From Hyaloperonospora brassicae (lineage: Eukaryota > Oomycota > Peronosporomycetes > Peronosporales > Peronosporaceae), in NCBI GenBank assembly GCA_947650285.1, contig CANTFL010001441.1:279798-343797 (forward strand): a stretch of DNA of 64,000 bases. Reading direction: 5' to 3'. The position numbers and the translations under genes are program-made. Numbering within the stretch: position 1 is the stretch's first letter; the number at the start of each line of letters is the position of its first letter. Positions 1 through 64,000 of the stretch are shown in pieces. The notes beneath the pieces are model-generated. The model saw nothing but the letters and a program-made list of their open reading frames with translations. It did not search any database and had not been told where the DNA came from.

Positions 1-3000
1 TTAATTAAATTTACTATTGAGCAAGTTTACTCTATTCTACGCCTCATTAAGTTCATTTTCACACCGTAAGACTGGAAGCATGTTGATCGTATTTATTCAT
101 AAAAAAAGAGTGGCATTTAATCGGCAAGCAGGCCTTATATCGAGATATTTCATGTAAATTCTTATTTGTATTGTAACTAAAAGAAGCATATTCTAGGGTG
201 TTGTGTGATTTATTTCCGCTTAAGCATCCACATGTTTATTCGATGCAGGCAAAGTGGTCATTTAAAAACCAACATACCACTTTAATCTTGTGCTTAAACA
301 AAACAAATGACCTTCACCGACACCAGGCGGGAAGATAAATCGAATAAGTATGTGCAGTGTACGTGTAGGAAAAGGCTTTTCTATGAAAAGACGATTATAA
401 TTAAAGTAATAACAACATTCAACAGTGGTGGGAATGTTTAAAATTACAAAAGCTTACGCCGAAAACTTGCTTGCCTTACAATCGCGCGAATCGAGCAGTA
501 AATTAGTCGTAAAAATGTTCGATCGTATTTTAACTAACTTAAAAAGCAACCAAATCTTGTATTTTCCGATTAATGCAGTATTTTGTGTGGATATACGCAT
601 ACGAATAAAGATTGATACATTAGATCAGATCAAAACATTAAATGTATTAGGCACTTGGTAAAATATTTTTTACAATTACACTGTAATTTTAGTGTATAAA
701 TATCTTGCGCACACGCACGAGCCGATATTTGATCGATCGAATTTTCTATTTTCTTTTTAATTCTATATAATCTGTAATCAAAATTTCTATCTTGATGTAC
801 AGACATCAAATTCTCATAACTCAGTGTAGATGCTCGTTTATCAGCTATAAAAAGTTCCAACGTACACGAGGTGGCTTAATATAATGTTTAAACCCTTTAA
901 TGAATGTGGGCAGCTTGGCAGCATAGCAATGTCAAGCTACATGATAGGCATGACGATGACAATATAATAATAACGTATCAATGAACAAATCACAATTCAT
1001 TACGCTCTGAGTACAAATCAAGAGCTGGTCCAATCTAATATTTTATACAAATAAATTTAGACGTTACCTTCGCATTTTTCTATTATCAATTAATACAAAT
1101 AGAACGGACAAAATTTTCCGCAAGTGTTTCGAATTGACAGTTGTATAAAATAACTGATATATTAACGTAGTTCTCTTTTTTGAAAGTAAAAAAGTGAGAT
1201 CAAATGCTTGACCTTATCCTACGCTGGTCTATAAACATATTCGGCAATTATTGAATATTCATTATTTAATAACTGAACTACACATTAATTAATATAGAAA
1301 GTGCTTTTATTACAAAGAATGTTGCATATATTGATATATCAACGTACCTCCTAATAATTTTTAGTATAAAACAATATACGGGATGTGTAAAAAATTATAT
1401 GTATTTAGCCTGGCTTAAATAGTTGCAAAGCGACCAATGCATATCTACGAATATATAAAACTACATCCAGTGATATATTTATAGTACACATCGGGTTATA
1501 ATATTGATATGTATTTTAGTATATAAAACTTTGCATTGTGCTTTTACATTTTAAAATGCATTTTATAACACTTTGATTATATTATATTATTGCTGGTACG
1601 GATAGTAGCTATAGTTGATGATTATAAATAACGTTCTGAATAGTGAGAAAACGCTAAGTGTTCATCAAAAAAAACATATTAAAAAAAGGTCTGGTCTAAC
1701 CGGTCGAGCTCATAAATTTTAAATTAGAGGTGCCGACATTGCGCGAACTAATTTAAACGATTAGTTTGGTACAATAAACCGCTATTCAGGCTATGTAAGC
1801 CTTTTAGCCTCAAAAAGCTTTCTGCATATCATTTCCTTCAAGCCTTCTATACATCCGTCTTATTAGCAGCACTTATAGATATTCTTCAGGATAATTAAGT
1901 GACTTTTGCGGCTATCAAATAATGCCTTCCGTAATAACTGTTTATAGGTCTACTTATAATAACGTCGATTAAGCGCTTCGCTTGGTTTTTTTCCCTTTAT
2001 ATAAAATGACACACTAATCTTCTAATCAGGTCATTGTGAATGACTATACGGTTTTGCGGTAGGAAAGGTCACACATAAACCAACGTCCAGAAGTAGTAGT
2101 GGCAATATACTCTATAGAAAATAATACATCTGATTAGATCAAGCCCGACGACCAGTCATTCATATTTTTTTTATTCCATTTCGGCTTTGTAATTGCACGT
2201 GATGATCTATCTGAAGACTTCGTCCGTCATCCTTAATTTTTAAGTTTAATAATACTTATTATCTCCTATAACAAAGGATGCATAAAGAAACTTATATCTC
2301 GAAAACATAAAGATAGAAATTAAAAGTAATGGTTTTTTTGTTCTAACAAAGTAATATTTCACAATTTGTAGCCCACTTTTGACAAATCCAAAAAAATTTG
2401 TAGGACGTATTGCAAATAAATAATGTCTACTGCATCGAGTTCTACCTTAATAATTTCTTACCGATAAACAAAAATAGTAGCTTATTCACAACTAATGATA
2501 TCAAGGCAAGATGATATTATTATAAGAAACGCATTTGAAATGATATTTGTTAGCAATCAATAATGTACTTACTAAGCAGATATACCGCATCATCTATCTT
2601 GCTGCGGCTGCCCTATATGTTGTCGAAAACTAGCAAGCAAATTAGATATTCATAGGTGTAGGAAGGTAGAGTTTGATGTGCTGTCTTTGAAGATTGGATC
2701 AAAAGATAAGAATGTAATGATTGGATTTATACTTTTAGATCGTAGTACATGAGCAATGACGGCAAATCAACAATAATCTGTCAAGCTATCGGTAGATACA
2801 TTATCTCCAATCTCAAAACAATTCTGTCATTCGTACTTCTCACTCCACTATAACGATAGAATAAATATCGATTGCCGTTCTTGACAGATAATGTCGCACA
2901 CTGATAAACATAGATTATGACACTAATTATAATTGATCGCAAAACTATTTAAAAATTTTTATGGATAGGTGGCGCTTCAAATGTGTCTTGTTTTTTTAGC

Positions 3001-3390
3001 GGGGGCTAAGAAGCGGCGACAAACTGATCCCCATATAAATTTGCACAAATGTTTGAATACTTGCGCCGACAGGGATCAGTGTAAAGGACTTTTATAATAG
3101 CAGATAATCTCTAAGCAGAAGATTCAGCAAAAGAATTACATTTCTTGAAAGATATATCCAATATCGCGCAGATAAAATGGCTTCATGAATATAGCGCGCC
3201 TTATCAAGTAGTTTATAAACGTGTGCAAAATTCTCATTCGTGTTTCCATTATTCCTCGAAAAAATCATAGCTTTCGCAGAAATAAATTATATGAGAAAAT
3301 CGAGTTATGAGTTAGGTACATGTGTAATTTTTTTTGATTAAAAATGTAGATGTTCGGTTTCATTCTTTTAAACACAATGAAGTTGGTTTA
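1..3390. other. AT-rich gene-free stretch
   Basis: No convincing coding region is seen on either strand. Open frames here are short, biased to the codons expected of AT-rich DNA, and match no family I recognise. There is no tRNA-like or rRNA-like sequence that I can support. The only structured item is a spaced inverted repeat near position 3,023, listed separately. Confidence 0.6.
3023..3080. repeat. Spaced 9-bp inverted repeat
   Basis: ACTGATCCC at 3023-3031 is repeated in inverted orientation as GGGATCAGT at 3072-3080, with a 40-bp spacer. It lies about 310 bp before the decayed pogo transposase. It could be a remnant of a transposon end or a chance hairpin; no matching sequence was seen on the far side of the transposase. 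Confidence 0.35.
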
Positions 3391-3417
3391 AGCACGCCTC
3401 AGCAATCCACAATGGCT

Positions 3418-4196
3418 CGAGATCTGCCAGCTCAAGGCCAGTAATCCAAAAATGAGTCAGAGTGTCCTAGCAAAGTGGATCCCTACAAGTTTTGTTCTTA
3501 CCTCGCCCAGTCTGCCATCCATCTTATACGCATCAGGCGCACATATCTGGAATATATGACAGCAACTAGACTTTCCGCCAAACGCCCTCGCGTCGCTCCG
3601 AATTCGGAGCTGGAGAAAGCTTCGTCAACAAAGATCGTTCAGTTCCAGGCATGGAGTGTTGCCCTCACTAAACAAATCATCAAGGTCTAATCTAAGGATT
3701 TTTACTTCTTGGCTTACCTGAGGGAGTTATCAAGTATGTCCATGTATTATTGCAACGCTTCCAACAACGATACAAGCTCCGCGGCATCCGTATATACTAC
3801 GAGAGTGGTGTAGCAAACGAGGAAGCGATGAATAAAGCATTTTATAACCCTAATGCTGTATTGCTCGCTGCAATCCCCAATATTTTTGTAACACAGACGT
3901 AAAAGGTATGTCTAGATTTTAAAAATCTATAATGAGTTAAATGATAAATATTGATGTTATTGAGTTGGCCTATTCTACAATTTGGTTCCGAAAGAAGATA
4001 GTAGCGCAGCAAGAAATTGACGGTAGTAAGAACGAGAAGGTAGACCTTAATCCGAATGCAATATAAAGCTTTAAAGCTAGGATTTTTTCGTTCAAATACA
4101 CTTTAGTTTTTGATATAGGCACGGATCTCTATTTCCTTCACGGTCAATGCGAATGGTACTGAAAGTCTCAAGCTTTTGTTATTAAGTAAGCATGAG
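3418..4196 (+). pseudogene. Pogo transposase, N-terminal part (relic)
   Basis: Reading near 3,440-3,540 gives a helix-turn-helix-like segment beginning NPKMSQSVLAKW, typical of the CENP-B/pogo N-terminal DNA-binding domain. About 3,570-3,690 in another frame gives KRPRVAPNSELEKA, matching the second (CENP-B type) HTH region. About 3,750-3,840 encodes LQRFQQRYKLRGIRIYYESG followed by a short acidic stretch, as in pogo transposases just before the catalytic core. Around 4,145-4,190 the peptide TVNANGTESLKLLLLSK matches the first catalytic beta-strand region. Stops and frameshifts separate these pieces. Family assignment is by motif memory, not by a search. Confidence 0.6.
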
Positions 4197-5159
4197 ACCT
4201 CGGTTGTTAAAGCGCAAGTCCGAAGCGCAGCTCGATTTTTACTGGAGGCACAACATGAATGTGGAGAAGTGGATCGGAGAAAGCATTTCCGTGCCGCCCA
4301 GGTTAGGTACGAAGTGCGGGAAGATAGATCACGACCATCGGATCCAATCCAAGGTGGGATCCTATTAAAGAAGGGTCCGATATCATAGTTAATTCAATCT
4401 GTAAGTAGATCCAGTCAAAGAGGTATTCCGATCCCATAGGGCTCCGATCCCAGCAAATATCTGATCCTAGAGTCGATCTGACCCAAAAAGGGGATTCGAT
4501 CCCGGATAGATCACGACCTGAGTCAGTTGAAGGGGATTAATTGATAATTAAAAGGTTAAAGGAAACCGACGGATTCATTGGACGACACGAGGCGAGTTTC
4601 TTTGGCAGAAATACGCTAGGTCGTAGGATGAATAATATAACTGGCTATTATCACACAGAGTTTGATTTGCTGCTTAATCCACGTGTCATCTCTTCTGAGT
4701 AAGATCTTTAGCCGTCTGACGATATCAAGAGTTGCGCCGGTTGTCTATACAGGTTTTTCCCTGGATGGTTTGGCCAGGTGCGTTAAGGACTCTCTCATAC
4801 ATCAAGCATACTATGACAGGGCGCAGAAAGAAAGCAAGGGTGATCAAGATCGTTAAACGATTTAAATGATCAGAAGGTCAAGCAGATCAAGATCTACATA
4901 CTAAACAAGGCAATATCATTGATTATAGGTAGATCGGAAGGAGAACCCACAAGAGACCTGTGATCGTGTAAATAATTCCACGCGATCACCCACATCCCGA
5001 ACGCGGGCAAGTTTAGCATCGACAATAGTCCACCGAGAAGAGTTCAGCCCGCCCTAACGAAGTTCTATCAAGGAGATAAAAGCCTCTTACACGGAAACGG
5101 AGTACCCAGTCCAATCGTCGGTTGTCTGGCCACCAGTGGAGAGAAGGAATCACATTAAA
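4197..5159. other. Sequence interrupting the pogo relic
   Basis: About 960 bp separate the two halves of the transposase where only a few dozen codons would be expected. The stretch is richer in GATC/GATCC-type words than its surroundings (4,310-4,520) and holds no open frame I recognise. It may be a solo LTR or another inserted element, but no flanking target-site duplication could be made out. Confidence 0.35.
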
Positions 5160-6110
5160 AACATCGTGAAAACCGATTCACAACAAGATGGCCTCGATGA
5201 CTAATTCTCAGTTCCAGAAGTGGTTGAATGAACTCGACACCGACATTAAGGTACAGAAACTGTTTTTTTTCATTCTTAAAAAAATTATTGAGCTACTCGA
5301 ATACACTTTTTTGTAGCTATATCTTTCCCAGGTCCGCAAGGGAAAGGCCTTAATTTTGCTAGATAATCCATCATCTCATACCACTAATGATATGGACCTG
5401 GAGAAAGTTCAGGTGCAGTTCCTGCCTCTCAACCGTACCGCAAAATGTAAATCATGAATATTGGAATTGTCGCTCTTCTTAGGCGCCACTACAGGCGCCG
5501 CTATCGTTAACATGTTAAAGATCGCGACAAACGCGGTAATGTTTACATCTACATGGTCGGCCGTTTAATTGCCTTGTATTGAGGTGTAGCGGCGAGGAGA
5601 GATGATAAGTCTGCAACTGTGGTAAACTAATTCAATTACACTAACTATATATATCCTCTCCTATGACTTATGTGTCTGATCAGAAGGAGCATATGGAGGA
5701 TCGCGAATTGCAGGATTACATTACTATTCTTCCTCTAAAGACCTTTCGGCCATTTCAATCTGAGAAATTCAGTGGAGTTGAGTAAAGCAGCACACGTGTG
5801 AAATAAATGACACTTCGATTATCTATATGCTTCAGGTGGATATAGAGAAGGAGAAATTTGAAGATGGGCAAGTATTATTGATGGAGATCAGTAAGGAAGA
5901 TATTCTCAGGTCTCTAGCTGTTACTGTTCTCATCCTTGTTTCGTCCCATCCCGACAAAGAGCGTATTTCAAAGGCATATTCATGAGCTTTAGATGTTCAT
6001 AGTATAGAAGCCACCACTCAAAGAAAGCTCAATTCGTGTATTCACTAGCTAACGTTACTCAGACACATCTTCTTATTTAAATGCGTAAAACCTATAAAGA
6101 AATATAGCTT
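5160..6110 (+). pseudogene. Pogo transposase, catalytic and C-terminal part (relic)
   Basis: At 5,187 the frame reads MASMTNSQFQKWLNELD, matching the pogo segment that precedes the second catalytic Asp. At 5,335-5,450 it reads GKALILLDNPSSHTTN and VQVQFLPLNRTAK, the diagnostic LLLDN-APSH and FLPPNTT motifs of DDE_1 transposases. A frameshift later gives MNIGIVALLRRHYRRRYR, the segment holding the third acidic region and the basic helix. Further degenerate pieces (5,690-5,790 and 5,830-6,110) continue to a typical Lys/Gln-rich tail. Several stops and frame changes are present. Confidence 0.65.
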
Positions 6111-9100
6111 TCTTTGCTTACGACTATTTTTGCATGACTTGTTGTCCCCCGAAAAGTCATCAAAGCTATGAAATTATGAGTTACGAGATTTGAGTAAGAG
6201 ACCATAGAACAAGCATGGCGGAAGTCAATTATAATGAGTTATATACATGAACAGTTATATATTTATTATTCGAAATACGAATGTAATAACTTTGATAAAT
6301 ATTGAAAATGATTCTAAGGAGGTGGCATAAATATTCGCGAAGAAACGTTTATTTTAAGTATAATAGCGTGCTTAAAAAACATTTTGCCGTGGCTTAATAT
6401 CAAATTCCTCTAGAGACACTATATTAAAGAGTTTTCAATTGAACTATACGTTGATTTTGTATCGCATTCGATGAGGTGGCACAGGTTTGTGTATCTCACC
6501 CATATATTCACGAGAAACAGTTGTGACGTTACATCTTCCTTTATATACAGAGATAATATATGATCTGTAAATGCATACAGAAATTGATGTTATACATGCC
6601 TTAGAATGCGTGTCGTGAATTCCCTTCGCCTAATGGCATATATGTATATATATATATATCCATTTTACTTGATAGTGACCTGTTGCAGATCTCTAAAGCC
6701 AAATTAAACCCTACAAAAGAATATAATTTCCTATTGCGAAGAATGCGCGTGGTGCCATATTTATCGGATATAAAGTACCTAGTTTGCTGCCGATTTCGCT
6801 TTGCGTTGCGAACAAGTTCAATAATTACACACGAATACGGAGGCGATTGAACAACTGTGAGACTTGCAATATTCATATAGCTAGAATTCCCAATAGGTCA
6901 AATTTATATGTTTTAAAAAAATTTAGCCTAAAAAGGTTCGATTATAATATGACTCAGATCCTTTTTTTAACGAGGTAGAGTGAAAACGTGTCGATAGACG
7001 TTATTGAAATTAATACCGTTCCCCATCGTGGACATAACGTTGGTCACGAGTGACGATTGACCCAGGTAACAAATCACAAGAAGAATAAGAATTTCGTATA
7101 AAAATTGAAGCGCAAAAAGATTGTCGTATTTTTTATATATAATAGTAAGCGGTGAAACATGCTGTGTCGGGTCTATCATATCCTTTTATTAGTGCAACAC
7201 ATTTTTTGCTTCATTTGAAATCCATTCACAGGCTTACATATCTTACTAAGCATTCAGTAAGTATTTTGTCTCAAATATTCATTTATATGCTAATCGCAAT
7301 AAATCGTTCCAGCAAGGAAACACAATGATAAAGAAAGATAATCTTCGCAACGAACATTGATAACTGTCAATGAATATCAATTTTAACCTTTTTCATCTAG
7401 CATTCTATAGCGCTGATAGATCAGCAACAATACCAGACTACAATTTGTATAGCTCATCATATATTAAGTTATATATTGTTTAATTCACATAGTATAGCTT
7501 ATTAAGATATATCTAGGCTCGATCAAAATGAGGGTTGCTTTTATGATTATCCAAATACAGATTACGTAAAAATACGTATAGCCATTGACAAAGTTTTAAA
7601 ATCCGAAAAAAACGTATATTTTGTAGGGACAACACTTAAATAGTTTCGTTAGATTAGTATCTGGGAAAGTTAATCATCCTCTCTGTTTATTCTACAAAAG
7701 TTCGTTCGGGTTTTTGCGAAATTATAATATAGATTTAATTCATTTCTTTTGAAATTATATTGATGTATTCGGCCACGATCATGCAAACCATACGGCTCAT
7801 CGATCAAATTTTACGGACAAATAATCGATTTTGACACAAAATGTTTTGTTCAATCCAGCGTTTACCTGTATTTTTGACGAAGCGAATACTTTTAGGCAAA
7901 GTATAGAACAGGACGTTTATTTATAGGTTAAATTTTCTGAAGTATTGATTGCGCAATTAATTTGGCTAATTACAGTAGCGAATGATAACTTGGTATGTCT
8001 ATATATGACACGCATACATTCTACAGGTTGACATTAATTGTTCATCAAACTCATTGTGCGAGCTACTTTTTATATGATACATAATTCGTAAACGATTTGG
8101 GATAACATTAATTAATATAAGATTCGCTAAGTTGCAACTATGCGTAAGCAGATGTAGCAGCCCATACCTAAAGGTTTGAATGGACTTCATGGACAACATC
8201 GCTGTTGATTTTACATTTTAGACAGGTAGAATGTAAATATAAAGCATGTATCATCTGCAACCCTGCAAAAGGCGACGTGTGGAATATTGACCTGTCACAT
8301 CAAATCCCGATTTTAGTTGCCCTGATCGGTGTTTCTAACTTTAAATTTAAAAGTAAAATTTTGCAAGCTTAGACTAAAAACCCGTACCGACATGCGCAAA
8401 GACCATTCTATGTAGCTTAGACAATATAGAATTGACCAGTATCCAACATTGAATCAAGGACTAACTAACAGGACGCGTATCGTAGTATCGATAAGCACCC
8501 ATTGTATACAAAAGAATCGTATGTGCAAAGGAAAGTAGGTGTTTGTATAGGCACTAAGATGAACGCAGCTTCTTTGCCCAAATTATCGGTACAATATTGT
8601 CAAATTGAAAAAAATCACTTCTTTGTCTAGAGGAACAATAAAATCAAATACCAGAGATGGTCTTTTAAAATCAAGTAGACAAATTTAGCTTATACTGATT
8701 TCTTACCCACAGCATAGGTCTTTAAAATCAGTGTCTTCAGTATGTCGTAGGTAAAAACGATTAGCGTCTAGTTGTCTCAGTCCGATCTTTCCTATAATCG
8801 TGTCAAAGACTACTTATTTAGGCATTGTAGCCTCTTACACGTATTTTTTTTATCTACATCACTAAAAATCAATGGAAAAGCATGAAGCTGCATGAGGTGC
8901 TTAGTTACTCAATAGTTCAGTCGTATCATTTCAGTTTCCGCCCTAAAAAGAAAGATGTATACGGCTTATATATTCGGATAGCACAGTGCTGAATACAGTA
9001 AGGACCCAATCTGCCTCGTTATATATATTATGATTTTTAAGGGATAGATTTGTCGTGTCAGGTACGATTTTATAAGCTTTGGCACAATATGACAGGTATG

Positions 9101-9715
9101 AGTTTACGCTCTAGTAATACATTCCACGCTGCCCGCTGGATAGTCAGGCATAAGTGAAATGTCTTTGACTTACTCGACTGCTTAAAAGCATTTTTAGTCC
9201 ATGGCGATATTTCCGCAACAAATAAGTGTCTTTTATTCTGTCAGTCGGTAGCCAGACAATAATAGGGATTAGCTTTTTAATCTCATTTATCACTGAAGAA
9301 GCTTGCATATCAATCAAAAATAAACCTTCTCTATTAATCCCTTGATACACATATAAATCAAAATGCGACAAATGACGTTTTTGTCAAAATTAATTAGTAA
9401 AAGCGTTTTATCGAAAACTTGGAAATATATATTACAATTATTGCTTCCAATTGTAGACACAATAAGTAGTGCCGAGTATGCTCTACCCTTTGGGTACACT
9501 CACTTTTGTGGACATTGCACCCAACAACCCATTAATTATTTCAGTTTCATATGTCGCTCTTTAGCGCTATTAATTCTTGGAATGGTAAACTTGTGCAAAT
9601 TTTGACCTCTTGTACGACCTTTGTTTTTGACACGATTATTTAATGTACAGCAAAACAATTGATTTAAGTTACGGTTGTAAACGTCCTCGCCATCTTAACG
9701 TCAACCGATATAGCG

Positions 9716-9751
<36 letters not shown>

Positions 9752-12700
9752 AACTTTAAAGTATATCTGTGTCTATATATGCGATCGGTAGTATGTAGGT
9801 ATTTCACATCGTCTCTATTGACAGGTACTTAGTTTCGGACACAAACATTGATGGTTCATTAGTAAGCTTGCAGTCGTGTCTCGGACATACCTGTGACGTT
9901 AAATTCTTCATCCTTAAGGATTAGAGCCACGCTCACAGTTTTTTTATCCAACTTGACAAAAAACTTATTTAGAGGTGTGTCACGCGTAAAAGAAAGTAGA
10001 GCAATACATGACACCATGTTTTTAATCACAATTTTTTTTACCATGACTCTGCATAGGCCATGACATGTGTTTAAACGGTTGTAAATAAGCGTTTAGGCCA
10101 AAGGGTAAGTAACTGCAACTTGTCCGATACGCTTTTATACATTTACTCAGATGGAAAGTCACAAATAGTAGTGAGCGGTCCGGTGATGACTACGCACCAC
10201 GAAGAAATAGGGGTGATAGATGCGACAATAGGCTGAATGTCCGAATATTTTTCAGCCGGAAATATAAGAGAAGAGAATGAAAGATAACGAATTGACTCTT
10301 TTAGTCTATTTCTAACATTCAAATTTCGAAATGATTTTACGAATGCATTTCTAAAAAGCTTATATAGACGCCACAATGCCACTGTCGACGAAACACGTTG
10401 ATGCGCCTAGATAGTAGATGTCATATTTAACTCTCGTATATTTAATATCTTTAATGCAGTTTGTGCTTATACGCTATTACATATCCTGTCATAGCAAGGC
10501 AGAGGCCGAGCACGGCAAAGTCAAATTTCATTTGAAGGCTTCTAACCTATATAGGCGTAAGAAGCTTAACATCAAAAAACTGATTTTGACTAAATATTGC
10601 TTTAGGCTTCAACCTAAATTAACTCTTTTGCAACGGCACCAACGTCTGTAGTCTACTAAATCGATGCTTAATATGTAAAGGTTGCAATTAGCAAATACAT
10701 TATATTTGCCGTGACAAGGAAGTAGAACGCGTATCTCGGTCTATTACAGGCATATCATTCCGTGTAGTTTCTTGTAAATTTACATATATCCAAAATAAAT
10801 AAAAATATTCTATTAATTTGATGCTATAACTTGAAACGTTTTGTCACATTGCTCAGGTTTCCTACAATTACGAAGGTTGGTGTCCATCTTTTATGGTCAT
10901 GTGGCACGTCCTACATAAGACCCGTTTGATCGAAATCCAGAATATTTGTGAAAGAAGTAGCAATGTCAAAGCCTTATACTGATACTGTAGAGAGTCAAGT
11001 ATGAAATTTTCTGTTAAATGTAGTACTGATGCCAATTTTTCAAATGTTAATAATGATACATTCGTCTTGTCTATGTTTTTTCAGATCCCTTAAATAAGCA
11101 TAATATTATCCAAATTCGTTTATTGAGGAATATTTTTGACAGCATGGAAGATGGTAAATCGCTGGGTGGAGGGGCTAATTGAATTATAGCAAATTAACAG
11201 CATAGCCGGATACTAAAAAATGAAATCGAGCGTCTTTATTTATAAAAAGTAAATAATCTTTTAATATCCATCGACGGCTACTTAACTGGCGATATAGCAT
11301 GCGCCAAGACTCTTTTTTGTCGAGCTTTGATGACGAACCTTGCTCTGATGTGCATAATTCTATTTATAGAGCTGGAATGACCGGCTTTCAATTCCAGCTA
11401 AAAAATTCTTAATGCAATGTTAGCCACCCCTTTAATTATTGATATATAAGGCTAGTTGTTCCCAGTTGACAATTGTGGTCAAAAAATGATAAGGGTGCAT
11501 GGAACTTTATACAGCAGGTAAACTAGAATCTTACATTCTATGATTCGATCATTGATTGTTTGTTGCCATGCACAGAATACAATCTGTAGCCATTAAAATC
11601 TCAGAAAATTAAAGAATTGATACGGTAATTTTCGTCGATGTGGCAAAGTTTTAATGCAAAAAATAGGATTATTTTTCAGGATCTTATCTCAAAATAAGGT
11701 AACAAATTATTTAGATTTAGACGACAGCTATTTCGGAAGCAACAAAAAATTTGGTGAGGGCGATATGGGAAGAGTTTACTTTTTCCAAAAACACAATCAG
11801 TGCTTTTAAATACCGCTTTACGCATTGGAACATATTAACAACACGGGTCTTTACTATTATGCGTCGAAGAAATAGTACTGTCGCTATATATAGAAGAAGA
11901 AACGACTTCAAAGTTCAATTTAGGGCAGTTTACGATTACTCGATCAAATGCATCATGTCAATTCAATTGGAGCCAATGCGAAGGAACTAAATTATCACCG
12001 ACGGTCGATAGATAATTCGGCGTAGTTGTGCGAGAAAAAGGATGAAAGCTGAAATCAATTAAATATCGAGTGGACGGTTCAGACTCCGGATATAAACACT
12101 ATTTGCGCTCGCTGATCGATTGAGTAACCATTAACAATCATTGTTATAAATATTTTTTAAAAAGATAGGTATTCGAAATATATGAAGGCTGCATTGGCTT
12201 TGTAAAAAATGCATTAGATACGATATATCCATACTTTGATCAATCTTGGCCTAAAATACTGCATGAACTATTTGTAAAATCTCTTCTAGCAATGTAAAAA
12301 ATGAGGGGGAGGAGAAACTCATATTGTTTATCTTCATTGTTCAAAAATCATTGGCTCACATAAGCTATATGTGGCAGACAGAAACATATATTGGTATACG
12401 CAGCATCTTAGCTTTTTAAAGTCAAAGGGTAGTGTCAGACATAGATGAATAGAAGGTTACCAAAAATTCCGCAAAATGTTCTCGGTCTAGCAAACTTAAT
12501 TTGGCCCTAAACGTATGTAGATCGCGCACAGCACATACAATCAATATTTCTACATGTCTCGCTAATCCACGGACAGCAACAATTTTCAGATTAAATGATA
12601 AATAAACTTTAAACTATGTACATCAAAAAAAAGGATCTTTATTCTTCAATGACAAATATAAAAATGGACATTAGATCGATGGTTTAAAAGAGGTTAAAGT

Positions 12701-13700
12701 AAAAAGTTTTTTCTAAAGATACACTTCAACCTTTAAGACTAAACCCATAACACACCGTATTCATAAATATATTACTACGTGATCAGCACACTATTAAACA
12801 TAAATCTGTAATCGCCTTCAACTTAAGTCTTCGATAAATAATTATCAATTCTCATTCGACGAGTTTGTAAGGCAAGACTGAAGGCTCTTACATACAGACT
12901 TTTAATCATCACACTTTATTAGTTGGTTGAACAGAAGTTAAAAGGCAGCTTCTGATGCGTCGTAGTTTGTCCTGTCACCTGCAATGACCAACGATGGGTG
13001 TTCTTAGATCTCCATTTGTCTCATAAAATCCATATGTATAAGAGAACAAGATATTATAAGATCAAACTTTGAAAGAAGGCTTCTGCTATAGCAGAATAGA
13101 AGGTCGGCATTCACGTACATGAATAAAGGTTCGCTAGTTCGTTTGGTTTACCATTTATGCGGTGCAGCTTATATGACTGAGTGAGAATGAATTTAATCTA
13201 ATGGAAAATAAATCAGTAAGTTCGTTTAGAATGTGAGCAAGTCGTGCTGCAAATATTGCATTGATTATTCATAACAAAGAATAAATTGAAGCTTTATTTG
13301 ATTGTAATATAATGCCGAACATTCCTGAAATTCTAGCTTGGATGCTAGATTGAACAAGTTAATATTCCGGCTACAACTATTTAGGGGAGGCGATGGACTC
13401 ATAAATACTATGCATACAATATATCCTAAATTTGCTTTGTTATTTCTTAGGGACTACCGCTATTTAGCCATTACCTTCTTACTAATTTCCCTTCAGTCTA
13501 ATTTTTTTGAAGTTTATTATACAGAGCGTAAAACTGGAACACCTCATACAAATTACCTAAATCTTTATACGACACGAAGAGATTTTTCTAATAATTACGT
13601 TAATTATTGTTCTTTTTAGCTGCTATCGCCATATTGCTGCCGCTAATACGTTTTACAAGCCTGTTATATATGTGACTAATATATTAATCTTGTGTGCTCT
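6111..13700. other. AT-rich gene-free stretch
   Basis: I find no protein family, RNA gene or recognisable transposon in this 7.6 kb. Frames are short and interrupted. Short AT dinucleotide runs occur near 6,640-6,660 and at 9,720-9,749. The decay level resembles that of the flanking transposon relics, so very old repeats may be present but are not readable by eye. Confidence 0.55.
9720..9749. repeat. (TA)n microsatellite
   Basis: An uninterrupted run of alternating A and T of about 30 bp. Confidence 0.9.
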
Positions 13701-16700
13701 GTGTTGCTTTTAAAGCGTGTATGATCATGATCGCAAAAGCGTTTCAGTGGTATTGGCATCTGTGGGTATTCCCGTGGATATCTTAGCTCGCAATTTGCAG
13801 GTATATCTCATGTAAAGAATTAAAGGGTACTGCTGCAACAGTACATTGATGAGAAGCCTTGAAAAGGTTGTAATGACTTTTGAATAATATGTATAACGTC
13901 AAATAGAGCCACACGGACCAGTTGGCGCTCATCCTGTTGGTTCTGATACTTTTCTGGATCAATTGCGCGCTTGTAAACCATAATGCAGGAGACAGGCGAC
14001 CCGTTGCAGGTCGCAAGTTTCGATGTGGGTATTTTGCTGAATGCAACGATGGTGGTACATGTACTTTTGTTTTATGAACAACGAACAAGGTGTTACGCCA
14101 CGCATAACAGAAGAGGGTGGAGGTGTTGCACCAACACAGCTCAAATGCCACTGGTTTATTTCCTTTTGGGTACTAAATCGTATTGCTGGCAAACGAAGAA
14201 AATTCTTATCAGTTATTAATAAGGTGGCAGACCCCACACCCACGTATTTTCAATATGGAAATGTGATAACTAATTACGTAGACCATGTTGTTGGTTTATT
14301 TCTGTAAATCATATATACCAGTGTTAACGAATTTGTTGTTGTTGCTGCTAGTGCTGTAATTGTTATGGAGGTGCTGCTGGTGTCGAAGTAGCTGTTTCTT
14401 GTGCTTGACGACGAAAGTATCGAACATTCTGATTTATTTGCTCGTAAGTCCGCCGGCGTCGCACATGAACGTTCTACGCAGCGGCAACATGCTCGAACGA
14501 CGCCAGAAGTAGCTGTGTTGACCACGACTGAAAAAATTTCTAGAATTGCAATAATCAGGCTCTGGAGTACTAAGACATGTTCATTATGCACAAGATTGCG
14601 ATTACATAGTTCATAGTCGTATCTGTCCGCAATTTCTCTTTGATGTCATATAAATTAAAATTGCTTATCCTCAACATGCATCTGTTTTGGCTGTACCAGA
14701 CACTAATGCTGATGAAAACTACTGATCGACAGCGGTATCACTCGGCTACAAAAGTCATAAGCACAAGGGTATCCCATCATTAAAAATAGCAAATCTAAAT
14801 TTGGCATTTGCAGTCAGTCAACGTCAATGGGACATTGATTACAGCATACAAGCCTCGATATATCTTGATTTCGCAAAATCGCTGCCGATACTGCTTATAC
14901 GCTGCCTTCAGACCTGCAGCCGATATATTACCCATCACATATGAAAGCATTGGGTTAAAGTGCATATATTAAAAGACAAGCTCTTTGCATTTAGCTGCAT
15001 TATTACATCAAGCTGACCTTTACATTTAAGGCAAATCCATGAGTCGACCAATATTAGACCACTTGCAATAAATTATTCGTCAGCAAAACAATATCAATAT
15101 AAAGCCGAGAGCTTAATACTTTATAGCGTTACCGCTTGACACACATATATGTTTTGAGAGAGGCATGAGCACTGTCCTCACGCAACGTTGTAACATGGCC
15201 ATATTATCATTTATTTCGAAAGAAAGCATATACAATTTTATGCTTGCCCTAAGCCAAGTGTAATTAAGGTAGTTTATCGAGACGACATGTAATGCAACAT
15301 GTATTGATGCAGGTGTTGACACATCAATCACGATGTCGTAGAAGCAACAAGCCCGTTCCAAGCTTTAATGAAATCTGCCTAGAAAAACCTTAACAAAAAA
15401 TATTGCCTCTGCTTGACAAACATGTTCTTACTGATATGCTATTGGCAGAGCAAGCAGAATGATTTAAGAAACGTCTTTGTGAGCGTTTCCATCAGCGTAA
15501 GACCTGGACTCGCGACAAAAGTGAGCTCAGCGTGTATATGATATTTTTGAAAAACTTCTCGTCAATGGCGCAATGCCCACAAGTAATCAACTAGATATTC
15601 ATTCAGCAAAAACAAGATGCAAAGGTAAATGTGCTTTATGGTGCCGATAAGCCGACTTTTTTAGAAAGGAAGCCCTAACCTTTTGGTTATATAGGTCGCA
15701 TCAATACGCCATAACGAGCCAGCACTGTACTAGCTAAAAATTTACGTTTCAGATGGAAAGATAATGAGCAGGTGAGTAAGAGCCTTCCGTGAATCAACAA
15801 GGTGAAGCATCTTCTAGGATGCAAAGAATTGACGCGATCTATATATGGAAAGCGGCCATCCAGCATCTGGTCACCTTCGAATCGCGTAAATTGTAATTGT
15901 TTCGATCCTTGACAGTGGTATTGCCGTTCTGCCTCAGAAGAGCGATAATATGGATGAGTTCCACATTAACGCGCGTTAGGGGTAAGACTGGTAGCCGATC
16001 TGATTCTGTCGGGTACCGATCTTGCGGATGGGCTGCCTTCCGAATGAAAAATTTATGATTGTTATAATTATTGGAAACTTTTACAATACTGTGTCCATTT
16101 TCTTGTCGCCATACACTAGCCATAAACAAACATCCAATTATACTGCTGCACAAGGTACGCTAGAGAAATCTTGTATGCAGGGACAGGAGGTGTGATCGGG
16201 AGCAGTCAAGATCAAAACCTTTGAATTCACCGTCTTTCCTTCCGTCAATTGTTCTTGTGCGTCTAATCGCATCAGTATAACCTTCCTGCGCATCTACATT
16301 AAAGGCGACTATTGCTCTTTCCAGGGTGCATACACAAGCTGCGTGGGTGGTGCTAAAATGTTTATTGTATTTATTTACAAATAATAAGGTCTTTTAATTG
16401 TCGATGTCCCAGTTGTACTGCAAAAAAGCGTCCAAAAGAAATTAGGCAAGCATAATTTAAAACATTACGGACTGATGGGCAACTAGCAAAAAGGTGATGG
16501 CTTAGTGGTTTTTGAAAAAAAAATTACTGTATTTATATCGTTAAGTACGAAAGTAATTACACATATAAAAGCTTCAATTTTTTAACTTATGAAGTTATTC
16601 AGATTCGCTCCAATTACTCATTAATTTCACCCACAAATACTCTAGAACCCACTACCCGTATAAAAAACATGCTATAAGGAACATATTTGCATCCAATCAT

Positions 16701-18129
16701 ATTCCGTAAATGGTGCTTTTTCTATCGTTATTAGAGGATCGCCGAAGAAGTATCAGTAAATGATTATTTTATGTCTTTCCGCTTTTACCGATTTATACAA
16801 CAAGTAACTGCGCCATCCCCTAATAATGTCTAATGACTAGCGAATCTAATACTGTAAATACGCCAAATAAAATTTTTTTGTAATATCTATCTAATCACAA
16901 ATGCGTAGATAAAGAGTCCTCGCATGTAAATGATATAGATGAAGCCAGTTTACATATGAGCATGACATCGAGAGACCGAGTAGTCGTTTGAAAGGATTAT
17001 TTACATAAAGAAGAAACCGATATGTTAATAATACGCCTAGCAATCAATGCTTTGATTGGATTGATTAGCAGAAAGTCACGTACCACTCCACAATATAATT
17101 GGTCATATAATCTCCAGATTGCGCGTGCAGTATACGTGCATATTTTAAAAAGTATGTAGCCTCATCATCTTACTATTAAGATACAGATTATGGCCCGAAA
17201 ACTCTATACATCGAAGGCTTTCGACGGCAATCGATGTATAAATGATGGAATTGATACGACCGCCGACTTAAAATAAGATAGGTCGTTTGTGTGCGATAGC
17301 GATTTCACGTATTTATGCTTATCTTTATTATAATGGTCGCTCAAGGTTATGTATCATTGACGCCAAAACAAAAGTAGTCCCTAATTTATTCTAGGCATTT
17401 AATCTGACGATACGCTCTAGATATTGTCATGCAACTTTTTCCTTATCAACTAAGGTCGACCAGCAGCAAGTACTAATTTGGTATGCAAGCTTTTTGTAGC
17501 TTAAAAGGAGAGTAAAGAATAAGTCAGTAGTTATAATTACAATTTATGAAATTGACCGAACTAAAATCTGATAATATAACCGTAAGGATAATCTTAACTG
17601 ACTACCGGTAAAGATTTGCTCGTTTTTCGGTGTCGGCTGTATGTGGCCTAAGTAAGAAATATACTCGATTTGCTTCTAACTCCGTACTGTATAACCGATA
17701 CAGATTTTTATTTAGGTAGAATCAGGCTATAGAGCGTGTAAAGTAATTCGATTGTTCTATAGATTTTCGAAAGTTGGTGTATTAATGACAATATTACGCT
17801 TAGAAGCAATCTCACCATCGAAGCGACATTTCTAAAACGTCTATATTAATACGACAAAAAATAAATTGAATAAACAGTATAGGCTTAAATATAGAAGAGC
17901 TGCATACTTCGAACCTATAATAGTCATACCCGTTTTTATTTAAGAGAGGTAAACATATTAGCTGATAGCTGTGCTTTCGAATTAGCGTCATAATAAAAGT
18001 TAATGCTTTGCATCGGCATCTAATCAATTTGAGAATGCGTGTTAAATGTATACACAAAATATTTCAATCAATGAAATTGGTATTTAATCATAGAGAGTGG
18101 TATACAGCGTAAACTCTATTTGGTCCCTA
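13701..18129. other. AT-rich stretch with possible unidentified relics
   Basis: Frames between 13,960 and 14,310 and near 15,440-15,790 are slightly more protein-like (the second reads FKKRLCERFHQRKTW and then decays) and may be remnants of transposon genes, but I cannot assign a family. A GTT/GCT-rich trinucleotide patch lies near 14,330-14,400. Nothing else is supportable. Confidence 0.4.
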
Positions 18130-19620
18130 GACACATTATTTATTATGGGTGATGCAACAGAACAAGAAATTTAAAAATCATCTTGAGGACAGAATATGCT
18201 CACATCAGCCAATAATTGTACTCTACACGCTGCGATAGTTTGTGCGTGAGTACATCCAAGTTGACGGGATTTCACAGTAATTGAATAACACCCTTCGTTC
18301 GGTGCCCAATACAGACTCAAACGACGCAATTAGAATAGTAAAGGCCGTCTTAAAACTTTAAATATTTAGCTTTTCCGTAGACTTCCAAAAGAACACAGAT
18401 GATCTTGATCGGTTCAGCAAGGCAGTCCATATTTTACAGTCGCGAAGTAAACCAGAGACGAGGGTAGTTTTCTTGTTATTAATGATAGTGTCTAGATCGG
18501 AGACAATTCATTAAGCTACCCCTTCAAAACACCTTATCATTCATGACATTTTGACTCCATGGTTTAATTCAGGTATAGTCTCCGATCGAGACCCATAGTC
18601 CACGCCGAAATTTTGTCAATCCGTGGTCCTTTTCAAAAGATCACGGATTAAGATGTCGACCAGTGATCATCCAAAAAGACGTACATACGGAACAAGCAAA
18701 CCGAGTCCTCGGCATGTTACCTCAATAATACGTCCACTCGTCGACGAGTATAGTGAATTTGGCCATTGGCGAGATTCGATAATAAAAACCCGGTGCATGC
18801 GTCGCCTGCACACGCACTTTTTTTCGTAAATGGATTGCGTACGCCGCGCAAATTCACTTTATTATAGTAAGAATATAATAAATATGGAGGAGGGACTTGC
18901 TTGAGCTAAGACCGAGTTTGCTTCTTCCAATTACTTATCTACATTGGCGTCGACACGTAGGTTGCCGATGTCGACCTCATCGACACCGAAGTCCAACAAA
19001 TCCGGATAAATTGATGACGCTATTGCTGAATTAAAGATAATAACAATGCTAATATATTCAGCATCGCCAACGACTAGACCAGTGGAGGCGATACTGCATT
19101 AACGAATAAAAGATTTACTCAGAAGTTTTACGCGTAAGGCGCAATAGTAGAATATTCAAACGATTAGGCAGGATATTCATATCTATACCAAGAAGTAGTA
19201 ATTCGATCCGTGCAGGATTGTATCGCTGTAGCGGTGGACTGAAAATAATGTAACAGTTACAAAAAAAGGTAAGCATTAATTATGCAATGAAAGACTCATA
19301 GGTTTAGTCTCTACTTCATATTACTTACACAAGTAGCAACTTATGTTGGCAACAGGCAAGCATTTCCAGAGCGTGTCCTGCCTATTTCGTGCGTTGCGTC
19401 GCATTAAAACGCTATATGCGATCGATCTACCTCGTTTATAAGTTTAATCTTCCTCCTTATACATGGGGTTTCCCTGCATGTGGTACCAGCACAAACTTTT
19501 CTGACGATAAAGGAATCACTTCGGTGATCAACCATCGACAGAGTTATGCGGTCGATACCCCACGCGCCAGAATCATTTATGTAAAAAGGCATATTCTTGT
19601 CCAATCGGTAGATCCGTAAT
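18130..19620 (+). pseudogene. Ty3/gypsy integrase and downstream pol fragment (relic)
   Basis: This stretch aligns by eye with 50,410-51,700 of the intact element in the same window. Anchors include a CTTGAT-CGGTTCAGCAAG-type block near 18,410, the peptide KMSTSDHPK just after the second catalytic Asp region (18,650), the acidic linker with repeated GTCGA words (18,940-19,010), and a block near 19,200 matching the segment around 51,420-51,470. Many stops and indels are present. No LTRs flank it, so it is a truncated, older copy of the same family. Confidence 0.7.
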
Positions 19621-21479
19621 GGAGTCTATATTTAGCCGTTAAATCATTTAAAGATCCTTTTGACGGTCGAAATGAGAACACCTAGCCGGACCGATACTTC
19701 TCCTGATAGACTTGGAGTCTCTTAACAAGAAAATTAGGCTCAGAAGTTTATTTAGCTCATGGCAGAGGTAGCCGCGCACATTCAAGAAACTGAACCAAGA
19801 TCTTCAACATTTTTTTAGGTCCTGCTAATAATACGGGTTAGGAAATCACACTGCTTCCACTTCAGCTAATTAATGTACCCGGTGGAATATTCTTCCTAGT
19901 GGACCGTAATTTATAATATGCCGAAGTAAAGGGGAGTCAAAAGGGTCAAGTCATTCGGTGAAGCGGCTACATACTTTTTCTTAACATTCGGAGGCCTTGC
20001 TCTACACCAAAGATGGAGATTCGGACCCAGGTAAGTATCTCGACGAGTCAAACTCGATGCATTAAAAAAAGCTATTAAAAACATACGCCCAATAATCCCC
20101 TGTGTTCTATCCCGATTAAAAATATAATATCTCCATGTATGTCAGATAACACGCCGAGTAGTAACATAAATGACTACGGGGTGGTCTGTAATTCAGTGAC
20201 ACTTTTTTAACTCCTAAGAGAACCCACATTCTCATAACGCTGTGGGGGTTTTCTTTCAGAAGATCCTCCAATCAGTCCAAAAATCGCACTTCAGTTGCTA
20301 ACTGGAAATGCGGCTACTCATTGAAAGGGTGCTCGTCGACATATTGAATTATATCTCGGCGGTTATATCCGAACTCTCCCACCGCGGGTATCGATCCAAG
20401 AACCCCTCGATCCCAGATTTAGTGCAATCCCATTTGACCACTGAAGGCAGTCCGTTAATATTAGAAGAGATGCGTAATCTAACATAAGTCTTAAAGGGGG
20501 GAAGGCCTCCCAAGGAGTATGCTTAAGTTGTAATTACAGCTATGACGGGTTCGCTCTAGAAATACATGGAAGTCTATTCTCTCTTATAATTCAGTGCAAC
20601 TTGTCCTGAGCACCGGGTTCGGGGTCTCTTCTCTACCTTAATGCAAATTTCAATAAGTATTAATAATTAAGGTTTACATTTGATGCATATATTAATGGGT
20701 ATGTATGCAGTTTAATCTTGATACGATGCTCAGCCATCACAATAAGGGTTCACATTACACCATCTTTGCTTATAAAAGTCATCTCGGACATATTTTCTAT
20801 ATAGTATAACTAACTCGCTTTGACGCCAACCCCGTGAAGACTTCAAACATTAATGATATGGACGCGATCTCTATTGAAAGCCAATATATATTATCGATCA
20901 AAACACTATTACGGTTGAACGCAAGTTTATTTACAATCAACAAAAGAGCAGATTATAAATTCTTTCCTTCCATGTGGTGGTAATAGACGTGCCGACAAAG
21001 CAATCGTCCCAAATGATTCGATGACTCCAACTTTCGTGGCTACAACTTGAGTGCTTAAAACTCCCGCGGTTATCTAGGCCCCTCTGAAGGCCTTTCCCAG
21101 CGCTTTCAGGTAGGATACTAAATCCAAATCGTCGGAATGTATGCCCTCCCTTCGGGTTCATCGACAATTTTGGATCGCGCATATGCCGCATGAAGAGCAA
21201 AAAAATTTAAAAAATTGAATTGTCAGGCTTTTGATGGCAGCAGCGGGAGAAAGACTCCTGAATTTTGATCAACAGAAGATACATACGTCCGTGCAACCGT
21301 TTGTCTTAGCCATAGATGTACTTCGCATGAGATTGTTGAACAGGCAAATGAATATTAATTTTGGCTGGGTTCGACCAACGAGTGCTATGAATTCCAAATT
21401 AATTTTAACGTTTTTCACTCTGTAACCAGTTCGGTTTTGGTGGTACAGTGAATTCGAAAAATTATAGATCCAGGATCTT
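19621..21479. other. Gene-free stretch
   Basis: No recognisable gene. Some sequence up to about 19,800 may still belong to the preceding gypsy relic. Open frames of 60-90 codons occur on both strands without family resemblance. Confidence 0.45.
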
Positions 21480-22450
21480 CACGAGGAAGGGACAAAGAGC
21501 CACACTCATGGAAGGGGGTGGCCGAGTAAAAATTGGGGCATCAAAGTGGTTGGGCTTTCATGGTCAAAAAGCCCGCAGGACTAATCAAGGAAATACCGCT
21601 TTTAAGGTACCCGCTAAGGGTCACTGACGGAAGACGAACGTGGTCCCTCATCGGTCGCCTCGGACCTTCATCTTTAGACCCGGGTCTCTCATTGAACCCC
21701 GTTTCCTTGTCGGTAGGCCTGGGTCCCTAACTGGTGGACCCGGTCCCTAACAGGTTGACTGGGGTCAATCACTGGTATTTTCGGTCTCTCAAGTTCCGGA
21801 TACTCCTGACCAGTCACATCAAGTCAGTGCACCGGACCAAGGATATAGCGAAGTATTTTGAATATAGTTCGATTTCAAATACTACTCAATTTGAGACCTA
21901 CGTGGGACGTCGTCGTGGAGATTAAAAAAAAATTGTTAAGCCTGCCCACCTGTTCAAAAAGAGGATACACTTCGTTGCCACGCCCCGTGGAAGACAGTTG
22001 CGTGGCTGTACCAAGTTCAATATGAACCCGAGGAAATATGTGGCCTGTTAGTTTGTCAAGAACCCCCCCCTAAAGATCCGCTATCGGATGCAGCCTCCCA
22101 TTCTGGCGATTAAGGAGAACGAAATAGGCCAGGACGGGTAACACCCCGTGATTACACGAAAGGCCAGGAGCGACAAGCTACATGATAAATTGATAATAAG
22201 CCCACTCTCGACCGAGTCGATCAAGTGGACACCTACTGACCCACAGAGTGAAGCATATTCACCCGGGGACCAAGGTCTACATCTGCCAAGGCTATCACAT
22301 CTCGATCTCTGTTCGAGCCTAATGAAGAGTGCAACCCACAACCCGACGGGATAAAAGCTGAGTGAAGGTCTATACGCCGCATCGGGGAACTCCCCCTCCC
22401 CCATAGGTCGGAAGTCCGGCACAATGTGTGTTTTGTGGGATCATCATGCA
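21480..22450. other. GC-richer island of unknown nature
   Basis: Base composition rises clearly above the neighbours. Between 21,600 and 21,800 the sequence has repeated GGTCCC/GGGTC words (for example around 21,640, 21,670, 21,715 and 21,745), similar in style to the GATCC-rich insertion at 4.3-4.5 kb. Frames up to 113 codons exist but none is recognisable. It may be a remnant LTR or other repeat of an unidentified element. Confidence 0.35.
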
Positions 22451-24710
22451 AATTCGAGACCTCACTCTACCACACGTCCATCAGTCATTTAAGTAATTGA
22501 TATATAAAAGGAAATGTGATGTAACAAGGCGATCCCGTTACTTATCATTAATAATAAAATCATGTATATGCGAAATATATCATAATTGACAACAATCTTG
22601 ATGTTTCTCCCAACAGATTTATATAGAACTATCTTATTACAAAAAATTTAGCACTCTAATGCTTGCTATTTGATACGTGCTATTATATGCAACCATCTTA
22701 ACGATCAATTACTGCCAGATGCGCTCGTTCAGTAAAAACTGAGTAGCTACAATACACGGTAGTATTTAAACATAAATTTTCACATTTCAAATGAAGGTAT
22801 CTGTGATAGCTTAATTATATTAAGTGCATGACTCCTCTTTCTTCTTGTAATATAAGTTGTCATTATAAAGACCTGCCTCTTCTTCTGCACGTACCGTGTG
22901 CGTGAGGTTTAGGCGCACATACCCACACTGCGATTAAGTAGACACCTTGTAGTGTTTGAGCTCCAGTGTAGAAATTCCATATTTACAACTTGCTTACTCT
23001 GATCCAGTGTCGATTAAATTTCGCTGTCAATGCAAGCATTCAGCGCCCCGAAACGCCTCCGCTTCCTTCTTTATACGGCATGTTTGACACTGACATATTC
23101 ACATCTGCCATTTTATGCTGTCATCATGAATTTAGTTATGCGATCATGCACGATCTTATCTATCTTTTCTTTTAGATTACATTATACGCTAATTAATATG
23201 CTTGTTACAAGACAAACGTTTGTAATCTTGACGCGCGTATATCGCCATTCAGTGTCGCAATTAATTTGGAGCTGTAAGACAATATTGTTTATCATAAGTC
23301 ATGATGTTTTGAAGTTCAAGTACAAACCCACTTACAGGTAAGTTTAGACCTCTACTCGATTCGTTTTATACTGTTAACTTCACCAAGTGGGAAGGGGAGA
23401 CATGGTCACCACGTTGAATTATAGATACAGCATGACATGTGGGACGAGTAGATATGGACGCCACATTGGACCACTATACTTCGCTAGTTTCGATAACAGG
23501 AAATAATGCAGCCCCTGTAGGGACTCACCGTAACTGTGCGCATGTCTTGGACGCAGAGGCTTCTTTACTGTATTGATTCATCTCTTTTGCTTTATCGCAG
23601 ACCCAACTTCAGTAGCTTTCTGTCCTGCTCCTACCTCTTTATTCAACTAACCATAATGATTCTGACGTTTATTACGATGATGACCGGATCCGATAGATGC
23701 CATGTACAGTTTGACGTGTGAAGTGACAATGCCATTATACATTCATGTCAAAGTTTCAACAAAAAAGATTAACTTTAAGCATCATTTTTACTTTTACTTC
23801 TACCATTTTTTGCATGCAAGCAACTTGATCAAGATTTTACAAATTTCAAGCCAAGCCGTTTAGTGGCGCTTACAGTTTCTATTGATATACTTCTCCCCAT
23901 GTGTATTGGTCGACTCAATCGATTTGCTGAACGATAGCAGCTTACTTCTGCTTGACGTCAGCTCCTCGTACGTAATTTCGACCGTAAATGGGGCTATGGA
24001 ATCCTCATTACGATGAAGATACTGCTGTCTCATGCGTTTCTTAAGCGCGATGATGCGCAGTCCTAAATATACGCTGATATAGGACGAAGTTTTCGCCTGA
24101 AAATGGTATATGATTATATTATCGGCTTCTAAAACCCTGCGTCATACATATGTGTGCGGGCTTTTGTATTTGCTCTACGTAAAACAGCGATTTAAACGTT
24201 TTCAATAGCTGATTTGTATCTGGCCCTGACGGACAAGTACGTTGCAGCTTTCTATACACCATCGTCCTCTCATGACTGCTCTATGTACGTTATCAGCCAG
24301 GCTGGTGTCAGCTCCAATCCACGGCGTTCGTTGACATTTACAAATGCTCACCGTGTTCGCCGCAAAGAATATGACCTATTGCGGAGTGTTTGCATGACAG
24401 GTTGTACCGACCCATGTTAGTCAGGGACGTGGCGCCGAAACAGCCAATGATAGAGTGACTACCAATTATTGCGACCCCCTTTCATTATGTCTAATTCAGC
24501 TTTTCAATTTACCCAACGAGTATAGTCCGACATCAACAAAATTAAAAACCAATTAGAAATGTTATACTAAATGCCAAAGGGTCGCACACAGCTAGAAAGC
24601 TCGCTGTTACCTTTTTATCAATACAATATATATATTTGTTTAACGACGGAATTCTGCAAAACAAGCTACACCAGGTCAGCATCAAGAGGCGTAGACTGAG
24701 AACCTCCCAT
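22451..24710. other. Gene-free stretch
   Basis: Only short, unrecognised frames are present, on both strands. This is the 3' flank of the effector gene that follows. Confidence 0.5.
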
Positions 24711-25358
24711 CTAAGCAGACACATCCACATCCACACAGGCGGGCCGACCGCTGTTTTCAGGAAGGCGGCAGTTCCTCTTTAGGTACGCAATGTAGGCCTT
24801 CTGATTTATTGCTTTCAAGAAGTGAGCAGTCATGGGATGAGAACCAAGTTCGTCAATCTTCGCTTCCGCTTCAGCCCGGGTAATTTCATCTTCACGCATC
24901 CAGGTGCCATAGTTGTCGTCATAGTCCGATTTGGACATGCCTACCGCAAGTTGGTCAAGAAAAACATCCTTGTTCTTTGGAATCCTGAACTTCCTCGAGG
25001 GCTTGGAGGTCTCAGAGCTTGATGAGCTGTCGGAGCTGTCGGAGCTGTCCGAAATGTCAAAGGTGATAAAGTTGTCGTCAGACGTGTTGATCTCGGTATT
25101 CTCGTTACCAGACGGCGATCCGTTGCTGGCCATGACAGCGGGTTCTGAAGCCGGGATCTCAGGGTCCTCGGCTTCCAAGTGGCGTAGCAAGCGCTGGTGC
25201 TTGGGGTTCGTGTCCGCAGCGACCGCGTCGTGGTCGGCCAGCACAGATGATGTCTCACCAGACTTCAGGAGGTTGTTGGACGTCGGAGCGGCGGCAACGG
25301 CACTGTCGTAGGTCGCAAGGCAAAGCACCGCCGCCGACACGAGTAGCGAAGGACGCAT
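24711..25358 (-). CDS. Secreted RxLR-type effector candidate
   Basis: Intronless frame of 215 codons. The start at 25,358 was chosen over an upstream in-frame Met because it begins a classical signal peptide (MRPSLLVSAAVLCLA, likely cleavage after AVAA near residue 23) and because a core promoter lies 50-68 bp upstream. RLLR at residues 56-59 fits the RxLR motif at its usual distance from the start; the following LEAEDPE is an acidic dEER-like region without a canonical EER. Residues about 95-135 are Ser/Asp-rich and probably disordered, then a basic KPSRKFRIPKNK patch. The C-terminal 80 residues (with YGTWM and a helix-like EITRAEAEAKIDEL) form the presumed effector domain; a WY fold is not evident. 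RxLR proteins are secreted from haustoria or hyphae and enter plant cells. The target is unknown. The gene stands alone between repeat-rich blocks, as is usual for such effectors. Confidence 0.85.
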   Translation of the reverse strand: MRPSLLVSAAVLCLATYDSAVAAAPTSNNLLKSGETSSVLADHDAVAADTNPKHQRLLRHLEAEDPEIPASEPAVMASNGSPSGNENTEINTSDDNFITFDISDSSDSSDSSSSSETSKPSRKFRIPKNKDVFLDQLAVGMSKSDYDDNYGTWMREDEITRAEAEAKIDELGSHPMTAHFLKAINQKAYIAYLKRNCRLPENSGRPACVDVDVSA

Positions 25359-25407
25359 TGTAGAGGCGAAGGATGGACAGTTGGGCCGGGCGATCGGTAT
25401 TCGAGAC

Positions 25408-25426
25408 GGCAAATTGGGAAGTGAGA
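25408..25426 (-). promoter_or_regulatory. Oomycete Inr+FPR core promoter of the effector gene
   Basis: On the minus strand this reads TCTCACTTCCCAATTTGCC, which agrees at 17 of 19 positions with the oomycete initiator plus flanking-promoter-region core as I remember it (GCTCATTYYNCAWTTTNYY). The inferred transcription start A is at about 25,422, giving a 5' leader of about 64 nt before the ATG at 25,358. This supports the chosen start codon. Confidence 0.7.
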
Positions 25427-26171
25427 TCGACGCTGTTGGTCGAAAGGCTTCGAGCCAAGTCCTCGACGGACTACTGACAGCGAATCTGCCCACATTCGGT
25501 GGCCGAGCATTCTTCAAGCTGGGCGGTCGGTCTGGTCCGCTTCTGTTCCACCAATCCCTAATGATAGGTTTTCGAGGTGGATTCTTTCCGTTTCCCGAAC
25601 ACTGTTGGTTGCCGACGACTCAGACGTGGACATGGATGTCCGAGCGAGAGGAAGCCGCTGTCCTGTGCATCGAATGCAAAGCAGACATTGCGATAAGCGT
25701 TTCCGTCATTTCTAGTTGCGATCCTCTTTCGCAACCAGAATTAACGGCAGTGCAAGCTGCAAGAGGCGTTACTTGTACTGTGAAGCGAGTCTTGCGTGTG
25801 ACAATCAACTTCCTTTACCAAGACCTGGCACTCAGGTTCGACTGGCTATGTCCGTGTCCAAAGCGACGTCGCATCTGCAGAATATACGTATCAGTGGCAC
25901 GAAGTGGTGGTGTCAAGTACGTCCATTATTATGATAACTAACGACTGATAAGTGTGACAAGAAGTACGGCCCGGGTATCGGGTCGACAACTAAAGGGCTC
26001 CGTAGAGCCAGGGGCGACGGCAACGAGGTCAGAGACCCTCCTACCGAAGCCAACTACGAGTCAATCATGACCGCTGGCGCGACCAAGTAGACTGGGGACA
26101 TGCGTACCGCCGGAGCGGCAGCACGTACAACGCGGGTATGCTGCCATATAAGGCAACAAACCCCTTTAGGA
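25427..26171. other. 5' flank of the effector gene
   Basis: GC-richer than the surrounding AT-rich DNA. Frames of up to 186 codons on the plus strand overlap the effector gene antisense and show no family resemblance, so they are treated as chance. No second gene could be supported. Confidence 0.45.
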
Positions 26172-26797
26172 CCGCTTGCGCGGCCCCCGACGTGGAGTGC
26201 GAACACCGAAGTGACTGCGTGGCGTGGAGAACGCCACCCCGCCATATATCTCTCCGAGGAGCTCAACCATCTGCGATGGTGGCTCCCTTCAGCCGCTTGC
26301 GCGGCCCCCGACGTGGAGTGCGATCACCGAAGTGACTGCGTGGCGTGGAGAACGCCACCCCGCCATATATCTCTCCGAGGAGCTCAACCATCTGCGATGG
26401 TGGCTCCCTTCAGCCGCTTGCGCGGCCCCCGACGTGGAGTGCGATCACCGAAGTGACTGCGTGGCGTGGAGAACGCCACCCCGCCATATATCTCTCCGAG
26501 GAGCTCAACCATCTGCGATGGTGGCTCCCTTCAGCCGCTTGCGCGGCCCCCGACGTGGAGTGCGATCACCGAAGTGACTGCGTGGCGTGGAGAACGCCAA
26601 CCCGCCGTCTATCTCTCCGAGGAGCTCAACCATCTGCGATGGTGGCCCCCTTCAGCCGCTTGCGCGGCCCCCGACGTGGAGTGCGATCACCGAAGTGACT
26701 GCGTGGCGTGGAGAACGCCAACCCGCCGTATATCTCTCCGAGGAGCTCAACCATCTGCGATGGTGGCCCCCTTCAGCCGCTTGCGCGGCCCCTTGAC
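26172..26797. repeat. 121-bp tandem repeat array
   Basis: The word CCGCTTGCGCGGCCCC recurs at 26,172, 26,293, 26,414, 26,535 and 26,656 (and with a change at 26,777), giving five full 121-bp units and the start of a sixth. Units are near-identical; the later ones carry a few shared changes (for example CCATATAT versus CCGTCTAT or CCGTATAT near the middle). Each unit contains the short palindrome GGCGTggagaACGCC. The period is not a multiple of three, so reading frames rotate from unit to unit and the apparent long overlapping frames are artefacts. A diverged trace of the motif occurs again near 26,870. Confidence 0.95.
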
Positions 26798-28480
26798 GTG
26801 GAGTGTGCGCTCGCCGCAGCGGCGACACGTGGCGCGGGGTACGCCTCCAGTCCGTAAAACACCCCTGCTAGGGCCGCTTGCGCGACCCGTCGGTCTCCTA
26901 CGCCCACACCCGCGACTGCGAGTGCAGCGTGCCCGCGTCAGATCTTCGACCACGTCGGCTCCCCAAGGGGAGGATTCCCTCCGACGTGACTGCCCCGAAG
27001 GGAAAAAGACTGGCTTGAGCTGAACCGTGAAAATTTGGGAATGACAGTGGCACGAACAGCGACAGTTTCTTGGAGGCACGTTACAAGCGCTAGTCCATCT
27101 TCTGGTCCGAGCCTGGTCAAAGACTAGCTTCGATGGGATTATTGCGACTGTCCTCTGTTGGCCAATAGCCGGGCCGGTCTACTTCTAGTGCACAGTCGTC
27201 AACTAACACACAGTCGGGCGTTGCGCCTACTCGTGCAGCATGTCTCAGGCTGGATGGGGCTCGAACACAGCACATGTGCTGAAAGTGAGAAGATCGTCTC
27301 GATCGCGCGCAGAGCCAAAAGTGCTCACCGACATACCCCAGTTGCACTGTTGTTTTCCTTAGTGGTCCAGTACGTGCGTGGAAGGGCCAGCCATATCTCT
27401 AGCGTAAACGGGACAAAAGCGGTGGCCGACGTCTAAATCTTTACCACTTGAATCGCGATGAAGTAGCTGTGGTGCAAACGACACTGGGTGTGCTATGGAC
27501 TAGCCCTCTGTGTGCTCTGGACTAGCGTTCTCGCAATTGCTCGACATAGGAAGGGCGGTCGAACAAACCACCGCCTGCGCTGTAAAGGCGGCTTGCAATG
27601 GCAGTAGTCCCGGAGTCGGCGCGCATCTACTTGGCCACGCGGCTGTGTAGAGCACCAGGAACACATTCAGCACAGTGACCGGCTATCGCGCACCTGTCAG
27701 TCCATCACCTGGTGCCACTTCTTTATTGCCACGTGGTTCGTATAGGGTGTGCAGGAAGAACTCTTTCTACTCGTCTGTCATAGTCGTCCTGGTTGATCAC
27801 TTCATTCGCTGAGCGGATTGCAGGCCTGCTGCAATCGTCATGATATTGCTGTCGTTTTATGAGAATATCTTATGGTCTACCAAAACCTCTTCATTGCGGA
27901 CGTCGATAAAGACAAGGCCATCGGCTCTAGCGTGCGCGTTTCGATGGCTCAATACGTATCAACGCAGGATATCACCTTCTTGTACGATGCCGATAAAGGC
28001 GACGATATCGGCAGCGTATAGAGTGCTTCCACAGCCGCTTGACGTGTATCATGCAGGGCGCTGTCTCACTGTATATTGTATATCGTGTTAGCTCTAAATC
28101 TCGAAAAGTCGATGATGCTGCAGTTATCATTACGTTTGATGTCAGTGAACATGTCGAGACAATAGGTTGACGTAAGGACAGAACGCACTCATTGTTTGTA
28201 CTATTCATACGCATGAAAAACACCTGGCGCCATTGACGAGAAGGATGAGGGTATGATCAGTGGGGATGGCCATCACTTCCGCTGCTAGCAAATGCGTTTC
28301 TCTCCTCTCTAGAATATGCCTCAGCCGATGTCTAGGACTCGTACGAAAGTGCTGCCAACCTCGTCAGTCCTCAGCTTCGGAGTGATACGACCTATTAATC
28401 TCGTATGAACGCCAATAAGCAAGAGCGCAAGAATAGGACAAAGAGTGAGGCGCGACTACTGTGTTACGCCACTGACGTGA
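26798..28480. other. Mixed-composition intergenic sequence
   Basis: GC-rich until about 27,450 and then gradually AT-richer. The first 200 bp look like diverged continuation of the tandem array. No gene family is recognised in the frames of 60-110 codons on either strand. Confidence 0.4.
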
Positions 28481-28693
28481 TCAAACCTGCTGATGCGTAC
28501 CACCATCATATAAGCATCGCTTTCTCGTCGGTACGGTTAGGCTCAATCGATACCTACTGATATTGTAATTACTAAACCAGTCACATGCCCCTGCACGTAG
28601 TTTGCTTAGCGGTATGGCTTCTCGGTCCATCCCCTGCACTGATTGTATCCACCAAAGATTTTGCGTGTTGATAACACGTGCAGTTCCACTTAC

Positions 28694-28817
28694 GAGTGCA
28701 ATGGCGGGGTGAGACAGTTTCATGTCATTAATATAAGAGAGAATGAAATATGCCCCAATTAAGCACGAAAACAAAGAAATGCCACAGAAAATCGGAAGAT
28801 AAAAAATGCCCCTCGTC
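28694..28817 (-). CDS. Possible internal exon of a multi-pass membrane protein
   Basis: The translated segment RGIFYLPIFCGISLF continues as SCLIGAYFILSYINDMK: two closely spaced hydrophobic stretches then a polar turn, like part of a multi-pass membrane protein. It is bounded by a splice-acceptor-like ACTAG upstream (intron end at 28,818) and a canonical donor GTAAGT downstream (28,693-28,688). A second protein-like segment rich in Pro and Lys (KRSTPAAEPSPRLPKQGGG) lies upstream on the same strand at about 28,900-28,970 and could be a preceding exon. No later exon was found, so this may be a gene fragment. I considered the FRAG1/DRAM/Sfk1 family but the match is too short to claim. Confidence 0.35.
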
Positions 28818-29034
28818 CTAGTATACTCAAGATAATGTAGTACACATAAATCCACACGTCCTTTATCATTTTCGTGTTCCCATTTTACGGCCGTGACCAA
28901 CCCCCGCCCTGTTTGGGAAGCCGCGGAGACGGTTCTGCCGCGGGCGTGCTGCGCTTGTAGCCATCAGTTGCAGGCGCAGACGCGAGTTATGAGGACATAA
29001 ACACAGTCAGTCGGTGCTACTTCTATTGATATTA

Positions 29035-29205
29035 ATGTCATTGCTTTTGTTGTTGTTTCAGTTGCTATTGTTGATGTTGCTACTGCTGTTGCTGCTGCTG
29101 TTGTTGTTGCAGGTGCTTCGGTTACTGCTGTTGTTGCTCTGGTGATTATGCTACTTCTGCTGCTGTTGTTGTAGGTGCTGCAGTTGCTATAATTGTTGTT
29201 CGACT
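29035..29205. repeat. Imperfect GTT/GCT trinucleotide repeat
   Basis: A run of TTG and CTG triplets with interruptions. The open frame through it on the minus strand is Thr/Ala-rich low complexity and is not treated as a gene. Confidence 0.85.
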
Positions 29206-29288
29206 TGTGGAATCGCATTTCCGCGCTCATCGGCGTTTATGCGTCAACGTGGCCCGCCGACGCTCGCCGTGTTCGTTCCGACGCCGGG

Positions 29289-29370
29289 CGAAGTCTGAGT
29301 CGCAGTCGGAATCCGAGTCGTAGTCGGAATTCGGGTCGTAGTCAGGATTCGAGTCGTAGCCGCATCAGCC
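29289..29370. repeat. Degenerate 18-bp tandem repeat
   Basis: About four imperfect units resembling GAGTCGTAGTCGGAATCC. In one plus-strand frame they read as Ser-Arg dipeptide repeats (SRSRNPSRSRNSGRS), but no gene context supports translation. Confidence 0.7.
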
Positions 29371-29999
29371 GGAGATGCCGCAGATGACGATACAGTCGCG
29401 TGTGGCGGAGATAAAGGCACGAGATGCAGTCGTTGCAGTGGATAAAGTTGCGTGCACGAACGTCCGCAACACGCGCGTGCTGGTGCTCAATGACGGACAG
29501 TGTACGTGTGCGTCTGTGTCTGTAGCAAGAATACTTCCTGAAAAATTATTAATTTTTGTCACTTTTTTTAAAAAATTAATTTAAAAGTCTAATTTAAAAA
29601 TTATCCCATCAAAATTTGCTTTCGTCAAATTTTTCTTAGGGGCCGTTTCACTCTATAGGACGAGAATGCTGCTGCTCCTACCGAGCTGCGGTTTAGACTA
29701 ATGACACGTTGTAGTATAACGATGGGATTTAAGCAACTTGCACCCTGAATTGCTAGCATTTACTGTGAGGGGTTCGAGTAGGTTGCATCGCGCCCATATA
29801 AATTGCGTTGAGGACCATCATAACTAGAACCAGAACTTGTATCGATGTGCTGCGCTTGAGTTAATTGAAGTGTGGCTGCATCATAATTCTGCTTTGTGTG
29901 TCATATGAAGTTGACTTAACTAGGACGTGGGGCATATTTAAATTCTAAATATCTGGGGCATTTTTTACTTTCGTGATTAAATGGGGCATTTTATAATTA
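29371..29999. other. Intergenic stretch before the old gypsy element
   Basis: AT-rich towards its end, with no gene. The word TGGGGCAT occurs three times (near 29,929, 29,954 and 29,982), a small direct repeat of unknown meaning next to the start of the LTR remnant. Confidence 0.4.
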
Positions 30000-30444
30000 C
30001 TCCCACTCTAAACGTATATTAATGTGATTATTATCCTAGTTGGTAATAATCATATATATTACCTGGCCAAAAATTTTTTGATGGGTTAATACTTTTACAG
30101 GTAATATTTAAAGCCGATCCCACTAATTGGTAGATACAACCCATGATACTAACTAAATTATCAACCAATGGATGCTAGACGCGCGCAATACGTGGTAAGC
30201 GAGCAACTTATATAAGAGAGTATAGTTTAATATCGTCAAAGTAAAACAAAGAAGGTTATTTTAAAAAAACATAACCTTATGAGAATACAGTTGTACTTTT
30301 ACCACACTGTGACCATCCTTTGCTCAGCTCTCTTCCTCGTGCTTTCTCAACTCTCACGTGAACGTGACGTCTAAAAGCACGATCCCTTGTATTACGATAT
30401 GTATAAGGGATTATCAGTAATTAATAATATCGTGCCCCAGTACA
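30000..30444 (+). repeat. 5' LTR remnant of the old gypsy element
   Basis: The 3' end is recognisable as GTGCCCCAGTACA (intact LTR: GTGCCCCGTTACA) ending at 30,444, followed after two bases by TGGTAGAGC, a primer-binding-site remnant. Hairpins persist: TGATTATTA at 30025-30033 with its complement at 30044-30052, and ATCCCTTGTA at 30382-30391 pairing with 30402-30411 (one G-T pair). The 5' boundary is estimated from LTR length and is uncertain. Confidence 0.65.
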
Positions 30445-32100
30445 CCTGGTAGAGCTTCGTGTTCCACTCAACGACCACATTCACTTCTTTCCAACATAAA
30501 GTTGTTGATTAAAGATACGCCACGCGTAAAAGCTATGCGTGTTTGAACGACATCGAACGGACTGAGGTATAAAGTGAGTTCATCCGTTAGGATTCGACGT
30601 CAGGGCCATGTTAGAGGCTCTCGGCAGACACCAGCAGCATACCGCTATAGCCGACTTCGGTTCTGATGAATTTATCGGTGAAAACAAGAATTGTAATTTG
30701 CTATACTAACATGTCTTTCACCAGGCTGAGCTGGTTGGATAGTGCGGTACTCAACAGACAGAGCTGTTATGCCGGCATCAAACTAGTGCTTCTGTGGGTG
30801 AAATGGGGTGACAAATTATATGTGGTCGTTCAAGATTTTAGTAGATATTTACATAAGTTACCTATTGGCAGTATTTGGATAGCGGATACTGAGCGTCTCT
30901 ATTTCACCGGTTAAATCAACAGGGTGCAGACTTAATATTTACCCATTGCTAAATAGGTTTATATTGGAGTGGTCCCACGAGCTGGGGAATATATTCGCAC
31001 TTTTTTGCAAATTATATATGACAAGATTCAAACAAAATGATTTTACCTTGTCGATAAGATCGCTTAATTAAAGCTATCAGAGTGTATGACGGTCCCGGGG
31101 CTCTCACCCGATTACAGTGGGCGGTTCGACGCACCCGTCTCGTCCGAAATCGTTAAAAATAAGATATCCGAGTGCAGAGCAGTCGGGGATAACTCCCTGT
31201 CAACATTCTTCATCGAGTTGGATGACGTCGTACGGCTAGTCGCATCGTCAACGATGAACTGAAAGTTTCATTGACCCAGTACAACCTGGCCGGAAGTGCG
31301 AATAATTGGGCCTCAGGGCTTAAGATCCGGGATGGTAAAGCTCCCAGATGGTAAGCACATAATCATTTGGGTCAATCAAAGCTTTTTTATTAGCTCATAC
31401 ACTCGCTTGACCTGCCACGCGATATTTTCCGAGCTCATGCCAATTCTTTTACACTAAAATAGAGTTCACTGGATGTGCGCGCGTACGAGCAGCTCAGCTG
31501 ATACCTTTCCAGTTGCATTTCTGATAATTCGATGGATGAACACAAGTTAATAAAGGCATTTCTGTAATGTCTTGCGAATGGACTTATAAATACGAACCTG
31601 TTCCACCTGATTCTATTTGCGCTAGAATTTATTATCTTGATGGCGGAACAAAGACCTTTTTTAGACAGGCTACACCTAGCTCTTTAACCCATAGTCATGT
31701 AAGACGACAGGATATTGGAGGTTCATAACCCATGGACTTCTGTTTCGTTGAAGGCAAGAAACTTCGCTTTTATATGGAGAATGTCTGTAGAAGTGCAATC
31801 GCTATCATAATTTAAAACTACGTCTATAAGTATAGTATTCTAATCCAAGCACAAACCAGTGATGAGCCAATTGATCGACCGTCTGCTACGAAGAGCATCG
31901 GGCGCGACTCTGTTTCGAAGTCGCATCAGCGAGGAATAAATACAACAAAATGGTCGGGCTAGTAGGAGCGGACTAACCTTCTGATCAAGCAACCTAACAG
32001 ATATATGCAAAACGCGTGACGACAGTAGCTCCTAGCACACATTCGTTGTGAGGCATTTCCCCCGGTAATTAGTTTTCCTTCATTACCCTGAACATCGAAG
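30445..32100 (+). pseudogene. gag relic of the old gypsy element
   Basis: The segment 31,250-31,350 aligns with 46,735-46,820 of the intact gag (capsid region), and 31,925-31,990 aligns with the gag-protease junction at about 47,405-47,470. The frame is broken throughout and the zinc-knuckle region appears deleted. Confidence 0.65.
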
Positions 32101-35100
32101 TGATTAAAGACATGTGACTTCGGGCCCTAGTCGACTGCGGGATGTCAAACATTATTATTCAAAGACAACCGCTAGATAGTTAAAGGTTCACTTAGTTGAG
32201 CTCGACATACCTCAAATGAGCATGACGGCGCGTCTTGCAACAGGTGCACCGATAAACTTGAGAAAGCATTAATCGGGCATCCATCATATGTTAGAATACA
32301 ACAGTCGAATGATGTCTTCTATGTCATGTATTTTGATGACTAACTTGATGTCATCCATTATATATCACGATTCAACAATTACGTGTCATGAATTATCTGA
32401 TAGCATCGATCCGTAAGGATTCCTGCCACTTGTTCATCAAATGGTCATCTGATTAACGACGTGAAGCGTTTACAAGCGTGTAGATGATCTACTAGTGAGT
32501 GCGATGGCCTCAATCCTAGTACGGTTATTATTTCGACTGCACGAGATATCCGTGCATATAAACACTACGGTATGGATGAAGTTACCGGTGGCTGTGCGGA
32601 TGCACAGGCAGTGCCGAATATATATCACCCAGATAAGTGGGTAGACGAATACTTGAATGCGTACCTGCGGGCATTATAAATGAATAATGAACTGGCTACC
32701 TAGAAGCAGTAACAAGGTAATCTTTGATTGACTGGAGAGTAGACCGTAGAAAACCTGGATGTAGTGGCGCAACCACAGCTAGAAAACGGGACGGCAATAA
32801 GTCTTCCTAACTTGTGGAAGCAAATTCAAGAAGAGCTTGCAGAGGAGATAAGCCTGCAGCATTTTAAAATTAATGTGGACTTAGAAGTCGGTGAAAACCA
32901 TGATATTTATATTCTAGGTCATTTCGTGTTACAAATCATGTGAAATACCTAAAACAGTAAATGACCTGTATAATGATGTGTCAATCGTAGGCACTTATAA
33001 GCTTGATCAAATTGCACTTCCTGCATCAATTTTGCAGACAAATCGATTTAAAACTTAAGAAACGAAACGTCCTTTCGGGATATTCGTAGTGGCTAAGTCT
33101 AGTAGACCTCCGTGCGCGATGCAAGTGACAATTACGAGGCCGATATCAGGTACGCAGCAGTATTTGCTGAGGACAACGGCTCCTGAGCATCTCATTGATG
33201 GACGACGGTTTTTCGATAAGAAGCCATAAAAAGCGACACACGTCTCACTCCTGGAAATCACTGCCGGCAAATTCTTTGTAGAAGGATTTGATCAAACTCC
33301 ATGTTAGATTTCCTTAATCTGTACCAAGCTAGTTACCCAGGTACAAAGACACTCTCTTGAACATGTTATAGCGATCGACAAGTTAGTTGCCGATCGCTAA
33401 GCATCTGTTCATATTAGTAACATATTTTCCGAATTGTTCTCGCCGACGTTCTGTGTGCGTAAATCCCTAGGATGGTGGCGAATGAGGCACGCATTTAACG
33501 AGTTTGAAATGCTGCACCAGTACTGGCTTACATGCAGATACCGAAGATGGAAGTAATAATAGATATTACGTCAAATAGTACCTTCTATTCATAAATGGAT
33601 CGGATAAATGGCTTCTATCCAGTCATCAGGTGAAACGGATCAACCCGTACATAGCAGTGACCACCCCCACAGATGTGCACCGGAAGATCTCACTGATGCG
33701 ACAAGGGCTCAGCAAAAACACTCCTGATACATTGAAACGATAGTTTATGAATACGTTAAGACCTGTTTGGGACTTTACACCAACTTTGTTCGGCGATGTG
33801 TTGGTCCATAGCTGAAAAGGGGGCACGAAAGACGTGGATGTTCTTATAGCACAAGTTCGTCATATTCTTACAGTTATGCACGAGCAAAATTTGTACGCCA
33901 AACGCAAGAAGTTTCATTTGCAGCTAGCAAAATATTACGTAATGGGTGAAAATTCGGTAAAAGGCGAGCATCTCGATGATTGATTGAACTAGGCAATCAC
34001 TTACTGGCTGTGCAAATTCTAAGCCGAAAGTCATAAGACCTAGAAAGGTCCGTGGCTTAGCGGCGTACATGCGCAACAAATTCGCTCAACTGCTAGAGAC
34101 AAACGTGTTTATTTCTTGTTCGCTCAGGCAAGATAATGGTTGGTCATAGATAGCGAATTTTCATGATTTGCTGAAGGTTTGAAGCAAGGATTGATGCAGC
34201 AAACCGTTTCGGCGATTGCATGTCAGGAATAACCATTAAATGTAGTCTGTGATGCTAGAGATTTTGAGAAGTGTTGTGAATTGATTGATGTATTATTGGC
34301 AACGAGGAGCGCATCGTCTGCTATCATCCGCGCCATCTGCAATCAAATGAGATTTATGTAGCTTTTTATAAAAAAACCACTTTTCCATTTACGATGCACT
34401 GGCTAAATTTCTTGTCTATCACCTTGGAGATAGACCTTGTTGTGTATATGGGCCATGCGTCGTTATCCCTGGACTAAAGCAGTCATCACCTCTCGCTGAA
34501 AACAATTTCCAGGTAGATGCTTTTTTGCGAAGTACAAGTTTTATGTCATATACAATCCAGAAAGTGTTCATGTCGTCGCTGATGCGCTTTGACCCGACCT
34601 TATTTCGAGACGGCTGCTCTTTACAATTGTGAGGATCATTAAACTGTTGGAATAACAGTTGCTAATGTCCGTCGCTAATACAGCATGAAGAAGGTTGAAG
34701 GATATACACTGGAGAATTAAATTTCCCAATTCTATAGGATTACTTCGTTAAACATGTCGAAAATCTTCAAAAGAAGTATCGACATTGTACCGATCCCATT
34801 GCGTGTTGTGCATCAATCATAAACAAATTGGTACATAACACGCCATGTGTTGCTGTATTAATGGCCGTTTGCCGGCGACAAACGTCGACTTATCGTTTCC
34901 ACGCATACTCTTTGCGGTTGCGCACTATTTATATGTGTTAAGAGGCGTTTACATGTGGAAATTGAGACGGAGAAAAGACTTGCCTTCCAATAAGTCGCAA
35001 CGTTCAACAGGTCCCACAGTATCATTTTGTGCGCAAGTATATCCATTCTTGCGAGCCGTGTCGATAAATTAAACCTAGTCCTCCTTCATGTGCACCTTTA

Positions 35101-36200
35101 TATCCTCTGCCCGTTCCGGCAATAGATAGCAGTCCGTCTCAATGTATAGTTGTATTCTGGCTTCTAAAGACTATCGCAAGAATACAGATATGCTTGTTAT
35201 TGCTGGTCAGTTCGGCAAGATTGTTCATCTTGTTGCTAAGTTGAAGTCGAATCCATCAAAGGATCGTGCTCGTCTTTAAAAGCACGAGACACGGTCTTTT
35301 GACCTCATTAAATTCCTTGTGTACTTTCTCCGATCGCTGACCTAGATTCGCATCGTATTTTAAGCATTTTTTGGCCCGTTTCATTGGACACGGATCAAGA
35401 TATCGACGATCGATCCTTCACAAGCAGATAATCAGACGGATGTGTTGCGATCTATTTCCTCGAAATCAAGTTATAATGATATGTCCACACTTTGACAATT
35501 GAGAGTAAGCTCTTACCTATGGTTGAACTTTGCCATCGATAACTCAGTACATGCGCCCACTAAGCATAAATCGTTCTATGTGAAAATCTTTCGTTATCCA
35601 CATTCGTCCGCTCTCTTATGGTGTTTCTCTATATCAAAAGGGGTGGCTCGAGGAGATACGGCGATGGCTTTTATCATACGTCGACGCTAGTGTCGACCAA
35701 AGCGATGTTTCCTCGAGCTAACCCGAGGAAATACCGCTTTGGCTCTCGCTCATCATGTGTCGACGCTATTGTCGACACGAACGGTGTCAATGTCGACCTG
35801 ATCGACATCAAAGAACGCAAAATCTGCCATAGCGATGACGACGTTGGTGACTCAGAAGATGATGACGATTGTGGCATATTCATCATTTCTAAGAATTATC
35901 AAGAATGACTCCATACTACCGGTAAAATAGAAACATATCTTGTAAGTACACTTACTACGCACTGAAAACACAAACAAAGCCGAGTCAGCAGAGTAAATTC
36001 GGCTGACCCGAGATGTGATTATCCGTTTCGTACAGAGTTCTAACACTGACGAAGGGGGCCATGGGAGAGTGGAAATCGGAACGTTGGTAAGTAAACAAGC
36101 ATAAATCTTCTTATATTTCACATTTACGACCCATTATTACTGACTACGGAGAAACTGCATTAGCATTTAGTAACTTTTTGCAGAAAGTAAGAAACTTCTG
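32101..36200 (+). pseudogene. pol relic of the old gypsy element
   Basis: A protease active-site region is recognisable at 32,113-32,160 (LVDCG-like), reverse transcriptase at about 33,290-34,150, RNase H around 34,230-34,460, integrase at about 34,640-35,470 and the acidic linker at 35,490-35,910. All are interrupted by stops and indels. The 35,640-35,800 stretch contains an internal near-duplication of a CGAGGA-TACGGCGATGGCTTT-like block. Confidence 0.7.
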
Positions 36201-36289
36201 CCGAAACATATTGGCCCGCTTCGAGTGTTGCATCCCCAAGTAAACTCATGACGCGATCTGTTGCCTTAACGGATGCGTACGCATCCTAA

Positions 36290-38300
36290 GCTGTTTGTGG
36301 GTCGTCTTCATCTGTGATGTCAGTATGTAGCTTCTTCCGCACTCGAAGACATCTATCATGTTCAATGGTTTCCAACAATTTTTCGATTCAAGGACAAACC
36401 TCTTGATCCGGCCCTTGGATGACTAGATCTCGCGCTGATATATCGCTAGATCGTCTCGTAGGAGTCTAGCGGTCATTCTTGAATCCGGCGAGCGTAAAAA
36501 TGTATCATTTATCCGTCTAACTGGCACGATAGCGCTAAACAATCGTGTCGACGATTACGCTCGTGATCACGTCTTTACGCTACTAGCTGTGGACGCGTTC
36601 GTGTCAATCACAGGCTTCACTTCGGCAATAATTTGGACCTGATCTTCGTGTCTCCACCACAACCGATGACGGCCTCGTAAGATGGCTAGCTCTTGCACGT
36701 GAAGCGCAACTTGAGCTATGTGACGTGATGGGGTAGCACACCAAAAATCTTCTTCGCTGAAGAGGGTATTCACCTTCCCATGAAAATAGTAGTCCCATGC
36801 ACGTCTAAAGTATCAAGGTCATCATTGAGCATTTTAATGAGGATCATCCGATGGCTCAAAAGGTCCGTCGAAATCACGCGTCGCTAGCGCTTATAGACGG
36901 ATTGTATATTATCGATCGCGCCTCGCATCTCAGATGATATGTGTTCCCTGCCCTAGTTCAAAATGGAAATATTGTTCTTTTCGGCCGCGTTTTAAGCTGT
37001 CAGAACTGTTCGAAAATATCACTTCTGATAGGTCATCAAAGTTTTGAAGATTCCCGGCAAGAGTTGTTGCAGGTAAGGTCCGACCTCACCATTGGCTGTT
37101 GCGCATACAACTTGACAGATGGGAAAAGGAGAGACGGACTTTACGTGCACGGATCAGGACATAAATCCAGATAGGAACGTTCGATAAGGTTTACAACCAT
37201 TACTACAATATGATCACAGCCGAAATGGACGAACGCCATATGCAACTTGATCTGGTCAAGTTACAGTAATTGTTGACTGCATGATGTATTGTTAACGGAA
37301 TAATTTCCACTGCATATATTTTCTTTTGATTCCAATATATTTTTCACGAGTGCAACTAGGAACCATTTACTACAAGTACAACTCGAACTGTTCCTCTTCA
37401 CTTAAAGCAAGGAAGTCCTGCCTTACAAGACAGCCGATGCAGTCCAAGATTCGCACCGGTTGGGGTTCTCTTGTCGAACCCTACACGATATTTGTAAAGT
37501 TGTGAAAGCCGTAATTCGCCCTCAGTGTCTTAGAAGTTGCTGATGAACACCTTCCAAGTTTGCACTAGCAATTTTTATCTCGTCATATTAACCGTTGATA
37601 CCCTGATCCATCATAAAGCATGATTTTCATTTTTTCTCATCTCGAAAGTTGCTTGCGCTGATATGAACGCTGCGGAGCGTATTTGCATCGAATTTGGGTA
37701 CTCGATGATGTTTCCTTGTCTCACCAAACGAGCGGTTGATGAGACGCTCTGGAAAAGCCAAGGCTTGAGCTCAGAGGCTCGACACAAGATATTGCGGTCT
37801 AGTGTCTCCTTCTTGATACTTACTGAAGTAGTGGTACCACGATGGTCAGTATCACGGTGGCGCGAGTCATCGTTGTTATAGTGCAATTGCGCAGGAGACA
37901 ACGCAGTCTCAGAAGCAAATAGACTGTGATATATCTCATGTTTTGTTCTGTTTGGGCGATCCTTCTTGCTCAGAGGCTCTATTTTGAGTGTCGCGGGTAA
38001 TTAAGGTGAACTAGCAACCACCTTAGAGTCGGAACCGTCGTCCAAATTGATAGAGTAGATGAGCTACACTTCAAATTTATCCATTTAACGTGCTGGGGTA
38101 CCGCGTGCAATTGCAGAAGCAGGTGCTGTCGATGTAATATTGCCCGTGTTGCAGTACCATGTGCACTTACAGCGACAAGTGCTGCGAGTTTGGGCAAATC
38201 AGCAGCAAGTAAAAAAACGTCTGCCACGTTATCTTGTGCAACGTAACTTGCAGCTACATTCATCTGTACAGCTACTTATTTTACGTCTAAATGGTACGCA
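36290..38300 (-). pseudogene. Antisense ORF relic in the old gypsy element
   Basis: This interval corresponds to 51.7-53.3 kb of the intact element, where a long frame runs on the opposite strand. Matching words occur near 36,620-36,960 and 38,050-38,110, and the polypurine tract follows at the expected place. No long frame survives. A near-duplicate of the segment around 38,096-38,130 occurs again at about 38,155-38,190. Confidence 0.5.
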
Positions 38301-38437
38301 CAGCATAGCCTATTAATTAAAATGATGCGATTTTAGAAATCAATTGATCCTTCAAGCGACTTATCCTTGTCTTTAAGCGACCCAAAGTATAAACACTATA
38401 TACAAATGATCTCTATATTGACTCTCACGTAAGGGGG

Positions 38438-38830
38438 GTGATATTACGGAGTGATCTTAATACATTAAATTATCATTTGCAAGCAAGGACAATAAATAAA
38501 ATCACGTCGCATTACACTTCAACAATATTACTATCTACAGTGGTATTGCTGCAGTAATTCCAGGATTAATCATAAAATTACATAGGCCATTTTCATAACC
38601 CACCAATCGCTGCTTGACGCGCGTAAGGGCGGTGAGTACAGGTCAATATTCATGATGTATAGAATTAAATCGTGTTTAGAGTAATTGATGAGAAAAATCA
38701 AGGTCTTGCTTACATAACATGTAAGTTTTACATATCCAGAAGTCGCCACATCGCGTAGTATTTACCTTCATACGGCACGTTATGAATCGACTCATCGCGC
38801 ATGTTATATGAAACTAGGCTTGTAATGGGG
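38438..38830 (+). repeat. 3' LTR remnant of the old gypsy element
   Basis: It begins directly after the polypurine tract with TGATATTACGGAG. Further along, CCACCAATCGCTGCTTGACGC (38,600) matches the conserved LTR block with CGCCGCAAGACGCGCGC of the young LTR. The 3' end is not clear. Confidence 0.55.
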
Positions 38831-39186
38831 CAACAGTGGCTTCTAACTGACCTCGATCACGTATCAGACCCTCAAGGACAACTGTAGGGGCCATTCACCT
38901 GGTGCATGACGTGCACGCACGCAGAGAAATATGTAACTGTAGATTACAAATGTATCTACGGATAGAATACAGTACGCTCGTTGTAGCAAGCACATTTTGG
39001 GATCTACATATCGAATTACATTACTTGCAATCCATCATATATGGCTCCTCTCCGTAAGTCTGTAGGTAATGATCTTAATTGCCAATTTCAAGACCCCACT
39101 ACGCCCATACATTGATTTCCACTTCATATTTCACCGCCTGCAATATGAATTACATGAAATTAATTGTACAAATGTAAGATTAAAAT
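38831..39186. other. Short intergenic stretch
   Basis: No feature seen between the old gypsy element and the copia relic. Confidence 0.4.
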
Positions 39187-40740
39187 GCAGAAGGTGGCGC
39201 AAAATTGCAATCTATTTAGGTGAGATGTGAAGGTCAAGCTGGAGCGTTGTACCTCCCCAATATTGAAATTGAAGCAATCGAAAGTTTTGATTCGGGCGCT
39301 GTCGATCATCGTTTTCGAGATGAAGGATGTCAACTGCCTCTAGATTCTTCGACGACTGGTTCAACCAACGCATGCTTAAAGTTGGCAGTAGACTTCGAGA
39401 ATGGTGTCTGGCGAATAAGCTCTTACTTCGTCGGAGAATCGTCACGTCAACAATGGACGAAGTAAATGCTATATTGACACACATCCACGAGATGGAGTCT
39501 CCACAGGAACATATGGGCGAGAACGTAACTTCAGTCGGCTAATGACATAGTTATCATGCTTATTAGAAGCCTGGTCGATTCGAACCACTTCCTAATCACA
39601 TCGTTAGAGTCACATACTCAGCAGCTGTCATAAGAAATCATAATTGTATGTCTTATAGATGAAGTGCACGCAAAAAGGTGGATGTATAGATGGAGCCACA
39701 AAATTTCGTCTACGTTTCATGACAAGCTATCACGTTTATCACGAACGAGGGATGTCTGTGCACAAGGTCGAAGCATAACGATACTGTGTTAAATAGAACA
39801 TGGATTTTAAGCGGCATACCAGGATCCGCGTATATACGAAGAGACAGAGGATGGTCAAGCTGACATCGGGCAGGTTGAAGAGGAACCCGGCGACTACTCA
39901 GTTTTGGCTGGTAGAAATGACAGTTAGTCAAGTAAAGTATGGCTATTTAACTCGTTTCAGACCCATGATATTACGTGCTCTAAAGCGTACATGAAAAACT
40001 ACACCAATATCTCTCCACTAGATTTTACTCGTGCCGACAATGGCTTGGTGCAAAATAGGGGAAAGACCGTCGTTGTCGCAAAAATGAACACTCAGTATGT
40101 CATTAAACTGAGGTGGTCGTACTAGATCGTAGTACATTCCTAAGTTGACGTAATACATATACTCTGCTAGTTGCTTCAAATAATTTTAATCCTTTCATGT
40201 TCACAAACAAGCTTTCTTTGCTCCAGCGACGACCTTCAAGTGGTGGCTCGGTGTTCTTTACGGCATGGGTCTTTTCACGTGTTTTATACAACCCGCTCAA
40301 TCCAGATGAGTCAAATGCGTTTAGTTTTAACGTCTACATTGGTACCATCACTTCGTACGTTTGGTACAATCAACTTGATCGCATTTTTTCATACTTTTCG
40401 AAATGCCATCATTAACAAGGGTACGAGATTGGCAGTAAAATCATGCACGTAAATCAGAAAAAGCTACGTAATGAATGAGTGATGTGTATACAATCACGAG
40501 AAAACTGCAAGCCGAATTCTGCGGTGCGCGAGAGGGAAAATATTGACAATATTTCCAGTGACATCAACGGATTCCCATTCAACACTTACGCTAAGTGGAA
40601 GAATGTGTTTTTGTCACTTTTGTTAATGATGGTCCACACCTGAGTGTGGTATACTTGATGGAGATAAGCTCTGAAGTGTCCGCCAAGATTGCAGAATATG
40701 CCGTCAGAGAATTACTTACACTAACTGCGTTAAGGTGGTA
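39187..40740 (+). pseudogene. Decayed Ty1/copia polyprotein fragment
   Basis: Around 39,330-39,540 the frame reads WCLANKLLLRRRIVTSTMDE and then a GENV-type segment, resembling copia gag (the ANKL-L-R-F and GE-I-ED regions). Around 40,040-40,110 a frame reads GLVQNRGKTVVVAK, like the Gly-rich loop of the copia protease region. Around 40,600-40,720 it reads FVTFVNDGPHLSVVYLM followed by SSEVSAKIAEY, matching the start of the copia integrase core (FVTFVDD-SR). Frames change between pieces and stops are frequent. Assignment is by motif memory. Confidence 0.5.
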
Positions 40741-41416
40741 GCGCGGTGATCAATAGTTTTTTGCGATCCCGACTCTTTACTGGCGCCCATTCAACCGACT
40801 GTTGAAGGGGTACTATGTATTCGTAATTTTCTATTCCTTCCATGTTATGTGTACTCTTTGGTAGGGCGTACTGCGCTCTTTCAGGTGAGCTGATTTCGAG
40901 CTAGTAATTGACCGTATTTGTCATGGGGTGGGAAATGACGTGTTTAAGTCCTCACGCGATCACGAGCATAATTGTAGGCTGATCGATACGAGTCACCTCA
41001 ATATCGACGAGATCGCCTTGTCCAATACGTAGATACTTTATCCGCTTGGCCTTCTGACCACTAAGCCGTATCTCGTTCATGCACCTTATCTTTAACTACG
41101 TTGCTGCGCCCGATTGCAGTTGAGGGAGTTTACCTTGATAAACCTTGATCCCTGGGCCAAACCATTTGTAGATATCACTCGGTTAAATTATAATAACTTT
41201 CTTGACGTCTGGTGACCAGTAATATCACCCGGAAGAGAAGTTTACATGTGTACTCAAAACAGATTTTACTCTGTTTAGTGGCTCAATTATCAACCAGGGA
41301 ATGTCAATATGTTTTCCAGAAATTTCAGATCTTCTACCGTGTATCTTCTATCCTTGCTGATCGTCTCCTTGCACGACGTGTCCAACTTCATGTACCCTTC
41401 TTATCGCGGATCTCGG

Positions 41417-41680
41417 ATCACGTGGTGCAATACACATCAATCAAACAGAAACCGATCGCAAATTCAATCGCGATTTTCTTCCTAAATGCACCAATGCGTG
41501 GTGTGGTACACGCCAATCATAAAGATAAAGACCGCGTCCTTGATTGCGACCTCTTGTCTGATCGCGATTCATCCTTAATCGCGGGTCGCGTGGCGTCGTA
41601 CACACCAATCTCTTAGATTTAATCTTCTACCCGATCGCACTCCTACCTTTGATCGAGTAGTGTGGTGTACACCAATTCAA
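41417..41680. repeat. Degenerate dispersed repeat cluster
   Basis: A motif like CGTGGTGTGGTACACACCAAT recurs imperfectly near 41,421, 41,497, 41,587 and 41,659, spaced 70-90 bp, among many GATCGC words. Each occurrence is itself partly palindromic (GTGGTGT...ACACCA). Confidence 0.55.
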
Positions 41681-41699
41681 TAGATCGCCTTCTTCTTTC

Positions 41700-44611
41700 T
41701 TTTCGCGATCGTGGGTCGCGCCCTAGTGCTTGACTGCGATCGCAATCGCGGACGGCGTGGAATAATATTGCCTATATCCATCAACCTTTCAACCTTAGAA
41801 CGAAGTCTAATGCAATCGACTATCACAAGCAGTTTAATGGATGTGATAAAACTTAAACGACCTCTACACACATCGTTTGCCAGTTCGGACTGACTCAAAG
41901 CAGTATCCGTACCTATGCCGCGAATTTTTTGGTAGCTTTACCACCGTTACGTATTTGAAGTGACGACGGTAGATATATTATGTCACGTATCGTGACGAAG
42001 TTAAATGGGGATATTGTCATCGTGCGGGAATTACACTTCCTCGCACACCTCAGCTTATCATATTGACATGGCGGATGAACAGGAGATTGGTGGAATACGC
42101 CCGGTGTTCGGTATGGCATGCCTAATTTGTAAATAATTATTAGAATGTACCACATCCGACGGTTATGATTCTTTGTAAATGATGTTCTACCCTTTCCATA
42201 CCACGATAATTACAACAAATGTATTCTAGACGGGCAAAATAATTGCTGAGCATTTCGAGGTGGTTGTATATCATCATTTGAAACGTATCAAACAGAACGC
42301 AGCAACTTTGAAGCGCAATCTGTGCGTATTTCAATGAAGTACATGTTTCTAGTTTGCCGATCGAACCAATTAATGTACACCAGAGCGGTAGCGTGCTTGT
42401 GAATCTCTACGTATATTTTGGAAGTCAATTTGACAGTTGGATACGCAAGTAAATACAATATCACTAAGCAAGAATAAGAATTCACGGTCCACATGGAACA
42501 TTCGTACGGAAGGTTGACAACAAAAATGACGCTGAGTCCCCCCAAAACATAAATTACGGAATTAACATACATTCTCGATCTCGATAATTGGAGCAAGCAG
42601 TGAATGTCTTCTTTTCCGAGCGGCAGATTCTGTCAAAGTCGCTTAGAGACATATCTGAAATTGCGGAAGGAGGAGAAAACTTCAGTCCACAAAACATTGT
42701 TGATTCAGTGGGTGAAGTTTCGATATGATTCAAGCCGGTGATGGAAATAGCACGTGCAGATACGGGAGAAATCGCAAGTTGTACTTCGATTCTCTTTATA
42801 ATAAAAGCATGGCGGCTAGTAAAATATCCTAAGAGTCAGGAAGCGATCGGCTGCAGATGATTATTTCTTTTGGAGAAGAACAATAATGGAGAGACTGAGT
42901 GGGTCAAGGCGCGCGTTGCCATTTAGTCTTTTTGCAGAAGTACGTCATTGAAAAAGAAGAGAATTTGTCGCCAGGAGCAGTGGAGACATTTTTTGTGAGA
43001 CGAAGTGTGCACTCAGTGAAAGGCTTGATGTGATTGATACGATTTCGCTGATTCATATTTAGTCATCGGTATGGACCAAAGCAACTCATCGGTAAAGTTG
43101 GTAACACGGCGGACAAATTAGTCAGCAACATCCGAGAGAATTTTGGCCTGAAAGAGAATAATGGCATCAAAAAATATGATCTTATATTCTGGTCAAGCCG
43201 TCACAAGACTGAGGGTTCGAGTTGACAAAGAACGTGTGCGCAAAAGATTTCGACATGATGACACTGTAGCAAAGGATAATGAACGCAATGCCGTTGAATT
43301 ACTCATGTACCTCATAGTCGTCACTCGTCTTCGCCTCACACCTGAAGTGGGAGTGCTCAGCGAGTTTGGAGCTGGGACGTGTCCAAAACACTGGCAATCT
43401 CTAAAAATAGTTTAATCAACAAATTTTAAGGCATGGAAACACCTGGCATCGAGTTCGAGAAAGTGAAGAGCTTAAATTATGGATGTACAGACGGGGACAG
43501 GTTAAAGACATCAATTACCGGCAACGTACAAACGGCTACGTTCTCACGCTGAACGGCATATGTCATATCTGGAGAAGCAAGCAACAACGAATAAAGTAGC
43601 AATTTTGAACGGAAGCTGATTGCGTGATGCTATTGAAGGCTACGCAAAATGCTGCAAGAATCAAGGCGTTTTATTGCAATTTGGGGAGGGGCAAGCAATG
43701 TTATAGTAGAGGTTGATCAGGCCAACAATTATTCGTTGCGTTAAACAAGGCCATTAATTCACAAATGAACAAAGCACGTTGACATGTGCCATCAATTTGA
43801 GCGCGAGGAGTTACCTGATAGACAAGTAGCACTGGCGTATTGCTTAATAAATGACATAACGACTAATACGGTGATCACGAAGAACAAAGCTATGCAATTT
43901 AAATATCGATGATGTATGGTAGTGATCAAGACGTCCGACCGCTGCCGAGTGGGATTGAGAGTGTTGTCCGAGAAACACCTCGGCCAGCAATTAGATACCA
44001 AAATGAAAGTTTATACGATTGGTACGGCGCGACATAGCGAATACTAATGCGCGATGTGTATACAACGCGCGCTCTACACAATCAAGTAATACGCGGTGCG
44101 TTAATTATTGATGCGTAGTCGGAAAGAACTCAGTAGTCTTGGAGTATCCAAAGTATGTGTGAGGTAACTTTTGGTTTGATTCGCCTTGTTTTGCGCAAAA
44201 AGTGCTTATTTGCATATGGATATAGCAATTGCATACCGTGTTCATGTAATAAGCGATCAGTTATCACAAAAAACTTCTTGAGTCCTAATAAGCGGCGCGG
44301 GGGACAAACATATTGTATGGTTATACTATATATGCTCGCGATATATGATTTAGGTCGCAAATGTCAGCTACTCCACTATCCTAACAAGACTAAATGTAAA
44401 TTTGATGTTGACATTCTGTTATGGAGCACTAGGCTCTTTGTACAGGGCTCAACACGTAGATGATGCTCATTGACAACAGTGGGGCTATTGCCTTGCTACC
44501 TCACGTACACATACGCATAGGAAGGTGTTGATCCGAAGCAACAACGCTCAATAGCATGCAAAAGTAAAAGTGACATTTCATATCATTAGTTCTTACATAA
44601 AGATAATAAAA
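41700..44611. other. Gene-poor stretch with unassigned coding-like traces
   Basis: Short protein-like runs occur near 43,030-43,160 and 43,460-43,600 (for example the peptide QVKDINYRQRTNGYVLTLN), suggesting another decayed transposon gene, but I cannot assign a family. No RNA gene is seen. Confidence 0.35.
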
Positions 44612-44715
44612 TTGCATTTTTCACCATACTTTTTGATATTTCCACCCCACTTTTAGCAAGCTCCACCACACCACACTTCATCACCACAACACATTTCACA
44701 ATCACACAACCCTAC
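44612..44715 (-). repeat. GTGG-rich repeat, inverted relative to the copy at 54.5 kb
   Basis: The reverse complement of this segment matches 54,465-54,640 (shared words include TGTGATTGTGAAATGTG and GAGCTTGCTAAAAGTG), the latter copy having about 70 bp extra in the middle. Confidence 0.7.
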
Positions 44716-44850
44716 ACCAACACATTATGGCCAAACTCAATACACAAACTGTCTTTGCGAATCGAGACGCGCTTATGGACCATGTCAATAATTTTGTACT
44801 GGAGGCAGATTTCGCATTCCACAATCAAACGATCGGATAACACGTGTACC

Positions 44851-45290
44851 TGTAACGGGGCACCGACAACTACGTACTGGTCAACCAGTACGGAGTTTAC
44901 TATCACTGACTGTAGTGATAGTCAGTGCTCATCTAGGTGTAGAACTACACAGAGGAAGGTAGAACGACAAAGGTGAAAGACTCTAGTCGTAGAAAAATTA
45001 AAACTGTATTAATATAATTAAGTCCTCTAACTTCTTGAATCTCTGTTGTCCTGACTTATTTATACTTATATAACTAAATGTATGATGACGTCTACTCACT
45101 ATCCATTGCACGCGTCTAGCACCGATTGTTGGGTTCGATATCATCACGATATCAACCAATGAGTAGACCCTTCGGTCATCTCAACAATATCACCATGTCT
45201 GTGATATTGTTAGACGAACATTTGACGTAAAATTCTTTATTGTAATTTTATCCTTAATGACAATTCCATGTAACGGGCTACCCCGTTACA
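44851..45290 (-). repeat. Solo LTR of the gypsy family
   Basis: It starts TGTAACGGGG and ends CCCCGTTACA, the family's terminal inverted repeat. The conserved LTR interior is present in reverse orientation: GCACGCGTCTAGC, the ATATCATCACGATATCAA block and AATATCACcatgtctGTGATATT. No polypurine tract or primer-binding site is next to it. The flanking pentamers (GTACC left, TTGAT right) do not match, so a target-site duplication is not visible. It carries two hairpins absent from the young LTR near its outer end (CGTACTGGT/ACCAGTACG and ACTATCACT/AGTGATAGT). Confidence 0.85.
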
Positions 45291-45841
45291 TTGATAGCTG
45301 GTCAGATACCACCCCTCGGCGATCCCCCTGTGGTGAAAACGAAGGGCAGGCCTTTTGGGACGAAAGTAGCCGAAGTCGTCGACAAAACGAGATCCGTCTA
45401 GATTTGAACATGCCACAGAACGTCGCCATAATTGCAGACTCTGTGTTGAACATAACCATGACAAACGCTCATGCTCGTAGAAGATGAACGAGAAAAAAAG
45501 ATGAGGCTGGAGGAGGAGGAGAAGAGGTGCACGAAGAAGAAAATCTACCTACGGTAACGCCGCTGACCTTTTCCACCTTCAGCGCTGGAGAAGACATGAC
45601 AGTCTTTATTGGTGACGGAAAATGCGATATAACAGGATGACCTTTCAAATCTTATGTCAGGTGTTATCAGCTTAACGTTTAATCAGGCAATGAACGAATA
45701 GATATTACGATGACTGGTTTGTCTACAGTGAATGAATGAATCATGTTGGCCATGGGTCAAGGTAGCGAGCGGGTGTGCCGAAGAATCCATCATATTAATC
45801 AGCTCGTCAATTGCGCTACACAGTTGGCTTAAGCGCATGTA
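45291..45841 (+). other. Unassigned coding-like fragment
   Basis: One frame at about 45,490-45,640 reads an acidic Gly/Glu-rich run and then TFSTFSAGEDMTVFIGDGKC, which looks protein-like and may derive from a retrotransposon gag or a host gene. It is interrupted by stops. The young gypsy element was inserted at its end. Confidence 0.3.
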
Positions 45842-45846
45842 CAACT
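45842..45846. other. Target-site duplication, left (CAACT)
   Basis: CAACT immediately before the 5' LTR; identical to the pentamer after the 3' LTR. The pre-insertion site would read GTACAACTAGCC. Confidence 0.95.
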
Positions 45847-46237
45847 TGTAAAGGGGCAGCCCGTTACATGAAATTGTCACTTTAAGGAAAAGTGACAATA
45901 AAGAATATAAAGATGGATATTCTTTAAAACAATATCACCAAAGTGGTGATATTGAAGGGTCGACCAAAGGGTCTGTTCATTGGTTGATATCGTGATGATA
46001 TCAACCCACCAATCGCCGCAAGACGCGCGCAATGAGTGGTGACGAGACGTCACCATACATGCAGTTATATTAGTATAATTGAATTAAGTCAAACGAAGAG
46101 ACAGTAGTTTAGAGACTTAATTTATTAATATAACAGTTCTACTTTTACCCTACCTACGCTTCCTCGCTTGCCACGTGTACGTCTGTCGGGGCACTCAAAA
46201 CCCTTGCGTTAAGTTACACAAGGGTGTGCCCGTTACA
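45847..46237 (+). repeat. 5' LTR (391 bp)
   Basis: It starts TGTAAAGGGG (C-to-A change relative to the 3' LTR) and ends CCCGTTACA. It contains at least six perfect hairpins at the same positions as in the 3' LTR. Confidence 0.95.
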
Positions 46238-46239
46238 CC

Positions 46240-46250
46240 TGGTAGCACTT
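46240..46250 (+). other. Primer-binding site, tRNA-iMet type
   Basis: TGGTAGCACTT lies two bases after the 5' LTR. Its first eight or nine bases equal the complement of the 3' end of typical eukaryotic initiator methionine tRNA (TGGTAGCA), the usual Ty3/gypsy primer. The match beyond that is not good. Confidence 0.6.
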
Positions 46251-46281
46251 AGTAGTCCTTCCAAGGACCACATCATCCAAC

Positions 46282-47259
46282 ATGAACATGTTGGATGAAG
46301 AAGACACCTTTCACGCCACGCGTGAAGGGTTTACCCATTTGAGTGACATCGAATGGGGTGCGGTAGAACGAATGAGTTCTACCGTAGGCGAACTCGTCGT
46401 CAGCACCATGTTGGAGTCTCTAGACAGAGACCAACAACATGCCGCTATCGCCAAGTTCATTCATAATGAACTTGCTCTCGAGAGGGAGAAAGTAGCCTTG
46501 CTTCACCAGCAAGGCTCTCAACAGGCCGAGCAGTTGAGAGAACTCGGTGCTCAACAGACGGAGCTGTTGAGACAGCAGCAATTCCATGCTGCTGTGGGCG
46601 GGACGGCGCATGCGCGTCGTCCCGAAGTCATGAAAGTCGACATCTCCAAGTACAGTGGAGTCCCGGAGGACTCCCTGTTACTATGGTTTGTCGAACTCGA
46701 CAGAGCCTTAAGGGCTCGTCGCGTCGAAGATGAGCAAATGAAACTCACATTTGCTCAGACCCACTTGGCAGGACGTGCCAAAACTTGGTCCTTAGGGCTC
46801 GAGAGTAGCGACCCACATGTGTTTAGGTTGCTATCTGACTTCAAGGCCCGGCTCAGACAAACGTTTGAGCCGCCACGGGCTGAGTTCAGGGATCGTTATG
46901 AGCTCCTGAAACTCAAGCAGGGTAAGCGTGATGTGCACGCTTACGCTCAACATATACGACTCCTTGCGAGTAGTATAACTGCCAACCCAGTGCATGAACA
47001 CACGTTGATTACGGTGTTCATGCAAGGGCTCGCAGAAGGGCCCGTCAGGAGCCACCTGTTCCGCCTTGAGCTGAATACGTTTGAAGAAGCGATATCAGCC
47101 GCGGAGCAGGAAGACTTTAGCATGAGACAGGCTCATGCTAGCTCAAACTCTTATCGTCCACCGAGACGACAAGAGATCGGAGGTCCAGAACCAATGGACC
47201 TCTGCTATGTTGAGAGCGAGAGACCTCGCTCTTCAAACAACAAGCGATTGCAGAGATGA
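46282..47259 (+). CDS. Gag polyprotein, ends in a disrupted zinc knuckle
   Basis: Frame of 325 codons from an ATG 45 bp after the LTR. Residues about 65-110 are a Gln/Glu/Leu-rich probable coiled coil. Residues about 115-290 are a Retrotrans_gag-type capsid domain (YSGVPEDSLLLWFVELDRAL, later LAGRAKTW and LRQTFEPP). The frame stops at a TGA (47,257-47,259) that falls exactly at the first Cys of a CCHC zinc knuckle. Reading on in the same frame gives NRCQK, a second stop (TAA 47,275-47,277), then GHFAHEC, so the remaining Cys, His and Cys are in register. Gag would package the RNA and form the particle; without the knuckle, RNA binding is probably lost in this copy. Confidence 0.9.
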   Translation: MNMLDEEDTFHATREGFTHLSDIEWGAVERMSSTVGELVVSTMLESLDRDQQHAAIAKFIHNELALEREKVALLHQQGSQQAEQLRELGAQQTELLRQQQFHAAVGGTAHARRPEVMKVDISKYSGVPEDSLLLWFVELDRALRARRVEDEQMKLTFAQTHLAGRAKTWSLGLESSDPHVFRLLSDFKARLRQTFEPPRAEFRDRYELLKLKQGKRDVHAYAQHIRLLASSITANPVHEHTLITVFMQGLAEGPVRSHLFRLELNTFEEAISAAEQEDFSMRQAHASSNSYRPPRRQEIGGPEPMDLCYVESERPRSSNNKRLQR

Positions 47260-47487
47260 AATCGCTGTCAGAAGTAAGGGCACTTCGCACATGAGTGTTG
47301 TGCCCCACGCCCAGTACCAAACAGTACTGAGCGAAATGGACGTACCTTTTGCCAGAAAGGGCAATGGGCGTGAGTCCAGCGCTGTTGCGAAGCCGCAACA
47401 GCGAGACGGACCATTAAAAAATGGTCGGGGTCAGTAGGGGCGGAGCGCCCTACTGATCCAGCAACATCAAGAGAATTTGCAAATCTC

Positions 47488-47892
47488 TTGACGAAAGTTG
47501 CTCCAGATACTCAATCATTGTGTGTCTCTGCACCTGGTGATGACGTTTCGCTCATCGCATTGAAGTTGGAAGCGACAAATGATTTGTCGCTTCGTGCCCT
47601 AGTAGACTGTGGGGCGTCGAACAACTTTGTTCGTCGCCAGTTACTAAAGGGTCGTAGGCTCAAGTTCGTTGAGCGCGACATTCCCCTCACAAGGATGACG
47701 GCGCGCCTTGCAACAGGCGCATCGATAACCGTTGAGAAACGTGTAGTAGGAATCCACTACACGTTAGAGGGCGAACAGTACGATGATGACTTCATCGTAC
47801 TATATCTGGATGTCAAATTTGATGCCATCCTGGGATTACCTTGGCTCAGAAAGTACGAGCCAAGGGTGAGCTGGCAGCATTTTATCCGTTAA
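47488..47892 (+). CDS. Retroviral-type aspartic protease domain
   Basis: It is in the same frame as gag but separated from it by stops. The catalytic motif reads LVDCGASNNFV (family D-T/S-G, here with Cys), and the hydrophobic C-terminal motif reads ILGLPWL. This is the Ty3/gypsy protease that cleaves Gag-Pol. The frame ends at 47,892 because of about two extra bases relative to the old copy near 47,885; reverse transcriptase continues in another frame. The start used here is only where the frame opens; in an active element the protease would be part of a polyprotein. Confidence 0.85.
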   Translation: MTKVAPDTQSLCVSAPGDDVSLIALKLEATNDLSLRALVDCGASNNFVRRQLLKGRRLKFVERDIPLTRMTARLATGASITVEKRVVGIHYTLEGEQYDDDFIVLYLDVKFDAILGLPWLRKYEPRVSWQHFIR

Positions 47893-48352
47893 GATGCCTG
47901 CCGCTTGTTCATCACATGGCCATCTGATGAACATCTTGGAGCGTCCACAAGCGTGTGGATGTTCTGCGAGTGAGTGCGATGGCCTCACTTGCGGTACGGT
48001 CGTTAGCACGACCGCACAAGATCACAGTGTAGTTAATCACTACACTGTGTAGCAAGCTCCCGGAGACTGTACAGAAGTACAGGCGGCGCCGAAGGTCCAC
48101 CACTCGAATAAGTTGAGTGGACTGGGGCGTGGATGCATGCCTAGCGGGCAGCATCTTAGAAGTAAGAAACCTGTTGCCTCCAAAGGGCAACATGGAAATC
48201 CTAGGTCGACTGGAGAGTCGACCGTAGAGGATCGGTCCCTGACTGTGGTTGCACAGTCACAGTCAGAAGACGTCGAGGGAATAAGTCCCCACCTACTTGA
48301 GGAAGGAATTCCTCAAGAGTCACTTGCTGAAGTATTAGGCCTTTAGCAACCT
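47893..48352 (+). pseudogene. Protease-RT linker with stops
   Basis: The frame from 47,894 reads MPAACSSHGHLMNILERP and continues through stops at 48,050 and 48,344 into the reverse transcriptase frame. The same linker is present in the old copy near 32,410-32,900. Composition is Ser/Gly/Gln-rich, without a recognised domain. Confidence 0.7.
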
Positions 48353-50908
48353 TTGGAACAAAGTTCCCAGGAAGTAACCGTGACGTTGAACGTCTTGGTT
48401 ACTGACGGATCAAGTGTAGGCGCTTATACGCTTGATCTGATTGTGCCTCCGAAGTTGACTTCGGAGATAAATCAGTTGCCAACGCTAGAACCGAAACGGT
48501 TCTTGCGTGATCTGCGTAGTGGCAAAGTCAAGCAGATCTGCATACTCGTCACAGAGGATGAGTATGTGGACGATATTCGGTCGGCGACAGTATTTGCTGA
48601 GAAAGAACGGGTTCTCAGCAGCTCATCGATGGACGAAAGTGTCCTCGATAAGAAGACTCGAATTAAGCGATACACGTCTCAATCCTGGGAGAAACTTCAG
48701 GCAAATCCTTTGTTCAAGGATTTGATCGAATTCAAGGACGTGTTCCCTGAATCCGTACCTCGCGAGTTGCCTAAGGACAAAGGCACTCGAAACGAGATCG
48801 AGCTCAGACCGGGCTCGAAGTACTGTGTCATGAAGCAGTGGCCACTGCCTCGTGAACAAGTACTAGCGATCGACAAGATCTTTGCCTATCGCTTAGCAGC
48901 AGGCCATTTGAGAGAATCAACATCCCATCACAGCTCTCCGACCTTCTGTGTGCGAAAGGCCACAGGAGGATGGCGGATAGTGCACGCATTCAACAAGTTG
49001 AATGCTGCAACGGTACCGGCTCAGACGCCGATACCGAGGAAGGACGTAATCATAGATGGTATGTCAAAGAGTACCATCTTTTCGTCCATGGATCTGATGG
49101 ATGGATTCTATCAGATCCTCATGCGTGAACGGGACATCCCGTTCACAGCAGTGAGTACCCCCAGCGGTATGTTGTGGGAGTGGCTAGTGATGCCACAGGG
49201 GATGAGCAATTCCCCTGCTACTTTCAACAGATGTGTCACAAATCTGTTGAGACCGGTGCGAGAATTCGCACCGAGTTACTTCGACGATGTGTTCGTCCAT
49301 AGCCGGGCTATGGACGGAAAGACGGACGTTGAAGTTCACAGAACTCACGTTCGTCAGGTTCTCCAACTTATGCGCAAGCATAAGTTGTACGCCAACCTCA
49401 AGAAGTGTATATTCGCGGCTAGCGAAATGCCACTTTTTGGGTGCACCGTGGGTAAACACGGCGTACGCCCTAATCCCGAAAAGATCAAGGCGATCACCGA
49501 CTGGCCAGTGCCAGTCGATGTCAAGGTACTAAGGAAGTTCCTTGGTCTAGCGGCGTACTTGCATAAGTACTCTCGCAACTACGCCGAGATGACGGTACAT
49601 ATTTCTTGGTTACTCAAGAAAAATGTCAAATGGTCATGGAACGCTGAGTGCCAGCGTTCCTTTGAAGGTATCAAGCGGAGCTTGATGCAATCGCCGATCT
49701 TGGCGATTGCAGATCAGGACAGACCATTTCATGTGGTCTGTGACGCCAGCGATTTTGCAATCGGCTGTGCGTTAATGCAGTTCGACGCAGATGGCGCGGA
49801 GCGCGTCATCTGTTATCAGTCGCGTCAGCTGCAAGCAGCTGAGCGTAATTACCCAGTGCATGACAAGAAACTCCTTGCCATGAAATACGCACTGGCTAAG
49901 TTTCGCGTCTATCTCTTGGGAGATAGACCGTTTGTTGTCTACACGGACCATGCGTCATTACGCACGGCCGTAAACAGCCCACACCTCTCGCAAAGAATGG
50001 CGAGGTGGCTGTCTTTCTTCGCGGAGTATAACTTCTCCGTGGAGTATAAACCGGGACGACTCAATGTCGTCGCGGATGCTCTTTCGCGCCGGCCCGATTT
50101 CGAGCCAGACGCACAATCCAACAGTGAGGATAAGCCCACTGTTGCGACACTGTCAGTCAGTGTCCCGTCGTCAAGTTTACTTGACGACGTACGAAAGGCG
50201 TACGCGGAAGATAAGGATCATCTGCGAATAATGGATCATCTGGTGCATCTATCCAGTAAATCATTAGAAGATTTACCGGCTTTATACCGATCCTCATCGG
50301 ATCGGTATAGTACACGCAACGAATTGCTGTACTATACAGCTGTTGCCGACGACACGCCTCGTGTCGTCGTACCCGCTCATCATGATTTGCGGTTGCGCAT
50401 CATATACGAGTGTCACGATGCCAAAACAAGCGGCCATCGTGGAAGGGAAAAGACTTACCTCACGGTAAGTCGTGACTTTTACTGGCCCCGCCAGTATCAA
50501 CTTGTACGCAAGTACATACGTGCTTGCGAGATTTGTCAACGGGTGAAGCCTAGTCCTTCATTCCGTGCGCCATTGCAGCCTCTGCCTGTTCCGACAGAGT
50601 GCTGGCAGTCCGTTTCAATGGACTTCGTCTTCGGGTTTCCCGAAGACGCTCACAAGAATAATGGTATTCTTGTGTTTGTAGACCGATTCAGCAAGATGGT
50701 CCATCTTGCTGCTGTCCCTGAGTCGATCAAGGCTCAAGGTTGTGCTCGTGTCTATTTCGACACGGTCTTTAGACTCCACGGGTTACCCCTTGAACTCGTA
50801 TCCGACCGTGACCCTCGGTTCACGGCGGAATTTTGGCAAACCGTGTTCCGTACTCTCGGAACACGATTGAAGATGTCCACTTCTGACCATATAGAAACAG
50901 ATATTTAG
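48353..50908 (+). CDS. Pol: reverse transcriptase, RNase H, integrase
   Basis: 851 codons. Reverse transcriptase spans about residues 150-400, with SYFDD (Tyr309-Asp312) as the catalytic motif and WLVMPQGMSNSPATF upstream. RNase H begins at CDASDFAIGCALM (Asp464) and includes YTDHASL. Integrase has an N-terminal HHCC zinc domain (HHDLRLRI ... CHDAKTSGHRG ... CEICQRVK) and a D,D-35-E core with Asp757 (MDFVFGF) and Asp818 (SDRDPRF). The catalytic Glu lies at 50,912, two codons after the TAG at 50,906-50,908 that ends the frame, so this copy lacks an intact integrase. The first codon is not a true start; the domain belongs to a Gag-Pol precursor. Family: Ty3/gypsy, chromovirus branch. Confidence 0.92.
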   Translation: MEQSSQEVTVTLNVLVTDGSSVGAYTLDLIVPPKLTSEINQLPTLEPKRFLRDLRSGKVKQICILVTEDEYVDDIRSATVFAEKERVLSSSSMDESVLDKKTRIKRYTSQSWEKLQANPLFKDLIEFKDVFPESVPRELPKDKGTRNEIELRPGSKYCVMKQWPLPREQVLAIDKIFAYRLAAGHLRESTSHHSSPTFCVRKATGGWRIVHAFNKLNAATVPAQTPIPRKDVIIDGMSKSTIFSSMDLMDGFYQILMRERDIPFTAVSTPSGMLWEWLVMPQGMSNSPATFNRCVTNLLRPVREFAPSYFDDVFVHSRAMDGKTDVEVHRTHVRQVLQLMRKHKLYANLKKCIFAASEMPLFGCTVGKHGVRPNPEKIKAITDWPVPVDVKVLRKFLGLAAYLHKYSRNYAEMTVHISWLLKKNVKWSWNAECQRSFEGIKRSLMQSPILAIADQDRPFHVVCDASDFAIGCALMQFDADGAERVICYQSRQLQAAERNYPVHDKKLLAMKYALAKFRVYLLGDRPFVVYTDHASLRTAVNSPHLSQRMARWLSFFAEYNFSVEYKPGRLNVVADALSRRPDFEPDAQSNSEDKPTVATLSVSVPSSSLLDDVRKAYAEDKDHLRIMDHLVHLSSKSLEDLPALYRSSSDRYSTRNELLYYTAVADDTPRVVVPAHHDLRLRIIYECHDAKTSGHRGREKTYLTVSRDFYWPRQYQLVRKYIRACEICQRVKPSPSFRAPLQPLPVPTECWQSVSMDFVFGFPEDAHKNNGILVFVDRFSKMVHLAAVPESIKAQGCARVYFDTVFRLHGLPLELVSDRDPRFTAEFWQTVFRTLGTRLKMSTSDHIETDI

Positions 50909-51211
50909 AAGGAACGTGCGAACCGTGTCCTCGAAGAGATTCTTCGAGGATATGTCCACTCGTTTTCGAGTTGGAGCGAATATCTACCCATGGTGGAATT
51001 CGCCATCAATAATTCGGTGCATGCTTCAACACAGCACACACCGTTTTACGTGAATGGCCTACGCCATCCACGAGTGCCCACCCTTATAGAGTGTAACTCT
51101 TGGATAAGGGGGGAGGGACTCACTCGAGCAAAAACCGTTTTGGCTCTTGCTCATCACGTGTCGACGCAAACGTCGTCACGTATGATGCCGATGTCGATCA
51201 AGTCGACATAG
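50909..51211 (+). pseudogene. Integrase C-terminal part after the stop
   Basis: In the same frame as pol, KERANRVLEEILRGYVHSF follows the stop directly and carries the catalytic Glu; MVEFAINNSVHASTQHTPF is the next typical gypsy integrase motif. The frame ends at 51,211 after a shift near 51,110. Confidence 0.8.
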
Positions 51212-52263
51212 ATGAAGAAGATCATCTCAATAATAGCGAAGACGCTATTATTAATTTGGATGATGATGACGATGCTGGTATAATCATCATAGCCAACGAT
51301 TATGTCAGCGAGGAAGAAGACAACCTCGCTGAAGAAGAGAGCAATCTCTTAGCAGTGCGCACGAAGCGCACTGCCAGACAAAACAAAGAGTCAGCAGAGA
51401 ACTTCCTGCCGACTCGACAAGCGGTAGTCCGTTTCGTTCAGGACTCCATCGCAAATGCGGTGGACCGTCAGAAACGGAACGCAGACAAGAATGGAAGAGC
51501 AAATGTTCTTTCATTTAAGGTTAACGACCTAGTACTACTGTCAACGGTAAACCTACCTGGACATGCAGTCACTAGTGTCGGCAGTAGCAAACTACTGCCG
51601 AAATACATTGGGCCATTTCGAGTGTTGCATCGCAAGGGCAATGCATACACACTCGAATTGCCACGTAGGATGCGCACGCATCCTACGTTTTACGTGGGGA
51701 GGCTTAGGTCGTACTGTCAGTACGAGCCTTCTTCTTCCGATGAAGATAGCCCCCACGTTCAAGAACATCCATCAAGTTCTTGCGTTCGCGCTCCAGACGA
51801 TCCGTCTGGTCGCGCAGATATGATACCTCGGTATTCAACCGAGATATCTCCCCGCGAGCTGTCGCCAACTCGCCGAATAGGGAGCGGACATCCCGCTCGA
51901 CCTGAAGCTGCGCCGTGGCATAATCGGCGCGATCCCTCGCCCGATCAGCCTCGTGACCCTTGCGGTTCTTCCGCACGGTATCGGGCAAAGCGTAGCGCCG
52001 ATCACGCTCGTGCTTCAAGTCATCGCGCAATTCATCGATTGCGCGATCCATCTCGTAAGGGTCGAGATGGTGAGCAGAATCATCTGGAGGAGGTCTTTCC
52101 TCCTCCACCACATCCTTTGGTGGATGCTCACGGTGATCAACGCTTTCTAGTGGAGCGTATCTTGAATCACCGTGACGATTCAGGATCAAGGACGAGCTAC
52201 CTCGTCCAGTGGCGAGGGTATCCCCCTCTTGGAACAGCTGGGAGCCCCGCTCTCAGCTGTTGA
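51100..52263 (+). CDS. Integrase tail, acidic linker and chromodomain
   Basis: 387 codons in a frame different from the reverse transcriptase frame. It contains an acidic run (residues about 40-80, many Asp/Glu), then DRQKRNADKNGRAN and the GPFRVLHRKGNAYTLELP motif of the GPY/F-type integrase end, an Arg/Pro/Ser-rich linker of about 120 residues, and a chromodomain (FLVERILNHRDDSG ... YLVQWRGYP). The chromodomain is cut by a missing base near 52,222: in the neighbouring frame SWNSWEPRSQLL continues it to a natural stop at 52,330-52,332. Chromodomains direct integration to histone-marked chromatin. The linker is antisense to a coiled-coil frame on the other strand. Confidence 0.85.
   Translation: MDKGGGTHSSKNRFGSCSSRVDANVVTYDADVDQVDIDEEDHLNNSEDAIINLDDDDDAGIIIIANDYVSEEEDNLAEEESNLLAVRTKRTARQNKESAENFLPTRQAVVRFVQDSIANAVDRQKRNADKNGRANVLSFKVNDLVLLSTVNLPGHAVTSVGSSKLLPKYIGPFRVLHRKGNAYTLELPRRMRTHPTFYVGRLRSYCQYEPSSSDEDSPHVQEHPSSSCVRAPDDPSGRADMIPRYSTEISPRELSPTRRIGSGHPARPEAAPWHNRRDPSPDQPRDPCGSSARYRAKRSADHARASSHRAIHRLRDPSRKGRDGEQNHLEEVFPPPPHPLVDAHGDQRFLVERILNHRDDSGSRTSYLVQWRGYPPLGTAGSPALSC
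51704..52189 (-). CDS. Antisense coiled-coil segment
   Basis: 161 codons on the minus strand, opposite the linker before the chromodomain. Residues about 45-145 are strongly Glu/Arg/Leu-rich with coiled-coil character (ERDRRYAL, ATARGEISRLNTEVSYLRD, DRLERERKNLMDVLERGG); the C-terminus is basic (HRKKKARTDS). Its TTG codon overlaps the stop of the upstream antisense frame by the bases TTGA. A single missing base near 52,222 accounts for the frame difference, so it is best seen as the C-terminal part of the antisense protein and not as an independent gene. Confidence 0.5.
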   Translation of the reverse strand: MILNRHGDSRYAPLESVDHREHPPKDVVEEERPPPDDSAHHLDPYEMDRAIDELRDDLKHERDRRYALPDTVRKNRKGHEADRARDRADYATAQLQVERDVRSLFGELATARGEISRLNTEVSYLRDQTDRLERERKNLMDVLERGGYLHRKKKARTDSTT

Positions 52264-53310
52264 TGGATGTTGAAGGTCTCGTCCGCCAGTATGACGAGAC
52301 CCATCCGATGAGTCCTGTGGCCCATCGATAAACACGCGCCCTAGGCGCTTGTAGACGGATTGCAAGTTTGCCATCGCGTCACGCATCTCCTCCGAGATGT
52401 ATGCCCTTCCCCAGGGCGAATTTAGGGAGTACACATCCCTATGTGCACGCTGCGAGTTGTCAACACAACTCGCACAAGGGTCTCCCCATGTGAGGCAAGG
52501 AATGTCTGCCTCACTCGATAAACAATGCAACCGGTACCTAGCACCGGTTGGCGTTCGCCGTTCGAACCTGAGGCGTGTTGCCTCAAGTTTCTTGAGCCAC
52601 CCTTCTCGTCCAAAATTCTTTACGTTTTGGACGAACGCGTTCCACGCAGCCAAAAGCGAGGCTTTGTCACGCTTTTGGTTGCTGTTGTACCATCGATGTC
52701 TAAGAAAGACATCGAGATAAAAATCTTCTTCAGCGCGAAAGTTCTTCGCGCTGGGACTCAAGCCGTGAAGCTCGGTTGCATCGAATAAGGGTATTCGATG
52801 GTGTTGGCCTGTCTCGTGAGACAGGCTATTGATGAGTTGTTCGGGCAAACGCCACGGCTTTAACTCATCACGCTTCACAGTGGTACCCTTGTCGGTACCA
52901 CGGCTCCCAGATTGACGACGGCTCGCGCCATCGTCAATACGATCGTGCGAAGAGGCACGAGCCGGCGGTGGTAAGGAATAATATTCCTCACCACCCTGAT
53001 CATCGTCATCACTGCCGAACAGACTGTGATGCAAATCACGAGTCCGTTCGTTCGGCAGTGGCCTTGGCGAATAATGAGGCGTCGCCGGTGAGCGAGACGC
53101 CTCTGGAGCATTGCCCGAGTCAGACACGTCTGACTCGCCAGAGTAGATGACCTCTACATCAGGGTCATCGTGCGCACCCGGTGTGATACCGCGTGCACCT
53201 GCAGCACCTGTTGCTGCAGGCGAAGAAGGGGCGGCATACGACGAAGCGTCTGCCGCAGAGGCTTGCACAGCACCAGGCTGTGTGGGTCTTGAGTCACCTC
53301 GCATAGACAT
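52186..53310 (-). CDS. Antisense ORF of the gypsy element, unknown function
   Basis: 374 codons from an ATG at 53,310, entirely opposite to the sense genes and lying between the chromodomain and the 3' LTR. Residues 1-47 are Ala/Ser/Gly-rich. Residues 49-66 (DDPDVEVIYSGESDVSDS) look like a SUMO-interaction motif, with the hydrophobic core VEVI at 52-55 beside acidic and Ser residues. An acidic GSDDDDQGGEE run follows near residue 100. A helical, Trp- and Arg-rich region at about 175-235 (EDFYLDVFLRHRWYNSNQK ... KKLEATRLRFERR) may be a folded domain. The same ORF is present in the second copy at 63,661 with mostly silent differences, which argues for translation. An initiator-like TCACTTT lies about 35 bp upstream of the ATG on the minus strand in both copies. 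No family is recognised. Confidence 0.7.
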   Translation of the reverse strand: MSMRGDSRPTQPGAVQASAADASSYAAPSSPAATGAAGARGITPGAHDDPDVEVIYSGESDVSDSGNAPEASRSPATPHYSPRPLPNERTRDLHHSLFGSDDDDQGGEEYYSLPPPARASSHDRIDDGASRRQSGSRGTDKGTTVKRDELKPWRLPEQLINSLSHETGQHHRIPLFDATELHGLSPSAKNFRAEEDFYLDVFLRHRWYNSNQKRDKASLLAAWNAFVQNVKNFGREGWLKKLEATRLRFERRTPTGARYRLHCLSSEADIPCLTWGDPCASCVDNSQRAHRDVYSLNSPWGRAYISEEMRDAMANLQSVYKRLGRVFIDGPQDSSDGSRHTGGRDLQHPSTAESGAPSCSKRGIPSPLDEVARP

Positions 53311-53428
53311 GTTAACTATGCGAGGTCAAGCAGAAAGTGAATGGAACGGACCCAAAAAGTGCCCCCTGTCCCAATGGTGGCCAACGGGTGGCCTCCATGT
53401 TTTCGATAGTCACACGGTGACTATCAGT

Positions 53429-53440
53429 TAAGGGGGGTGA
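53429..53440 (+). other. Polypurine tract
   Basis: TAAGGGGGGTGA directly precedes the 3' LTR. The same tract (AAGGGGGGTGA) precedes the 3' LTR remnant at 38,430 and, inverted, follows the LTR at 63,530. It primes plus-strand DNA synthesis. Confidence 0.85.
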
Positions 53441-53831
53441 TGTAACGGGGCAGCCCGTTACATGAAATTGTCACTTTAAGGAAAGTGACAATAAAGAATA
53501 TAAAGATGGATATTCTTTAAAACAATATCACCAAAGTGGTGATATTGAAGGGTCGACCAAAGGGTCTGTTCATTGGTTGATATCGTGATGATATCAACCC
53601 ACCAATCGCCGCAAGACGCGCGCAATGAGTGGTGACGAGACGTCACCATACATGCAGTTATATTAGTATAATTGAATTAAGTCAAACGAAGAGACAGTAG
53701 TTTAGAGACTTAATTTATTAATATAACAGTTCTACTTTTACCCTACCTACGCTTCCTCGCTTGCCACGTGTACGTCTGTCGGGGAACTCAAAACCCTTGC
53801 GTTAAGTTACGCAAGGGTGTGCCCCGTTACA
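53441..53831 (+). repeat. 3' LTR (391 bp)
   Basis: It starts TGTAACGGGG and ends CCCCGTTACA, so the LTR termini are inverted repeats of each other. Perfect hairpins inside: 53441-53449/53454-53462, 53467-53477/53482-53492, 53492-53501/53510-53519, 53523-53532/53538-53547, 53575-53584/53590-53599 and 53793-53802/53809-53818. Confidence 0.95.
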
Positions 53832-53836
53832 CAACT
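53832..53836. other. Target-site duplication, right (CAACT)
   Basis: CAACT directly after the 3' LTR, identical to 45842-45846. Confidence 0.95.
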
Positions 53837-53934
53837 AGCCTAAATGATTGAACTGTTGAGACCTTTCTCCCTCCAATCACTTCAATTAATTTCTAGCTCA
53901 TGTTCTTGCTCTCCATCTTTACTGTCATCTTGCA

Positions 53935-54050
53935 CTTATATTTGCTCTTTTTCTTGTTCTTGGTCTTGTTCTTGGTCTTGGTCTTGGTCTTGGTATTGGT
54001 ATTGGTCTTGTTCTTGGTCTTGTTCTTGGTCTTGTTTTGCTCTTTGAAAT
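53935..54050. repeat. Imperfect (TTCTTGGTCTTG)n microsatellite
   Basis: A run of TTCTTG, GTCTTG and TATTGG hexamers. The plus-strand frame is a Ser/Trp/Tyr/Cys low-complexity peptide and is not treated as a gene. Confidence 0.9.
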
Positions 54051-54461
54051 AGTCTTGCTCTTCTTGTCCTTTCTTAATAAGTCAAGGATGGACACTCTGC
54101 CATAGATAATATGGCAGGTACCTCACAATCATGCAATACGCCAGAAGAGACTGATGGTATTCGGTGGCACTAGCAATTTCATTGCAACGGACTGATTGCG
54201 CCAATCTGTCAAACTTGTCAGGTAGCTTTAGTGAAAAACGCCGTTATTCTTACCAAAAATGTCCATCATGTGTAGCAGTACCATATTCAGAAGCGTCGTG
54301 AGTTACCGCAATAAGAAACCAAGAAATTGATACGCACCGCAATACCCATGTCAGCACACGAGACCTCAAGTTTGCGCTTGTATTCCGCAATACTTCTAGT
54401 CAGGTCATAGACGTAGAAAGGGCATCAATAATCGCCCAACACAATCAGTACAGAGCTGGTG
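54051..54461. other. Gene-free stretch
   Basis: Nothing recognisable; original flank of the gypsy insertion. Confidence 0.4.
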
Positions 54462-54640
54462 TAGTGTGGTGTGATTGTGAAATGTGCTGTGGTGGTGTAG
54501 TGTGGTGTGGAGGTGCAGTGAGGTGTGCTAGTTATGTGTACTGTAATGGTGGCAGTGTGGTGTGGCGGAAGTTGTTAAAAGTGTGGTGTGGTTGAGCTTG
54601 CTAAAAGTGTGGTGGAAAAATGAAAAAGTGTGGTGGATTA
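54462..54640 (+). repeat. GTGG-rich repeat, inverted partner of 44.6 kb
   Basis: Strongly strand-biased GTGGTG sequence. Its reverse complement matches 44,612-44,715 apart from about 70 extra bases. Confidence 0.75.
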
Positions 54641-54705
54641 AGCAATTTGGTACAGATATCATCATACTTTCTCGTCAATTGGTCCCGACTTAAGGATCAT
54701 ATACA

Positions 54706-54920
54706 ATCGTGTATGATGACGTCTACCAACAACCCATTGCGCGCGTCTAGCAGCGATTGGTGGGTTGATATCATCACGATATCAACCCATGAGTAGACCC
54801 TTCGGTCATCCCAACAACATCATCATGCTCTGTGATTTTGTTGGAAGAATATCCAACGTAATATTATTTATTGACATTTTATCCTCAATGACAATATCAT
54901 GTAACGGGCTGCCCGTTACA
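54706..54920 (-). repeat. Truncated LTR of the gypsy family
   Basis: It ends GTAACGGGCTGCCCGTTACA at 54,920, which on the minus strand is the LTR 5' end. It shares GATGACGTCTAC and GAGTAGACCCTTCGGTCATC with the solo LTR at 44.85 kb, so it belongs to that subfamily. The outer half of the LTR is missing. Confidence 0.8.
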
Positions 54921-57480
54921 TCCCGCCCATGTACAAAAGCAAATATTAGTCTAAAGAGTAAAGCTATGGGTGAGTGTGCGTACAGCGAAAGTCGTACTTT
55001 TCGGCAGCTTCTTTGTACCCATCTGGTTGTGGTTGTAAAACAAGCATACGCACGTTCTCGACTCAAAATCCGTTTTTTTGTTGACCATACATAATAAGCA
55101 TAATCTTGATGCAATATGATCACAAATATCTCGCTTCAATGGGCATCTTGTCGTCAATCCGACCAATTGTAGTAGCCGTTAACAATATTGAACGTGCCTT
55201 GTATGTCCTTGTATGTCATACGGACTCTTGCGAAAGAAGTCTTGTAAACAACTCAGTTCCCTGTCTTGAGATATCTCAGCTTATGACATAGCGTGCCAAG
55301 CCCACAAGTATAAGCTGTAGCGAATGGGCGCATGTATTTTACCATCCTATTCTCCATGTGTCAGACTTCCTTGTAGATATGAAGCCCTGCAGAAACATCA
55401 CCAGCATTTAGCAGCTCAACAAGCAGCAGCTTCCATAGCAATGGTCAAAATAGGAAAGTGGTGCAATCTGTGAAAGCGCTAGGCACGCAAATTTTGCAAG
55501 GATGGAACGACGCTATCGAACGAGCTGATGCGCGCAGAGTTCCTTTGCCATCCGTATCCCCTCTTTACTCGCAACATCTGTCCACGCTCGCTGACAACAT
55601 GCATTAGCCGATAAATTGTCGCTACGTGATTGAAATCTCTGCACCCGCATGCATCGCCGTCTCTACTTCCCTGTTTGACAACTTGGATATGAGAGCCTAG
55701 CGCGCGGCGGAAACGTACTTTTCATAGACAACCGCGACTTCTTCGAGGCATAGCGGGCAGGCTGTGGTCAAACAAATCGCTTATAGAGAATCTAGAACTT
55801 AGCAGATATAGCTGTGGTGTGAGGTAGCTCTCATTCAAGACTTATAGTTCACCTACTGAAGAGCAACGGATAAGCAAAAGCAAGACAACGTTGACATATA
55901 TGATGCTTCCTTCGGCAAATGTATGCGTGAAAAGAAAGGTAAGAAGCGAGAAGACCCTCTCTTCGCTTGGTGCAGTGAGAGCATTTATCTTTCTCCTCAT
56001 CATCAATCAATTGCGCATCGCTAGTCGCATTTTAGTGGTGGTGGTGGTGGTGCGTTGTTGTTGTACAGGCAACACCAGCCGTTGTCTGTCTTTCCTCTCA
56101 CGCTTATCGTCCACGCATCAACTGCTTTAACCAGGTTAAATCCTTGTACAACAACTACGGCAAAACTCTTCGTATCACACCTCACCACGCACAACCCACC
56201 CCCCGCCGCCAGCTCCCACTATCGATAACGGACACGTATATGTCCTATACCTTGCATCAGTCTTCTCTTTGGAATGGATTATTGGTACTAAGGAGTGAAC
56301 TCGAGATCATGCTCCGCTATCTTCGTGTTGCAGTGGTGGCGATACGCCCGCATCGCACTCAGATGCAAGGACAAAGGTAGACTAGGTCCGTTAAAATGCT
56401 TACGTGGATTCTAAGAAATTTAAAGCCAATGTGTAGAATGCTGAGACGACACGTTGACTGCATGCTCCACAATATTGAAAGACGCAGCGCTAAGATCAAA
56501 AGCTACGAGAACATCGACGCAATTGATTGTTATGCAGATGGAAACACGAAAGTGTCATCTGAAAAATATCATCGCTATAACCATTTTGACCTTGCATCTT
56601 ATACATCCGAAATCGGCGAGAGATCGGCCTTATTTTACTGAATAGAGTCGATTCATCGCCAAGACAGAACTAGAACAAGTCTTTCGTGCTCAAGCTGGTC
56701 AATTGTCTTGTAAGTCGGAGCGACAGTTGTGCCTCGGAACTTGTTCAATGGCGTTGTCGTCTCGATCATTGACTGAATTGATCTGTCGATTATTGAGTCG
56801 ACTTCTGACCGACGTCAGTAGTTGCTTCATTGTTGCCCGTTCCAATTTCTTCGACAACATTTGCCAGTAGGAGATCTTTGTCGCTGCCAGTGAAGCTGTG
56901 GATCATCAACAGGTCAAGATACAATACTCGGTCGCTTCTTGACAGACTAGAGAGGAGATGCAATTAGATGGTACGAGGTCGATCTTCACGATAAAGCTGC
57001 AACGAGGCATCAGTACCTGTGTATAGTCAGTATTGCATCGTGAAATAGAAGAACAAGCTGTGGGGAATCTCGAGTGCAGCTTCATGCTGAAACAACGACA
57101 TGGGACCACTAAATGCCGCACAACATTGTCGCAAGCACTGCAGATAGCCAACACAGTGTACTCGACGCAATGAATCGGACATCTTTTATTGTGCGAGCGT
57201 TTGTACCTTTGTGCGAGGACAAGTGGTTGCACGAATGGAGACCCATTGCAAGCCATGAAATGAACGCAGGGAGCTAAGAATGACCCAAAGCCGACGTCTT
57301 ATGTACCACAGCACCCCTGTCACACCGAAACTCGACGTTACACGACCACAACGCGACAAAACTACCCATTCAACTCTCATTTACTGCAGCTTAGAGGTCG
57401 CAAACGATCAATCAGGTACTCCATGTATGTCCTTCCCCACCCGCCACGCTTCTCCATCGACGACGAGTTTAGCAATCGTT
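54921..57480. other. Gene-free stretch before glucokinase
   Basis: Open frames of 60-116 codons occur on both strands without family resemblance. A short (GTG)n run lies at 56,034-56,052. This is the 3' flank of the glucokinase gene. Confidence 0.45.
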
Positions 57481-58989
57481 TTACTTCCGTCCGAAAATGA
57501 AGCCAGCAACGACGCTCAGTGTAGCGATGAACGAGTAGATTGCAATGTGATTGACAGTCGCAAATTTTTCTTGCACGCGTTCCCGGGCGATAGCATGGCC
57601 CAACAAGCTGTTGTTGTACGACTCCAACAGCTGGTACGCAAAATAGTGCGCGCCACGTTCACCCAGATCCTCTGTCAGAACCAAGTAAATAGGGATAGCT
57701 CGGAGCGCCGGACTGACGCGGCCCTTATTAAAGCATGCCTTGAGGAAAATGTCCTTCTTTGTGAAGTAGTCGAGGTTCTTCGGGGCCAATCCACCAGTAA
57801 TGTAGAAGCCACCACGAGGAAGGTACTTGAGCATCGCACAGCCAGCTTCGCGACCGTACGCACTGGCACCAAACACAATATTAGCATCAAATCAGATTCC
57901 ACCGAGGTCGCCTTCAATGCGCAAATCATTCACACACGTACTCGACGAAAATCTCCATGGCCTGGTTGCATAGTGCGTTCGTCTTGGCGTTGTCGCCTAC
58001 AATCTTGCCTTGTAAGGACTTGGCAGCTAGGAATGCGTCGTGCACCTTGCTGTCCACTTTCTCCGGGAACTTCTTCGCCAAGAACTTGTAGATCGTAGCG
58101 AGCCCTGGACCACTGACAATGCGTTCGACCGAAAAGCGGCGATCGCAGCCCAGTTCTTGCTTTATGGAATTGTAGAGCTCAATCTCAATGGCATCAGCCG
58201 GCGCGAAGTCCGTGTGGCCTCCCTCGCAGGCGAAACAAGAGTACTGTCCCTCTTTATCGGCGGTCAGATAGCACTCGCCAAGGCCAGTGCCAGCACCAAT
58301 CGTCGCAATCGGCATGCCCTCTTCCTTCTTTGCCTCGTTCAGTACAATGTACTCGTGAGGTTTGAGAGTCAAAAGGCCGTAGCCCATAGCAGCAAAGTCA
58401 TTGATCAACTTGACGGTCGTGATCCCGAGCTCTTTTTCCAGTCCAGGACCGTCAATCTTCCAGCCGTCCTGGATGTTCGTGAACCTACAAGGACGGGTGT
58501 ACCACACTACTTAGGGACCCCTCTTTACAACAAGGTACACGAAACCCACCCGATGCAACAAAAAGCTAACCATACATAAAACAAAAGAACAACGTACTCG
58601 ACCGTATTGTTCAAGATCGGGCCGGCACAAGCCAACACACAGGCCACTGGCAAGCGGTCGACCAGACGCGCCTCTTTCATAAAGAGGTGGCAGACCTCGG
58701 AGAAGCTGCCGTAGTTCTCATTGTGGTACTTCTTGGCAAACGTGATCTCGCCCGGGGCCACGGACCCTTTGAACGCGACAGAGCCTTTGGGGATGAGCCA
58801 CAGCGTCAGGCGCGTGTTCGTGCCGCCACAGTCTCCCGAGATGATGAGATCGCCGCTGTGTAGGCAGCAAACGAGCGAGTTGCGTTGTGCAATAGTAAAA
58901 AAGAGAGAGAAGAAGAAGAAGAAGTAGGGGGAATGAGTGATCAGACGGGTGGCGGGCACGAGGTCGAGGAACGTTGGGACGTACGACAT
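57481..58989 (-). CDS. Glucokinase (bacterial GlcK type), spliced
   Basis: Phosphorylates glucose to glucose-6-phosphate with ATP at the entry to glycolysis. Preferred model: 57481..57862, 57942..58484, 58598..58855 and 58985..58989 on the minus strand (395 residues). All three introns start GTACGT and end in AG, and the exons sum to a multiple of three. In that numbering the phosphate-1 loop is GDCGGTNTR (Asp10), the catalytic Asp is in INDFAAMG (Asp117), the adenosine/phosphate-2 loop is GAGTGLG (151-157) and the sugar-site EGGHTDFAP starts at Glu175. The last 20 residues (AIYSFIATLSVVAGFIFGRK) form a likely membrane tail anchor, unusual for the family. The 129-bp first intron is a multiple of three with no stop, so reading through it would give 438 residues with a Phe-rich hydrophobic insert after residue 2. 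Confidence 0.88.
57863..57941 (-). other. Glucokinase intron 3 (79 bp)
   Basis: It starts GTACGT, ends GCCAG, and has a branch-point-like CTAAT. Removal joins FVE- to AYGREAG in frame as FVDAYGREAG, as in the family. Confidence 0.8.
58485..58597 (-). other. Glucokinase intron 2 (113 bp)
   Basis: It starts GTACGT, ends TTGTAG, and contains in-frame stops. Removal joins LNNTVE to FTNIQDGW in frame. Confidence 0.88.
58856..58984 (-). other. Probable glucokinase intron 1 (129 bp)
   Basis: It starts GTACGT, like the other two introns, and ends CTACACAG after a pyrimidine-rich stretch with a (TTC)n run at 58,902-58,926. Splicing gives MSGDLIISGDCGG directly. It is 3n and stop-free, so an unspliced form is also translatable. 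Confidence 0.65.
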
Positions 58990-61604
58990 TTTGGGATGGG
59001 AAGAGGAGGGACTGGATGGCGGTTGTCAAAGCTGTGGTAGATTTCACACTGGAGCAGGTGCGTCGGTCAGTCAGTCAGTCAGTGGGGGGGTGGGATCGCG
59101 TGCGAACCTGAAATAAGGGCCGTCGTACGTGCAACTTAAGCGGCCTATCGGTTTTCAGGAGTTCGTCGAGAGGAGCCGGTCAACGTGCACCGCGTGTCCG
59201 TCTGTCCTCGAGGTCTGACTGGCTGACTGGCTGACGGACGGACTGACTGACTCTGACAGGACAAATCGACGAAACGCCATCATCGCCCGGTGCCACTTGA
59301 CGATCCCCAACCAACAACGACGGCCGTGATGGGATTTCGCTTTGGCTGGGGCCGTCACGATCGACGATGGACTGCCTTTTCTACCCCTACGTGGAATGAA
59401 TGCCGCGAGCAAACGCTTGTCCGACGACGCGCGTGCCGTGTCGATCGACACAGGAACGAATGCGACACGACAAATGCCGTAAACAGGATCTGCCCAGGAG
59501 GCTGTCCCCTGCACGACATGACACTGAATCGTACACTTTGACTCGGACGGCGTATGGCGAGCACTTCCTTCAGCTTCGACTTGATTGATATGCGCGCACT
59601 CCGTTGCATCGTCTGACCGGGTGCGCGCGCCCTGAGCCAAAGTCGTACGATTGGTGTCAAGGAAATGCCTTCGTCGTTAGCGTGTCCGATTCCTAGACGA
59701 TCGATTGCGTATGACCCGTAATTAGAGAACCACGCAGACACGTTTTGCAATGCAGTACGGGTTATTCGCGACCACATACACTTGAAAAAGGTCAAAGCGC
59801 GTAGCTGGACAGCTCGTTCGTCCGTGCTTTCTCGCCGACGCCTTGTCCTGCGACATGGCCCTCTTCTGGTACCATACGTGCCACTCGTTGTGGAAAGTCC
59901 CTGGCGTGGAAGTTGTAGCATTGCAGGCAGTCTCAAATCGCATACAAGCTGCTGCTTTCTCCAACTGAGTCTGGCTTGAATGTCAATGTCGAGCTCGATC
60001 GCCACGGATGGCATCAACGAAGGCGGTCCGTGTGGCTACTGTTTGCACGGGAGTAGCACACGCTCGAGTCGTCAAGCAAGGATTTGGAAGTGTTTGCTCA
60101 CAAAAGATGTTTACATCGCTGTCGCCTATCGAGCGTATGTCTTCGTGAGGACGGTGCGTCAGTAGCAGTCACTCCTGAGGCTAAGGTCATTGATCCCGCG
60201 CCATGACGCGCCGCTACAAACAGTCGGCACTGTCCACGCTCAGACAGGTACTTTACAATCATTGATAGTGACGCTGTAACTTGTGCTGGTACGACGTAAG
60301 GTGCGTGTTAGTTGCCGGTAGAGCAAAAAGGGTAGAGATCAATTGAACCAAAATGACAGCTTAGGATGTCCGTGATGCATAAACTGCGAAGGAAATAATG
60401 CCCGATAACGGCGGGGCACGCGATCTGTGGTAAAAGGCTCGAAAGAGACGAGGTGAAAACAGAAGGTGCCGCTTGACGACGAGAGCTTCAAAAGATGGCG
60501 GCGCACGTTGTCGGGAAGTGAGAGCTTTGCATGCAGATACGTCTGACGCGAACCGGCTGCACAAAATGGTGTCTACTTGTGCGAAATGCCGGCAGGCTGA
60601 CTCGTCAGACCAGATGGCAAACTTTTGTTTTCGACTAGATCCTGTACGCTGGAGTTGTCGTCTGCACCCTTGATACACGTATCTGGCGGCTTCCAGCCGG
60701 GCGGATTTGTGTCCATCGACTGCTCGCACTTCGAAGCGTCTGATCTGAGGCCTTATGCCCTTGTGCCACGTCATTGCCTTGGCCGGCATCCAAATTGGCA
60801 CCGCTTCAGCTGTAATCGGTCTTTCGGTAACATATACATCGACTCGGCGCTAGAAATCTGGCGTCGAGACACCTTGCGATCATCTTGCTCAGATAGGTAT
60901 GATCGCAGCGGTCTACCGGAGTAAAGAACCAGCTACAGTACTACAGAGCGTGCAGCTCAAAATTGCTTCGGCCACACTTCGTCATTTGTGCTTGCAAATC
61001 AAACGAGCAAACTTGTTATGATCCGGATAACATGACCTTGACGTCTACAAGTATTCAGTAAGCTGACACAACGACAAGAGCTCAGCTTTACGCTGGCGTA
61101 CCACCGCATTAGCAGCGCCGAGACTGACTTGACACTGTCGACCTTTCATTATCAGCCAAGGCTAACTATCACAGGCCACTTGATCATATTGACATTTGTC
61201 TCGACACCGGACTTAGTTCACACGATATAGCGCACGTTTCCGGAAGCTTTCGAGCAGCACAAATGCGGCATATGCGGCCGTGTATCTCGTAGGTGGGTAC
61301 ACCATGCATGCTACTTTACATACAATAATCTGATCTCGCTTGTAATCGCAACGGAATCGTTTCGAGCATATAGTAGCAACGCGATAAGGTGCGCGCTGGT
61401 GAGTTGTCAAATTGGGCATTCACCGACTTCGTTCTATGGCCGCTAAGGTGTGAGTCATAAGCTTACAGCCAGACTGGGTAATATGACTATCGGTCGAGCT
61501 CCTATCAGAGTTTGCCTCGTTGTCTGTAGCTCGTCGAGTGCGTACTAAACAGTATCGTCGTGATGGACATGTTCGCTCGGGCAGGAAATCACACAAACCA
61601 CCCG
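58990..61604. other. GC-richer region upstream of glucokinase, genes uncertain
   Basis: Tetranucleotide runs (GTCA)n occur at 59,066-59,086 and CTGA/GACTG-type repeats at 59,216-59,260. Overlapping frames of 146-220 codons on the minus strand (59,355-60,017; 60,361-60,801) are probably GC-driven. No family is recognised apart from the weak candidate listed next. Confidence 0.4.
59722..59982 (-). CDS. Weak candidate: small Cys-containing coding fragment
   Basis: This frame reads AACMRFETACNATTSTP, then NEWHVWYQKRAM, SCPATRFDLFQVY and NPYCIAKRVC, which looks more protein-like than its neighbours. It is open upstream to a TGA at 59,983-59,985; beyond that stop the same frame is again open to about 60,164. 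No start codon, splice site or family could be established, so it may be a pseudogene or chance. Confidence 0.2.
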   Translation of the reverse strand, partial: HSSQTQLEKAAACMRFETACNATTSTPGTFHNEWHVWYQKRAMSQDKASARKHGRTSCPATRFDLFQVYVVANNPYCIAKRVCVVL

Positions 61605-61985
61605 TCAAGAGCAGATTGGGTGCTGTGCGTGTCGAATGTCAAGGGGAACTATGTATGCAACCCAGTAACCTCCTTGATTTGTATCAAGTAGAAAGCACGT
61701 GAGAGTGGATCCTTTCGGAGACCCTTGTGAACATTTATGCAACGAGTGCCGTACTTTCACTCGGTCCACAGATTTTTCGTCTCCTTCTGTCCTTTGAGCC
61801 TCTTCCGGACATCTCATCGTCGTTTGACTGCGGCTGAGCCCTTCCATCCTCTTGGTGAGATCGATAGGCTCTGAAATCGACAGAGGTTTCTGAGCACGTA
61901 GCCATCTGAGCTCCGTTTCTAGCTCCTGCTCCAGATTAATGTACTCCGCCTTTTCAATCTCGATCGAGTTATCTTCGCTCCTCTA
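61605..61985 (-). CDS. Weak candidate: hypothetical protein fragment
   Basis: This frame reads EDNSIEIEKAEYINLEQELE and then TELRWLRAQKPLSISEP, a charged helical segment, continuing to a stop at 61,605. There is no upstream Met or acceptor site I can defend. Function unknown. Confidence 0.25.
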
Positions 61986-63137
61986 CATCCCTATAGTAGC
62001 TACTGCGACGCGCTATTCCTTGTCACAATAACTCCGCGTGGTGGAGGAGACTGAGAATGCGGGCGTGGCGATCTTCGTCTAGGCAGACACCGACCATGCA
62101 GATGCTGAGCGATGATAGCCTCACTTGAATGTCGAGGTGATGTCGGTATCTTTGTTTGGATCTCAGCGGCCTTAAATGGCAAAAGAGGCCAAGGAATCGG
62201 AAGTTGGCACGTTTCAGGTCACCCGTGATATGCAGCAGAGCCATGTCATTTATATGGAAACACTATCGAGCAACTGTATATGTGCAGCTTCCGCCAAAGT
62301 GTGACCACATGGCATAGTCCCTGCACATCGTAAACACCAAGCAAGCACACACGCAATCCTTCATTTACGACTCATTTGGTCATACAACGTCTAAAGAGAA
62401 TTGCGCTTGGTGCAACGTGTGGGTAAAGTCTATTTTGCACATCGATACTTTCACATTCACTACTGCTTCCATGTCTACACCGGTCCAGATATGTCCATCC
62501 TTCCTGCTACCAGCTCTCATCATTTGGTCCACAACGATGACGTATCGAAGTGACGTTATGGGTCACTCGAGTCTCAGCAAAAGATACACAGGTAAATGTT
62601 GGGGGCTAAGAGTATGTATTTTGTAAAAGTTGTGGCCGCATGTAGTGCTACAAAAGAAAGCAAATCGACATTCCGCTAAACAATGCGGACACTCATTTGT
62701 CCTTCGTGGGAACAGCGCTGACAGAGAACTGCACAAGACGTTCATGTGGCTAAAGTTCATCGCGAGCGCATACTCCTTCAGCATGTGCTCGCGGTTCCCA
62801 ATGATGATGTCATCAGCGATTTCTACGCGTGTGATAATACAAGGTTGGCAATCCTGGGTCAACACGCCGCTCATCACCTGCGTTTCATGTCGTAGAGGCG
62901 GCTGCGAGAATCTGTGCCTTGTCGTAGCTGATGGCGATGTGTCCAGCCAGAGTATATTGCTACGTAGATGCTACATTGTCACTCATCTTCATTTTGACGC
63001 AGTAGAGAAGTGGATCTGCAAGATAGACAATCTGACCACCACGTTGCAACAATGCCAAGCACTTGTGGCGCTACTTCTTTCGTCAAAGCGCACTTTTTTG
63101 TACGATCGTCGTATTGACAGACATCCCACCAAGGTGC
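61986..63137. other. Flank of the right-hand gypsy copy, no firm gene
   Basis: A minus-strand frame at 62,563-62,877 reads ADDIIIGNREHMLKEYALAM, a GNRE-M motif that loosely recalls copper-type P-ATPases, but the rest does not fit. Left unassigned. Confidence 0.3.
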
Positions 63138-63529
63138 TGTAACGGGGCACACCCTTGCGTGAACTTAGCGCAAGGGTTTTGGGTGCCCCGACAGACGTAC
63201 ACGAGGCGAACGAGGAAGCGTAGGATAAGGAGAAAGTAAAACTGTTGTATTAATATAATTAAGTCTTTTAACTACTGTCTCTCTGTTTGACTTAACTCAA
63301 TTATGCTAATGTAACTGAGTGTATGGTGACGTCTCGTCACCACTCATTGCGCGCGTCTTGCGGCGATTGGTGGGTTGATATCATCAAGATATCAACCAAT
63401 GAATAGACTCTTGGTCGACCCTTCAATATCACCACTTTGGTGATATTATTCAAAGAATATTCAATTAATATTCTTTATTGTCACTTTCCTTAAAGTGACA
63501 ATTTCCATGTAACGGGCTGCCCCGTTACA
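63138..63529 (-). repeat. LTR of the right-hand gypsy copy (392 bp)
   Basis: Termini are TGTAACGGGG and CCCCGTTACA. Hairpins are kept: GGGGCAC at 63144-63150 pairs with 63183-63189 and encloses ACCCTTGCG (63151-63159) pairing with 63169-63177. It is clearly of the same subfamily as the 45.8-kb copy. Confidence 0.92.
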
Positions 63530-63660
63530 TCACCCCCCTTAACTGATAGTCACCGTGTGACTATCGAAAAATATGGCGGCCACCCGTTGGTCACCATTGG
63601 GACAGGGAGCACTTGTTGGGTCCGTTCCATTCACTTTCTGCTTGACCTCGCATAGTTAAC

Positions 63661-64000
63661 ATGTCTATGCGAGGTGACTCAAGACCCGCACAGCCCGGTG
63701 CTGTGCCAGCCTCTGCGGCAGACGATTCGTCGTCTGCTGCTCTTTCTTCGCCTGCAGCAACAGGTGCTGCAGGTGCACGCGGCACCTCACAGCGTGCGCA
63801 TGATGACCCTGACGTTGAGGTCATCTATTCTGGTGAGTCAGACGTGTCTGACTCGGGCAATGCTCCAGAGGCGTCTCGCTCACCGGCGACGCCTCAGTAT
63901 TCGCCAAGGCCACTGCCGAACGAACGGACTCGTGATTTGCATCACATTCTGTTCGGCAGTGATGACGATGATCAGGGTGGTGAGGAATATTATTCCTTAC
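63661..64000 (+). CDS. Antisense ORF of the right-hand gypsy copy (partial)
   Basis: The frame is open from the ATG at 63,661 to the window end (113 codons), antisense to the element. It matches residues 1-113 of the ORF at 52186-53310. Residues 1-47 differ at several positions. From residue 48 to 93 the proteins are identical except His/Gln near residue 81, and there is one Ser/Ile change near residue 97. The SUMO-interaction-like DVEVIYSGESDVSDS is unchanged although its codons differ. Confidence 0.7.
   Translation, partial: MSMRGDSRPAQPGAVPASAADDSSSAALSSPAATGAAGARGTSQRAHDDPDVEVIYSGESDVSDSGNAPEASRSPATPQYSPRPLPNERTRDLHHILFGSDDDDQGGEEYYSL

What the first reader, a model, noticed from the sequence alone, without database searches (positions are those of the whole stretch)
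45847..53831. The young gypsy element is tiled with short perfect hairpins across LTRs, gag, pol and the antisense region
Seen directly: perfect inverted repeats with 8-12-bp arms and loops of 1-13 nt recur throughout. Verified arms (left/right): 46274-46284/46287-46297; 46361-46369/46376-46384; 46452-46461/46465-46474; 46494-46502/46508-46516; 46731-46740/46748-46757; 46922-46930/46936-46944; 46991-47001/47014-47024; 47118-47126/47132-47140; 47431-47439/47448-47456; 47569-47580/47582-47593; 49090-49098/49110-49118; 49125-49134/49137-49146; 49224-49232/49242-49250; 49686-49695/49702-49711; 49907-49915/49920-49928; 50166-50176/50179-50189; 50283-50293/50299-50309; 50305-50314/50328-50337; 50347-50356/50360-50369; 52606-52615/52625-52634; 52650-52658/52670-52678; 52731-52739/52745-52753; 52779-52787/52792-52800. 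With equal base use, arms of 9 bp or more with loops up to 12 nt should occur less than once by chance in 8 kb (about 13 x 4^-9 per position). The pattern ignores reading frame and strand. Inference: it may come from template switching or self-priming by reverse transcriptase that perfects quasi-palindromes, or be selected for RNA folding, packaging or escape from or entry into RNA silencing. I know of no such description.
Basis: seen in the sequence. Interest (0 to 1): 0.92.

Follow-up and report, generated by a model that had tools for sequence, protein, structure and literature searches.

The report
Retrotransposon families tiled with tuned hairpins
A family of jumping genes in an oomycete-like genome is written almost from end to end in short perfect hairpins, far more than chance gives, and evolution tends to protect the hairpin stems, which suggests that folding itself helps the element survive.

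Summary
All 23 listed hairpins are perfect. The element holds 94 perfect inverted repeats (arm >=8, loop <=15) against a mean of 1.9 (maximum 6) in 60 dinucleotide shuffles. Its pol frame holds 27 against 0.8 in codon-preserving shuffles. Thirty other RT loci of the genome have 0-1.1 per kb; the element has about 12.

The trait belongs to a clade of Ty3/gypsy families, each with its own hairpin size: about 8-11 bp in the window's family A, 4-6 in B, 7-10 in C and D. Positions mostly differ between distant families. Between sister lineages (A/A2, B1/B2) one-sided changes in stems fall to 0.26-0.54 of expectation while loops vary freely. GC-rich stems are shorter in the window element and in B. 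Both strands are similarly structured; folding-energy excess in A is 38-50%, above MS2 and Qbeta run alike.

Best reading: selection for local folding, a genome-scale ordered structure in an LTR retrotransposon. It ignores G.U wobble, which points to both strands. Fold-back copying by reverse transcriptase is a weaker rival. The agent of selection is not shown.

The parts
45842..45846 (.). 5-bp target site duplication CAACT, left copy (right copy 53832-53836)
   Evidence: read directly
45847..46237 (+). 5' LTR, 6 hairpins with arm >=7; 98.7% identical to the 3' LTR
46282..47259 (+). gag frame (Retrotrans_gag; Ty3_capsid just below its cut-off); 16 hairpins arm >=7, 16.4 per kb
47260..48352 (+). 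stretch between the gag and pol frames, no ORF of 150 aa or more listed in this copy; 17 hairpins arm >=7
48353..50908 (+). pol frame up to its stop in this copy: RT, RNase H, integrase zinc finger and most of the integrase core; 37 hairpins arm >=7 (27 with arm >=8 against 0.8 in codon shuffles)
50909..51720 (+). rest of the integrase region; 9 hairpins arm >=7
51100..52263 (+). frame with SH3_Tf2-1 and a partial chromodomain match
52186..53310 (-). antisense open frame of 374 aa, no Pfam match; 19 hairpins arm >=7, 16.9 per kb
53440..53831 (+). 3' LTR, 7 hairpins arm >=7; the first hairpin repeats the LTR's terminal inverted repeat
47569..47593 (.). example of the longest class: 12-bp arms, 1-nt loop
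63138..64000 (-). second copy of family A, cut by the window end (93% identical over 866 columns), with many of the same hairpins
44850..45291 (-). LTR of the sister family A2 (77% to the A LTR over 305 columns)
54560..54921 (-). A2-like LTR fragment (82% to the A LTR over 217 columns)
30441..37773 (+). old relative of the element (pieces 65-73% identical), 4 hairpins with arm >=8 in 7.5 kb

Best explanation
The element belongs to a clade of oomycete-type Ty3/gypsy retrotransposons whose sequence is kept folded into short local hairpins by selection on Watson-Crick complementarity. Shown: the excess; its spread over LTRs, gag, pol and the antisense frame; lineage-specific size classes; protection of stems but not loops in two lineage pairs; and similar structure on both strands. 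Shown for the window element and family B only: a trade-off between stem length and GC content, which says that stability counts. Inferred: that the selected state is a folded single strand (genomic RNA, and its complement as cDNA or antisense RNA), that new hairpins arise by ordinary mutations which are then kept, and that the benefit is generic, for example fewer accessible stretches for RNA silencing, less sense-antisense annealing, or compaction in the particle. The agent of selection is unknown. Strict pairing, with G.U changes rejected as strongly as A.C changes, is best explained if both polarities must fold, or if stems sit close to a stability limit.
For: Excess: 94 vs 1.9 by shuffle and 27 vs 0.82 by codon shuffle in pol. 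Family-specific geometry: A arms 8-11 with loops mostly 2-10; B arms 4-6 with loops 0-6, and 113 stems with arm >=5 vs 45.7 (max 66) in codon shuffles. Stem protection A (L091) vs A2 (L089), third codon positions: arms 22/220, loops 19/66, outside 131/607; from A2 stems 11/169, 15/54, 146/670. B1 (L066) vs B2 (L081), four-fold sites: arms 15/96, loops 7/20, outside 70/181, Fisher p 5e-5; reverse 18/87, 12/25, 62/185, p 0.013. One-sided changes against matched random WC pairs: 28 vs 63+-7, 12 vs 46+-6, 37 vs 69+-7, 27 vs 64+-6, while two-sided changes that stay paired are not reduced (10 in all vs 6.7) (the two directions of a pair share stems). Stability: GC-rich stems are shorter (window element rho -0.28, p 0.0017; L066 rho -0.35, p 0.0013); in L066 the 4-bp excess lies at 2-3 GC pairs (37 vs 16.0, 38 vs 9.1) and the 6-bp excess at 2 GC pairs (7 vs 0.4). 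Both strands: MFED + 44.5%, - 43.1% in the window's gag-pol; -3% to +3% in other gypsy, presumed non-LTR and genic controls.
Against: G.U is not tolerated better than A.C: one-sided changes G.T 29 vs null 74.7, A.C 30 vs 72.5, other 45 vs 94.8, so the constraint does not act on sense-RNA folding alone; and if both strands fold, 'other' mismatches should be the most reduced class, which they are not. MS2, a structured RNA, also shows near parity (14:15) while Qbeta shows 25:10, so the wobble test has limited power. C to D shows no protection (89 vs 96+-7 one-sided), though D to C does (47 vs 65+-6); the old relative shows little (257 vs 281+-13). In the LTR, 4 of 4 A to A2 comparisons show fewer changes in arms (for example 26/155 vs 66/233), 2 of 2 reverse ones do not (32/140 vs 60/248; 32/142 vs 63/247). 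The length-GC trade-off is not significant in L091 (-0.12), L089 (-0.10), L062 (0.10) or L081 (-0.28, p 0.067), and runs the other way in L063 (+0.57, p 0.00014). L089 has one stop in the compared frame. No structure probing exists here.
Confidence: 0.5

Rival explanations
1. Palindrome drive: the element's own reverse transcriptase folds the nascent strand back at small quasi-palindromes, copies one arm from the other and returns, so hairpins are written and kept perfect by copying rather than by fitness; arm length would be set by each family's enzyme.
For: Loss of pairing is rejected regardless of mismatch type; imperfect stems in L066 are at or below shuffle level (G.T 22 vs 26.2, A.C 15 vs 22.9, 5-pair stems); similar structure on both strands; family-specific arm and loop limits; new positions in distant families; coverage of LTRs and coding alike. 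Three of 57 B stems differ from the sister at 2-3 pairs with all changes in one arm; some single family A copies carry clustered multi-base differences that I did not resolve.
Against: Differences between B sisters are mostly at one pair (31 stems with 0, 18 with 1, 4 with 2, 4 with 3 mismatches); family A polymorphic stems look alike by eye. Copying without selection predicts mostly concerted two-arm changes in the noncoding LTR, but 2 paired two-arm changes, 3 unpaired ones and 16 one-sided ones were seen (A to L092). Arm length depends on GC content in the window element and L066. Left/right arm changes are about equal, except 24 vs 10 in A to A2.
Confidence: 0.22
2. Selection on folding of the sense RNA only, as in ordinary genome-scale ordered RNA structure (packaging, translation, shielding from silencing).
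For: High folding-energy excess on the sense strand; stem protection and stability tuning.
Against: G.U changes are rejected as strongly as A.C; imperfect 8-pair stems shared by at least 4 of 13 family A copies hold G.T 19 and A.C 21; the minus strand is about equally structured.
Confidence: 0.18
3. The palindromes are protein-binding or integration-target dyads in double-stranded DNA.
For: Dyads are strand symmetric and of family-specific span; a paper title and abstract report that LTR retrotransposons often target palindromes (PMC6911290, seen in the listing).
Against: No sequence motif was apparent in arms or loops by eye and loop base make-up is near the overall one; some ninety different hairpins; stem length depends on GC in the window element and L066.
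Confidence: 0.05
4. Assembly or base-composition artefact.
For: None found.
Against: Hairpin-dense copies occur on many contigs and share hairpins; shuffles that keep dinucleotides or codons do not reproduce them.
Confidence: 0.01

Closest known systems
[quoted passage not shown]
   Same: Consecutive stem-loops through the whole genome, poorly conserved in position between relatives, detected as folding energy below shuffled controls. PMC7642675 (abstract and found passages read) gives about 15% for SARS-CoV-2, 7.5-10.7% for HCV and 23.4% as the highest recorded for vertebrate RNA viruses; family A has 38-50% over both strands with 350-base fragments (non-overlapping fragments, 10 shuffles each and another shuffling routine, so compare with care).
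   Different: An LTR retrotransposon in a genome, not an RNA virus; stems are perfect and discrete; no preference for G.U over A.C; arm length is family-specific; synonymous constraint in stems is seen here, whereas that paper's passage reports that constraint did not associate closely with structure.
RNA phages MS2 and Qbeta
   Same: Strong folding on both strands (MFED 28/23% and 33/33%).
   Different: Far fewer perfect long stems: 3 and 9 with arm >=8 in 3.6 and 4.2 kb against 94 in 8 kb; Qbeta shows a G.U excess, MS2 does not.
Quasi-palindrome correction by template switching (recalled, from no call)
   Same: Would yield perfect, mismatch-blind short inverted repeats with small loops.
   Different: The expected clusters and concerted two-arm changes were not the rule here.
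Ty3/gypsy elements of oomycetes
   Same: Gag, RT, RNase H, integrase, SH3/chromodomain match, LTRs with terminal repeats; among the 120 listed protein relatives, those that bear an organism name come from Phytophthora, Peronospora, Aphanomyces and Globisporangium.
   Different: The hairpin tiling itself, and an antisense frame without a Pfam match. Whether the named relatives have hairpins could not be seen, since only proteins were returned.

Membership tests
Ty3/gypsy LTR retrotransposon | gag, RT, RNase H, integrase in gypsy order between LTRs with target site duplication | tested here: met
   Pfam matches in order; LTRs 98.7% alike; 5-bp CAACT duplication
Genome-scale ordered RNA structure | folding energy well below dinucleotide shuffles over the sequence | tested here: met
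   MFED 38-50% in family A and A2, 12-15% in B, 13-15% in C, 5-8% in D; other gypsy, presumed non-LTR and genic controls between -3 and +3%
Genome-scale ordered RNA structure | positions of stems mostly not conserved between related genomes | tested here: met
   coincident centres at null level for A-C, A-B and C-B; A-D 2 against 0.31 (p 0.04); C-D share 6 of 26 against 0.21
Genome-scale ordered RNA structure | RNA pairing, G.U tolerated | tested here: not met
   G.T and A.C equally rejected and equally common in shared imperfect stems; the two control phages disagree with each other
Genome-scale ordered RNA structure | fold shown by chemical probing | not testable with these tools
   no probing data
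Template-switch (quasi-palindrome) products | clustered changes confined to one arm, copied from the other | tested here: inconclusive
   8 of 57 B stems differ at 2-3 pairs; changes lie in both arms in 5 and in one arm in 3 of the 8; polarity unknown
Template-switch (quasi-palindrome) products | concerted two-arm changes predominate in noncoding DNA | tested here: not met
   8 LTR stems, A to L092: 2 paired two-arm, 3 unpaired two-arm, 16 one-sided changes

The most novel reading that the evidence does not exclude
A palindrome drive: the reverse transcriptase of this clade repeatedly folds its nascent strand back and writes short perfect hairpins of an enzyme-specific size into its own genome, and the resulting hairpin coat is kept because it also protects the element. 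Copying would explain mismatch-blind perfection and family-specific geometry; selection would explain slow decay and stability tuning.
Probability: 0.2. Interest if true: 0.93.

Novelty: new variant of a known kind. Interest (0 to 1): 0.82.

Why it matters
If the reading holds, genome-wide folding is a selected trait of retrotransposons too, not only of RNA viruses, and it is more extreme here than the record value quoted for vertebrate RNA viruses (PMC7642675) and than MS2 or Qbeta. Because several families with different hairpin sizes live in one genome beside gypsy and other RT elements without hairpins, the function of whole-genome folding (silencing escape, annealing block, packaging, reverse transcription) becomes testable within one host. 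The size classes also give a handle on mechanism.

Tried and rejected
Chance, base composition and codon content were rejected by shuffles. An assembly artefact was rejected by copies on many contigs. Long-range inverted repeats: few stems have loops beyond about 15. A common loop or arm motif: none apparent. A fixed total span of the palindrome: span peaks at 13 in B and about 23 in A, but chance inward pairing creates the same arm-loop trade-off, so it was not used. Compensatory double changes as proof: the share of double changes that stay paired (12/28 C to D, 7/16 D to C, 23/47 A to old relative, 4/5 and 2/3 in B, 2/3 and 2/2 in A/A2) is on small numbers or close to what matched random pairs give (0.34-0.48), because two transitions always restore pairing; only the depletion of one-sided changes was used. 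Folding energy with 120-base windows hinted at coding-strand bias in A but not in B or D. Searches for relatives in viral contigs and genome contigs found none. Literature searches listed nothing on hairpin tiling of LTR retrotransposons; only listings were seen, except PMC7642675 (abstract and found passages) and PMC3695492 (abstract and outline).

Rows dropped before counts: stems made only of A and T were left out, the first 399 bases of L065 were trimmed, and L074 matches over only about 1.8 kb; pairs with a gap were set aside; LTR rows A2_54k and A_63k were aligned but not counted. L031-L060 are called presumed non-LTR or non-gypsy only because their RVT_1 match is longer than in gypsy loci; I did not classify them.
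Full report
WHAT IS THERE. The element runs from 45847 to 53831, flanked by a 5-bp CAACT duplication, with LTRs 98.7% identical over 392 columns. It encodes gag, RT, RNase H, integrase and an SH3/chromodomain match, and an antisense frame of 374 aa at 52186-53310 without a Pfam match. The pol frame is broken in this copy, but the family is large and young: in the RNase H search most of the 150 scored matches share one score, many in frames of 1339 aa, and 40 of 40 scored LTR matches have 99-100% identity (both lists are capped). Those of the 120 listed protein relatives (of 2009 hits) that bear an organism name are from oomycetes.

THE HAIRPINS. All 23 reported hairpins are perfect. The element has 94 perfect inverted repeats with arm >=8 and loop <=15, against 1.9 on average in 60 dinucleotide shuffles; 69 vs 0.63 at arm >=9; 39 vs 0.08 at arm >=10. 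The excess lies at loops of about 1-13 with a peak at 4-5, and no arm exceeds 12 bp. Codon-preserving shuffles give 0.82 for pol (27 observed) and 0.31 for gag (12 observed). Density is fairly even: 11-18 hairpins (arm >=7) per kb in LTRs, gag, spacer, pol, integrase end and antisense frame; lower in the 44-base leader (0) and before the 3' LTR (7.8). Of six control stretches of the window, five are at shuffle level for arm >=8 and one, which contains the old relative, has 6 against 1.4.

WHO HAS THEM. Of 30 loci around LTR copies of the family, 27 have 7.1-13.0 stems (arm >=8) per kb and 3 have 2.1-2.4, perhaps because only the LTR is present. Thirty of 30 loci found with RVT_1, presumed non-gypsy from their longer match, have 0-1.1 per kb. 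Among gypsy loci, 13 of 13 family A pol pieces have 5.7-13.7 per kb, the four of families C and D 2.9-5.1, and two members of another gypsy clade (L061, L073) 0.3 and 0.0. Family B (L064, L066, L084, L085 and sister B2 L081, L086) has almost none at arm >=8, yet L066 has 113 stems with arm >=5 against 45.7 in codon shuffles, concentrated at arms 4-6 with loops 0-6. So the trait is shared by a clade (RT pieces of B, C and D 67-68% identical to A in protein), and each family has its own hairpin size.

POSITIONS TURN OVER. Aligned by codons, stem centres coincide at null level between A and C, A and B, and C and B; A and D share 2 (null 0.31, p 0.04); C and D share 6 of 26 (null 0.21) (B-D not tested). 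Within family A most stems are shared (42 with arm >=8 in at least 4 of 13 copies). The hairpins have therefore largely been made anew in distant families and are inherited within families.

STEMS ARE PROTECTED. Two pairs of sister lineages with long open frames allow a test. A (L091) vs A2 (L089, one stop in the compared frame), 90% identical: third codon positions differ at 22/220 in arms, 19/66 in loops, 131/607 outside; from A2 stems 11/169, 15/54, 146/670. B1 (L066) vs B2 (L081): four-fold sites 15/96 in arms, 7/20 in loops, 70/181 outside (Fisher p 5e-5 for arms against the rest); reverse 18/87, 12/25, 62/185 (p 0.013). Against random Watson-Crick pairs of the same codon phases outside arms, one-sided changes fall from 63 to 28, 46 to 12, 69 to 37 and 64 to 27, while two-sided changes that stay paired are 10 in all against 6.7. 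The two directions of a pair share stems, so these are two independent tests, not four. Against this: C to D shows no reduction (89 vs 96) though D to C does (47 vs 65), and the old relative at 30.4-37.8 kb shows a small one (257 vs 281). In the LTR, 4 of 4 comparisons from A show fewer changes in arms (26/155 vs 66/233 for L092), 2 of 2 from A2 do not (32/140 vs 60/248 for L092).

WHAT IS SELECTED. Stem length trades off against GC content in the window element (rho -0.28, p 0.0017) and in L066 (rho -0.35, p 0.0013); it is not significant in L081 (-0.28, p 0.067), L091, L089 or L062, and L063 goes the other way (+0.57). In L066, 4-bp stems (loops 3-6) are in excess with 2-3 GC pairs (37 vs 16.0 and 38 vs 9.1) and not with 0, 1 or 4; 5-bp stems with 2-4 (19 vs 2.5, 34 vs 3.0, 14 vs 1.4); 6-bp stems mainly with 2 (7 vs 0.4). 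This looks like a stability band, with class means of -2 to -5 kcal/mol in B and -11 to -14 for arms 8-11 in A by RNA parameters. G.U is not favoured: one-sided changes to G.T 29 vs 74.7 expected, to A.C 30 vs 72.5, to other mismatches 45 vs 94.8; imperfect 8-pair stems shared by at least 4 of 13 family A copies hold G.T 19 and A.C 21; excess over shuffles of one-mismatch stems is 29.5 (G.T) and 27.1 (A.C) in the window element, 13.2 and 4.8 in Qbeta, 8.3 and 8.1 in MS2. MS2 thus behaves like the element and Qbeta does not, so the test is not absolute. Both strands have similar folding excess. Together this argues against sense-RNA folding alone and for folding of both polarities, or for a copying mechanism.

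COPYING MECHANISM. If reverse transcriptase rewrote one arm from the other, sister lineages should show clusters in one arm and concerted two-arm changes. Of 57 B stems, 31 are still perfect in the sister, 18 differ at one pair and 8 at two or three, of which 3 have all changes in one arm. In the noncoding LTR, 8 stems show 16 one-sided, 2 paired two-sided and 3 unpaired two-sided changes (A to L092). Polymorphic stems in family A mostly differ by single bases, though some single copies carry clusters (by eye). Simple drive is therefore disfavoured, although mismatch blindness and size classes keep it alive.

COMPARED WITH WHAT IS KNOWN. The closest known kind is genome-scale ordered RNA structure. 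PMC7642675 (abstract and found passages) reports about 15% folding-energy difference for SARS-CoV-2 and 23.4% as the highest recorded for vertebrate RNA viruses, from several hundred stem-loops poorly conserved in position. With 350-base fragments and 10 dinucleotide shuffles each, A and A2 give 40-47% (+) and 38-50% (-), B 13-15% and 12-14%, C 13% and 15%, D 5% and 8%, MS2 28% and 23%, Qbeta 33% and 33%; two other gypsy loci, two presumed non-LTR loci and 7 kb of the window lie between -3% and +3%; the old relative gives 5% and 8%. PMC3695492 (abstract) reports that disrupting such structure in murine norovirus left replication in cell culture similar but lowered fitness in mice. I found no description for LTR retrotransposons in searches, of which only listings were seen apart from the two papers named.

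VERDICT. The feature is real, extreme, limited in my sample to one gypsy clade, and under constraint. Selection for local folding of both strands is my best reading (0.5); palindrome drive is the bold alternative. The function remains to be shown by experiment.

Noticed in passing
window 9720-9748: A (TA)n run accounts for 14 of the palindromes counted outside the element; it is a simple repeat and not part of the finding.
   Followed up: yes
window 30441-37773: An old relative of the element (pieces 65-73% identical over gag, pol and part of the antisense region) lies on the same strand about 8 kb upstream; its own hairpins are nearly at background.
   Followed up: partly
window 44850-45291 and 54560-54921: LTRs of the sister family A2 or a near relative flank the element; the last part of the A2 LTR is unlike that of the A LTR yet carries hairpins of its own, as if LTR segments had been swapped.
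   Followed up: partly
window 52186-53310, minus strand: Antisense frame of 374 aa without Pfam match; a minus-strand frame of at least 350 aa is present in 3 of 7 loci recognised as 3' LTR ends. Function unknown.
   Followed up: partly
window 53441-53462: The first hairpin of the LTR repeats the LTR's terminal inverted repeat (TGTAACGGG / CCCGTTACA), so the end sequence occurs again a few bases inside.
   Followed up: no
window about 53900-54040: Short TCTTGGTCTTG-type tandem repeat downstream of the insertion (read by eye).
   Followed up: no
L063; gypsy family C of the own genome: Family C occurs in many copies with an open frame of 1795 aa (11 of 150 scored matches), which suggests recent amplification.
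   Followed up: no
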